NCBI GenBank assembly: GCA_947179485.1
Contig: OX359247.1
Location: forward strand, 58,625,131 to 58,689,130
Origin: Allacma fusca
Lineage: Eukaryota > Arthropoda > Collembola > Symphypleona > Sminthuridae
Direction of reading: 5' to 3'
Length of the DNA: 64,000 nucleotides
Position 1 is the stretch's first letter. Each line of letters starts with the position of its first letter. This document shows, one piece after another, positions 1 to 64,000 of the stretch. The notes below the pieces were generated by a model, which searched no databases, had not been told where the DNA came from, and saw only the letters and a list, made by a program, of their open reading frames with translations. The translations under genes and the position numbers were made by a program.

Positions 1-1969
1 TAAACTTGGGAGGTAGGATCTAATTTAAAACGGGCAAACAAAGTTTAGCAAATGCTTTGATCAATGTATGTAGAAACGAGCATTCTCTCTATAAACATCA
101 ACTATTATATTAATACTGTAAGACAGTTTCTTCAAGAATAGACTTAGTATTTTTCCAAAAGCAAAATTCCCTTAAAACGACAAACTATCAATGAGGTTGT
201 CTATTCAAAACGTATTTCAACGATAAATTATGTCCCTTTAGACACACTATACTTTTAACAGGATACAATTTCATGGAGTACCGTATTGTGTGCCATTATA
301 CCGCACGTAGCATACTGTATGTCGTACTCTCGTTATTAAATACCCCTTGTAAGAGGAGATTCTCCGCAGTGACAAAAATATTTGGACACAATTCTGTCGA
401 TTCCTTTGCGAAAAGTTGACACTATGAATATCCATTTGTAGGAGTGTTTTTATGAAAAGATGGCACTTTAACGGTAATAATTACCATAAACAGAATTATT
501 CTGTTTCTAGGTATTTTTGTTTGTTTCCCTGCGAAGTTTCTCCTTCCGATACCATATTCCTTTATTAAAGCAAGGTTTTGACGCTGCAACACGGTTGTGG
601 AGAGAATGTACTGCACTGAAATTTTTAAAAACATTTATAAATAACTAACCTCAGTATTTCTTGGCTCCAAGGAATAAGAAGATGCTACCACTCGGCTTAT
701 AAACAAACCTAATACAGATATGTCAGCCATAATTGAAATAGCAGAAAAACTGTATTGGAGGACAGTAAACTGTTTTGACAAATTATAACCATTCAACAAA
801 AGCTGGCCAAGCTGTTGTAAAGAAAGCACGTATAGTAGAACTAACATCTAGATGATTTTGCTTCTAGGAAACTCATATTTTTGGGTAGAAGAGGGCTCTA
901 AAATCCTTCGGAAATGCATGTAAAGGTCAGATGGCCAATTAGACCAATAATCCTACAGCTTTATTTGTAATATTACGATAACTCTTAACAATTTCGTGAA
1001 AGGAAGCAGTACACCTCATCCGGCATGAAAGGCTTTATATATACCTCATTTATCCGAATATTACACTGTTCAAATACTGCTTGTGTGTAGTGATGTTTGT
1101 GTTTTACAGTACTTCATCTTATCAGTACTGTTATCGTTCAAGTCCGCAGATTGCTATTTGGTTTTTATATATGTAAGTAAAAACCCAAAAGGTAAATCTG
1201 TATAGAATTTATTGTTAAGAGTATCAGATTAATCCATCCTTACTGGTTATTTGCGATGTTAGCTCGTATCAAATACAAATATCACAAAATTGTATTGGCG
1301 AACGACAGTATTCTTATTTTTATCAAAATCATGCAGACAGATTCTTTGTGCTAAACACCGGACCAGAACACATACTTATTCCTACGCTTGTGTGGCTGTT
1401 GTTTTAAAAAGCAAATCGATTTAGCTCGAGCAAATAATTGTACGCGAGAAAGTAATCACATCCTGTTTTTATTCAGAGTATTGTGGTTATCGAAGATAAC
1501 TTGTCTCGTTTCCGATTTACTCATTTCTTTAAATTCTATTTACATTTCTGTAATGACGAAGACTCCGTGTTTATATACCTTAATTGGGTTGGAGCCAGAC
1601 TTTCCTAGGAACGTGAAGCCATATTCTAACGACTGTGATCTTCTTTATCCTACAAATTAACATTTAAATACATTTTCTCATTTTTCAATTTTTAGATAAT
1701 TAGTTAATATTTTTGTATTTAATAGTTTTAGGCTAATTACAGGTTTTATTTAAATACCTCAACGTCATTTATTATGCACCCTCAGTTCTTACAGCATGTA
1801 TGTACATGTAATCCACACAGGTGATTTTGATGATGATTGTTTGAGTCTTATTTCTGAAATCACTTGATCTAGGGGTATATTTGACATTGGAGTTAAGGTC
1901 AAAGTTCAAAAAGTTTCTAGGGTTACATATATTAAACTCTAGGGTGACGTCACAAGTTAACTATCTCCG
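1..1969. other. No recognisable gene
   Basis: AT-rich sequence with only short ORFs. The longest (1388-1660, plus) has no recognisable motif, and I see no splice-linked extension. No repeat structure stands out. The last eight bases (1962-1969, TATCTCCG) are the probable left target duplication of element A. Confidence 0.5.
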
Positions 1970-2251
1970 TAGGGTTCCCACTTTTTTGAAACGTCATTCC
2001 GGGACAAATAATTTTAAATTTTGTTTACGTATACACGATTCCTAATTGTATTTTTCAGCCTTTTTGGCATCTAATAACATTTTCTTGTTTTCCGGTTTGT
2101 TCAAAAAAGAAACCAATTCACAACATGAAAAGGGCACATTAAACCTGTCTTGAAGCTTTGCCTTCACAAGTTTTGTTGACATTAAGTTTCTCTCGGCTGT
2201 CCAAATTTTCTTCATTAGGCTGAAATAACTTTCTGCAAAATCGTTGCTAAC

Positions 2252-2520
2252 CAGGCCTGGCATTCAAGTTCAAGTAAAACTTGACAAGTTCGGGTCAAGT
2301 TCAAGTTCAAGTCAAGTTCGGGTTACAAGTTAATTTGAACTTGACACTGAAATCTCAAGTTCGGGTCAACATGAAATTTGAACTTGATTTTAAGGCTCGA
2401 ATCAAGTTCATGGTCAGGTCTTCATTATAGACTTGACATCAATGCCATGATCAAGTTCGGATCACATAACCCCAAAACCATGAACATGAACTTGACTTTT
2501 CATGGTCAAGTTCTCATTCT
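2252..2520. repeat. Left subterminal CAAGTTC array of element B
   Basis: About fifteen copies of a 7-12 bp motif (TCAAGTTC, often followed by GGGTCAAG or preceded by ATGGTCAAG) occur in both orientations within 270 bp of the terminus. Clustered subterminal motifs of this kind serve as transposase binding sites in characterised hAT elements such as Ac; that role here is inference. Confidence 0.7.
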
Positions 2521-3027
2521 CATATAATACGCTGTAGATAATCGTTCTTATGCAGATGTCCTTGCTGAAGCTGTAAACGCTAATTTAAATCACAGCGTTT
2601 TCGCGTGCAAATGCTAGACCGGTATTTCTGTGTTTTCAACGAGCAACGTGCTCCGGGCTCAAATATTACAAGCTAAATCCTGTTGTATTTTCTTCTTCAC
2701 AACATCTTTTCAATTTTAACTTGATTTAAATTTTTGAATAATCATATTTTAAAAACAACTGGAAAATGAGCACATCTGAAAAGTCTCAACAGTGCGAAGA
2801 AGATGCTGATCCTGGAAGTCTAACTGCATCAAGTAGCCGGAAAAAATGACCTAACCCGGTCAAAAATTTCATGCATAATTATGCACATGTTTTACTCTAG
2901 CCGGGATTTATGTACATTATTATGTATACACGTACCATAATTTTATATGCATACCGTGTATGCATAAATAATTTGGAAATAACAAAATGCAATGATCTTA
3001 TAATGTCTACCGTAGCAATTATTGAAT

Positions 3028-5857
3028 TTATTCAGATTCTACAACATTGGGTAGCAGTACAATTTGAGTTGGGACATTGTTAGAAGGAACATTAGTGTAA
3101 TAGCAACTCTCTTCAACTGAGCTAGCCTGAAAGAGTTTTATTTTATTCTCTAATCGTACACTAAAAGCAGCAGAGTAGCTTCGCACTAACTGGGTAGTTT
3201 TCAACTCGGTACAAAGCAAAAAGCAACGTGTTTGGCCTAGTAAAAATGTAACAAGTATGATGGATTTAATCAGAAATATTTGGGATTTAATTTGTATCAC
3301 ACATGCACACCGTTTTGACGTAATATTTGATTGAATACCTAAATGTATATTATTAACATAACCTCGTTTATATGAATCGCAAGCAACAACTTCATCTGAG
3401 TAACCGAGTTTACGGATTAATTTTATTTCGTCCAAGTTTAAAATGTAAGGCCTGGACGCTCCTAACAATAGGCATCCCCATGAGTCTACTTTATACTTTT
3501 CTACCATTCTTCGCTTCTCAATAAGTTCCTCATAAAAATGGAGCGCAATTACATTTTTGAATAACTTGAAACCCGTGGTCAGTACATGAGAATTTTCCAC
3601 TATTTTATTGCTTATTTGGGCTTCAATTTTGTAGGACGCTTTGAAATATTTCAATAAAATCCCATTAAAATTTTCAAAATGAAACAATGAGTAGTTCCAC
3701 AGTGGACCCCAATTTTCAACACATTTTGTGGCATGTATTAGCAAGTGCACATTAAACGAGCAGAACGATGTTCCGTAGAGTCCTTCAACATTCTCAACAA
3801 ACGTTTTTAAGGTTTCACGGATTCCAGAAATGTCATAATTATGAACCCGCATTCCCAGAAGCAAAAATACTGGCTGCACAAATTTCAGAAAATGGACAAA
3901 ATAAGCACGGGGAAGAACATCCTTAAGAATAAATGGCGAAATAAATGTCCAGATACGCCATTCGCTTGACTTCCAGTGCTTACGTTCATCCAAGACTCGA
4001 ATAGTTCTGTCTGAAGTAAATGGCATTCTCCATTTCTCAATTCGGCCGTTTAAAGTTTGTAGCTTATTACCAATATAAAATTGCCTGTCTTTATATTTTG
4101 GGTCCAACCATGCATTGGTAAACGTTCGTGAAACTCCCAGTTCTATAGTATGCATATAGTCAAATACAAAACCCGAGACAATATCAAAATGTTTCAGCAG
4201 TAAAAGAGCACTAGCGTCTTGAATTCCATTAAAAGATTTTGTGGACGGATTAAGTTTTATTTGATCGCGATATAATTTCAAATCACTAACAAATTGATCT
4301 TGATTCCTGAGTTCGGCTGTGTGTGTTCTGTATATCCATTTATGGGATGACTCATTTTCCCAGAATGTTTCCCCCTTTTCCAAGCACCAAGGACAACCAA
4401 ATGATCCATTGAATTGGTTGATGCCTTGAAGAGAACACCGAGCGACTGAATCTGCTGCCAGTATGGGAAACAACACATGACTTGTTATACACTCATTAAC
4501 ATTTCGCCATTTAATACCCTCAGCAGTAACCTTGTTAAGCATTTGCACAATCGGGGGTAGAAACACGCGCATACAAGGCTTATCTTTACCAAACCACAGT
4601 GCTGCCACAAAAGTATATTTTCTTCTGAGTTTATAACTCAGCTCGTTTATGGATAAGAGAAAGGGTGATATCGAAAAATTGGAAGAGCGATAGCACGGAA
4701 CCCCATCACAATTCATTGTTGCAGTGAAGTCAAACGGTAGCAAAGGCAGCTGTCTGTATTTTTGCCCGTGAAATATTTCTCGATACGAGGTTTGGTCTTC
4801 ATTTGCGTCTGTTGTTCTTGTTTTCAAATTTTTGAACAAATTCGAAGATACCTCTTCTTGTTGCAGAATGCTTTCCATGGACTTATGTACGTCAAATGTA
4901 ATAAAAAAATTGTTTCTGGTGGATGTGTGGCATTTAGGGCAAATGTTTCCATTTTCCGGCATCAAATTCTTGCAGGACTTACAATAGTAGTGGTAGTTCA
5001 GGGACTCATATGTAATACTCAGTTCCTTCTTCAGCAGGAATTTTGAAGATGGGAAGTTGCAGCCAGGACAGAATATTCTGATTAAATCCAGAAGATGCTG
5101 CACCCCGTCACTGGTCAGTCTATGCCTTAATAAAAACGCGAACACTAACAATGATCCTTCCTTAACAGTAAGATTTGGATGAATATACGGTTCTTCCTAA
5201 AAATATGCATATAATTTTGGTAAGATTTATTATGAAAGCTTATTTGGCAATGAATGTACACATACATATTATAGATTTTCTAAATGGCATTTCGAAAATG
5301 CAGCTATACCTCAGAAAATGCTGTTGAGTCTGTGGGACATGTCTCACCAGAGTCACTTCGTGTTTCTTCGTTGTTTGTACTGTCACCATCGGTAAAATCA
5401 TCACCTGAGAGGCAATCATTCTCCTAAAAATTCATAAAAAATTTAAACGCGTGAACGCAGATATTTGTTCCAAATTATTCTGTGTTGGAAAGTTAAACAA
5501 TGTAAAATAAGCAGTCACAATTTTGTCATTTGTAAGCGAAGCATCATCATTGAACTCTTGTTCCACATATTGTATAGCTGATTCACATGCCTCGAAACGT
5601 CCTGCGGTTTGGGATCTTTGAAGCCGTTTCTGAAATGTTAATAAATGCAATTCCATGGAGAATTAATTGTAAGAATATAATATGCATACAAAGTAATTGA
5701 AAGTTTTAAATACTATAATTACTATTATAATAACATAAACACGACTACACACCTTTATATTGTACTTGGTTTGCCTTGGGACTCCTTTTTGAATCTGAAA
5801 TACTGGGCTTTTAAGATATCTTTTATAATTTTGACGGCCCATTTCTTCAAAATTCAA
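3028..5857 (-). CDS. Tnp2-like (CMC/EnSpm-type) transposase
   Basis: This is the catalytic protein of element C, expected to cut and join its terminal inverted repeats in the nucleus. The main exon is 5196-3028. Numbering from codon 5151, it has paired CxxC motifs (CPGC at 28, CKSC at 57, CPKC at 71) suggesting zinc binding. It then shows the Tnp2 block CDGVPCYRSSNFS (Asp149), AADSVAR (Asp234), GCPWCLEKGE, DYMH (331-334, the D(2)H signature) and FHFENFNG (Glu493). The three acidic residues are candidate DDE catalytic residues. Upstream exons are supported at 5423-5310, about 5629-5435 and 5857-5753, in phase except that the donor near 5440 is not resolved. The N-terminus MNFEEMGRQNYKRYL is proposed from the 5857 ATG. 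No stop interrupts the main exon, so the protein may be functional. Confidence 0.8.
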
Positions 5858-6394
5858 ACTGTACAGAATCTATTTTATTATTTAAAACCATATAGTTTTC
5901 TAGGTATAAACAATCGTTGTAGAGGCAGAGTGAACCAAGTTGATTGTCGGTAAGAAGCAATATGAACTAATTTTCGTCTTGGCTGAAATCAAGGTTAATA
6001 ACATCGCCGCAAGTTAGAAATCAGAATCGTCTAAGTACAGTGCAAAGGGTCTCCATATATTTCAGTTGGTTTCAACTTTGCCCACTTTAAGCAAGATAAA
6101 AAGCCGTCATTTTGCTTCTTATCTAAAATGCACTTGGTACATTTTGGCTCTATAACGACCGTCTACTCTAAAGGTGCTTATTCTTTCTTTGCCAAACAAG
6201 GTTTACGCGCTTTTTAATTTCAGTTATTATGTTGTATGCTGCAGTCACGCAGGCGCCAAATTTTGGCAGGTATCAATATTCGGTGTGTAACGGCCTTGTT
6301 GCATCATTCAGTGGGTCCACATTGCCACATAGCAACACAATATTTCCTTTTCATTAAATTTTCAGGCATATTTTTAGGCAGAAGACAAGGGAAA

Positions 6395-7965
6395 ATGGTC
6401 TTTTCGGAACATTTATTGGTTTTTTGGACTGAGGAAAATAAGTATTCTTGCATTGCCCGTTCCAGTATTGCGAATGGATTGTTGAGGAAAGAAAGTGATG
6501 AAAACCTTTTTGCACTGCCTGAAGTTGAAATATCTTTCAATCGAAAAGTGTACTCCGCGCAAATAATTTATGGAGGTGAGCGTTGTGCTTTATTTGTATC
6601 AGTACTGAAAATTTAATTATTAATAATATATTAGTTAATGTTGCGTTACGTCCGTGCATTACTTCGAGATTTCCGATTGACTAAAATTTATATGTACATA
6701 CTTGAAGACGTTGCATGTAAAATAATAATTTTCGTTCAACCCGTTTCTTTTTCTCAGGCCCAAATCCAAAAAATGTGAACTCATATTTAGATTCATTGGG
6801 CAAATCTCATGGTCATTTGAAACCTCAAGAAACTCGGCAATCAAACACAACAAAGGTAAGTTGCAGTCTTAAATAATAGATCTGCAGTATTAATTTTAGT
6901 AGTTTGATTTTAAAATGAAATATTAGTAAAAATATTTTATATTTCTTGTTCAGAAAGGGAGGAAACGCAAATCCGAAGACACTGGAGCAGTCATTGATGG
7001 GATTATCGAATCACTGGATCAGAATCTTGCACATGAAGCTCCTCAACCAACCTCATCCCATGGCGATATCGATACTGATCACAATTCTTTGGATTACGAA
7101 AAACGTATTAGAAAATTAAGCAAAAAATTGAGGAAGGCTGAATCTACAGTTGACACGTTGAGGTCTGAACTCTCCGAGGAACAGTCCCTTCGAGAGAAAT
7201 ACCAATGTAAGTGTAAACCATTACATTTGCTTTAAAATTGTATTCAAGGAATTTTAATTTTGTACCAAGTTGAACAATAATTCCTACTTTGTTTCCATTA
7301 GGCAAATCCAAAAACATGCGCAAGAAGCTCCTTAAATATCAGCAAGATAGGACGGTAGTATAAAAATTAACAATAGCAAACTTTAACTTAAAATTAAGTT
7401 TTATGCAATATGATTTCAAATTGCCAATCGTTTAATGTTATTACTTATATTTTTATGACGTGTAATGATTACATGCATTTTAATTTAATTTAGACGCTGG
7501 TAGACATTGGTAGTGGAGTAACGTTGAACTCGGCTCTTCTGGAAAGGGCAAAAATATTTTCATCTTCCCCAGCCGTTTTGGGTCGCAACATTTTTCGTTT
7601 GGCTTTCGAAGAGTCTGAAATTGTAGGGAAGTCCTTGTTTGGTCGGGTGTGTAACGCAAATAAGCAGCTTCCACTTAAACCTTCTGTCGACGCCATCAAA
7701 CGAGATGCTGTTATTAGTAAGTATCATAAATATATTAAAAGCACTTACTAATAATTATTTACTGACCGAATACATTGTAGTCGTGTATGGCGTTTAATTT
7801 ACAACAATCAACATCATTTGTCTAGGTTACTGCTCATCGGTTTTGGAAGAAGATTGCAAGCAGTCCGGAACAAAATTTGATAAATTGTTAATTCGTAGTA
7901 AAATCTCGAAATCTCTGGGAGAGTACATACGTGAGGTGACGTATAAAGCCCAGAAGACAGACTAG
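6395..7965 (+). CDS. BEN-domain protein encoded inside element C
   Basis: Six exons join in frame at good GT-AG sites: 6395-6575, 6758-6855, 6954-7206, 7302-7354, 7494-7716 and 7826-7965. They give about 315 residues. Order: an N-terminal segment (MVFSEHLLVFW...), a basic patch (KGRKRKSED), a charged coiled coil (KRIRKLSKKLRKAES through SELSEEQ), then a C-terminal region resembling a BEN domain (GRNIFRLAFEESEIVGKSLF, then KQLPLKPSVDAIKRDAV). BEN domains bind DNA or chromatin proteins. The gene starts about 540 bp from the divergent transposase gene and lies wholly within the element's TIRs, so I read it as a second element protein, perhaps a DNA-binding accessory factor. The BEN call is from pattern memory; a host gene captured by the element is the alternative. 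Confidence 0.65.
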
Positions 7966-8412
7966 ATTGGTTCAGACGAACAGTAATTTTATAATTTATG
8001 TTCATGCACTATATACTTATTATCATTCAATTTTAGTATGCATTTCTTGAAAACAAATAAATAACATTTGATTATGTAACCAACATGTGGTAAAATCATT
8101 TGCATTACTTAATTTTAACTCTATTTTTATTGTTCAACATATTAATATTTATAAATTTTCATACTTACAGAATACTAACAACATATGCATAACAAATGAC
8201 AACAATCGTTCATAATTTTTTATGCAGAAGGAATGCATAATAGTCTGTGCATAAAAAAGCGTCCCAAAAATATGTATAAAATCGTTTGCAAAATATGCAC
8301 AGAGACCTGTACATAATTATGTAGCCAGATTTCCGACCGGGAAGGTCCACAAGCATTTCACATTTTGCGATTCTACAAAAAAATACAGCTGCAAACACTG
8401 CTCGTAAGTGTA

Positions 8413-8458
<46 letters not shown>
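8413..8458. repeat. (TA)n microsatellite
   Basis: An uninterrupted TA dinucleotide tract of about 46 bp sits in the intron of the element B BED-finger remnant. It creates short IYIYIY ORFs on both strands that are not genes. Confidence 0.95.
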
Positions 8459-8461
<3 letters not shown>

Positions 8462-8769
8462 GTTTCAGTTGTCCTGGCACAGACCTACTAACTCCTAAAA
8501 GAATGTTAGAAGACATCATTTGTGTTTGTCTGTGCTTGAAGGGATGGTTGAAATTCAAATCTCAAACCAATTTTGATGAAATCCATGCATCATTCAAAAA
8601 ATTCTACGGGAAATCTAGTTATTTTTATATTCTCTTATTATAAGTTTTATCAATCATTACTCCTAAATTTTGATATTCAATTTTAAAAAATGAATGGAAA
8701 TTAAATCTCAGATAATTTGTTAGCCTTTCTAATTATAAGTATACATATAACACTATAACTAGAAATTCA

Positions 8770-9009
8770 AGTCCATGGTCAAGTTCATGGTCAAGTTCAT
8801 GGTCAAGTTTATGGTCAAGTTCATGGTCAAGTTCCATTCATGGTCAAGTTCGCCGAAATTAACTTGATTATGTGAACTTGATTACTCCGGTTCGTACCTA
8901 CTTTTAAAAAATCAAGTTCAAGTTCGGATCTTAATTATGGTGATATAATCAAGTTCGGGTCAAGTTCAAGTGCGAATCATGAGTTGAACCGAACTTGAGG
9001 CCAGGCCTG
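8770..9009. repeat. Right subterminal CAAGTTC array of element B
   Basis: It contains at least six near-tandem copies of ATGGTCAAGTTC at 8775-8850, then scattered CAAGTTC/GAACTTG motifs up to the TIR. It mirrors the left array at 2252-2520. Confidence 0.75.
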
Positions 9010-10034
9010 TTGCTAACAGGAATTAATAGCACGAACGATACAAGCTTGAATAGGTCAGGACATTGATCATTCTTAAAAAACTCAGCCCACTTTGCACCGA
9101 CCCATCTCACGATCACCGATCACGATAAAAAACTCAAGTTTGACGAAGTGAGCAAAATTCATTGTACAGTTGGTCCTCGTTTAATTTAATACCGAGTGCA
9201 ACGGCAATATTTAGTAAATAAGCCATTGATACTAAGAATTCCTCTGATTTAAAATTTAGTAGTTCCATTTTCAAAAAAAATTAGTATCACTGAAATCAAA
9301 ATGTCTGCTTAAATGGGTCTGCAGTGATTTCAAAAAAACCCAAAGCTTCCAGTTCAAAGCGCTTTTGCATTGTTGCGGGGGTAAATTTTTCAGAATTGCA
9401 TACTTCCGTAAAATTTATAGTATCGGTTTACAGAACTTTCCATAAGAGATTTCATTAGGGACTGTGTACTAATGACATCACTCCAAATTGCCCACTTTTG
9501 AACACCCCTTCCCCAAAATCACATCAAATCATATTCTGTCAACCCCACCCCCACCATCTGACGTCATGTGAAATACTCATGTATTCATTAATACAATAAA
9601 GGCTGCATCCTTGATTAAACCGGGATTTAGTAAAATATTAATAATTTGTGCATATTGTGTGGCTGGATTCCGATGTCTGTGAAAGCCATCAAAAAGATTT
9701 GTAACTGAATTCTAAAATATCTAAGATTACTGCTTTTACGTAGTACAATAAACCCTCGTTATTTTTGTATGATGTCAGACAACACTTGCCCCTCCCCTCC
9801 TCCTGTCACCCGAAGTCACTCATTCTGCAACTCCCCATCCCCTCTAAATGTATGACGTCACAGCATTAGTACTCAGTCCCTTATGGCGTAAACTTCCGTA
9901 GAAGTACAATCTTACACTCCAACATTAAAATGGGCGAATTCATTTATTGTAAAATAATGTGCACAATGTATATATACATAGGTAACATTACATTAGGCAT
10001 TCTACTTTCGCAGCAACTTCATTGATGTTATGAC

Positions 10035-10924
10035 CAGGGTTGCACAAATGAAAATGCCCTAGGTTTTATGCCTGCCCTCCTGAAAATGCCCTGAAAATGC
10101 CCAAAACGCCGAAAATGCCCTGAAAATGCCCAAAACGCCGAAAATGCCCTGAAAATGCCTTACTTTGAAAATGCCCGCATTTTGGGCATATTCGGCATTT
10201 TTACAGAAACTTATACACTATGACCATTATTCCTCCTTTAACGGATATAAGGGAGTTTTTCATAGCATAATCAAACCCATCCAGTTTTAGAAAATGTTAT
10301 AGTTGATTTTAAAAAACAGAATTTAATTCGTCTAATTCGTTATTTATGGCCAGTGGTTATTTCAATAATCCTTAATAAAAATTTAAACCCCAACAGAGTT
10401 GCAAGCATTCAACGCTGTGCATTATAAAAAATGTAACCACAAATACATTTATGTAGATGATGACGAGTTTTGAAGCTCACAAACAAGATATTTTTTATCT
10501 TTTAACAACTATTTTATCTTTTTGTGTTGCATCTTTGCCCGAATATGTTTGTTCTTGAAGTCTAAATAATTACAGACACGGTGTACAAGCAAATTTTTAC
10601 AACAAAATAAGTAAAATAGAATTATTATTATTTTTCCATAAATATGTCTATATCAACTTGCTCCAGGTTTCAACCGTTTTTTTCTATAATTTTATCATGT
10701 AATCCAGTTGAATATTAAAATTATTTGCAACATACTGTCTTGTGACTTGTTTTGCAAAATTAGCAGGTAGCTAAAGCTATATATTTAAAAAATTGGAGCG
10801 AATATGCCGAAAATGCCTGCTCTAGGCTGAATATGCCCAAAATGCCCAAAGTGCCATAGATGCCCAAAATGCCATGAAATGAAAATGCCAAAAATGCCAT
10901 GGCATTTTCAATTGTGCAACCCTG
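10035..10924. mobile_element. Element D: hAT MITE with GAAAATGCC subterminal repeats and 8-bp TSD
   Basis: The left terminus is CAGGGTTGCACAAATGAAAA and the right terminus in reverse complement is CAGGGTTGCACAATTGAAAA. The target site GTTATGAC is exactly repeated at 10027-10034 and 10925-10932. At least eight copies of GAAAATGCC(C) lie within 170 bp of the left end, and a similar cluster lies at 10795-10905. There is no coding capacity. It is inserted in the transposase region of element A and is therefore younger than A. Confidence 0.92.
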
Positions 10925-11817
10925 GTTATGACATACAACCTTGCGATTAACAGCAGGCCAGTCACTTTGTTCCTTCAAAAGAAAATATGACTTAAAACCT
11001 GACCTATTAGAAAGGAATCCGTCCAGAGCTGGAAGTAAGGAAAGCCGCATCCACAAATTCACATAACTGTTTTAAAGAGTCTAATCTCTGCGCAGACGGG
11101 CTAGATTCGCTACAAACCTTTACAACTAAGCCTTCAACATCCATTGATAATTTATTGCATGCACTTTTCACAGCGTTGTGTGTAATGTGATATTTGCAAT
11201 TAACAGCAACAATTGATGGACTTTCTACCTGGAATTTCTAAAGCACATAATTTTGGCGTAATTGATGGTCGCATTGTAACAGCAAATATGCTGAATTTTT
11301 AATCGTCTCCAGATTTTTCGGTTACAAAAATCAAAACTTTTTTAGTTTCCGCACCTGCTTTCTCTAGGTTTTTAGGAACTTTACATGTGAAATTTAACAA
11401 ACCCAAATTCTTCATACTTCACAGAGAAAGTCGCTTTACACACTAAACTCCTAGCAGGGGTCTGGTTATCTTTGCCATTTCGACGTAACCAATTTTTTGA
11501 ATTGACAACCTCTTCCCATATAGAATTGTAAAACCTAGACCTTTTTAATTATTACCTGATGTGATAAATGATTTTGTTACGCTTGTAATCACATTTTTAT
11601 GATTTTATTAGTTTAATGTAGATGTTCTCGTTTGAATCGACCTCCTCTAGAACGAAATGTTTTATTTTTATCTTAAAAACTCTAATAATTTTCATACCTT
11701 TTTGAGCTCGACGTTTCCGGGACATTTACGTGTCCCGGAATACACCCTTCCGGGACACGGGACAACGACTGTCATTCCGGGACTGTCCCGGGCATTTCGG
11801 GACGTCTGGGAACCCTA

Positions 11818-12329
11818 TAACCTCCGCCTCCAAGTGATGATCAATATCAATCTAGGTAACACCTGGCCTGTGGATCATACCCTAACTATAGCGATTCAAT
11901 CCTGGTTATTAGTCCGAATTAATTCCTGTGAAGGGGCCAAACCGGGAGAAAACGAATGTACCATCCTAAAAAACTGCGTTTGAATTTTCTCATTTGAAGA
12001 TTATATAATTCAAAATTAATGAAATTTTGGGGAACCTATAACAATATTGGCCCATTGTACTAAAATAATGTTATAAGATAAATACAGAAGCTAATTTGTT
12101 TTACCAAACGGTTATACGTTATTTTCGAAAATTTTAATTTTAGCGTGAAAACAACCAGTCCAGTTTATTCTCAATTCAAAATGTGCGACAATAAGCTAAT
12201 TTATTAATATGTACGAGTTACTTTTAGTTCCATTATTCTTCAAATTAGCCTAATCATATATAACTATGTATGTGTACAGATTTATATTACAGTATTACAA
12301 ACTATACCTTCCAATGTGTTCAACATTTT
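11818..12329. other. No recognisable gene
   Basis: The segment between element A and the GTTCCG-rich repeat is AT-rich. I see no ORF with a motif and no clear repeat. Confidence 0.5.
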
Positions 12330-13350
12330 TGTTCCGTAGAAAATTCCGTTCCGTTCCGAAACCTACAAATAATATTGTTCCCGGTTCCGTTCCGAATGTC
12401 GGGACATCGGAATATTTTTAACGAAATGGTTAGGGAACAAAGACGTAAATTCTGTTTCAGTCACAGTTTGTTTTCCGTTCCGGATTTTGCTGGTTTTTCT
12501 TTTCCGAACCCGTTCCGAAGCATCCCGGGATTTTTTATTACGTGTACATGAAATGCAATTACACTACCTGTAATATTTCTACAACAATAATTATGCTCAA
12601 GTTTGATTATAAATAATTCCTTTCTGTATTTCAAAATAGTAAGGACACTTCATAAACTGTACGGGGATCGGAACGGAACGGAACAATTCCGCTTTCCGAT
12701 GACATAAATTATATATGTCAGTTTTCGTACCGATGCTGTGAACTGTCCCGGTCCTTATATCGTCGGTAGTGATGCCAATGGTCTGGTCTGATCCAGATTT
12801 TATGAAACTGGTCTGGTCCAAAGCACAGACCAGACCATTGGTGTGGTCCAGTTTTTCGGACCAAACCAATGGTCTGACCCAGACGTTCGGACCAGACCAG
12901 ACCAAACACCATGGTCCAGAAAACCATTGAGAGGAATTGAATACATGTAATCACATCTTTTCCAGTCAAATTCTTCTTTTATCCCCAGAAATGACATTTT
13001 TAATTTGTTCCATAGGATATCGTTAACTCATAATTTTTTTTTGCGTTCTTTTGGGACCATGGCCTTGTGGTCTGGTCTGGTCCTGAAGCTGGACCAATTG
13101 TATCTGGTCTGGTCCAAGTGTTGGATCAGACCGGACCAGACCATACAAATCTGGGACCAAACCGGACCGGACCAATAACGGACCATTAATAATGGTCTGG
13201 ACCAGACCATTGGCATCCCTAATCGTCGGTACAAGTGCTCATGTTCCGGTTTTGTCCCGATTCTATGACGGAACAAAAAGAATGTTCCGAAATTGTTCCG
13301 TTCCGTTTCCGAACACGGAACTTCGGGATTTCGGAAACCCGAAGGAAGCT
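12330..13350. repeat. GTTCCG-rich repeat (probable hAT-type element) split by element E
   Basis: GTTCCG/CGGAAC motifs are dense at 12335-12410, 12465-12520, 12655-12705 and 13250-13345, with CCCGGGA-like words between. The arrangement resembles the subterminal arrays of the other MITEs here, but I could not define matching termini. A similar end (TAGGGATG then TTCCGTCTGGTTCCG) appears alone at 14395-14445. Element E is inserted in it at 12767. Confidence 0.55.
12767..13221. mobile_element. Element E: 455-bp hAT-type MITE with GGTCTGGTC repeats
   Basis: Termini are TAGTGATGCCAATGGTCTGG (left) and TAGGGATGCCAATGGTCTGG (right, reverse complement). The target site ATCGTCGG is exactly repeated at 12759-12766 and 13222-13229. 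GGTCTGGTCC/GGACCAGACC motifs occur on both strands throughout, so a transcript could fold on itself many times. There is no ORF of substance; the apparent ORFs simply translate the motif. Confidence 0.92.
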
Positions 13351-13871
13351 CTATTACAGACACAGGAACATGCGAACATGGTATTAACGGGCCAACAAGA
13401 CATTAATAAAAGAGACACTGATAATTATCGAGTTCAAGGCGTAGAGGTATGATATACGTACTATGTTTCAAGTGCTCAAGCAGAGCTGTAAAGTCAATGT
13501 ATAGTTTAACCAAGCTAATTCTTTTGCCCATACAGCCTACGTACGTTTAATAAATTTTCCCATACGATTCAGTTTCATTTCAGCTAACGAAACAACGACA
13601 AATGATGCATCTTAACATTCAAATTGTAAGCATACGGTGGAGCTGTAAATTTCACAACTTAGAATTCAATACATACAGATAGTGCCTGTTATTAATGCTT
13701 CAAGGTAAATACTTTTTCAGATATAATAATAATTATACATAGTTAAGCATTTGCAGGATGGTAACATCAAAGAAAAACTGGCTTTATGCCAACAAGAATA
13801 TTTATACTTTCTTTTACTGCTTCACTGAATAGGAATAGTATCAGTTTCGATTGTTTGTTCTTTTTTAACAG

Positions 13872-15276
13872 GTTTAAATGACGAATCTCAATCAATAACA
13901 AGCAAATACGTTCCGTTGGCATACGCGACTTATTATGTCCTATTGCTTCCTGAGTATCTCAATATTTACATTAATACTGAAAAATTGGTCGAAGCGTTCA
14001 ATGATATTATTTCTTTAGACATGGATACTACTATGATGAATCCTTACGATAATTGGGCTAAGACGTCTAAACTGAATTTGACAATGACAGAAGGCCAGAG
14101 TGAACGGGGTTTGGCTGGCTTGATTCATGTACTAAACTTCACAAGATTTAAATCAAGTTCTTCAACTTTCGCGGTTAGGTAAAATGTAATTTGGCGTCCC
14201 GAATCACCGTAAAACGGGTATTTGTGCGTTTTTGCGAATTCTTGCATGAGGCCAGTTTGAATTTCAATTTGGTCGTTTTCAGGATAATTTGGTTATGTTG
14301 ACGTTTGGATTTTCTGTACAAGCTGTATCGGTGCCATTAATGTTGCGGATGAGCGAGTTTTGAAATCTTATATATTACTAGATCCTCTACTAGGGATGAT
14401 TGTTTTGTCCCACAGAAGATTCCGTCTGGTTCCGAAATCCAGTAACAAAAATATGTATACCGACCCCTTCCTGAAATAACATGTGGACAATACTCATGTC
14501 CCAAAATTGGTCTATGCCGAAAATAAACCTAGTTTCTACGAAAACTTCCAATCTTTCTTAAAAAATACAGTTTTGAAAGTGACAAAATTTGGCTGTAATG
14601 TCATAATTTTGTACGGGGAGATATTTAGATTTCTATAAACCGAATATTCCCAATTTGCAAATAATTTTTCTGTCCAGTTATACTCGACCATCCAAATATA
14701 TGTATATGCTACGTCAAATATGCAAAAAACAATTAAAATCCAAACGAGAGAGCTGGTATTTGCGCTACACAGCGTTTGACTTCTAAGACAAAGCTCAATG
14801 CAAAATTGGTAAACTTAAAAAATACTTTCATATTTGGAATTGATCTTCAGTCAGCTTTGTATTTAATATTAGTTGACTTGCTGTGGCAATTTTCTCGCAA
14901 AAGTTTTACTAATTGTTCAAATTTAATTGGTGTCAAATCCCAACACTGTAAAATATTCTTGAGAAAATAAAAATGTCGTCAATGTAATAAACACTTACAG
15001 CAAAATCAAATAGTCACAAACCACTTAAACAATTCTCGCGAGACCCTTTACTTACCCGCGCAAAGTCTTCTGGTAGTGTGCAATCACTCCCTGGTCATCT
15101 ACATTCTCATTCAATTCTGGGATAAAATTGATTTGGCCTATTTATTAGGATTTATATCTGTGACAGCAATGATCCTCCCTGTGGAATTATTCCTGTTTCC
15201 GTTTCTAGACCAGGATGTGGAAGCCAAAGATATAATGCAAACTATGGTATCGAACTGTGGAAAAATATTTTATTGA
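13872..15276 (+). pseudogene. Fragment of a chemoreceptor-like (GR/OR-like) gene
   Basis: One exon (13872-14178, after TTTTTAACAG, ending at AG|GTAAAA) encodes VPLAYATYYVLLLPEYLNIY, then EAFNDIISLD. This aligns by eye with the mid region of the receptor at 47.2 kb (YYIPLTIQYINMW, then ELYNNIIIFD). A second segment at 15076-15276 encodes NHSLVIYI, then AYLLGFISVTAMILPVELFLFPFLD. It matches that gene's second exon (NHTLSQVV, then PYLLGFLSLIG and AELITFPAL). The second piece stops early, after CGKIFY, without the conserved last helix, and the parts between and before are missing or unrecognisable. I read it as a decayed or partial gene in the same family as the 47-kb receptor. Confidence 0.55.
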
Positions 15277-16789
15277 AGAAATCGTTTCGACTACACTCTT
15301 AAATTACCGGTTAGACCGCATACAAGAATAAATACATTTAATCCTGTACAAAAGTATTTTCAAACTTTTACTTGAAAATTGCAGTTACCATTTGTGGACG
15401 CACTGTGAGTGAGCTTTATTCCTATACTATTATATTCCCGTCCGGGAACTCTTTTATGGTGCTGGAAAGCAAGAATGAAATTATCGGGTACAGATGAGAA
15501 ATATTCTTGCAACCGTGAAGTAAAATTTAACGGTCGTTTTATCAACGGTCTATTACTGTCTGTATATTGATCATGCAGTCTGTCGGCATTACACGCAGTT
15601 CATTACCAGTAAACATTCTCATTTGGATATGGTCATTTTGGATATTATTGATTATTACGGGTTTTAAAATAATTTAGTTTAAATAATCAGCTTCCACATT
15701 ATTGATAAAGTGCTGAGTGACCTCAAGCTTACGGAGTTATACGAGGCGAAGTTTCATGGTAAGTTTATTCCTTAATGTTTAATAATTTTAATTAATATAG
15801 ACATTTTCCCATACCGAAAGTATTACATAATTAATGTATCATGTTTTGCGACGAATTCCAATTCAGTTTTAATTAAGAAAAATGTATACAATATTGTAAA
15901 ATCCGTTACAAAGAGTTTTGTCTCTTTATTTCTAGAGGAATGTCTTGACGCAATAATGCTGACAATTTTGGGAGAAGGTGCAGAAACTATGAAGGAAGAA
16001 CTTCGTCATGTTGTGCCTTGTACCGTACACAGGATTCGTATTCGAGATACATTTAATATACACAAAAAACTCCACTACCACCGCCTGTTTTGGAACTGAA
16101 CGCGGTTGCCTCCCGCTAAAGCTGAGCTCGTACTTCCTAAATACTTTTCGTTTGATTTTTGTAATTCTGGATTATTGTTCTATTTGTAATTTTGAGTGAT
16201 AATTGTGTCATTCACGTTATTTCGGAAATGTGTTTTTTATTATTCTATTAATATGTGTATACTAATGTTATTACCATTTGGTACTAATAAAATGTGTACC
16301 ATAATTTTATTCACATAATTAATTTTAGGTTTAAATTGTACCATACCGCACTCATTTTCAACTTTACCAGATTCGTTAGAAAACGTGGGCACAAACAGCC
16401 TAGATTTAAGAATGGTATTTGGCACGAAACCACCCCACAACCAGGAATAGTTTAAGGACGCTACCAGTCATGTAAAAAGATCAGCCGTACAAGTCTAAAA
16501 TTTCCAGACATATACCCAGGTCGGCCGCATTAAATTACTACTAATCCGCATAACAAGAAGGAAACCCGCTTAGATATAGAGTGTTTGCTATTTATTCATG
16601 ACGGGGAATGAAAAATCGAACGCCCAAACTTAAATTTAATCCGGAATTTTTAGAGTGTAGGCTTAATCAAATGTAGTTCCTGCTTTTAAGAATATCGACC
16701 TCATACCGCTCTTGTGGTAATTGCTCCCGTTTTTGAATGGAAATCCGAATTATTACTTCTTGCTCGCGAAAACTGAATTCATTTACAGA
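15277..16789. other. No confident gene
   Basis: The segment is AT-rich. Two short exon-like stretches occur (about 15709-15761 ending at a GTAAG donor, and 15936-16100 after TTTCTAG; EECLDAIMLTILGEGAE), but no family is recognisable. Nothing else stands out before the MITE at 16790. Confidence 0.4.
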
Positions 16790-17493
16790 CAGAGGTGTCC
16801 ATCCTTCGAAGGATTTCCTTCAAAGAAGGCTTCTTTGAACGCATTAATCGTTAGCTTTGGCAATTATGAAGGGAACGGAAGGAAGACTGGAAAGGAAACA
16901 AAGGATGAACGAAGGCCTCTGCTCTTTGCAGAAATAATGGAATGTGAAGGTACATTTTAATTTTACAGCCTTCAAACGCTGTTGGAACTTACAATCCCAT
17001 CTACTATATTTTAGGCAAAATCCTTCCGTAACTAAAGGCAATGTACGTAAGTACACCGTTACTAAACTGAAAAACATTCTGGACTGCTTAATGTTATTCT
17101 AGAAACATTTATCTCATAATGGCAGAATGATACCCGGAGCATGTAAGCATTTTATTCCCTTCACTGTATATACGTACATTAGGAAAATCTGCAATAATTG
17201 TAATTAATTAAAAACTAATTATTAGTTTTTCAGAGGTAAGCAGTTGGAAGTTTAAATCTTTGTGACTTGTGTTACAAGATTTGGGATAAATATATGAACA
17301 TAGATTGCAGGTAACTCAATGAATGGCATTCAAATATTTTTTTGAAGGAAGGATTAAGCAGGATGTGAATGAAGGAAGGGCGAAGAAAGGGTAAATATTC
17401 AGAAGACTTCATTTTACGGATGAAGGAACGGATAATTGGAAACGGTCACCCTTCTGAAGGATGAACGAAGGCGATTTCAAATGGACACCTCTG
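16790..17493. mobile_element. Element G: hAT-type MITE with GAAGGA repeats
   Basis: Both termini read CAGAGGTGTCCAT (the right one in reverse complement). GAAGGA/TCCTTC motifs are repeated in both subterminal regions (16803-16915 and 17345-17470). The flanking octamers TTTACAGA and GTCATAGA match at five of eight positions, so the target duplication is decayed or absent. There is no coding capacity. Confidence 0.75.
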
Positions 17494-18171
17494 GTCATAG
17501 ATAAAAATAGGCAAAGGGAAATACAAACACCGTTAAAAAAAGTCGCAGGGTACGGTATGCATTTGAAATTTTATAATTAAATAAGTAGTGCAATTTCAAA
17601 AATTGAGGACCTTATTATAGGGATATCCGGCAACTAGCAATTGATAAAAGTACCAAAGAGGCATCTTATGATTAATATTAGAAAAATTATTTACCAATAC
17701 CCAACAACTTCGCATTATATTAAAGTGTAAATAATGTTTGGAATATTTACAATTGTTTTTATGTAAATTAAGTTGTTTTGTGAATATTTTTCAAATATAG
17801 AATCCATATATGCAGTTAAGTAAATTTTGAATCCCGTTTAAAATCATAACGTATTAATTATACGCAGTTAAATTCTTTGAATGCTATGTACAGTAATATA
17901 CTAATTAACTAAATATCTCCACAGAGGCATTCTAATTGGTATATAATCTCAGCAAAACTTGTTACTAACTATATAAATTTCGGAATGAAATACTGAATGG
18001 ATCCACTACCACTATGGGTAATCGAATACCTGCTCTACTTGAGAAACACCCGTAATACAAAATTAAGCGCAAACATTTCTCCATCCATATGTCGGAGTAA
18101 TTGCATAGTAAGTGAAAATTATATCATTGCTAAAACTTCGGGAAAAGATTGGAAGTATTGTTACCTACGAT

Positions 18172-19183
18172 CAGGGTTGGCCAATTGAAAATGCCCGGCA
18201 TTGTGGACATTTTCAATTCATGGCATTTTCGGCATCTATGGCATTTTCGGCATAATCCACGTAGGGCAAGCATTTTCGGCATATTCAATCATTTGGGATA
18301 CTTCTGCCTGGATATCTGCCTATCTATTATTTTTCGGCAAGGTAAATTTCGATACGTTTTGTTTGAACCAATGCAAATATCTTTATAATTGCATACCTGA
18401 AATTTCATTAATTGTCACTATACTAAAATTTTTATTATCATTATTTTAAATCTCATTCCATTTTCTTAATTTTAACTTGAGATTTAATCACGATACTTCA
18501 AATCAATGACAATATTCAGGCTTCATTGGTCAGACATTGGTTAAAATAAAATGTTGTAATTACTATCATAACAAGCAGTTGGATTATAGCATAAACTGGC
18601 GTGCTCACACGAAAGTTTAAAAGACGCAGTGGAGGTAAAGCGGAAATTATCCAAATTTAGTACCAAAACGTGTATTGCTCTGGACAACGATGTGACCAAA
18701 GAAATCGCTTTAAGTTCACAAGAATCAGTGTTGGTCAAATCATTCTCAACAAAGTCAGACCCAAGTTCATCAAAACAAATTAGACATGATTATCATGTGT
18801 TTAAAATATCACTGCAATTCCCGAAATGGAAAAAAGTATTTTAGATGACAACGAAAATTATAGTTTTACTTTTCACAAGTCCGAAGGTGAGTTGAGGGGA
18901 AGAAACGATGTAGGAATACAAATACTAAGTTGACAAATTGCGATGCTTTAGATTAATTCATTCTGTAAAATGTATATTTTAAAATGAAGTTTGACATTTA
19001 AAAAATCTTTAAAACGAGCGGTAACTTATGATTATTTACAAAAAAAATCGAAAATGCCTGCCGAAAATGCATGGCATTTGGACGTTAGGTATTTTCGGCA
19101 TTTTCCGGGCATTTTTTCCATTTTAAGGGAATTTTCAAGCGGTCAGGCATAAAACCGAGGGTATTTTCATTTGGCCAAACCTG
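18172..19183. mobile_element. Second, diverged copy of the element D MITE family
   Basis: The left end CAGGGTTGGCCAATTGAAAA and the right end in reverse complement CAGGTTTGGCCAAATGAAAA resemble element D. Clusters of GGCATTTTCGGCAT occur at 18195-18290 and 19040-19130. The flanking octamers do not match, so this copy is older or rearranged. The 1.0-kb interior is AT-rich and non-coding. The segment before it (17494-18171) has no gene. Confidence 0.75.
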
Positions 19184-20183
19184 CTTTACAATACTATTTC
19201 AACAACTAAGAATATGAGAGACAATAATAGTGAATTTTAATCCACATAAATTAGTGGTCGCACAGGTTCAGTCCCGGATCTAAAAGTACCGTCGATGCAA
19301 TTCAATTTAGTTTTAATATCATATTTTGGAATCGAATTGAAAGAAGTCTAGGGAGGGAAAATGCCGCCCGGCTCAAAACTTCATATTCAATGAAACCGAA
19401 TTAAATCATACGTTTCTGAAACGAACCATACAAGTAATCAGTAAAAAATGATTAAGCAAAACAAAAAGTATGGCAAGTGGATAAAATGTAATACAACATA
19501 AAAATATACTGGGAATCTTTATACACGTCGTCCAAGAAAAAGAAACTATACACTATTACTATACTAGTTGTATATATATGTACATAATTACACCTTCCTT
19601 GTGTCCTCTACTTTACCTTTGAGGTTCAGTAAGATTTTCGAACACTAAACGAGAGCTGTAATACATCAAAATATGTAGTTTAGTATATTGAAGTGTTGGG
19701 TGTAATTAACTGTTCAAAGCCAGCACATCCATAGGACCCACGTTAAGTACGCGCGGGGCCCTATTCTCTTATAAGACGTATCCAGTATACATTTCGGCGT
19801 CCATAATATTAAAACTTTTTTAAATTCTTTCTAAACTATCATGCAATAACTTAATTTTTGTCAACAACAAATACAAAGTAGGATATGTATAAACAATTGT
19901 ATATAATTACATGTATCACAAAAAGCTTCGGATTAAAAATATAAGTGATAAAACAAATACTATTCACCATTAATCCAGTGATTGATCTTACAATAATCAT
20001 AATTAAGACTAATGAATACTAAGACTACAGTTCTTGATCTCAATTTCTTTTTGTTTATTTAATGTAACGCGAGATCATTGTGACTGTAGTTTAACGATTA
20101 CGAAGTTTATAACATGCTTGCCCATTTTCTCACCCATTCGTAAAACAAGGGGGTTTAATAGTTATGTAAACCCCTTATATTAC
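19184..20183. other. No recognisable gene
   Basis: AT-rich flank downstream of the minus-strand receptor gene. TTTATTTAATG at 20056-20066 gives a minus-strand AATAAA about 120 bp past the stop codon, a possible poly(A) signal for that gene. Confidence 0.4.
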
Positions 20184-21390
20184 CTAGAAAATTATTAATA
20201 ACGATCTGGACATTCGGAAAGTCAGTAAAAGAATTACCAAAGGAGTTGTCCGCTTAATATGACCAGCTAGCTTTAATCCAATTGGCATTAGACGCAATAG
20301 CCGCCTATCCTCAGGTAGCGCCGTTTTCTCCAACGAAGCAAGAAGGTTTCTAGAAATTTCAAAAATCTGAGCCAGCAAGAAATAAAAAACAACTTCTACA
20401 AAAGCTAACCCCACGGCCCAGAAGAGAAACGCAAGAGTTGTAATACGAAGCATTTGGGCATGAAGCCTAACAGGAATGTACATAAAACATAAATTATAAA
20501 AAATCCAGCTGGCTGCTGTGATAAGTAAGAGATTTTTAAAACCAGTGCAAAAATAGCTATTTAAAATTTGAAGTTGTTTGTAACAAGTAATGACTTGATT
20601 CCTTCTCATGTTAAATTTCACGGTAGCAACTTGAACAGTAAGTTCATGTTTTAATATTCGCGATGACTTGAGATCTCTTAAAATTAATATAGTTCTTATA
20701 CAATACGACGAAACAATTATTACAACAAGAATAAAAAAGCTTGGAGCAGGGAACAAACAGAATGTTTCTAAAATAAGTAAGAAAATCAGACTATGCATGG
20801 ATTGCCATTTCGGATTCAAGTAAGCATAGTAATATCGTTTGCTTTTAAGCTGTACCAACAATAGAGCCGCAGCAAAGAATGATGAAATTATTATAACAAC
20901 TGGCAATATTTGACAAAACATTCCAAAGATGAGGTCCAGCTTAGAATTACCTAATTGTTGGGTCGAAAAATACAATTAAAAAACTAGTACAAATAATTGT
21001 TATTATTTGTAACATGAAACAACTGAAGTGAATAAATACAATACCTGATTTGTTCAATCGTCCCACAAGCACGTTGAATATGAAACAAATATCCTGGGAC
21101 TTAAAATATATTAAAAACTGGATGAAAAGGCTCTCAAAATGTGCATATGAGAAGCACAAATCCAGTGCAATATTTTCTTTTGACTTTGTTATTCGAAACA
21201 AATTCACGGTCTGCAATATAATCTTTGTAATTAATAGGAAAATATAAAGTCTCCAGAAGAAACGAAAACGTACAGAAAGGTTGCAGAACAATTTGTACTC
21301 ATCCTTGCGCCAAGCGAGTGGAATTAGACCCAATGCATGCATGAAGTTGAAGTAAGACCCTATATAGCCAATAGTCCTCTTTGACAACAT
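20184..21390 (-). CDS. Gustatory/odorant receptor-like seven-helix protein
   Basis: Two exons, 21390-21045 and 20950-20184, join in phase 1 (CAG|GTATTG donor, AATTAG acceptor) to give 370 residues, the usual size for insect-type chemoreceptors. I chose the ATG giving MLSKRTIGYIGSYFNF because the 44-kb paralogue starts at the same place. Features typical of the family include an early P-L-x-W (IPLAWRKDE), a hydrophobic helix pattern with about seven membrane segments, a KSQDICFIFN loop before the exon 1/2 junction, and a polar stretch (ALPEDRRLLRLMPIGLKLAG) before the last helix. Such proteins form ligand-gated cation channels in sensory neurons. Ligand is unknown. No internal stop is seen. 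A further small 3' exon cannot be excluded. Confidence 0.7.
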
Positions 21391-23130
21391 TACGCAGTGC
21401 ACTCCGACTGTTGCCTTTGTCTCATACACACGTTGACAAAAAATACCCAAATAATTCTGCAAAAATATTTGCGATCTATTTCTTCAAACTAATACATACT
21501 AATTTGTGGGAATTCAATGAATTTGGGGGAAAAGAAGAGAGTAGCATCACGAACTATTGCAATGACAGCAGAAATATATAACTTGTGTTCATTTGCACAA
21601 CGGGTTGTAGTAAGAAACCGTCGTATAGGATTTTAGTCACTTTTTGATATATTTCTGGATTTAATCTATCGACTTTCGTTTTTCGTACACCAATCATTGC
21701 TGTTAGATAATTCCGTATATATGTCTTCGTAAGATATCTTGTAATAACTGATTTCGGGATTAGATTACAGTATCCAACCACTTGTGCAATCATAGATAAC
21801 GGCTACAAAGCTAATTTGTATCAATGATGATTGCTTTACTTTGCTTTTCACGTCCTGTGGGTATACCTGAAAATAATACTTGTCTTCCGGGTGTATATAA
21901 TTGAATAACAACCTTTCGAACGAGTTATACCTGATTGTCATTGCTTTTTAAAGCACTAAAATTCCAAAAGTGAAATGTTATTTTGTTAATCTACTAAAAC
22001 GCCAATTAGTTGGTAACGACAATTTGATTCAAAGATATATTTATGTACCGTGTGTTTAGAATTGGCTATTGCATCTACAAATCTTAAAAGCAGCAAACGA
22101 TTATTGGTGACAACAAATTAAATTAATAATATTTACTAGTAGCAGTACGAAAGCAGCAAGTGCTAGCATCAAGTATGTAATTATGGTGTGTTTAGTTTTA
22201 TTATGTATTAACAAATTCAAAAATTCTACATTATAAAAAGGAACTGGAAATACGGTTTTCCATTTAGATATTGAATTCTATTAATAGTGAATCTTTTATG
22301 CATGTGATCTTAATCTTTGCAACCGATTATTTACGAGCCCTTCATAACGATTCAATAAAGTAATAATTAAAATCATGTAAATGCCAGAAACTACTACCAG
22401 TATATCAGGCTTAGAATAAAAAAGTCTCCATGTACTGCGTGTACTATTTTTAAACGAACTAGGATTTTCCTCTCCAGTGTATTCTAATACTTAATTACTC
22501 TGTTCATGAAGGTTGTTTCTTTCGTTGAACCTAAACATCAGTTTCTGCCATGAACAAAACTCTAAAATGTTATATCGTATTTGTTGTTTATAGTTTTATT
22601 TGTTTCTATGAGAAAAACATTTTCCTCAAATGTTTTTAAATAACAATTGTTATTGTCTGGCACACCAGGCAGCACCTTCAACATCTTGTTCGCTCTTCTC
22701 CACGACCATGACAACATCGAAATCTCTTGTCGTAGATGTATGTACCATATAACTAGAGCACGTGTACCACTGTAGGGCGTACATACGTGTGAGAAGTTGT
22801 TCTTAAAATTGAAAGACTAGTTTCAATCCTCTACGACATCACAATAATAATCGTATTAATGTTCCAATTAAGTCCTTTAAACTAAAGAAATAATAATGCA
22901 CGAGAGAAAGGAACGATCATCGGGGAAGAGATGAGATGATTAACAATAAAATGAGCTGTAAGGGAGTGACTCTTATTGTTAGTAAAGTGTTTGAAAGTTA
23001 ACTATTTATTACTCAACAATAACAATTGTTCTCTACGAAATATAATAAATTTAATAATCAAAATGAAAAGTGACACAAATGTATTTCCTAACAACTAATT
23101 GTAAGTCTTATCTCGACTGTTGCTCCAGTT
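21391..23130. other. No recognisable gene
   Basis: Upstream region of the 20-kb receptor and AT-rich intergenic sequence. Short ORFs only; I see no clear promoter motif or repeat. Confidence 0.4.
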
Positions 23131-23159
23131 CCAAGTTGGCGTGGCTGCAAAGATAGAAC

Positions 23160-23335
23160 TGGAGGGTACTGGTTAATACATAACGTTATTACCGATATAA
23201 TTCTAGTAACGGTTAATGAGAAATAACGTTTAACATATTCCACTTGATAAACAAAAACTTAACATAAACCGAAACCACTGGACAGAAAATAACATAAACC
23301 GATTCACAATAACGTTATTATCCGTTATTGACAAT
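23160..23335. repeat. Short ATAACGTTATT repeat element
   Basis: ATAACGTTATT occurs close to both ends (about 23180 and 23305), with further TAACGGTTA and AACATAAACCGA words between. The right end in reverse complement reads CAGGATTGTCAATAACGG, a hAT-like terminus; the left (GAGGGTACTGGTTAATA) matches poorly. No target duplication is seen. Probably a very short MITE. Confidence 0.45.
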
Positions 23336-24276
23336 CCTGGTCACTTTTGCAATTTGCTGTATTAGATGTAAGTTTCTCAAATCCAAAAACCGTGTCATGC
23401 AATCGTAAAACATTTATACGGATTTGCTTTCCAATTTTGCGTTTTTTTCATCATGTGCATAATAGCCAAACGTGTTAAAAAATAAATTATAAATAAACTT
23501 TATTCATTTATTTACTTGCATCGAAATATACTTCGGTGACCTAAGAGTGTTTTGTAAAGTTACTGTACTACGTACATGTACACTGTTGACTGATGTGAAG
23601 CACCTTTTAGAATATCACAACTGTTCAATGCAAGTCATTATAACATTCGCGAAAAAGATAAATTGTCTAATTTTTGATAATGATACAAACATCCAATTGC
23701 AAACAAATAGAAACTGGTCCATATTTCCATGTTATATTTCATTTGGCTTCTTTAAAATTCATTATGTATCAATTTATTTGACAAGAGCTCTTTAGTTACA
23801 AATTGTAAATAACAATTAATTCATTTTGATTTTGGAACAAGTTGTCATTTTACGTTTGATCGGAAATGGGTGCAGACTGTTTTTACTGGTTACCTACAAT
23901 TTATTTATTCTGAAGCTACTTGCATGAAGTCATTTTATTGTTTGCTGGAAACCAACGTTACAAAGACTTTTCGGGCATTAATCATAGCAATACTAGCATT
24001 TCGGTAACTGCAAGCAGTGCAGAGCTGTATTTTGTAACTTATCCCAGTAAAACGCTTTGTTTAGAGTATGTGCTTCGCATTTTCACCTTGAATTTAGTTT
24101 AGTACAAAATTCTTCATGCTGCTTTGAAATTGCAATTTCTAATCTATGCAATAGTTTTGTTAACAAATCCGTGGACTGTCACAAAGCAAATCATCTCACC
24201 TCGATGATTGTTCCAAACTCTTATGCGCCTGTCTTTCATGTTCCTTAATATCAATCATTTTGTTTTTTGGAACTAA

Positions 24277-24411
24277 AGGACGTTCTCAACGGATCGGATA
24301 TATCCGAACGGACACGGATCGGATACAGAGACGGATAGGATAAAACTGAAGATTATCCGATCCGATATTTATCCGAACGGATCGGTTTTGTCGAATGACG
24401 ACCACTCTAAT
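24277..24411. repeat. CGGATCGGATA palindromic repeat cluster
   Basis: Within 135 bp there are repeated CGGATCGGATA, ATCCGATCCGATA and ATCCGAACGGA words in both orientations, so each strand can fold back. The compact arrangement resembles the two subterminal arrays of a MITE joined with almost no interior. No clear TIR or target duplication. Confidence 0.5.
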
Positions 24412-24689
24412 AATTACTGATTGATAATCACTGACAGAACATTAGTTTGGAAATTTCTCAAAACGTTTGTACCTTTTTCAGTTCATGTAGCTTTGGTAGC
24501 AAACTTAAGACCGAACCTCAAGAAAATAAACACGCTGTCAAGTATTTATGTTATGACCAAAAATTCTGCCATATTTTGAATTTCAGCTGCTTATTCTAGT
24601 TAACTGTTCTTATAGGCTTCAAATTGTTAAAGGTTTTCAGTAAGTTAATATAATTTTTGAGAATATGTGATAAGGTATTCGTTTAAGCG

Positions 24690-25815
24690 AGTGAGTGAGA
24701 AGGTTTCCGTTAGTTCTTCACACGTTATTGTAAATTGTTTCCGTTTTGGTTTTTGTTTACCGTTTTTTTAAAATACTGTTTTCGGTTATAACGGTTTCCA
24801 AGCAAAATGAATTCGGTTACACGGTTAATAACGGTATTCAGCAAATTTTATTGAGCTATTTTTAAATTTATGTGATTAAACTAATAACACAAGTATTATT
24901 CAAACATTTCAAAACCACGGAACTTCATAACATGTACCATTTAAAATCCGTTGGTTCGAAGGAACAAAACGGCGTTCAATACCTCGTCCTTCATACTGCT
25001 TCGTCTTTTAGATAGACAAATGCTAATGCAGAAAACAGGTGTTCAACACTCACTTGAGTCCCAGGAACCCAAATAATTACTCTAGCTATATCTATATTTC
25101 AATAAAGTCGGAAGAAATACTGGCCCACTATTCGAATTGAGCATACTTTACGCACTTTTTATTTTTTTGACTCGGAATTTTATCATATAATGCCTTATAT
25201 CATATAATTTCTATGATCTAATATATAAACCTTCCAACAATGCTGTTCTACTGGAAACAGAAGCCGTATATACAGATTCTGTTTTTGTCTTTATTTTTCA
25301 GAAATACTTCAAACAGGTCTTCCTTGTAATTAGAAACATTAGCTTCAAGCTGGTCGACAACTTGTTATGAAGGGGAACATGCAATTAGCACCATTAATAG
25401 AAATCGAAACATGCTGAAATTGAAAAACAATTAGCAAAAGCAGATGTATGTTAGCATAAAACTAACAAGTTGCAATCTTAAATTGTATGAATCTAATAAT
25501 AAGCAATTTATGTGTACTAGGTAAATATTCAGCGTACCGATAAGCACATATATACTCATATAAAATACGTTTACAATTAGCCACGTATTCAAACGGCGTA
25601 CGTTTACGTTGAGTCCAATCGACAGTTAGAAGTTGGAGTACTGGTTGCCTTTACAGTTAAGAAAAAACCTAAAATAAAATTTCAGTTTTGGTTTCGGTTA
25701 TTACTAAAACACGTATTGTTTGTTTTCGTTTATCGTAATTTTTTTCGGTTTGATTTCAAAAACCGTTATTGCAATTGTTTCGTTAATAACGTTAATCCAT
25801 AACGTTATCCAGGTC
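24690..25815. repeat. TAACGGTT-rich element related to the 23.2-kb repeat
   Basis: CGGTTATAACGG, ACGGTTAATAACGG and similar words cluster at 24720-24840, and again as AACCGTTATTG, GTTAATAACG and ATAACGTTAT at 25690-25812. The interior is AT-rich with no ORF. The right end in reverse complement starts CAGACCTGGATAACG. The left terminus is not defined. Confidence 0.45.
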
Positions 25816-25867
25816 TGATTATAATGGACAAAAATTAATTCAATTGAACATTAAACCCAATTTTTCA

Positions 25868-26104
25868 ATTAGAAATGAAGTGGTTTTTCAAAACAATTTG
25901 CCTCTTTTATTTATTGTCTTACTAGAAATAATTGTATTAATATTATCAAACCAGTGTTTGGTAACTGGCGTGTAGCTACAATTAAACGTAAATAGACAAT
26001 GAATATTTTGTTTTCTTAATTTGGGTTTTCTTTCTCCTCGGGAAATGATTTTCTTCATCGAAAAGACGTGTTAACTTATTTTCGGATCCTTCTGATTCTA
26101 ACAT
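25868..26104 (+). repeat. Dispersed repeat, copy 1
   Basis: This copy shares an ordered series of words with 29702-29930: TTAGAAATGA, TTGGTAACTGG, CGAAAAGACG and TCTTCGGATC or TTTCGGATCC. The two diverged copies are in the same orientation. No coding capacity. The family is not recognised. Confidence 0.65.
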
Positions 26105-26231
26105 AAAGCTTCCCAAACATATTAACACGAAATGTAAAAACTGAATGTAAAATTGGTAGTCTCTGTACTGAAAGACAATATAAATTGCTTTCCTTATCTT
26201 CGGACCCTTCTGATTCTGACTATTAATTTAA

Positions 26232-27479
26232 AAAAAACATTAACTTCAGGCTCACAACTTCAAATCAATATTACTGGTCAGTGTTTAAAATGTCAGTGCG
26301 AATAATTTAAAACCCAATAAAATTAACTGACAAATTGTGACACGCGAATGGCAAAAGTACAACAAGTGAAAAATGAAGTAATTGATGAACTGTTTTTACA
26401 ATGAGTGTTATAGTTATGTATAACATCAACGTTACTTGAGCTACATACATATACACATCTACATAAATCGGATAATTCGAACAAGTAGATTCATAAATCC
26501 GACCTAAGTTTTGTGTCACCTAAAATGTCAACTGAGGCTCAACCACGAAATCAGAGTAGATTTCCAGTACACCATCATTTTACATTCAGTGAGAAAGACC
26601 AAAATTAATTCTAATTGATATTGTTCCAACTGGGAACGGGTTCTATAATAAGAAAACAGGAAAACCAAATAAACCGTCGATTCACCAAATACTAAATTCT
26701 CAAGTCGTCTTGAATTTATTTAAGAGCAAATAAATAACAATCCGATACACAACAGGCGAGAAGGGCGAATAATCACTCAGATTTTGTTGCCCCATAATAA
26801 TCCTAGGCACAATTTTCTTAACCAATAAATTTAGGTCGCTAGGACGCTACGAAAACATTACACATACCGATTACCAATCAATACAAATAAGCACTGTCAC
26901 ATGATGAACTTGATGACTCAACAATATCAACAGAGTTAATAACTTACTGAGCCATATGGTAATACTAAGACAACAAAGTAGAAACTATAGTAACACAATA
27001 CAATTCAATCACCGCTCACAATCATACGATTCAAATTCTCCCCGATGTAAAGAATCACGTCGACGTGAGTATACGTGGCTACACTCTACAGTTCTAACAG
27101 ATATTATTAGAGGTGGTTGCTTGGTGATATCTAAATAGTGACAATCTGGTGTTGTGCTTCACTTTCACAAGTTTCACTTTAGAACCCAATTGTTGAGTAA
27201 AAACAGCAATGATCGCATCCGTGGTTGGAAAAAAACAAATTCCACTGCGATTTAATATGAATATGAGTATTAGCAGAAGACTACAAAATGGTACGTAACT
27301 ACAACTTCGTATGATTCTTTTGCCTGAACTTGCAAAAGCACTGCATTGATTTCGATCCTATATATTGAAGGTCTAATTCATTAGAATTAAAAAACGGGAA
27401 TCATAATTTATTGTACAACTAATTACATCTATTGCTCACTAGATTTGTTCGGCAATTCCATTTGAAATAAATATTTAGA
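26232..27479. other. No recognisable gene
   Basis: AT-rich sequence between the dispersed repeat and the Penelope-like remnant. Short ORFs without motifs. Part of it may be older retroelement sequence, but I see nothing specific. Confidence 0.35.
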
Positions 27480-28176
27480 CAATTTAATCACTCTCAATTT
27501 GGTATTCGGATAGAAAGAAGAGACGAAGAACCCGAAAAATATACCAAGTGGGTTCCCATTCCATTTCTGGGTAATTTATCCAATAGAATTAGTGGACTAC
27601 TAAGAAGAAAATTTCAATGGAAAATAACATTCCTACCTGGTAAGAAAATCAAAAGTATGCTAAACCGAATCAAGGACAAAGAAGAAAATGAAATCACGTC
27701 ATATATAAGATTCCATGTAATTCATGTGACAAAATTTATTTCGGCGAAACATATCGTCCTTTGCACATACGACTGAAAGAACATATGAACCATGTTCGTT
27801 TGAGGAACCGTGAGAAATCAGCAGTTGCTCGACATATTCACAACAATAGAAATCATTCCATCGATTGGGATAACGCCAAGTCAATTACAAATGAACCACA
27901 TCAATTTTTGAGGAAAATTAAGGAGGGTCTAATAATCCAACAATACGACAGAAAATTAATGAACGTCAATGATGGTTTTCTATTAGATGTTGCATGAAAG
28001 TCATTAATTCAGAAAATTCTACCAGCTAGTTTTTTTAAAAAAATACCAATCGTCAAAATTAGTTTTAAAAAATTGTATATTTTTTTCATTGTGTGAATTT
28101 ATCTGTCACTTGCTTTTTAGTGCCTGAGGATGACATTTTGTTAGATGTCGAAAGCTTGCATATAATTTAGCTTGTT
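27480..28176 (+). pseudogene. Penelope-like element, 3' part with GIY-YIG-type domain
   Basis: The upstream frame reads PIPFLGNLSNRISGLLRRKF, then WKITFLPGKKIKSML. These are the linker motifs that follow the reverse transcriptase in Penelope-like elements. After a frame change near 27695, YKIPCNSCDKIYFGETYRPL, RLKEHMNHVR and ARHIHNNRNH follow. This matches the C-x2-C and endonuclease core of the GIY-YIG domain these elements carry; the ORF ends at 27997. The reverse transcriptase itself is not visible, so the copy is 5'-truncated and frameshifted. A hammerhead-like motif lies about 120 bp past the stop. Confidence 0.75.
28120..28176 (+). ncRNA. Hammerhead-ribozyme-like motif of the Penelope-like element
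   Basis: CTGAGGA (28124-28130) fits the CUGANGA core, and GAAA at 28150-28153 fits the second core strand. Between them GACAT and ATGTC pair perfectly as stem II around an 8-nt loop, with one extra U before the stem. After GAAA, AGC pairs with GCT at 28170-28172, leaving U as the cleavage-site base. Stem I is weak (one G-C and one G-U pair visible). Hammerheads are known in Penelope-like elements. This copy is probably degenerate. Confidence 0.5.
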
Positions 28177-28212
28177 TAGTAAAGATTAACCACGTAAACC
28201 AAAGATATGGAT

Positions 28213-29701
28213 TCGATTAATTTAATTAAAATTTTATCTAAAATACTAAGTAACGTGAGTATGTAATAAATTAATTAAAAATCGAACATTGTTAGAGATA
28301 TGGAAAATTACAACGTATGAGAAATAAATGGTATGAATTATTTCTGTGTCATTTGCAGTTTGGGTTTTCTCGGACGGTGAAGGTAGGATAAAAACGAATT
28401 GTGCACATTTTGTAATATTACACTTTTATTTAATAAACAAGATCCCCAAAAATGTTTATACATCTTATTTTGCACATAAATTTGCTACCAGCTAATGGAA
28501 CAAAGTTCTCCTTCCATATATCCCACTTTAACTCACGACACTGACTTTTCCTCAAAGTCACTTCGTATGCTGGGGGATCAATCCCAGCATAGGGAATCCT
28601 CTAAAACTTCTGAAAATTTCCAATAAAAGATCCTAAAACATTTTGTGAAAACATTTTTGAGTAAGAACATTTTAAAGTGAATCCAGCATTAACTTCAGTT
28701 TTCCTGACCTGTGACCTCAAATCTCGGCGTTGGTTAGTAAATTCGAGAAAATGTGAAATAATTACATTTGCTACATATGTGGAAATTATTATTGATAAAT
28801 ACATATTTTTCACTATCTTATGTGGGCTAGAAGGGGGTGGAGGTCAAATGCTGATGGTCACCCTGTACATTCAAACTAAACAAAATAAATGCATAAAATG
28901 GTATTAAAATTTCAAATTTAAGTATTTAAAAATCTCATTTTAGTAATCAACTAAAGTTCAGGGAGTCATTGAAATTTCTGAAAAAATTAGTTTTAAAAAT
29001 TGGAGCTTCGAGGGCACTTTTATACTACTACTAATAAATTATTTAGAATAATAAACATTCTTCAGTAGAAATTGGGACTCTTGATAATCGGACACTCTGG
29101 TGAACACATTCTGATTTAAAATCCAGTCAAAATTTGCGTAAAACAATAAAGCCCGAAGTAGACCTAACCAAAACGGAATTAGTGAAAGAAGTGTTTTTTA
29201 ATTATGACTTCCACATTGTCCTAATTCGTTTCAACGCTACGCCGACCAAACCATCTTAGGTAACAAAAGGGGTTCGCACGAATTTTTCAGAATTAATTAT
29301 GAAGCTGAAATGTCATTAAACTTGAATAGTATATGAGTGTGTTCCAGCTTCTAATTTTCAATCACTATACAGTTGGTTTCTCAATTCGTACTAGAAATTG
29401 TGGGGGTTATTTTTTTTAAATATCACACAAAGTTGAACATTACCAGGTATGTAACAGTAAGTAAAAGTTGAAATAAATTATTGGCTTACACGCCAATTCA
29501 AATATAATTTGGGACGCACGTGTGCATAACCCGTACGTCGTCTCTTGTAAATGTGGTTGTAGTGCAAATCAAATGATTTATAGAACTTCGTTTGTCATCT
29601 CAATTACAGAACGTGGATTTAGTATTTAAAATTGCTTCTTACTATTTTAAGGGACGTTTGTAAAAATTAATTTAATTACAAATCCTGCCGAATTTATTAA
29701 T
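28213..29701. other. No recognisable gene
   Basis: AT-rich DNA with short ORFs only. I find no intact gene or bounded repeat. Confidence 0.35.
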
Positions 29702-29930
29702 TAGAAATGAGGTGCTTTTTAAAACACTTTTCCTCTTTTATGTATTGTGTTACCAAAAATAGGAATATTATTATTGTCAAACCGTAGTTGGTAACTGGGA
29801 TTTAGCTTTAATTAATCGTAAAAAGATGATACTTTTTTCTTAAATTGGGATTTCTCCCTTATCGGAATTAAATTTTCTGAAACGAAAAGACGCATTCACT
29901 TATCTTCGGATCTTTCAGATTCTGTCTTTT
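29702..29930 (+). repeat. Dispersed repeat, copy 2
   Basis: Diverged copy of 25868-26104 in the same orientation, with the same ordered words (TTAGAAATGA, TTGGTAACTGG, ACGAAAAGACG, TCTTCGGATC). Confidence 0.65.
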
Positions 29931-30017
29931 TAATTAGTTTTATTAATTTTTTTTTAATAAGAATTTAATAGTCTATTAAATTTGTTTTAAAAAACATTAG
30001 CTTCCGGTTCCCAACTT

Positions 30018-30245
30018 CAGCCCATAGATGCACATCTTCATGAGGACCGAGTGCATTACTCGCACTCACCTAGCACTCATTGAGGACTTACTTGAGTACA
30101 TGTTATTACAACCGTGCACTCATAATCATAAGTTCAAGTATATACCACAGATATGTTTATTAATGAGTTCGAGGACGAGAACACAAAAATATACACTCGT
30201 TTTAAAAAAATGCAATACTCTGCACTCTATTGCAAAAAATGTAGT
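30018..30245. repeat. CACTC/GAGTA-rich repeat related to element I
   Basis: It begins CATAGATGCACATCTTC and runs into ACTCGCACTCACC and GAGTACATG words. The right end of element I at 43.37 kb, read in reverse complement, also starts CATAGATG and has ACTCACACTCGCACTCCC. Probably a diverged relative; its other end was not found. Confidence 0.4.
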
Positions 30246-30729
30246 TTAATTTTAGGCTTGTATATATCGTAAATACAATTTTGTACAATTACGCAAAAAA
30301 AACGAAACGAAATCGTCCAGTGAGTATCAATGAGAATAGCATCTGTTAATATTTCAGTCATAATAATCTTGTATCGATCTTATGATTTCTAAAATGAGCG
30401 AGATCAATGTAAAGAAAAAAAGCGAAAAATTAGTTTTAAAACCATGGAGACTTCTTCAAATAAAAACGATCAAGGCTTAAATGGTCTGCAATTGAAAATA
30501 TTTTGTTTTACCGTGGTTTTCTGAAGTTTTACAAATAACCATTTGCAGCGTTTATCCTATATAATCGTCGTAGGCATTGCAAGCATTTGTTATTTACTAA
30601 TGTGCGTTACTCATTTCTAACTGATCTATTTATGTTCGTAAAAATATTCCAACTTGAAAACGGTTCAAAACATCTTGCCTAACATTCAATCTGTTGAATT
30701 TGAGTCAGAGTTGATTTCGGGTCATGTAT

Positions 30730-31550
30730 TTTACTGGATCCGGCCATGAGCATGACTTGGAAATAAATATGCATGTTCTAATAATAATCAAACCCGAACT
30801 TGGTATTTTATGATCAAGTAAATACTTGCAGGACCAAGTTCATGGCCACAAGTACTTTCTGCCAGAACTTGAACTTGGTGTAGTACGCACGTTCAGTACA
30901 TTTTTCTAACCCGAACATGAACTTGACTTGACCAACCATGAACCTGAACATAAATCTTCAAGTATTTTAAAAATTAGGAATAATATGTATGTATTAAATT
31001 TTTAAGATTTTATTATCAGCAAATTAAAAAATACAACAAAAAAGAATCAGCTGACCACACGCCCAAAAGCTACTTTGGAAATCCAATTCACCAAGCATTT
31101 GTTTCGCGAGACAAATTCTACCCACTGGTTCATGCAATCTTTTTTTAAAATTTTGAGCCACGCTTTAAGGCATAATAATATGCGAATTGTTTCTCCCACC
31201 ATTTTGAAAGTAGGTGTAATAATTTAGTTTTACTACTAAATAATGACTTGTGTGATTTGTGTCAGGGCTTACAAATAAAACGTAGTACAAGTTTTAAAAA
31301 GCGTTTAGAGATGTGTATAATTTCCGCACAAATCGTGGGGAACGTATACGCGAACTTGAACTTGAAAAAAGCAAGTTCGTGGTAACGTATTTGGCAAATG
31401 AATCTCAAACACGAGCATGACTTGACGGTCAAGTCCAAATACTTTACTTCAACATGAACATGACTTGAAGTAAAATGTCGTGTTCGGGTTCTGAATTTGG
31501 CTGGCCATAACCCGATAACTTCAAGTACTTTAAGTAAAAGGGTCGCGCTG
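30730..31550. repeat. ACTTGAACTTG/CATGAACTTGAC repeat region related to element B
   Basis: Two clusters (30735-30965 and 31345-31530) of GAACTTG, CAAGTTC, CATGAACTTGAC and CAAGTACTT words flank about 380 bp of AT-rich DNA. This is the layout of a MITE with subterminal arrays similar to element B. I could not identify matching termini or a target duplication. Confidence 0.5.
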
Positions 31551-31649
31551 TAACCAGGCATTTGGATCCCACTCACCAACAATACATGGAAACCAGTGAC
31601 TCGGTGGCACTGTAACCTGGAATTCCTTCCGAGTATCATCCCTTACTAA

Positions 31650-32348
31650 ATGCAGCAGAATTTTAACGCACAGTATAGAAAAGGTTTAGAGGTAATATTT
31701 CAGAGAATTGATCTCATGAGAAGATCCCCAACAACAACAACCGAGGAGCCAACAGACCAAGAACAAGGCAAGAATAAGAAAAGCCAGATACCACAGACAG
31801 AACAGTACAAAAGACCACGAACTAAGGACGTTGAAAAAGAAGAAGACCCCATTAAAAAGATCAAGTGCCAAACGATGAGTGCGCAGGACAACATCATGGC
31901 GCCTGCCATGTTCCAAATCATGCCGGACCAATCACTCCAACCTATCATAAAGAGACAACAGGAAATAAAAGCGGGCCAAATACACTTCCAAGAAGCTGTT
32001 ACTAAGCGGATCGCAAACTTAGAGGTCCATGTCCAGGAACAAAGTAGAACGATAGAAGTCCTGGAGAAGGACAATGAAGTTCTAAACAAAATGGTGAGAA
32101 GAAACAATCTACTAATATCTGGTTTAGACAAATCCACCAACGAGACCCAAGACGGACTCTAGAATCTCATTAACAAGATTTTGATGGAAAACAAGATCAC
32201 ATACACCCCAGCATCTATCTACACTGCCTTCAGGATCGGCAAAACTGGAAAAGGCCCAGGACCAATAAAGATAAGACTTATCTATCAGTCCAAAGCTGAC
32301 CAAATATTATTCAACGGAAGACTTTTGATCAAAAAGGATCTACATTAA
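31650..32348 (+). pseudogene. Non-LTR retrotransposon ORF1 (coiled coil plus RNA-binding-like region), interrupted
   Basis: From the ATG at 31650 the frame encodes a charged N-terminal region, a coiled coil (about residues 110-155, HVQEQSRTIEVLEKDNEVL) and RRNNLLISGLD, the start of the RRM-like fold found in LINE ORF1 proteins. A TAG at 32160-32162 interrupts it. The same frame then continues through NLINKIL, ASIYTAFRIGKTGKGPGPIK to a TAA at 32346-32348, with further homologous sequence in other frames to about 32560. ORF1 proteins coat the element RNA. The stop marks a dead copy unless it is read through. Confidence 0.65.
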
Positions 32349-32599
32349 TGATAACACCCCACCAACAGAGCGAGAATAGATATTTGATCATAAGGGAAGC
32401 TGTTGCAGCCAAACGAAACGGGGATATCGTTGAAGACTGGAAATAATGTTCCGTCAAAATATATGGAATCAACTATGAAGCCAAAAGTGGAAGGCTATAC
32501 AGGGAGGGGGAAAACGTTTCACCACCAAGCAGAGAAGATTGAAGAGGAGGCCGCCCTGCAACCGCATCAACAAAAACAACGCATAATTCTATAAAACTA

Positions 32600-33412
32600 A
32601 CACAAATAATTTACTGGAACATTCATGCACTCAGCAGCAACACTGCGATGAAAATCAACGTTATAAAAAAATATGATCCTGAAATTATTTGTTTCTCGGA
32701 AACCTGGTCAAAACATAATTCCATCGCCGAAAAGCAACTTGAATACTCGTGCACTACAATTGAAGTTAAACGACAGAAGCGCAGAGGAAGACTAAGTGGA
32801 GAAATGCTGATCCACATTCATAAAAGAGTCCAAGCAATGACCAGAATTGCCCAGAAACACTTTAATTTTATTGATATTAAAATATTTCAACATAACAAAA
32901 ATTTTAACTTATTTTTAACATACTCTACTCCACACGAAGACCTCGACGAAATTTTAACCGACTTCCTAACAAATACTAACTTTAATCACTCAATCATAAT
33001 TGGGGACATAAATATTCGTATCGGAGAACACATTCAAGCAGAAATCGACACAAACAATAACAACATCTCCAGAAAAAGGACTTTAAAGGACAAAGTAATA
33101 AACAGAAGAGGTAAGCTGACCAAAGAATTATTGAAAGGGAATCAACTAACAGTAATCAACGAAAGAACAGCCAATAACCCACTCGGTCAAACAAAATTTC
33201 ATGCAATAACAGGAACAACAGTAAAAGTATGCCTGGCAAGAATATACTCAATAGAAAACACCAGGGACTTAAAACTAATCGATTCCCATGAATCTGATCA
33301 TCTTCTAATCCGACTAACCACTGCGAAACCCGCCAATCCACACTCAAACAGCCTCAGTATCGACAGCATAACATTAAACAACACTGCAAAGCTAGTGAAA
33401 CTGCAATTTTGA
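32600..33412 (+). pseudogene. Non-LTR retrotransposon ORF2, endonuclease domain only
   Basis: The frame starts YWNIHALSSN and continues DPEIICFSETW, IIIGDINIR and SHESDHLLIRL. These correspond to the N-terminal, catalytic GDxN and C-terminal SDH motifs of the APE-type endonuclease that opens ORF2 in LINEs of the I/R1/Jockey type. It lies about 250 bp past ORF1 in the expected order. No reverse transcriptase follows: at 33395-33412 the sequence passes directly into the tandem repeat. The element is therefore truncated or disrupted at its 3' side. Confidence 0.8.
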
Positions 33413-36400
33413 TACTGCAAAACTAAAACTGCAATTTTGAAACTGCAAAACTGAAACTGCTAAACTGAAACTGCAAAACTAAAACTGCGAAACTGAAACT
33501 GCAAAACTGAATTTGCAATTTTGAAACTGAACAACTGAAACTGCAATTTTGAAACTGCAAAACAGAAACTGAAATTTTTAAACTGCAAAACTGAAACTGC
33601 AAACCTAAAACTGCGATTTTGAAACTGCCAAACTGGAACAGCAAAACTGAAACTGCAAACCTGAAACTGCAAACCTGAAACTGCAAAACTGAAACTGCAA
33701 ACCTGAAAATGCAATTTTGAAACTGCAAAACTAAAACTGCAATTTTGAAACTGCAAAACGCAAACTGCAAAACTGAAACTGCAAAACTGGAACAGCAAAT
33801 CTCAAACTGGAATTTTGAAATTGCAAAACTGAAACCGCAAAGCTTAAATGGCAATTTCAAAACTGCAAAACTGAAACCGCAAAACGTAAATTGCAGTTTT
33901 GAAACTGCAAAACTGAAACTGAAAAACTGAAACTGCAAAACTGAAACTGCGAAACTGAAACAACAAAACTGAAACTGCAAGCCTGAAACTGCAAACGTGA
34001 AAATGCAATCTTAAAACTGCCACTGAAACTGCGATTTTAAAACTGAAACTGCAATTTTTAAACTGCAAAACTAAAACTGGAATTTTGAAACTGCTAATCT
34101 CTAACTGCCATTTCGAAACTGCTAATCTCTAACTGCCATTTCGAAACTGCAAACCTGAAACTGCAATTTTGAAACTGCAAAACTCTAACTGCCATTTCAA
34201 AACTGCAAAACTGAAACTGCAAAGCTTAAATTGCAATGTGAAATTGCAAAAATGAAACCGCAAAACGCAAATTGCAGTTTTGAAACTGCAAAACTGAAAC
34301 TGCAAAATTTAAACTGCAAAGCTGAAACTGCCATTTTAAAACTGCAATTTGGAAACTGAAAAACTAAAACTGCAATTTTGAAACTGCAAACTAAAACTGC
34401 AATTTTAAAACCGCAAAACTGAAACTGTAAAACTTAAATTGCAATTTCGAAACTGCAAAACTGAAACCGCAAAACTCAAATTGCAATTTTGAAACTGCAA
34501 AACTGAAACTGCGATTTTATAACTGCAAAACTTAAACTGCAATTTGAAACTGCGAAACTGAAACTGCAATTTGAAACTGCCAAACTGAAACTGCAATTTG
34601 TAAACTGCAAAACTGAAACTGGAATTTTGAAACTACAAAAATGAAACTGCAAACCCTAAATTGCAATTTGGAAACTGCAAAACTGAACCCGCAAAACGCA
34701 AATTGCAATTTTGAAACAGCAAAACTGAAACTAAAATTTTAAAACTGCAAAACTCTAACTGCCATTTCGAAACTGTAAAACTGAAACTGCAAAACCTAAA
34801 TTGCAATTTCGAAACTGCAAAGATGAAAACGCCAATTTGAAACTTTAAACTGAAACTGCAAAACTGAAACTGCAAACCTGAAAATGCAATTTCAAAACTG
34901 CAAAACTGAAACTGCAAAACCGAAACTGCGATTTTGAAACTTCAAAATTAAAACTGCAATTTTGAAACCTCAAAACTAAAACTCCCACTTTGAAATTGCA
35001 AAACCGAAACTGATATTTATAAACTGCAAAACTGAAACTGCAAAATTTAAACAGCAAACCTGAAACTGGAATTTTCAAACTGCAAAACTGAAACTGCAAT
35101 TTTGAAACCTCAAAACTAAAATTGCCACCTTGAAATAGCAAAACTGAAACTGCAACTTTAAAACTGCAAAACTAAAACTGCAATTTTGAAACTGCAAAAC
35201 AAAAACTGCCGGTTTGAAACCGAAAAACTGAAAACGCCAATTTTCAAACTTCAAACTGAAACTGCAAAACTAAAACTGTAAAACTGAATTTGCAAAACTA
35301 AAACTGTAAAACTGAATTTGCAATTTTTAAACTGCAAAACTGAAACTTGAATTTTGAAACTGCCAAACTGAAATTGCAAAGCTTAAATTGCAATTTCGAA
35401 ACTGCAAAACTGAACCCACAAAACAAAAATTGCAGTTTTGAAACTACAAAACTGAAAACGACAAATTTAAAAATTCAAACTGAAACTGCAAAACTGAAAC
35501 TGTAAAACTCAATTTACAATTTTGAAACTGCGAAACTGAAACCGCAAAACTCAAATTGCAATTTTAAAACTGCAATTTTAAATTTGCAAAACTAAAACTG
35601 CAATTTTGAAACCGCAAAACTTAAATTGCAATTTCAAAACTGCAAAACTGAAACAGCAAATCTCAAATTTTAATTTTAAAACTTAAAAACTTAAACCGCC
35701 AATTTTAAAACTTCAAACTGAAACTGCAATTTTGATACTGCAAAACTAAAACTGAAATTTATAAACTGGAAAACTGAAACTGCAGTTATAAAGCTCAAAC
35801 TGCAAAATTAAAACTGAAATTTTGAAACTGCAAAATTAAAACTGCAATTTTGAAACCTCAAAACTAATACTGCCACTTTGAAATTGCAAAACTGAAACTG
35901 CAAACTGAAACTGCAAAACTAAAACTGCAATTTTGAAACTGCAAAACTTAAACTGCCATTTTGAAATCGCAAAACTAAAAACGCCAATTTTAAAACTTCA
36001 AACTGAAACTGAAAAACTTAAACTGCAATTTTGTAACTGCAATTTGGATACTGCAAAACAGAAACTGAAATTTATAAACTGCAAAACTAGAACTGCCATT
36101 TTGAAACTGTTAAACTTAAATTGCAATTTTAAACCTTCATTACTGAAAACGCCTATTTTTAAACTGCAAACTGAAACTGCAAAACTAAATCTGCAAAACA
36201 GAAACTGCAAAACTAAAACTAAAAACTGAAACTGCGAAACTGAAACTGCAAAACTGAAACCGCAAAACTGATACTGGAAAACTGAAACTGCATAACTGAA
36301 ACCGCAAAACTGATACTGGAAAACTAAAACAGCAAAACTGATTCTTCAATTTTCAAACCGCAAAACGTAAACTGCAATTTTTAAACTGTAAAACTGAAAC

Positions 36401-38585
36401 TGCAATTTTCAAACCGCAAAACGTAAACTGCAATTTTTAAACTGTAAAACTGAAACTGCAATTTTCAAACCGCAAAACGTAAACTGCAATTTTTAAACTG
36501 TAAAACTGAAACTGCAATTTTTAAACTGCAAGACTAAAACTGACATTTTGAAACCGCAAAACTTAAATTACAATTTCAAAACTGCAAAACCGAAACCGCA
36601 AATCTCAAATTGCAATTTTAAAACTTAAACACTTAAACCGTCAATTTTAAAACTTCAAACTGAAACTGAAAAACTTAAACTGCAATTTTGTAACTGCAAT
36701 TTGGATACTGCAAAACAGAAACTGAAATTTATAAACTGCAAAACTAGAACTGCCATTTTGAAACTGTTAAACTTAAATTGCAATTTTAAACCTTCATTAC
36801 TGAAAACGCCTATTTTGAAACTGCAAAACTAAAACTGCAAAACAGAAACTGCAAAACTAAAACTAAAAACTGAAACTGCGAAACTGAAACTGCAAAACTG
36901 AAACCGCAAAACTGATACTGGAAAACTGAAACTGCATAACTGAAACCGCAAAACTGATACTGGAAAACTAAAACAGCAAAACTGATTCTTCAATTTTCAA
37001 ACCGCAAAACGTAAACTGCAATTTTTAAACTGTAAAACTGAAACTGCAATTTTCAAACCGCAAAACGTAAACTGCAATTTTTAAACTGTAAAACTGAAAC
37101 TGCAATTTTCAAACCGCAAAACGTAAACTGCAATTTTTAAACTGTAAAACTGAAACTGCAATTTTTAAACTGCAAGACTAAAACTGACATTTTGAAACCG
37201 CAAAACTTAAATTACAATTTCAAAACTGCAAAACCGAAACCGCAAATCTCAAATTGCAATTTTAAAACTTAAACACTTAAACCGTCAATTTTAAAACTTC
37301 AAACTGAAACTGCAATTTTGATACTGCAAAACTAAAACTGAAATTTATAAACTTTAAAACTGAAACTGCAATTTTGATACTGCAAAACTAAAACTGAAAT
37401 TTATAAACTGGAAAACTCAAACTGCAATTTGGAAACTGAAAAACTAAAACTACAATTTTTAAACTGCAAAACTAAAACTGCCATTTTAAAACCGCAAAAC
37501 TGAAACTTTAAAACTTAAATTGCAATTTCGAAACTGCAAAACTGAAACCGCAAAACTCAAATTGCAATTTTGAAACTGCAAAACTGAAAACGCCAATTTT
37601 GAAACTTCAAACTGAAATTGCAAAACTGAAACTGCAAAATTTAAACTGCAAAGCTGAAACTGCAATTTTAAAACTGCAAAACTTTAACTGAAATTTTGAA
37701 ACTGCAAAACTAAAACTGCAATTTGGAAACTGCGAAACTTAAACTGCCATTTTGAAATCGCAAAACTACAAACGCCAATTTTAAAACTTCAAACTGAAAC
37801 TGAAAAACTGAAACTGCAATTTTGTAACTGCAATTTTGATACTGCAAAACAGAAACTGAAATTTATAAACTGCAAAACTAGAACTGCCATTTTGAAACTG
37901 GTAAACTTAAATTGCAATTTTAAACCTTCATTACTGAAAACGCCTATTTTGAAACTGCAAACTGAAACTGCAAAACTAAAACTGCAAAACAGAAACTGCA
38001 AAACTGAAACTAAAACTGACACTGCGAAACTGAAACTGCAAAACTGAAACCGCAAAACTGAAACTGCAAAACTGAAACCGCAAAACCGATACTGGAAAAC
38101 TGAAAACGCAAAACTGATACTGGAAAACTGAAACAGCAAAACTGAAGCTTCAATTTTCAAACCGCAAAACGTAAACTGCAATTTTTAAACTGTAAAAATG
38201 AAACTGCAATTTTTAAATTGCAAAACTAAAACTGCCATTTTGAAACCGCAAAACTTGAATTACAATTTCAAAACTGCAAAACCGAAACCGCAAATCTCAA
38301 ATTGCAATTTTAAAACTTAAAAACTTAAACCGCCAATTTTAAAACTTCAAACTGAAACTGCAATTTTGATACTACAAAACTAAAATTTAAATTTATAAAC
38401 TGGAAAACTAAAACTGCAATTTAAAAACTGCAAACTGAAACTGCAAAACTAACACCGAAAAACTGAAACTGCGAATTTTTACACTGCAAAACTGCAACTG
38501 ATATTTAAAAACTGCCAACTAAAACTGCAATTTTGAAACTGCAAAACTTAAATTGCAATTTCGAAACTGAAAAACTGAAACCGCA
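33395..38585. repeat. 5.2-kb diverged tandem repeat (AAACTGCAAAACTG / AAACTGCAATTTTG)
   Basis: A 13-16 bp unit alternates between GAAACTGCAAAACT and GAAACTGCAATTTT forms with many point changes. Higher-order structure is clear. A block starting TAAAACTTCAAACTGAAAC at 35991 recurs at 36648 (657 bp later) and, diverged, at 37782. Inside the first two blocks a unit of about 57 bp (CGCAAAACGTAAACTGC...) occurs three times in a row (36357-36500 and 37003-37150), and once more near 38160. Minus-strand ORFs of up to 185 codons (SFAVSVLQFQFCSF-type) are translations of the repeat and not genes. Confidence 0.95.
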
Positions 38586-39072
38586 AAGAAAGAAATTAAT
38601 GAAGACCGTAATTAATTATTTGGGTTACATACTGTCAGCCCCACTGAATAAAGATGAATCAAAGCAAAGTTAAGGCTGTCAAAGAATTTCCGTCACCAAA
38701 TACCCCAAAGGTTTTAAAAAGGTTTTTAGGCATGACAAGCTGGCTCAAAGAATTTATACCGCATCAAAGCACAATTGCGGAACCTTTAACCAAATTAACC
38801 AGAAAAGGTGTCAAGTGGAACTGGACACAGGTTAAAAAACAAGCTTTTGAAAATCTTAAGAATGCAATAATTTCTCAGAGAGTATTGTCATACCCAAATT
38901 ATCGACAAAAATTTATTCTCGCTTGTGATGCCAGCGATCATGGAGTAGGAGCTATGTTGTTACAAGAATATGGGACAGAAAACACATTATTGCGTTTTGT
39001 AGTGCAACCTTAAACAAAAGTCAAAGAAACAGATCAGCAATGGAAAGAGAACTCCTTCCAATATTATATGCC

Positions 39073-40291
39073 ATAATTATCGCGAGCTAAATCACCTAAA
39101 GATCAACCTCTCCAAAACAAAAATAATAATATTTCGGCGCGGAGGGAACTTCCTTAATTCATGGAAGTGGTACCTAAAGGGGAAGGAAATAGAGATTGTT
39201 TCTGAATACCAATATTTAGGCGTTTTATTCTCATCCTCGGGTTCATTCCAAAAGGCAGCTACCGCAATGAAACGAAAAGCGTTGTCAAAGATTGGCCCCA
39301 CTATTAAATTACTAACCTCCTCCAAAACAGACTCGTGGGGGTCCCGAATGAAACTACTTGACTCTACTATAATCCCAACTTCTACATATGCAGCTCACAT
39401 ATGGGCCGTAAATATGCCAGAGGAAGTTGAGATTGTCCAAAATCAATTTCTAAAAAAGCTGCTTTGGCTGCCCTGCAACACTCCCTCGTACATCTTAAGG
39501 TATGAAACAGGCAGGCGGAGAGTGTTCTCCAAAATATGTACACTAGCGCTCAGATTTTGGTTCAAAATTCTTCTACTCCCTGAGCACAGACTAGTTCGTA
39601 TCTGCTATGAGAGACTTCGGGTTGTCAGCAAAAATATTCCACTCTTTTTAAAAAAACCAGTGTGGTCGAACTTCATACGTGATCTTCTATACAAGCATGG
39701 GTTTGCCGCGGTCTGGGAGTTTCAGTCACCCGAATATGTGGCTGGCTTCTATCAGTGTATTTTTGCTCGAATTAATGAACATTTTGCTGACGAGGATCTA
39801 ACAAGAATTAGAACCTCAACATTCAACCCGGGATACCTATCTATAAAAAGTCATTTTTCTACCTCAAATTACCTCCTATACAATATACCATTCCAGTACA
39901 CGAGAATGTTTGCAAATATTAGACTTGGTTCCGTAACATTGTACTCCAAAAAAGCCAAACTTGAATTAACTTCCCCAGAAGAATGTAAACTATGCAACAT
40001 GAAAGCAGAAAACAACCTTTTTCACCTTCTAGTCACTTGTCCTATTTTCTCAACACCACGTACACAAATACTGGGGAAATACCCTATGCATACGATAATA
40101 AATAGCAACTCTTTAAATCAAATTCTTCGTAACCCGTCTTGTAATTTTGTCTGTGACTTATATAAGTATGTGCTGAATTGTAGCAGTAGGAAAAACTTTA
40201 TTGATCTAATGGATATTTGATTTTAATATGTAATGGATGATATGGGCGCCGCCCGAAAGATTCCTGAATAAATAATAATAATAATAATAAT
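39073..40291 (+). mobile_element. 5'-truncated LINE inserted in the Gypsy RNase H, 13-bp TSD
   Basis: The target site AATATTATATGCC is exactly repeated at 39060-39072 and 40292-40304. The insert ends in an (AAT)n tail at about 40269-40291, a common 3' tail for I-type LINEs. The 5' end starts inside ORF2. It splits the RNase H frame, so it arrived after the Gypsy element. Confidence 0.92.
39083..40220 (+). pseudogene. LINE ORF2 C-terminal fragment (end of RT plus zinc-knuckle region)
   Basis: A single open frame of about 380 codons runs from the truncation point to a TGA at 40218-40220. It begins LNHLKINLSKTKIIIF and EYQYLGVLFSSSG (the last RT motifs). It continues STYAAHIWAVN, ETGRRRVF and a C-x2-C-x9-H-x4-C motif (CKLCNMKAENNLFHLLVTC) typical of the C-terminus of I/R1/Jockey-type ORF2. 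There are no internal stops, so the insertion looks fairly recent. It lacks endonuclease and most of the RT and cannot move by itself. Confidence 0.85.
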
Positions 40292-41097
40292 AATATTATA
40301 TGCCACAGCACATTTTCGAGAAATTCTGGACGGCTCAAAATTCAATTTGTACACAGAGAACAAACGCTTAACTTGGATGTATATGTTAACTGAAGATAAT
40401 AAAAAATTGGCTAGGTGGAATTTAAAATTAAAGGAATTCGATTTTGACATAATTCATATTCCGGGCAAACAGAACGTAATACCAGACTCGTTGTCTAGAT
40501 ATCCCTGTTCTGATACGATCCAAGAAGAGACTATTAATAATGTAGAAACATATTTGCCAGTCATAAATGCAGTCTCGCTGGAAGAAATAAGTTTGGAGAA
40601 AATCAAGCAAACTCAAAAGGAAGATCCGGAAATTCAAACCGTATTGCTAACAGCTAAAAAGGAGCTAATTTAGATAAAAAGCAATTAAAACAACGCGAAT
40701 ATTATAACAAGTCCAGACGAGCTGGAGAGTTTCAGGAAAACGATCAAATATGGGTTCGAACTCATCCGTTGTCGGATGCTTCAAGAAAATTTGCCAAGAA
40801 ATTAGCCCCATAGTAGGATGGCCCGTACAGAATTTCAAAGAAATTGCCAGAGGTTACTTACTAAATATCGGATGAAAATGGTAGATTTATGGGCAGACAA
40901 CATGTTTCAAATTTTTGCAAATGTACGTACCCAGAGAGCGAGTACAGCCCAAGCTGAATGACGACGGTCAAACGGAAACGCATAAAGTACCGAAAAATTT
41001 GAAGGATAAGATTTTGAGACCATTTCGAAAGGAGAAATTTGATTACCGACAACAACTGGGACATCGTATTCCCAATTGGTTTTTGCCGGGGGGATAG

Positions 41098-41432
41098 TGC
41101 AACCATGTGATTACACAAACATATGTAAATTAGTAGATTATTTTTAAGACGTAATTGTATAAATTAAAAAACGAAGAATTTGTCTTCCATTTATGTAAAT
41201 ACAGTTAAAATGTAATTCGGTTTCGGAATGTGTCCGAAACCGGACACATCCGAGAACGTTTTGTAAATAATTTAGACTTTACACATTCCAATTATGTATA
41301 TAAATAATTCGGAGACTCTTGACAGGAATCAATCAGTATTTCAATCTTGTCAGATAAACATCAAGAGTCTCCTTTCTATCTTTAGAAATCTTTAATAAAA
41401 AATATTACATTTTATTTCTTATTGAAATTTCA
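41098..41432 (+). repeat. Probable 3' LTR of the Gypsy element
   Basis: A purine tract (GGGGGGATAG) ends at 41097. The proposed LTR runs from TGCAACCATG to TTTCA at 41432, about 335 bp, so it has TG...CA ends. It contains a TGTCCGAAACCGGACA palindrome (41230-41245) and AATAAA near 41394. The 3' boundary is a guess, because no second LTR is available for comparison. Confidence 0.5.
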
Positions 41433-42690
41433 GGAGCGTTTGGAACTTATTATTCCTTCATACTTGCATCAAGTATTAGCATCCGGTAGTTCTGGGTATA
41501 GAGACACGTAAGTACATAGTGTTAATTTTCCACTCATACACATAATAATTAGTGTCTCATTTTACCCGGTTACGGGTTTAATTGCTACTCGTTAATATTG
41601 CAATTATAAACGAGCCTGGGCCCGGATGTTTTAAATAATGTTATTATATGGAGAGTTTCAGATTCCACGGGACAGAAAATATACTGGACAATAGAGAGGT
41701 CATGACTATTGTAAAGTTGACTATTCGGAAATTATTTAATATAACAGTATACGGGAGAATCGCCGAGAATTATTTTATGACTATAAAGAGGTTGCTTATA
41801 ACGGTAGTGACTATACACCTGTTTGACTGCAATCGTTTGCTCTTAGACAGCAGTGTTGCGCGATTCGATGCAACTTGTCATGGCGGGAATACGTATGTGT
41901 GAACGGATAACGGATTTTTTGAACACGAGAGTATTCAGGCAATGTTGTGCACCTACCTTTACTAATAAATATTATATTAAAACAGAGGATTAAGAAACAT
42001 TGCATTTAAATAGAGTTAAGAAATATTGTGTTAAAACAGAGAATTGAGGAATATTATATTAAAACAGAGTTAAGAAATATTGTGTTAAAACAGAATTATG
42101 GAAAAATGTATTAAAATAGAGAATTAGGAAATAATATTACAATAGAGAATAAAGTGGTAAAATTTTCAAGTAGAGAATTAAGACAACATTTATAAACACT
42201 TACTAACAAGTCCGTACCCGTGGTGCAGTTGACATCATTACGTTTTCCATTAAGGAATATTGTGTAAACCAAACGTATTACTGTAGAATCGCCGAAGAAG
42301 TTGCATATCTCGTTAATGAATGATTTATTACCAACAGCTCCACCCGTCAGAAATTAACCCATCCATAGAAATCTATTGATCTAGTAATCCTTGGCTCTCG
42401 CAATGGAAAAACATTGCTATACGATTTTCGCGCGTACTTATGGGCCAATTTTTGAAGCGAGGAGCCGTGGGTAATAAATCACTAGTAAAATTGTAATATT
42501 GCGATCTTCCAGTATGCTGCAAGCAGTTGGTATATGCCGACAAGCACAGTGAGCTGAGCGAGCTGAAAAAGCTCTCCTCTGCGACAACGTTTCAGCCCGC
42601 TCTGCTTCTCGGCTTGCTGTATATAGTGAAATGAGCCGCGAAGGTTTGATTTGTAAAGCCAAAGCCGTGAAAGTTTAAGTCAACGGACAA
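41433..42690. other. No recognisable gene
   Basis: AT-rich. Imperfect repeats of a word close to AAAACAGAGTTAAGAAATATTG lie at 41980-42130. No coding motif is seen. Confidence 0.4.
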
Positions 42691-43372
42691 CATACAAGTG
42701 GGCTACTCGCGAGTGACGAGTGCACTCAACACACTCCTACTCACACACAGCGAAGTAGCAAGGTAAAGAGTAGGAGTAAAGACGCAAAAAACTTCGCGAG
42801 TTGGAGTGGTATAAATCGAAGCATAGAAAATGAGTAGGAGTAGCATTCTTTGCTACTCACTATTTATCTTACCATTGTATTAATAGCATAAAGCTAGCAC
42901 TGCCACTCTAAAAGATTGGCGGCTATTGGGAAATATTACATAGGTTTAAACAAACAATCGTGTGGAATGCCAACTTATGTACAAGCCATGCATTGGAAGA
43001 CAAAATACTGTATGTCACAGATTAGAAATAAATCTTGAGCATGCCTCCAGGCGTTATTGCAATTACTGTAAACTTCGTCGATCTTTGCATTTGTCATTGA
43101 TTTTGACTAAAATTAAATTGCACTATTTTGTGCTTAGTATTCGCTTTTCTAATGATAAGGAAAACGTTTTGTCTTAATATTTGCAAATATTTTGGTGACA
43201 ACATTGAGTAACTCACGAGTGGTGAGTAGGAGTGGTGAGATTTGAAGTTAGCGCTGAGAGTAGGAGTTTTACATTCTCAGTAAGATTATGAGTGGGCAAG
43301 AGTAGGAGTGGCGGAATTTTTCTCTAAGGGAGTGCGAGTGTGAGTACGAATGGGAAAAAACCTACATCTATG
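42691..43372. mobile_element. Element I: hAT-type MITE with GAGTAGGAGT repeats
   Basis: GAGTAGGAGT/ACTCCTACTC words cluster at 42700-42870 and 43200-43350 around an AT-rich centre. Proposed ends are CATACAAGTGGG (left) and CATAGATGTAGG (right, reverse complement). The flanking octamers ACGGACAA and GCGGACAG match at six of eight positions, consistent with a decayed 8-bp duplication. No coding capacity. Confidence 0.6.
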
Positions 43373-43650
43373 GCGGACAGGTCGAGACCAATAATAATAA
43401 GGGTTAACTAACGAGACAAGCAAACATCTTGGGTGATTCTACAGTACTTATTCAGTATTAGTAACAATTCACTATTTCACATTTAGTCAACCTGTATAAA
43501 TCAAGATTACATTATAAATGCAGGAGTGCATCGTTCCAGTTGCTTTCGACCTATTACACGACTTATTAGCAACTTATAGCAACTCCTGATCAAGGTTTAT
43601 AGATACCGATTATCATATTTACAATAAAACCCTTAATATAGCCCAGCATT

Positions 43651-44763
43651 TTAGCATATTATTAGTAGCGGTCTTGACATTCGAAAAGTCAGCAAAAGAA
43701 TTACCAATGGAGTTGTCCGCTTTATATTACCGGCAAGTTTTAAACCAATTGGCATTAGGCGCAATAGCCGTCTATCTTCAGGTAGAGCAGTTTTCCCCAA
43801 AGAAGCAAGAAGGTTTTTTGAGATCTCAAAAATCTGAGCCATCAAAAAATAAAAATCAACTTCCATAACAGCTAACTCCATGGCCCAAAAGAAAAACATA
43901 AATGTTGTAATGCGAAGCATTTGTGCATGAAGTCTTATAGAAATGTATACAAAGCACAAGTTATAAAACATCCAGCTCGTTGCTGTAATAACCAAAAGAT
44001 TTGTAAATGCAGTTCCAAAATAGCAATTTAAAATTAGGAGTTGCTTGTAGTAAGCAATTACTTGTTTCTTTTTGGTGTTCAATATAGCATTCGCAAATTT
44101 AGCCCTAACCTCTGATTGTAATATTTGCGATGACTTGATATCTCTTAAAATTAATATTGTCCGTATTGAGTACGATAAAATTATTATTACAACAAGAATA
44201 AAAAAGCTTGGAGCAGGTAGCACACACAAAGCTTCTAAAATAAATAAAATAATTAAATTTTGCCTGGATTGCCATTCCGTCCAAAAAAGAGATCCAGCTT
44301 CGAAAGACAATTAGTAGTCCCTGATTTTAAAACCAAAAAAACAATTTATAAAAATAATTTAAACAATTAATTCTTGTACGTTGACAAATTAAGAGTAAAC
44401 ATTTTCAGCTACCTGATTTTTTAAAACGTTCCAAAATCACATTGAAGACGGTGCAAATATCCTGGGACTTAAAATATACAGTACTAAGAATTGAATGAAC
44501 AGGCTCTCAATATGTGCATATGACAAGAATAAGTCCAGAGCAATATTTTCATTAGATTTTGTAAGTTGAAACAAATTCGATGTTTGAATCCCTATTTTTA
44601 CAATTAGTAGGAACGTATACAGTCCCCACATGATATAAAAACGTAAAGAGGGGCTGTGGATTATTTTTTGTTCATCCTTAATCCAAACGAGTGAAATTAG
44701 ACCGAATGAATGCATATAGTTGAAATAGGACCCAGTGAAGTTAATAGTCCTGTCTGATAACAT
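43651..44763 (-). pseudogene. Dead paralogue of the 20-kb chemoreceptor
   Basis: Exon 1 (44763 to about 44416) starts MLSDRTINFTGSYFNY and matches the 20-kb receptor, but a 5-nt insertion near 44480 shifts the frame before the DIC-x-x-FN loop. Exon 2 has lost its AG acceptor (AATTAG in the intact copy, AATTGTC here). Immediately after SKLDLFFG about 38 codons present in the intact copy are deleted. The rest (44275-43651) is well conserved, including TALPEDRRLLRLMPIGLKL and the last helix. Three independent lesions mark a pseudogene. It lies about 23 kb from its intact relative, in the same orientation. Confidence 0.8.
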
Positions 44764-45582
44764 TGGTACGCACTAATTGTTCCTTTTGTTGCATATAGTT
44801 ACACTAAACCTAAAGTATTCTTGCAAAGACAACTTATGATCTCTTTTTTATTTTTATTCAAGCGAATTTAATAGTATAGGAATAATAATGAAGAGAATAT
44901 CAAGGGGTTAGTGACAGCAGAAATATCTTCGTATTGTTTCATTTATAGAAACTAAACTATTAATACACAGGCTTACTGGATACCTCTCAATTTGTGATAT
45001 AACTTCTGAATTTATCTCTCATTAGACAGCTCTATTCCCCAATAATTGGGTTTTGGTAGTTCGCCATATCTTCGTATGATATTTGCTATTAAACGACTTC
45101 CGAATTCAGGTTACATTATATGTAACACTTGCACAATTATATGTAACGGTCGGACAGTTATTTTGTATTACACATGATTGGGCTTCCTTAGCTCGCTAAC
45201 AATATTATATATATTGTAATTGGATTCTAGTGTGAGGGTTAAATGATTATCTGGTCATTATTACCTCCAATTCAATTTGGAAGCGATGTAGGAAAACGGG
45301 TTGGGCAGTTGGAACGTGTTAGTCTTGTTTTCATATTCCTTAAAATGGTTTCCTCCAGGAAACAATCTAGATGTTTTGCCAAATTACTTTACCTAAATTA
45401 GAAACTTTTTTCCATGTAACTAATACCTTAAAAAATATTGTGCAATTTAGTTTGGAGTAATTTTAAAATTATTCGTTTTGTAAATTAGAATCAATTTGTA
45501 TTATAAATTGTGCGTCCATACATCTAGGAAAATATTTATTTTTCATGTGTTCATTTTCTAGGAAGTTCGGGAATAATTTCAT
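44764..45582. other. No recognisable gene
   Basis: AT-rich flank of the receptor pseudogene; nothing identified. Confidence 0.4.
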
Positions 45583-45597
45583 AACGGTTATTATTAT

Positions 45598-46223
45598 AAA
45601 TAAATAAAAATATAGGCCCACAAGGGCGCATTTTATTCTTGCACTTGACCATTAGTCATCATGCCATACACAGATTTTCTAACTTGTGAGGTTACAACTG
45701 AGAAGCTTATACCGGCTCTCGTCGGTTGATAGATGGTTGAAAACCGCGTGTACTGGGTATCGTACACACGGTATCCACCTAGAGCTGGCACAGAGCTAGA
45801 CAGGTGGGACAAATACCCATCAGTCCATTCCTCCCATTTAGGGAGTATATCACAAGTCTTTGCTCCGGCTGGGGAAATGTAGAGTAGGAGGTAATTTGGG
45901 AGGGAGAGGAGTAAGGATAGAAAGGGATTAACGGACGCTCATTTGACTGGAATGTCTAGCGATCTTTGCAGATTGGCAGCTTCTCCTAGTTCCCCTCCGT
46001 CTTAAGGATGTCCACTGTTAGTTCCTCTGTGCTTCCAGGCCATGGTTCCAGTCTTCAGAGTGCAAGTCCCTTTCACGTTATCTCCTCCCCTCACACAAAG
46101 CTACAGTAGAAGATAGAAAGAGCAGTGGTAATTATTAAAGTATCAGAGCTTTACTGGAATCGAAAATCGACCCCAGCCGCAACGAACGGGACGCTCTGAC
46201 CACTCAGCCACCACTGCGAGGCT
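45598..46223 (-). mobile_element. tRNA-derived SINE with 15-bp target duplication
   Basis: On the minus strand the element starts GCCTCGCAGTGG. It has an A-box-like TGGCTGAGTGGTCAGAGCG (46210-46192) and a B-box-like GGGGTCGATTTTCGATTCC (46174-46156), spaced as in a tRNA. A GC-richer body of about 500 bp follows, with an AT-rich end near 45600. The target site AACGGTTATTATTAT is exactly repeated at 45583-45597 and 46224-46238. Pol III transcription and movement by a LINE machinery are inferred from the class. Confidence 0.82.
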
Positions 46224-46238
46224 AACGGTTATTATTAT

Positions 46239-47232
46239 TGAACCGTCGTTTCTAATTTTTTTTAAAACATCATAAACACATATTTATTGTATTCCCGAAC
46301 GTCGATATTGCGTCATTAATGGAATGAAGAGTGACGTAGTGTTGCAATAACTCCATGCGAGACAAGGAGACTAATACAAATACTTGTGGATATGATGTCT
46401 GAAAGTTTTTACTAAATATCGGGCTCAACGAGAGTCAGTGAGGTAGTGAAAATTAAAATGTAGCGATTCAAGTAGGGACAATGACTACTGAGAAAGGAAA
46501 AAAGTAATCAGCTTAAATAGAATACTGTAAGCTTCTCTGAGTTTTTGCTGGAATATAAAATAGCACGATATGTACAAGAGATATGCTTCCCCACTTCTAC
46601 GCAGTCCATTACAAATAATAATGGTACTTACAATAGAATTATTAATACACTGAGGATCTCCCGTAGATTAAACTGCAGGTAGGTTTGTTATCACAAACTA
46701 TTTGGTTGCAATATTCATTAGGCGTAATAATACATGCACACGTGTTTAGAATGAGCCTGACAGCTTAATTCTTATCAAAAGACAATAGATGGACGAAATT
46801 TGCATAAATGCCCGTCTATATCTTTAAATTTGCACCAAAGAAAACTACTTTGGACCCTCTTTATGCAGTCTTTCGAGCTGGGTCTTCAACAATTTATTTT
46901 ATTCCAACTTGGTTCAAGATAGAAGCAAATTAGAAGTATCGCGTGAGATCAAAAATGTTACATCAAATTTTGTTCAGAGATTGTCAAAATTCCTTTAGAA
47001 GTCAGTATTTGATTACAAGTCCTGCTTTATTTGTGACGGTATCACAGCTGTAACGCCAAGCAGCTAATTAAACTTGTATAAAGGGATGACTGATTACGTG
47101 CCGTTATAACCGCGGTGTCAACTGGAATATCTGTAAAATGACATCGATTCTTACAACCTTGTGGAAAGCAAGCGTTCTTGGGCTTTGTCGTTCTTTTATT
47201 TGTTGCCCTATATAGCATTCCCTGGTCTTGCA
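46239..47232. other. No recognisable gene; upstream region of the 47-kb receptor
   Basis: Mixed AT-rich sequence without ORFs carrying a motif. The reading frame of the receptor extends upstream to 47161 without an ATG, so the gene start was placed at 47233. Confidence 0.4.
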
Positions 47233-48921
47233 ATGATCTCGGCTGCAACATTTCGGGAGCTGGAACGATATTTTCGAATTACATCGAAATTTCAAAATAT
47301 TCCATTCGACTGGAGTGCAAAGGAACGTAAACTTATCCCAGTGAATAAAAAAATACGGCATCTGATTTTTCGACTCCTAACATGCTACAATTTTATAATG
47401 TCAATATTTTTTACGAATCAGATGATAACAAGCTTCTCAGTAAACTCAGTCACCCCTATCTTGGAAAAAATCCTCGGAGTCGTTTACTTCATATACTACA
47501 TCCCTTTGACAATCCAGTACATCAACATGTGGAGAAAGCAAGCCAGTCTGGCAGAACTTTACAATAATATCATTATCTTCGATAAGACTGCAGACAGGGA
47601 TTGGCTACAATGGCAGGCAGTTTCACTGCAGGGAAAATATAAGGCCACTAATATCACGGAAACAATTAAAAGAAAATCATCGGATGGCATAAGTTTCCTC
47701 TTCAAGCTGGTAAATTCAATGATTCTACCAAGTGCGGGCTCTTTTGCTATGATGCTCCTTCTTCAACCGGATTCCAGCTTGTTTCTTTACAGTGCTCTTC
47801 CCAACGCATGGAAGGGTTATCGGGCTTTGTTTTTGTTTTATCTTCTCGAAAATTATGTATTGATTTCTGGATGGACCTTGTACACTTTCTACTGGTACAT
47901 GATTTTTATGTACGGGAAAAGCTCCACCTATTGGTTAAACTATATTCGGTAAGGAGTCGTTCTAAACATTTCCACGAAATCTAGGACATAGTCGTGATCT
48001 GGGAAATTTCTGGCCTTTATTACTGCATGAAATTTTTTATTGTCAAAAGAATAGTTGGCAAAAGTTTCCCTCGTTTTACTAAGTACGCATGTATAAGAAC
48101 GTTTACCTTTTAAGGGCCAAAAATATTTATAGACATATCCGTTTACATCCATGCTTTTTCTAGAATATACGCAACTGCTGTATGAAGAGACTGAACTCCA
48201 GTACTATAAAGTTATGTTCTTATAAGGGGAAAAATTAATTTGTTATATAGTAATTGTGTTCAGTTACTTTTGTCCTTGTAAGTTAACATGGTACAGTATT
48301 GTAATAGCATCTTTTTAAAAGTATTGCACTGCATATAATATTTGAAAATAATAATGAATTATTAAAGGGGTCCTGCTTTGATGTTTAAGAACGAAAAACT
48401 TTCCAAAGGTTTTTCTTAACAAAACTTTTATCTGTAGGACAAGGATTGCGGATAATCGCTTTGGAAGTACCCCAAGGGAATTTGGAAAAAGCATCAGATT
48501 TTACAAAATGATCCAAGTCTTGACGAACCAAGTGAACTACTGCTGTCGCTATATGTTTATTATCCCAATGAAGACGATTAGCATGGGAAACCACACGTTG
48601 TCACAAGTGGTGTTAATTCGCTACCATGATGCCATGCCTGCTCCATATTTACTTGGGTTTCTGTCACTCATCGGCTTCCACCTCATGGCAGAGTTGATCA
48701 CTTTTCCCGCCCTCGGAAGTGTCAGGGAAATGTCTGTTGAGATCCGTGAGTTCGCTTCTTTTGGGAGAAAGAAAGATAAAATGGAGGAGCGATCTCTAAA
48801 AAGTTTGGCCCTTAATGAAGTTAAAGTTATGGACTTCTATGCATTCGGGAAACATACACCGTTAACTGTCATTTCAATTATTATTTCTGCTACAGCGAAT
48901 ATTTTGCTTCTCATTCGTTGA
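47233..48921 (+). CDS. Gustatory/odorant receptor-like seven-helix protein
   Basis: Two exons, 47233-47948 and 48438-48921, join through a CG|GTAAGG donor and a CTGTAG acceptor to give about 399 residues without stops. The ATG chosen gives MISAATFRELERYF, then NIPFDWSAKERK, matching the family pattern of a short cytoplasmic leader and P-x-x-W before helix 1. About seven hydrophobic segments follow. The junction reads YIRTRIADNRFG, and the C-terminal part has GRKKDKMEERSLKSLAL before a last helix (PLTVISIIISATANILLLI). The product should be a chemosensory ion-channel subunit in sensory neurons. It belongs to a different subfamily from the 20-kb receptor but resembles the 13.9-kb fragment. ORFs inside the intron and on the opposite strand look spurious. 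Confidence 0.7.
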
Positions 48922-49588
48922 AGAATCTGTTATTTGTTGACGCTCAATCTATAACACTAACATTAGATTCCCGTAATAAATAGCACTTTTACTTCAAATT
49001 TCCCTGAAATCTTAATTTAACTTTGGCATGCCGTTATATTATTTGAATATTCCTCATAATAACGTAATCTTCTTTGGAGAAACAACATTTGGTTTATTCT
49101 AATAGCGCAGATACAGAACTCTATCCATCACATGCCGAATTTTTTTGTATCATAACTGCATAATAACTATAACATGGAAGTACTATTAACACATGATTTG
49201 AGAAGCTGTGGTAAATACATAGGTACAGATAAGGATCAAAGTAGCATAAGGAGGAACATAATAATTGGATCCTACCAACGTATGTATGTGTGTAATTGCT
49301 TATGTAGAAGCTCGTAAGCCTTCTTACATTTATGCCGGTTTGTGTATTGTTCAAGGTTTGACTCATGATAAGCTCATGTTTTGATGAAGAAAGGAAGTGT
49401 GGTTAAATTTCTCAAACCACAAGTCAATGGGTATTTCCCATACAATTGTTTTTCACTTTTAATTAATTTTCAGTTGCTGGAAAAAAAGAGATTTAAACTT
49501 TGTATTAGTTCCAAAGTACTTTGGGAATTTATAATTACTTTGAATTGCTCTCCGTATTCAAGAAACAATTTGTATTTTAACTAAGAAA
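48922..49588. other. No recognisable gene
   Basis: AT-rich spacer between the receptor and the first four-helix protein gene. The short ORFs have no motif. Confidence 0.4.
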
Positions 49589-50575
49589 ATGAACGTTTTG
49601 GTCAAAATCAAATTGATCGCTTTCGTATCAGTGGTACGTAGATATTTACATTTTTACTTACATTTTCCCAAATTCCCAAATAATGTTTTTCAATCCATCC
49701 CCTAAAATAGTATCTTCTAGAGTTAGTTCAAAATATTTTCTTTCTCTTGCTATCCTCAGTTTTTTTTTCTATTAGATATGCTATCCTCAGTAAGTATATG
49801 CATACTGAAAAATTCCCCAGAAATATTTTACAACAAAGAATATCAAATCAGGAGGAATCGCACATTTTCAAGCAAGATTAAATATTTCAACGAGCTAAAT
49901 AAAAACAGTGTTTTTCACCTATATTTTAAATATTTATTTAATCGAGAAGACTAATTCAATGGGGGAAGAATTAATTATTGATATATTTTTTTGCATAAGT
50001 AGATATCAGCCTCTGTGACTTCTTTAGCCAGTACTTGGAATTTTTTGAAATTTCACTTTGCTCAAGAAAATATTTCCCACAAAAACTTAACAATAATACT
50101 AAGCAATGGCTCGATGGATGGTATGCTGACGCAGGATTTGAATTTGCTCCGATCAATGATACGGAGCTCAATTATCGTCGGTGTCATTTCATCAACCCAG
50201 ATAATTGTTAGTTCTTGTGTGATAGCAGCGTCCAAGACTGTAAGTTCCACTTGTAACAACATATTTTATAATTTATACATATCAATTTAAATGAAATGGA
50301 ATTTTTAGGACGTCGTCAATAGATGGAGATTCTGGACAGCCTTCACAATCACCACGCAAATTATCTGTATGGTATGTTTGCTTGCTACTGCCACCAGTTT
50401 CAAGAAATTTATTACCTCAGAGAAGGAACATTATCTGGATATTATACCTCTCCTCAATATGTACTACACTGGACTTGGATTCTATTTGTCTGCACACATC
50501 CTCTTGGTTATATCTTCCATGCTAGTGATGCGAGTGCCCAATGACTACAACTACAAGTCATTAGTCCTGACTTGA
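49589..50575 (+). CDS. Four-helix membrane protein, tandem copy 1
   Basis: Three exons, 49589-49633, 50003-50239 and 50309-50575, all joined in phase 0, encode 182 residues. Helix 1 is encoded across exons 1 and 2 (MNVLVKIKLIAFVSV, then ISASVTSLAS). A polar, probably extracellular loop of about 45 residues with NIS and NLT sequons follows. Helix 2 ends exon 2 (SSIIVGVISSTQIIVSSCV). Exon 3 holds helices 3 and 4 (FWTAFTITTQIICMVCLLAT and GLGFYLSAHILLVISSMLV). The layout resembles small tetraspan proteins, but no family signature such as CCG is present, and the function is unknown. Exon boundaries were set by alignment with copies 2 and 3. Intron 2 is only 69 bp. Confidence 0.55.
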
Positions 50576-52544
50576 TTTTTTACACCTGATGTATTCATAA
50601 AACGCTAAGTAAATGGCTTTATGGCTAAAGTAGGGTTGTGTAAATCTCCATGTAGCAAGCGTATATAATTACGTGTAATTATATCTACATATAGCTACAT
50701 CATGTAAGCAGTTACAATATATGTAGTGAAACATTTTATAATGATAAAAATAATATTCATATGAAATATGTAATAATTATCACTAATTTGGTAAAATTTG
50801 TACATTTACTAAAATAAAATTTATGTATAATATTCGTAGATCTTTTTTAAACCAGATATTTTTACAAAAATTTACCCAAATGTACCGATATGATAAAATT
50901 TGGGGAGCATGTAGGTATGTACCTTAACGCCATTACTCAAGCACAACTCGCTGTTGAAACTTGTCCCGACATATTTTAATACGTTGGTCCAGCCAAATGA
51001 ATTCAAACTGACGCCCCTTCTAAACCCCGTAATATAAGAAGGAAAATCTCAACTACTCTATAAATATGTATGGATATTTTTCCGGGTTCCACGACACGTG
51101 TCAAACTCCTTTTGTCTGAGATGGCTTCTGACAACCTGTAAAATCTTGGAAGACCCAGGAATTAAAATCGTGTTAATATTTGCTAAGTCAGTGCTCGGAA
51201 GTTTTACATTCTCAAAGTCTAAAATTTCTGTTTTGGGGTTCTCAAGGTGGAGAATGCATTCCATATAATTAAAACTTTCTACAAATTTTCCTTTTGGATA
51301 AATGTTTAGCAAGTGAAGGATAAAGTTATTCAATGTTAAGAATGCCTTTTATGTACGTAGATACTATGGCAGATATTGTCTACACTTTCTGGGTATTTCC
51401 AGCTTTCACTGGATTTATTCCATTAAAAATTAGTTGTATTTATTTTTGCATAGTTTTTATTCATCTTATTTAAGATCCTGTTTACTTGTTAGTGATTCAA
51501 TTCGCAAGTCCCAATAAACAGAATTAGGGACTAGTATATACTTACAATTAGCTCCATGTTATGAAATGTTCCAGATTTCTAAGTGGTTGCATATTGTAAA
51601 ATTAGTGCTAATTTAAATGATGTAAAATTCTGACGGATGCAATCATGGAAACAAATACGTAAATTTTAATGTCATGTCAGCACTAGTGCCATTGCTACCA
51701 GTCCATGACAATGCGCACATTTTTTGCAGGGATGATTCACAGAATTTCTGCAAACACATTTTAATTTAAAATCTGCACTGTGACCACAATAGGAAAGGTG
51801 GGAACATGGGAAATTAGCATATTTGCCGGCATTTGCGCTTGTCCTCATAAAGGAAGAAACTGTTTTCATGACCTTGCACATGAGTCTACGCTGAATTGAT
51901 TTACGCAGCCTACTGCCACTCCATCAGGCACTATATTCATGACCATGAATAATATGAATTTTCAATTTACTTTTATGAGCAATTGTCGGTCGTTCGAGCG
52001 ATAGACTCATATCAGGTAGGAAATATTCACAGCTTAACAATATCACCATAATTTTTGTTATGATGAATTTGAATGCATAATAATCCTGTTAATACAGATT
52101 TGACTAAAATGTCATCACGCCGGCATTGTATGTTGGGGCACACTCAGATTTATTCTTTTCAATGAAGTTCCCCAGGGTCTGAGATTGCTCGGAGGTCTGG
52201 CAAAAAAAAATATTTGTAGAGACACATTTCATTGATTCTGTAACATTTCAATCATTATCACTAAAATATCACTTGCTAGGTTTGAAATCCTCAGCCGTAC
52301 TGGTTTGTATTTGCAAAAATATAGATAATTATATGGAACGTAAGATTGTGCTTAAAGGTTTGTGGCTTCCTGTGTTTGTCCACCTTAATTGAGATACAAG
52401 GAAAGGTTCCATTATTTCCCACAACATAAATAAATAATAATAATTTTTAATTGCAGCAGCCAATATTTATCTTTGAATTTGAAAAAATTCAAAGGTCTAA
52501 TTATTATTGTTTACGAAATATAATTCGCATCAACAACTCAATCA
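50576..52544. other. No recognisable gene
   Basis: AT-rich spacer between four-helix genes 1 and 2. Short minus-strand ORFs (51058-51333, 51672-51881) carry no recognisable motif; the second is cysteine-rich (about eight Cys in 69 codons), but I see no supporting exons. Confidence 0.4.
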
Positions 52545-53334
52545 TGGTGCTAAAAACTATTGGATTTCTCTCCGTGGTAAGTTAATAATTTATTTTTAGC
52601 TCCCTAAGCAAATATTGTAAGAACGTTACAATTGAACATTTTAATTTTACGAAATGCTTTTGTAAATTATAAATTATATATAGATATTAAGTAAGAATTA
52701 TGAAAATATATTGCTCAATATAGATGATGTCAACAGCCATGTCAATGATAGCTTTCTGGACATTTTTGAGGACTCAGAATGACCTGCAAAATGACTGGGT
52801 CTTATCCAGTGATTTTTCTCCGGGACACAGCAGTGTGAGAGTGATTAAAATTGACTCGGAATTAACCATCAGTAGGACTATCACAAGGGTCGTGGCTGTG
52901 GCAACGGGTTCCATTGCATTTCTTCAAATTATCTTTGGTGGCTACCTCCTCACTGCAAAAGGGAAAGTCAGTGAAGTGAACTTCAAAGTGTCCAGTAAAA
53001 TATGCTTTTATTGTGGGATAAATAATATCGTTATTTTTGTTCGTTTTAGGACATCATAACGAAATCCAAGTCTTGGATGATATTCACATTAGGAAGTGTC
53101 GGATTCTCTTGGGTGATTTTGACGGGAATTTTGATCCTGCAAATAAATGGTCAAGAAACGATCACTCACTTCGTTAGCATTCATAGTGCCAATTTACTGG
53201 ATTGCTATTTCCATATGCTAGCCGTGTTTGCTTTTGTACATACTGTGGAAATAACTTTATTGTCAGAATTTTTAAAATTTGTTACGGTACAGCTTCCCCC
53301 ACAGTCAATTGAACCTAGTAAATCTAAAGTTTAA
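52545..53334 (+). CDS. Four-helix membrane protein, tandem copy 2
   Basis: Exons 52545-52577, 52724-52966 and 53050-53334 join in phase 0 to give 186 residues. Exon 1 encodes MVLKTIGFLSV. Exon 2 completes helix 1 (MMSTAMSMIAFWTFL), carries a polar loop and ends with helix 2 (VVAVATGSIAFLQIIFGGYL). Exon 3 starts DIITKSKSW, parallel to DVVNRWRFW in copy 1, and holds helices 3 and 4 plus a short polar tail. The exon 2 donor is GTCAGT. The shared intron positions and phases, with modest sequence similarity, indicate an old tandem duplication. Function unknown. Confidence 0.6.
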
Positions 53335-54540
53335 AATTGTATACATACAAATGCGTTTTTCAGTCAATATTAAATTTTTAAATGTAAATATCATTTTTAT
53401 TATCATTGTATTAGCATTAATATTATTGCAAGTTTTTATTGTATTTAGTGAAACATATATTGTAACATTTATCCTCTGCCTAAGAATAACATCCTATGAA
53501 ACAACGTCGACCCGAGATACCATACAAAAGAGGAAGTTTAATTTATTATTTTTTAATAGTCTTCTACCTGAATAATCTTTGACAACCTTATTTTTTGGAT
53601 TCCACTCTTGAACTCTCACTTTTAGTAAAAAAAATTGCACATAGTTCAAATATACTCCAATACAGTGTGCTAATGTGCATTTGTAAAAATATACCATAAT
53701 TCCAGTTTTAGTTCCATTTAATTTCATGCTTGATAACAAATGGCGCCTATAAAACAATAGCTAAAAACAAATTAAGTTTCCATGCGTCAGCTCCAAGTTA
53801 GCTCTACTCAGGGGTGCGATATTCATATTCAATGCTTTTATTTTGAGTGTTTAGTGGTTGGAATGAGGTTTGTTTGTCAGAGAACTGCGGTTGGCAGGCA
53901 CAGCTGGAGGAAATTTATTCTACTTTTCAATTGCCTCTTATGGTCAACAATTGCTATAACATCACCCCTTAAATAAGCAAAAATTGAAACCAATAATAAT
54001 AATATAAAAACATAGATACATACCCTTATGAGGGGAAAAATTTACAATACAATACACGGAAAGGCGTCAAAATATTTTTCCTACATGGAGAAATACTCTG
54101 ACAAGAGTGTCACATACAGCGAGCTTTCCCTGTATTCGGCTCTTTCTGCAAAAGCGTTGTCATTAATTCCATTCTCTCGAATTTTTTCGCTGAGTAAGTG
54201 GTTTGTAAGGAAGTACACCTTCGTAAAATTATTATTTGATTACATATGTAGAACTTACACACTGGCTGGAAATTGGGATATTGTAATATTGAGGCGGACC
54301 CCATAGGAAAAGTTACAGAAGCTATTGAGTACTATTTCAATTCTGTGATAACTGAAGATACTGGTACCATTTTCTAAGCTAACGTATATGAATTATTTTT
54401 GCCTTCCTAGCGGATTTACAAGGATATTATTGAAAAGTTAACCCATTTGTTTGTTTAGGTACCTGGTTGTTTTATTCTGGATCATTGTATTTAGTTAAAG
54501 ATTTCTATCCAACCACTGACTGAGGGAATGAAGACTCAAA
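53335..54540. other. No confident gene
   Basis: Spacer between four-helix genes 2 and 3. A plus-strand stretch at 54070-54170 (YSDKSVTYSELSLYSALSAK) faintly resembles the N-terminal motif of AMP-binding enzymes, but nothing supports a gene around it. Confidence 0.35.
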
Positions 54541-55817
54541 ATGATTTTCTCAAGAGTATTGTACACATTTTGGCTTTCGTGCGCGGTAAGTGTGAAGTAC
54601 ACTAATTATCGAAGCGATTTTGATTTTCTCGAGAAAAATAATGAGGAAATAAGTTGAGACTATAATACTATAGTAACTCGTCAGTATATTTATGAAAGGT
54701 GATTTCCTTTTGATATTACTTGAGGAGAATAATGCGTTCATTCAATTGTAATTCGTAACAATGTAATTCAATTAGGGGTAAGCTTACAATTAGAAAACAT
54801 AATTTTGTGATTATTGTTCCTCTTCAGATTTTGACGATAACTAGTATCTGCCTCGGCTCCTGGCTCTTTGCGTCCATTTATTTTTTGGAACTCTCCAGTT
54901 CACACACTGAACTTCACGATTTTCACTTAAATCTATTCTGGTGGGTTTCGGCCGAAATCCTGACGAGTCTTCTGGTCATCATATTTTGGTCTCACTTACA
55001 TTGCCGCCTGGCGCAGAAGGTACACTCCTGATTTATATGTGTGCAACTTTTGCATTTGTTTTTGCCTAATGACGATGATTATTCTCAGCAAATATTTTAC
55101 GGACATTTTTTGATAATCATATCGTACACTGAAACTACAATATAATTTTTTAAATGAACTTCCATCTCGTACAGTTTAAAATTTTAATCTTTTGCATGTG
55201 ACTTTAGTAGTTCAAGATTATTTTGTTGCTATATCTGTGCTCTGTATTGTTCACTTCAAGTGGTAATGAGGCTTATAGGGTCTTTTCTGCTTTCATTTGA
55301 GTATGTCCAAATTTTGTGTCAAAGAACATAAGGCCATCTCCTGTTTCACGTTACTATTTGCTTACCTGTAGAATTTGTGACAACACATATGAATTGTAAC
55401 GAATTTGAACTGAACTTTGATCATTGAAAGTAAAAATTATGACTATTGTAGAAAATTGAGCAAAGAATCCCCCTTTGGATTGTGCTAAATGTAGTAGAGC
55501 TCTACGTTACATTTGGATGCTTTCTCTTCCCATCCATCACGGAATACCGATCGTATCATCATAAAGGCTTTAAGAGCAGTGATGTCCCTAATACATCCAT
55601 TACTCAAGATGGAGTTACGTACCAGCAAAAGACGCTACTTAAATCCGTGGCACACTTTTACTTTGGAGTTTTACTAATGAAGACGGTCATGCTTGGAGGA
55701 CTAGTTCTTTCCCTTTTTGAGCATCGACACCGAGCCAAACAAATTGATGTTTTTCTCAATGAACTGAATCTTGGAGAAAAAAGGGGAAAGTTAAAACGAG
55801 ATAGTTTCATACTCTGA
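54541..55817 (+). CDS. Four-helix membrane protein, tandem copy 3
   Basis: Exons 54541-54585, 54828-55019 and 55452-55817, all phase 0, encode 200 residues. Exon 1 (MIFSRVLYTFWLSCA) and the start of exon 2 (ILTITSICLGSWLFAS) form helix 1. A short loop and helix 2 follow (WWVSAEILTSLLVIIFW). Exon 3 holds helix 3 (IPLWIVLNVVELYVTFGCFL), a long polar loop, helix 4 (LLMKTVMLGGLVLSLF) and a basic tail (HRHRAKQ...KRGKLKRD). The first loop is shorter than in copies 1 and 2 and the second is longer. The gene structure is the same. Function unknown; AATAAA occurs about 340 bp downstream. Confidence 0.6.
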
Positions 55818-57776
55818 AGCTTCAACTTTTCAATCCCTGTTTGGAAAATTCTTGATACAGCGGTTGTGTTAACTGTAACTACTTTTACTTGCAAGATTGT
55901 TATTCCATGATCATTTTTTTATTTAATGTAACTTGAAATGATTTTTGACGCACTGATGTTTCTCACCGTATGCCATAATTATACATTTGTAATTAATACA
56001 TACGTTGATACACACACAGTTCCTGCCGAACGATAGAATTGTCAAGATATAGAAAGATGTTCGCCCCATGCTACACTGTATGTTGTCAAAGTTTGTTGTT
56101 CTCAGAAATGCTCTTATGAATGAAGTGCAGTGTATTGGTAAAAATCGTAAATTAATAAATAAAATTTAAAGTAAACAATATTCAAATCCTTTTATTTTGT
56201 CATTACGTCTTAATACTTTCAATTTTCCTTGAAAATTATTGACTCGAGCAGAGTTATGTAAATACTTGGTCTTCGATGACAAAATACAAAATAAAATATC
56301 TTAAATAAAATAATGAAAATACAAAATACCTCAGATTATGTGAGTGAAATTAAAATAAAATTACAACGCATGGCAGATAGTGATAATCCTTCAATATAAA
56401 ATAATTTTGTTAAAATACCTGCCTAATGATCTTAAGTTTCGGTTTCTAGAACATATAATTGTACGTACATAGTTTCGACAAGCAATCTTAATAAGAGATT
56501 GAACAATTTCAAGCACTGCTGATCTGAATGACAATAAACTCCTCAACTCCTCCGATTAGACCATATCTTAAATACATTCCAACTGGTGTAGCTTTTAAAA
56601 ATCAGTCAGTTTGACTATCTAAAGTAAATTGAATTAAAATATTATATTCCTTTCTTTATTATTAAATTTAATTTGAGTATAATTACGCAAACAGCTACAG
56701 TGGACTTAGCAAACTGCAATGACTATTTCGGTCACAAGAGGAAACAGAATAACATAACCGATTTCTCCTCGCTCCAATTTAACAAGCAGTTTCGTCAGAA
56801 AAAATGACACAATTATGCAAACATTTACATGATACAGTAACAAGATACAGTGGCATCTCTATATACTGTCAGGTATTGTGCCATCCCTTTGGAACCACTA
56901 TACAGGAAATCCAATATATTAAATATCTACAACCTGAACACATTTGTGTAGTGAAAAGGAATAATTCCATTGTATATTAAACCATTTCAAAAATGGAACA
57001 ACATTCTAAATGACAAAGTCATAATCATCGTCGAGAAAAGTATTTTGAGCGAAATACTTTATTTGAAATATATTTTTCGTGTCGTGAAAGTAGGTAAATA
57101 CTAATTACTTTTATACTTACGGACCTTCAAAATACTTTTCCACTGGTCGCCAACATGAAAATTCAAAATACCTATAGCTTTTGAACTGAATATACTTACT
57201 TTAAAATGCTTTGTTTGAAATAACTGAAATGCTCTGGGCTCCAGAATTATAAACAATTGTACCAAATTATGTATGAGAAATACCGCACAACGTGTGAGCT
57301 TAATTAAAAGCAGATTGGTACGGTTACAAAATTGTCATCTACATATGTGCTATATTTTATGGGACATGTTCTTGCAATTCGTTGTTCAATAAAATAATTG
57401 TAAGGTGATATTCTTGTCAATAATAGTTTCAATGTAATTTGACAGAAATGTTAAATTCATTCAGTGATTTTTTGAATTTGATGGAATTTAACTTCCTTCA
57501 TGATGGAAAGAAGTTTTAACTTTTATGATGGCACGTAAGTACATTTATTTATTTTTAATATTAAAGGACTTTCGTAGAGAATTTGTTTCCCTAAATCATA
57601 CAAATCGAACCGGCCTTTTGAATCGTTTACAAGTTGCAAGTAGCACATTTAATTACAGTAGAGAGAAAGAATTACATAATTTGTGCGTCGTAAGAATGAA
57701 AATCTCAAAATAATAAATGAGTTGATTGCGGACACTCGTAATGAATCATTCTTCATCATTTCTTCTTAATGTTCCA
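55818..57776. other. No recognisable gene
   Basis: AT-rich intergenic DNA between convergent genes (four-helix copy 3 and the STAND gene). TTTATTTATTTTTA at about 57544-57557 offers minus-strand AATAAA signals for the STAND gene. No other feature seen. Confidence 0.4.
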
Positions 57777-60370
57777 TTACCAACATACATCTCCATACAC
57801 AGGTCTTCCCAAGCTCTCCAATACCGAAACAATCTTCAATTTGGTCGCTACTGTGAGAGGGTGGTAATCACCCAAACTTTCTCTTCTTCGTTCCAAAACC
57901 TTTGAGTACAAACTAAGTGCGGCCTTGAGCTTCCCCATATTGAAATGCAACGATGCCAAATTGCTCTCTGTAGCAACTACCAAGGGGTGATCGACTCCAA
58001 GTTTATCCGCGGCTACGTACAGAGCTTCTGAGTAGAGCTCAAGAGCCTCCTCCTGCTTACCGATCTTCACGTATGACATGGCCATGTTGTTCTGAACAGT
58101 GAGGATAGTAGAGTCATCAAAAGTTCGGATTTTCGTCTGAGATTTCAAAATTTCAGAGAAGAGTTCGATCGCCTTCTCATAGTTACTTTGCATGAAGTAC
58201 GCCGCCGCCAGATGACCCTGAGTTAATAAGGTTAAAGGGTGGTTAATACCGAAGGATCTCGTGGCAGTTTCAAGGACGTCTGCGTGCAAAGCAGCAGCCT
58301 CTTCAGTCTTTCCTTGAACGAATAAAATTGCAGCGAGTTCATTTTGAGTTCGTAAGGTGTCAGGATGGTCATGACCGAGAAGTCTTGCCCTTCCCTCCGA
58401 AGCTTCTGAATATAACTCTAGAGCTTTCCCACGCTCTCCTTGTTTGTTTAAAACTGCAGCCATATTGCTCTGAGTATCTAACGTATCACAATTATCTGTC
58501 CCAAATAAAGTCTTGCGCTTTTCCAACACGTCTGCGAAAATTTCCAACGCATCGCTGTTCAGATCTTGCTTTGCCAGGATCGTTGCGATGTTATGCTGGA
58601 CGCAGAGCGTTAAAGCATGGTCCAAACCAAGGTGTGTACTTGCGTTTTGTAAAATCTCGAAGTACAGTTCCAAGGAATCCTCAAATTTGTTCAGATTTCT
58701 CAGGACTGTGGCAATGTGGTTTTGAGTTTCAAGGATCAGTTCGTGATATGGTGGGAGGATTTCTTTCTCAAACTCCAATATTTTCATAAAGAGATCGTAA
58801 GATTCTTCGAAGTGAATATCTTCTAATTTCGAGGCAACGAATTTAGCAAAGTTAAGATATTCAGGCACAGCGTACGTCTTTAAGGCATTTTCGAGATGAA
58901 CAGCGCAGGCTAAGCCTTCCCGGAAGCAATGTGAGTTCGGTTCTTTACTTAGCAGGAAGTTCTGGACACTACACACGGCTTGACGAAGAGCGTTGACTTC
59001 CAAATCGTTTGCGCGTAGAGTTTCAATTGTAGCTTGTTGGATCATCCGATGGATTTGAAAGTAGGATTTGAAGTCGATAATGAGAGAGTACTTATTAAGA
59101 AGATTCAATGCTTTGGTCAGGGCGCCCTCTGTGGATCTGGGAAACATTGAGAACAAGAGATCTTTAGGAATTATGACGGGTGAAAGATATGCCATGGCCT
59201 CCATAAATTTCAAAGCCAGCTGCCCGCTATTATGTTTTATAAGGTGCTCAAAGATTATATTTGTGATGATGAAGATCGATGCATCTGTTGAAGAATTGAC
59301 AGGACGATGTTTCATATACTTTTGAACACCTTCTTCGTAAGTTTCGAGGAAGTCGTGCATTGTGTAGCTATCTATACTTTTAATTACTGCGATGATTAGC
59401 TGAAGCCCTAACGGAAGCCTGCCACAGATCTCTGCTAGATTGAGTGCGTTCATTTGATTTTGTTCGGAAGGTTCGACTCTTAACTGACCCAAAAGTATGT
59501 CCACGCACTCTTCCTTTGACAGGGGCTCCAGAAAAAATAAACCTTGGCTCCAGTTTGTATTTCTTGAAGCGATGAGTACGACTGGACTGATTCCTTTGGG
59601 CGGCAAATTCAAAGGTAAAAAATTCTGAATGTCGGAATTAGGTTGTTCTTGAGACTCCAAAGACTTTGTGTTATCAAAAACTATTAAGCAAGGTTCAGTG
59701 CAGAGTTGTTCGTAAATCCCTTTCAAAATTGTACTAAACAACAGGTATTTTCCGTTTTCATCCAATAAATACATTTTCAATTTGTTTTCCGCTAGTCTCA
59801 TGAAGCAATTTTTGATTGTAATGTTATTTTCTGCATCGATCCAAATGATGTGTTTATACTTCTTCGCATGCTTTTGCACGTACCTGCGCATGGTTTCTGT
59901 AGTACCGATCCCGCCCAGTCGGTTTGAATCGAAAGCGGGGCAGAGGACAGTTATCAGATCTCCGGATCTCTTGCTTTCTTCAACAAGATGATGGAAATCT
60001 TCAAGGATGTCTTCTTTTCCATAAAATGCTTCATGACAGTTACGGGTATTGAAGTGAATGGGTTTGGTCTCTTTCCTATGTCTTTGGTTAGAGTATAACA
60101 TGGAGTTATTGCGGGATATTTGAATGACATTGTTGGACGCGCCGAAATGGACTCTGTTGCGCTCTTTTACTGCTTTGCTCGGGATGGGTGCAGTGGCCTC
60201 ACTAAATGTGATTAGATCGTTTGGATTGTTGTCTTCGATGATATCCGGAGGACCCCGGCACAAGAATCGTCGGATCCAGGTGAATTTCTGTAACTAAAAT
60301 TCCATTTCAGCTTTACAAATTCTACCGAAAGTGTTAGACAATTTCTAAGAAAACAAAAGTCATTTACCAT
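57777..60370 (-). CDS. STAND NTPase: NB-ARC-like domain with C-terminal TPR repeats
   Basis: The main exon is 60287-57777. The frame has no ATG upstream in it, but a three-base exon ATG (60370-60368) followed by GTAAATG splices in phase to the CAG acceptor at 60288, giving 837 residues starting MKFTWIRRF. Domains: a linker of about 85 residues; an NB-ARC-like ATPase with P-loop LGGIGTTE (about 125-132), Walker B CLIVFDNT (200-207), SRNTNW sensor-like motif (about 242-247) and GRLPLGLQL (290-298); a helical middle; then seven full and one partial 42-residue TPRs of kinesin-light-chain type (TQ-N-LA, EALELY-E-LE, LG-DHP-T) to the C-terminus. STAND proteins act as oligomerising switches, and TPRs bind peptides. 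The P-loop lysine is threonine, so ATP hydrolysis may be lost. No effector domain is recognised. Confidence 0.85.
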
Positions 60371-61035
60371 GATTATCAGAATTTGAAGGCCGTCTCTTAT
60401 GGGAAATAAAACACAATTAATTTTGTTTCGTAGTAAAAATTACACTTTGTGGGAGACTTGACTGTGTGTTGTGGAAACATTATGGGGGATTTAGAGCCCT
60501 ATTACGAAGCTTATAAAATGGGGTAAATTCAAGTAGCGTAATTGACAATAGTATGAAAAATAATACATTTTAATGTCGAAGAGGGCACTACATTTTGGAC
60601 TTGTATTTTTCATTTAATATTGAGTATACAGTGTTACCCAACAACAAATAAATTTGCAGTGACTAAGCGTGAAATGATAATGAGGTTAGAGCAGTGAGCA
60701 CATACATGAAAGATTTTGGCCCAAGAGTGAAGGTTATCAATGTCACAGTTTTTCTGGCCATGGGGACACTAGATACCAGGTCTATTGTTTTAACGTCGTT
60801 TACAGTTGAGATAAGATAAGATGCAGATATTTAAGCTCGCATAAATAACACTATGGCTGAAATTATACATTAGATTTCTCATATATTTTTATATGAATGT
60901 ATCAGCTGAATTTTGTATATGGTACAGTATATGACAAAGAGCGATTTTAGTGAAATTGATTTATTATTTGTGTGGGATCATTATTTAAGAAATGATTGCT
61001 GTTGATTGATTGTTTTCAGTGATAAGTATACAATA
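60371..61035. other. Upstream region of the STAND gene
   Basis: AT-rich, no ORF. It should contain the STAND promoter and 5' UTR, but no specific motif is evident. Confidence 0.4.
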
Positions 61036-61370
61036 CGGAGTTAGCGCTACAGCTGGCTGAGGGAAACTTATGGAACTTATACAAAACTTTATAAGTTTAC
61101 GGAATGGACGAAACTTATACAACATCTATATATCGTCGACAAAACTTGCTAACCGGCTAAAATAAAAAATGCTTAGAATGAAGACCGGCTATTTTGTTTT
61201 CGCTACAAACTCTAAAGTGAAACCCGGCCATAATTCACATTAGCAGTATATCATCCCAACTTTTCCACAATTCCCCTCCTCTTCCCGTCCACTTACAATC
61301 CACTACCCCTCCACTTCACATTCAATTACATTCCACTCCACTCGCCCTCCACTTTCCCTTCAAAAACATT

Positions 61371-62812
61371 CCCCTCCACTTCCCCTCCACTTCCCCTCCA
61401 CTTCCCCTCCACTTCCCCTCCACTTCCCCTCCACTTCCCCTCCACTTCCCCTCCACTTCCCCTCCACTTCCCCTCCACTTCCCCTCCACTTCCCCTCCAC
61501 TTCCCCTCCACTTCCCCTCCACTTCCCCTCCACTTCCCCTCCACTTCCCCTCCACTTCCCCTCCACTTCCCCTCCACTTCCCCTCCACTTCCCCTCCACT
61601 TCCCCTCCACTTCCCCTCCACTTCCCCTCCACTTCCCCTCCACTTCCCCTCCACTTCCCCTCCACTTCCCCTCCACTTCCCCTCCACTTCCCCTCCACTT
61701 CCCCTCCACTTCCCCTCCACTTCCCCTCCACTTCCCCTCCACTTCCCCTCCACTTCCCCTCCACTTCCCCTCCACTTCCCCTCCACTTCCCCTCCACTTC
61801 CCCTCCACTTCCCCTCCACTTCCCCTCCACTTCCCCTCCACTTCCCCTCCACTTCCCCTCCACTTCCCCTCCACTTCCCCTCCACTTCCCCTCCACTTCC
61901 CCTCCACTTCCCCTCCACTTCCCCTCCACTTCCCCTCCACTTCCCCTCCACTTCCCCTCCACTTCCCCTCCACTTCCCCTCCACTTCCCCTCCACTTCCC
62001 CTCCACTTCCCCTCCACTTCCCCTCCACTTCCCCTCCACTTCCCCTCCACTTCCCCTCCACTTCCCCTCCACTTCCCCTCCACTTCCCCTCCACTTCCCC
62101 TCCACTTCCCCTCCACTTCCCCTCCACTTCCCCTCCACTTCCCCTCCACTTCCCCTCCACTTCCCCTCCACTTCCCCTCCACTTCCCCTCCACTTCCCCT
62201 CCACTTCCCCTCCACTTCCCCTCCACTTCCCCTCCACTTCCCCTCCACTTCCCCTCCACTTCCCCTCCACTTCCCCTCCACTTCCCCTCCACTTCCCCTC
62301 CACTTCCCCTCCACTTCCCCTCCACTTCCCCTCCACTTCCCCTCCACTTCCCCTCCACTTCCCCTCCACTTCCCCTCCACTTCCCCTCCACTTCCCCTCC
62401 ACTTCCCCTCCACTTCCCCTCCACTTCCCCTCCACTTCCCCTCCACTTCCCCTCCACTTCCCCTCCACTTCCCCTCCACTTCCCCTCCACTTCCCCTCCA
62501 CTTCCCCTCCACTTCCCCTCCACTTCCCCTCCACTTCCCCTCCACTTCCCCTCCACTTCCCCTCCACTTCCCCTCCACTTCCCCTCCACTTCCCCTCCAC
62601 TTCCCCTCCACTTCCCCTCCACTTCCCCTCCACTTCCCCTCCACTTCCCCTCCACTTCCCCTCCACTTCCCCTCCACTTCCCCTCCACTTCCCCTCCACT
62701 TCCCCTCCACTTCCCCTCCACTTCCCCTCCACTTCCCCTCCACTTCCCCTCCACTTCCCCTCCACTTCCCCTCCACTTCCCCTCCACTTCCCCTCCACTT
62801 CCCCTCCACTTC
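61371..62812. repeat. 11-bp minisatellite (CTTCCCCTCCA)n, about 131 copies
   Basis: An almost perfectly homogeneous array of CTTCCCCTCCA covers about 1.44 kb; the phase is kept between 61441 and 62761 (exactly 120 units). The unit contains no stop codon in any minus-strand frame, and 11 is not a multiple of 3, so all three minus frames stay open for nearly 500 codons (GSGGEVEGKWR repeats). These are not genes. The G-rich strand has GGGG runs every 11 nt. Confidence 0.98.
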
Positions 62813-62819
62813 TCCACTC

Positions 62820-63450
62820 AGTATTTAATTGAAGGGGAAGTGGAGGAGTATTGAATTGTAGGAAAATTGGAGGTTAAGTGGAGGAGTATTGAATTGTAGG
62901 TTAAGTGGAGGTAAAGTGGAGGGGTTATGAATGGTAGGTTAAGTGGAGGGAAAGTGGAGGGAAAGTGGAGGGTATTGAATTGTAGGTTAAGTGGAGGGAA
63001 AGTGGAGGGGTTATGAATTGTAGGTTAAGTGGAGGAAAAGTGGAGGGTATTGAATTGTAGGTTAAGTGGAGGGAAAGTGGAGGGGTATATAATTGTAGGT
63101 TAAGTGCAGGGAAAGTGGCGGTATTGAATTGTAGGTTAAGTGGAGGGAAAGTGGAGGGGTATTGAATTGTAGGATAAGTGGAGAGAAAGTGGAGGGGTTA
63201 TGAATTGTAGGTTTAGCGGAGGGGAAGTGGAGGGAAAGTGGAAGGGAAGTGGCGGGGAAATAGAGGGGAACTGGAGGGATTGTAATTGAAATGGAAGTGG
63301 AGGGGAATGCAATTGAAATGGAAGCGGAGGGAAGTTGAGGGAAAGTGGAGGGGAATGTAATTGAATGTGAGGGAGAGGGGAGGGGAAGTGGTGTGGAAAT
63401 GGAGGGGAAAGTGGACTGGAAGTGGATTGGAGGTGGAGGGGAAATAATGG
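62820..63450. repeat. Degenerate G-rich inverted arm of element H
   Basis: Repeats of GTGGAGGGAAAGTGGAGG and GTATTGAATTGTAGGTTAA, with a period of about 50 bp, form the reverse-complement counterpart of the C-rich array but are much more diverged. GGGGAAGTGGAGG, the array unit on the opposite strand, recurs at 63215-63250 and elsewhere. Confidence 0.85.
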
Positions 63451-63717
63451 GATGGAGAGTATAGATGGGTAGTACGTGGGGATTAGTGTATTGGGGAATT
63501 ATGGCTGGTTTCAGTATTAAGCGACAACGCTAAATAGCCGGTCTGCATTCTAAGCAATTTTTATTTTAGCCGGTTAGCAAGTTTCACCGACGATATGTTC
63601 CATAAGTTATGGAAAGTGATGTCTTGATCACGTGCGTAGTGCAAAGTGACGTCACTTTCGCTGCATAAGTTTTATAAGTTCTGTAAGTTTCCCTTATTTA
63701 AAGGGTGCGCTAACTCC

Positions 63718-64000
63718 CTAATAAGCAATAGGTCACACTTACAACTGGAGGAACATTGTATCATCGTTTACAATCCCCGTGTAACTGAAATGATGAGTAA
63801 GCTTTCGTTGGAGAGCGCCAAAATTATCTTCAGTTATATGCAGAAGTATCATTTTAACAGGAGAATTTTACGATTTTATGAAATTGGGTTCCATTTAAAA
63901 AATTTAGTTGATTATGTATATCGTGCTATGTGTAATTATGTAAATACATGTTATTTGTGGAAACTCTAGACGAGAATATTTTGTGTCGTCTACAACGTTT
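63718..64000. other. No recognisable gene
   Basis: The flank beyond element H is AT-rich. A plus-strand ORF crossing the element boundary (63646-63969) has no motif and is probably chance. Confidence 0.4.

Follow-up and report, generated by a model that had tools for sequence, protein, structure and literature searches.

A complete, nested TRC-type (CACTA-related) transposon of 5,487 bp occupies positions 2855-8341 of the window, i.e., the whole 64,000-nucleotide stretch of Allacma fusca DNA that was analysed. Besides its transposase gene it has a BEN gene, and a 10-bp palindrome, TTRTGCAYAA, recurs in the ends of this element (with one mismatch) and of its relatives, while two elements with divergent BEN genes bear other palindromes, CCTATAGG and TCCCATGGGA. 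These palindrome arrays, and the different palindromes found with divergent BEN genes, are what is new here. As read from the sequences, end palindromes that differ with the BEN gene suggest an animal counterpart of the maize Spm two-protein system. We lean towards a reading in which the BEN protein is a TNPA-like partner that would bind the subterminal repeats and assemble the transposition complex together with the transposase, both genes being needed.

The element was delimited by its ends, its 2-bp duplication and its empty sites. As the first-pass annotation had it, the terminal repeats are of a non-CACTA kind and begin with CCCGGTC, running CCCGGTC..GACCGGG from 2855 to 8341. The terminal inverted repeats are CCCGGTCAAAAATTTC on the left (2855-2870, plus strand) and, reading inward, CCCGGTCGGAAATCTG on the right (8326-8341, minus strand), flanked by AA target-site duplications at 2853-2854 and 8342-8343 that were placed by comparison of ends and empty sites. 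Full-length genomic matches were L002 (99%) and L003 (93%). The empty site (332 bp of joined flanks with a single AA) was present at full length and with zero differences at at least two genomic places among the 40 of 129 candidate places scored; insertion of the window element with a 2-bp duplication is thus evidenced by empty sites elsewhere. Across the family, CCC was found at the ends of all ten elements of the palindrome set, the CCC ends of L040, L043 and L044 not being independent because they were located by looking for CCCG; L046 was left out, as a single end was found. A 2-bp duplication was seen at 14 of 15 distinct insertions, the exception being L048 with AT/AA, or AAT if the duplication is 3 bp. 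Three further places, L060-L062, considered as candidate non-autonomous copies, share the terminal 128-156 bp with the L041 family.

The predicted transposase gene lies on the minus strand and has four exons with GT/AG borders, coding for 827 amino acids. In the spliced model, exon 1 (5753-5842) starts with the ATG at 5842 and is followed by exon 2 (5519-5629), exon 3 with an acidic linker (5310-5423), and exon 4 (3028-5196), which holds the catalytic core and ends with the stop codon at 3028-3030. The Tnp2/CMC features named in the first-pass annotation, i.e., CDG, AADS, D(2)H (as DYMH) and FENFNG, are all in the sequence. D163, D248, C267/C270, H483/H487 and E507 were invariant in 10 of 10 transposases; going by position, they would form the DDE triad and, between its second D and the E, the C(2)C and H(3-4)H pairs of CMC/CMCT transposases. 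The cysteines C71/C74/C85/C88 were likewise invariant and form a four-cysteine, zinc-ribbon-like stretch. Against Pfam Transposase_21 the window transposase scored 22.4 bits, under the cut-off of 28.6, whereas that of L040, to which it is 37% identical, scored 46.1 bits, the best in the family. Since five of ten family transposases matched Transposase_21 and five of ten matched DUF1258 (at E ≤0.01), the family is placed between these two profiles. A transposase profile compared with the PDB returned seven chains, every one from an E3 ligase and none with an E below 0.81. Viral contigs were scanned twice, once using the window transposase and once using alignment A2, and yielded no relatives.

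The second gene is modelled on the plus strand, divergent from the transposase, with six exons, GT/AG borders and 315 amino acids, and so agrees with the divergent six-exon gene first proposed to lie inside the element. The stretch between both gene starts (5843-6394) is presumed to be a two-way promoter from the head-to-head layout. In the spliced model and the family comparison, exon 1 (6395-6575) would encode a conserved N-terminal domain of about 60 residues. It is followed by exon 2 (6758-6855), exon 3 (6954-7206) with a basic GRKRKS stretch and, by eye, a coiled coil, exon 4 (7302-7354), exon 5 (7494-7716), to which profile scans also assign the bulk of the BEN domain, and exon 6 (7826-7965) with the end of that domain and the stop codon. 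The earlier claim of a BEN-like domain stands for the family rather than for the window copy itself, as the Pfam BEN profile (PF10523) gave no match in a scan of the 315-residue protein, although it was matched by four of 11 family members, two of them above the cut-off of 23.2 bits. When six homologues were scanned singly, L044 (27.2 bits) and L043 (23.4 bits) passed this value, L039 (16.0) and L041 (15.8) fell under it, and L040 and L042 had no match. In a more distant group, a gene carried by an element reached 28.7 bits. In comparison of the family profile with the PDB, BEND6 was found at E 0.17 and Bsg25A at E 0.79. A single-sequence AlphaFold model of exon 5 (pLDDT 59.5) was too poor for use, and the BEN domain of NACC1, which ranked second in the fold comparison of the modelled exon, was not significant (E 5.1). 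A BEN gene tree built on 74 columns supported group A and group C at 100/100 and did not resolve group B; the transposase tree is in agreement on the two supported groups.

The BEN gene belongs to the element. Neither outcome that the first-pass annotation had set as its own refutation came about, with the reservation that the Pfam BEN cut-off is exceeded by homologues and not by the window protein. Of 80 places with a related transposase, 74 had a BEN exon head-to-head with it; this sample represents the nearest relatives, since each transposase search scored about 62 candidates out of some 1,250. The 80 places come from two merged searches (64 + 62 rows) from which three second fragments were dropped; one second fragment was kept, leaving 79 copies. 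Among the six places without the BEN exon, L049 carries a broken-looking BEN gene, and the copy at C8:32839379 matches only from base 810 of the reference element. The gene is retained also where the transposases are only 33-37% identical to that of the window. In the opposite direction, 19 of 91 chosen BEN places, a subset of the rows, had no scored transposase within 9.5 kb. The Tnp2 profile gave 39 places, and comparison with 71 chosen BEN rows, also a subset, placed a BEN gene at seven of them among the places listed, all head-to-head and three already included in the 80. One of the other 32 was opened, and it appeared by eye to contain a divergent BEN-like gene, without a Pfam match. Both genes are under purifying selection. 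Between the window and L003, the only clean pair (dS 0.11-0.18), dN/dS was 0.16 for exons 1, 3, 5 and 6 of the BEN gene, i.e., omitting exons 2 and 4, and 0.19 for the transposase core. The pair of window and L042 was marginal (dS 1.3 to 2.6, exon 1 saturated), and dS was saturated in most pairs.

Perfect copies of TTRTGCAYAA were confined to the element ends. In ten elements there were 18 in 6,000 bp of ends, an enrichment that is partly circular in groups A and B because the motif was read from those groups, and none in the 48,437 bp of interior or the 16,797 bp of flanking DNA; when the ends were shuffled 200 times, the mean was 0.34 and the maximum 2. With up to one mismatch, six sites were found inside the ten elements. 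In elements outside the choice of the motif, sites with at most one mismatch numbered 6 in L047 and 3 in L048, both of group C, and 2 in L065. GTGCACAA occurred 39 times over 10 of 10 ends and ATGCATAA 41 times over 14 of 14 ends, both with none inside. The window copy has six sites with one mismatch according to the motif scan (2869-2878, 2879-2888, 2958-2967, 8183-8192, 8220-8229 and 8245-8254) and no perfect one, and L003 likewise has one-mismatch sites only. Ten of 20 ends had a site 24-25 bp from the terminus and eight of 20 had one at 103-104 bp, a count that includes the window and L003, which are near copies of each other. L063 and L064, the two elements whose BEN genes are divergent (groups D and E), showed no TTRTGCAYAA in the 300 bp examined, even when one mismatch was allowed, and CCTATAGG and TCCCATGGGA come each from one end of one element, chosen and counted on that same end. 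A single CCATGG is also present in L063, and L064 has a near-match to CCTATAGG, likewise one.

In the mechanism that we favour, the minus-strand DDE transposase would cut at the CCCG ends and insert the element with a 2-bp duplication. The BEN protein would dimerise, probably via its coiled coil, bind the palindrome arrays in the outer ~250 bp of both ends, and bring ends and transposase together, by analogy with TNPA in maize En/Spm, where TNPA binds the subterminal repeats and is required together with TNPD (PMC2613891). Besides the head-to-head co-occurrence, the purifying selection, the palindrome arrays and the other palindromes of the two elements with divergent BEN genes, further points speak for this reading. 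Each site type is palindromic, which a dimeric binder would lead one to expect. Binding to palindromes is known for BEN domains, that of NAC1 recognising ACATGT (PMC7764960), and in Tn3 TnpA a BEN-like fold reads the transposon ends (PMC9579193). Several points count against a BEN binder: the window and L003 lack a perfect site, the window BEN protein lacks a Pfam match, groups A and C have nearly identical palindromes although their BEN genes differ, BEN was listed at seven of the 39 Tnp2-profile places, each alternative palindrome comes from one end of a single element, and SmTRC1 was reported with different second proteins (PMC1636069).

It is possible, if rather unlikely, that the transposase binds the palindromes and that the BEN protein does other work, e.g., counters host silencing or regulates expression. 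The transposase has the invariant zinc-ribbon-like cysteines and could be the binder because it, too, changes between groups, and among the nine human BEN proteins the majority serve functions related to chromatin (PMC11472053). However, the sites sit at the 3' ends of both genes, away from the 5' ends, the interior is nearly free of them, and every site type is palindromic, as the known targets of BEN domains are. We infer that the BEN protein rather than the transposase binds the palindromes, that it does so as a dimer, and that transposition needs it. It seems improbable that the BEN protein instead directs where the element inserts by anchoring the complex at sites in chromatin; BEN proteins do bind chromatin, and copies are found at many sites, but the duplications vary across the family (AA, GG, TT, GT, TA, AT, GA). 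BEN domains are widespread among host chromatin proteins, and some Pfam BEN places had no nearby transposase match in the lists compared, yet a passenger gene captured by chance from the host is very hard to credit and was rejected because of the co-occurrence (74/80) and dN/dS, the gene also keeping its position and orientation beside transposases 33-37% identical to that of the window, and its tree agreeing with that of the transposase on groups A and C.

Neither the CCC ends nor the 2-bp duplications nor the Tnp2 transposase is a novelty. The animal TRC elements (DeMarco, 2006), i.e., SmTRC1 of Schistosoma and the TRCs of Tribolium and Aedes, already have a Transposase_21-type transposase, CCC ends and 2-bp duplications (PMC1636069); the non-CACTA ends therefore do not define a distinct group. 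SmTRC1 (4.5 kb) and the Tribolium element (5.2 kb) are of similar size to ours, the Aedes element being 9.2 kb. In contrast, no BEN gene was found described in the available text of that article, in which the word "subterminal" is absent, and the extra proteins of SmTRC1 arise from splicing and were reported to resemble nothing else (PMC1636069). Spongebob/EnSpm-4N1_HM of Hydra and insects, filed as TRC, also has CCC ends and 2-bp duplications (5,836 bp), but its transposase is not readable and the available text describes no second gene (PMC4298943). Maize En/Spm and plant CACTA elements share a Tnp2-type transposase, a second protein and subterminal repeats, but En/Spm has CACTA ends, a 3-bp duplication (Tgmt*) and alternative transcripts of one unit, and TNPA is not termed a BEN protein in the text available (PMC2613891). 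The CCCG ends and 2-bp duplication of the window element thus exclude plant CACTA proper. The L039 transposase exceeds the cut-off of DUF1258 (39.4 vs. 33.1 bits), the profile of Mirage-type transposases (PMC3985635), whereas half of the family matches Transposase_21. Plavaka/CMCT elements share the C(2)C and H(3-4)H motifs, but Plavaka ends are TGT..ACA or CATCA..TGATG, most CMCT ends are CA..TG, and the extra fungal gene is TET/JBP (PMC12730594). Tn3-family TnpA has a BEN-like-fold domain, DBD1, with a DNA-binding surface; it is, however, bacterial, and the domain lies inside the transposase and reads the inverted repeat, rather than being encoded by a separate gene that goes with palindrome arrays (PMC9579193). 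This was the nearest case in our literature search, in which no report of a Tnp2 transposase accompanied by a BEN gene turned up. Membership in Plavaka, for which the CCCG ends are wrong, and in KDZ was rejected, as Pfam scans matched neither profile. Pfam includes profiles for both.

The 2006 article left the animal equivalent of TNPA unsettled, because the second proteins of SmTRC1 resembled no other animal or fungal sequence (PMC1636069). As the BEN domain has solved relatives and the ends reveal its putative sites, the pairing of protein and site is directly testable, and, if our reading is true, the elements would provide paired proteins and sites for assays and aid the annotation of TRC elements. 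On the broader proposal, of TRC-type transposons as ancient two-protein systems whose BEN protein and palindromic subterminal repeats co-evolve group by group, we are evenly divided. The BEN protein would then fill the place of the TNPA that is missing from animal CACTA-like elements, TRC-type elements could be one origin of the BEN genes that animal genomes and viruses contain, and animal BEN gene families may, as a warning, partly be transposon genes.

The element at 2855-8341 is a transposon of 5,487 bp with the ends CCCGGTC..GACCGGG and an AA on either side; the non-CACTA ends reported in the first-pass annotation were thus found in place. Two genes are predicted inside it, a transposase gene of four exons (827 aa) on the minus strand and the BEN gene, of six exons (315 aa), on the plus strand. 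Their starts lie approximately 550 bp apart in the middle of the element and transcription diverges outwards, according to models built on sequence only, from GT/AG borders and conserved relatives. The transposase scored 22.4 bits against Pfam Transposase_21, under the cut-off of 28.6. Of its relatives in the genome searched (393 Mb, 91 contigs), L040 passed this cut-off with 46.1 bits, and L039 passed that of DUF1258 (39.4 against 33.1 bits), a domain attributed to the Mirage group (PMC3985635). Ten aligned relatives were invariant at D163, D248, C267/C270, H483/H487 and E507, which matches the DDE, C(2)C and H(3-4)H pattern described for the CMCT clade (PMC12730594) and, together with the L040 score, upholds the proposed Tnp2/CMC type. 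The ends do not mark a new group: animal TRC elements, including those of Tribolium and Aedes, were described by DeMarco and colleagues with CCC ends, 2-bp duplications and a Transposase_21 domain (PMC1636069). Since these features are shared by the element and its relatives, it is best filed as TRC.

The claim of a BEN domain draws on homology across the family and not on the score of the window copy itself, whose 315-aa protein gave no match to Pfam BEN. Six homologues were scanned singly against the cut-off of 23.2 bits: L044 (27.2) and L043 (23.4) were over it, L039 (16.0) and L041 (15.8) were under it, and L040 and L042 gave no Pfam BEN match. A six-frame search found other element-borne BEN genes at 25.2 and 28.7 bits, the latter beside a more distant transposase. 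The family profile matched BEN structures weakly (BEND6, E 0.17; Bsg25A, E 0.79). The assignment appears sound by homology. Searches of open-licence papers, with PMC5704228, PMC4574769 and PMC9579193 among those considered, turned up none that places a BEN gene next to a transposase of Tnp2 type; such a pair may have been described earlier in Repbase or in other papers.

The BEN gene is part of the element. Of 80 related transposase places, 74 have a BEN exon in head-to-head orientation, and at one of the remaining six, L049, the BEN gene is present and apparently broken. Between the window copy and the related copy L003, dN/dS was 0.16 over 262 codons of the BEN gene (exons 1, 3, 5 and 6) and 0.09 within its BEN domain; the transposase core had 0.19. 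Groups A and C are recovered consistently by the gene trees, and identity to the window transposase is 33-37% in the groups further away. Chance capture, the alternative that the first-pass annotation had raised, is contradicted by the head-to-head arrangement, the dN/dS of the BEN gene and its retention in groups so far apart. A fixed pairing is weighed against by the places found with the Tnp2 profile, where among those listed BEN was seen at 7 of 39, all seven head-to-head and three already among the 80. One of the other 32, L063, was opened and holds a divergent gene at the same position, with an N-terminal domain of the same type and a stretch that by eye alone resembles BEN; this gene had no Pfam match. 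Some Pfam BEN places in the genome had no nearby transposase match in the lists compared; these could be BEN genes of the host or belong to elements further removed.

The window element has moved. The empty site, with both flanks joined over a single AA (332 bp), is intact and without differences at at least two places, among the 40 of 129 candidate places of the surrounding repeat that were scored. This enclosing repeat (2254-9013, ends CAGGCCTGG..CCAGGCCTG) is young and hAT-like by eye, and the 40 scored places match the empty site at 97-100% identity. The related element L041 exists in five copies of 5,781 bp (L050-L054) that show no more than one difference from each other and lie in four distinct settings, two copies having 200-bp flanks in common; this near-identity suggests very recent or current transposition. 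Both ends are known for 15 distinct insertions, and 14 of these have a perfect 2-bp duplication, the sole exception being L048 (AT/AA, or AAT if three bases). At some 17 more places the match is confined to the terminal 128-156 bp of the L041 family; these represent non-autonomous relatives or else the ends of different elements. Of three fetched (L060-L062), L061 and L062 retain four palindrome sites at that end.

Elsewhere in the window, a long reading frame without introns (57777-60293, minus; 838 aa) contains numerous TPR repeats. An 11-bp unit is repeated perfectly in tandem at 61369-62812 (131 copies, 100% matches), with several frames open, and a degenerate array of a 14-bp unit (33396-38587) comprises approximately 371 copies. 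Chemoreceptor-like frames were recognized by eye at 20184-21483 (minus), 43651-44310 (minus) and 47137-48921 (plus). The only 7tm_7 match among them, at 47137-47952, was weak (22.1 bits, under cut-off). By eye, 20184-20975 is similar to 43651-44310.

The ends of the elements carry repeated palindromic sites. In unsupervised counts, GTGCACAA occurred 39 times, in 10 of 10 group B ends, and was absent from 23,848 bp of interior; ATGCATAA occurred 41 times, in 14 of 14 group A ends, and was absent from 9,181 bp of interior. Both are portions of the palindrome TTRTGCAYAA. In ten elements its perfect form was found 18 times in the ends (6,000 bp), and neither in the interior (48,437 bp) nor in the flanks (16,797 bp). 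With at most one mismatch the counts were 63, 6 and 7, respectively, whereas shuffling the ends 200 times gave a mean of 4.3 and no more than 11. A perfect site is absent from the window copy and from L003, the former having six one-mismatch sites at its ends and one inside. Site positions are common to the groups: 10 of 20 ends have a site 24-25 bp from the terminus, and 8 of 20 have one at 103-104 bp. In the more distant elements L063 (group D) and L064 (group E), TTRTGCAYAA was absent, at up to one mismatch, from the 300 bp examined, and other motifs, each derived from one end of one element, were found instead. L063 has CCTATAGG, with six sites in 300 bp and none in the other 3,567 bp at up to one mismatch. 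L064, whose BEN gene is over the Pfam cut-off, has TCCCATGGGA or CCATGG, with three CCATGG within 150 bp. One CCATGG occurs in L063 and one near-match to CCTATAGG in L064, and both 10-bp motifs are absent from the 20 ends of groups A-C.

Both genes have the sites near their 3' termini and well away from their starts, which makes a part in bringing the element's ends together likelier than control of the promoters. The transposase may itself bind the palindromes. We infer that the binder is the BEN protein, a member of a family of short-palindrome binders: the BEN domain of NAC1 is reported to bind ACATGT (PMC7764960), and BANP and NACC1 to bind CGCG and CATG, respectively (PMC11472053). Recognition of transposon ends by such domains has a precedent in the bacterial Tn3 transposase, where the inverted repeat is read by a domain whose fold resembles BEN (PMC9579193). 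TNPD, the transposase of maize En/Spm, requires TNPA, which binds subterminal repeats (PMC2613891); the only gene of the window element besides its transposase is the BEN gene, and its protein would be a TNPA-like binder of the sites in the ends.
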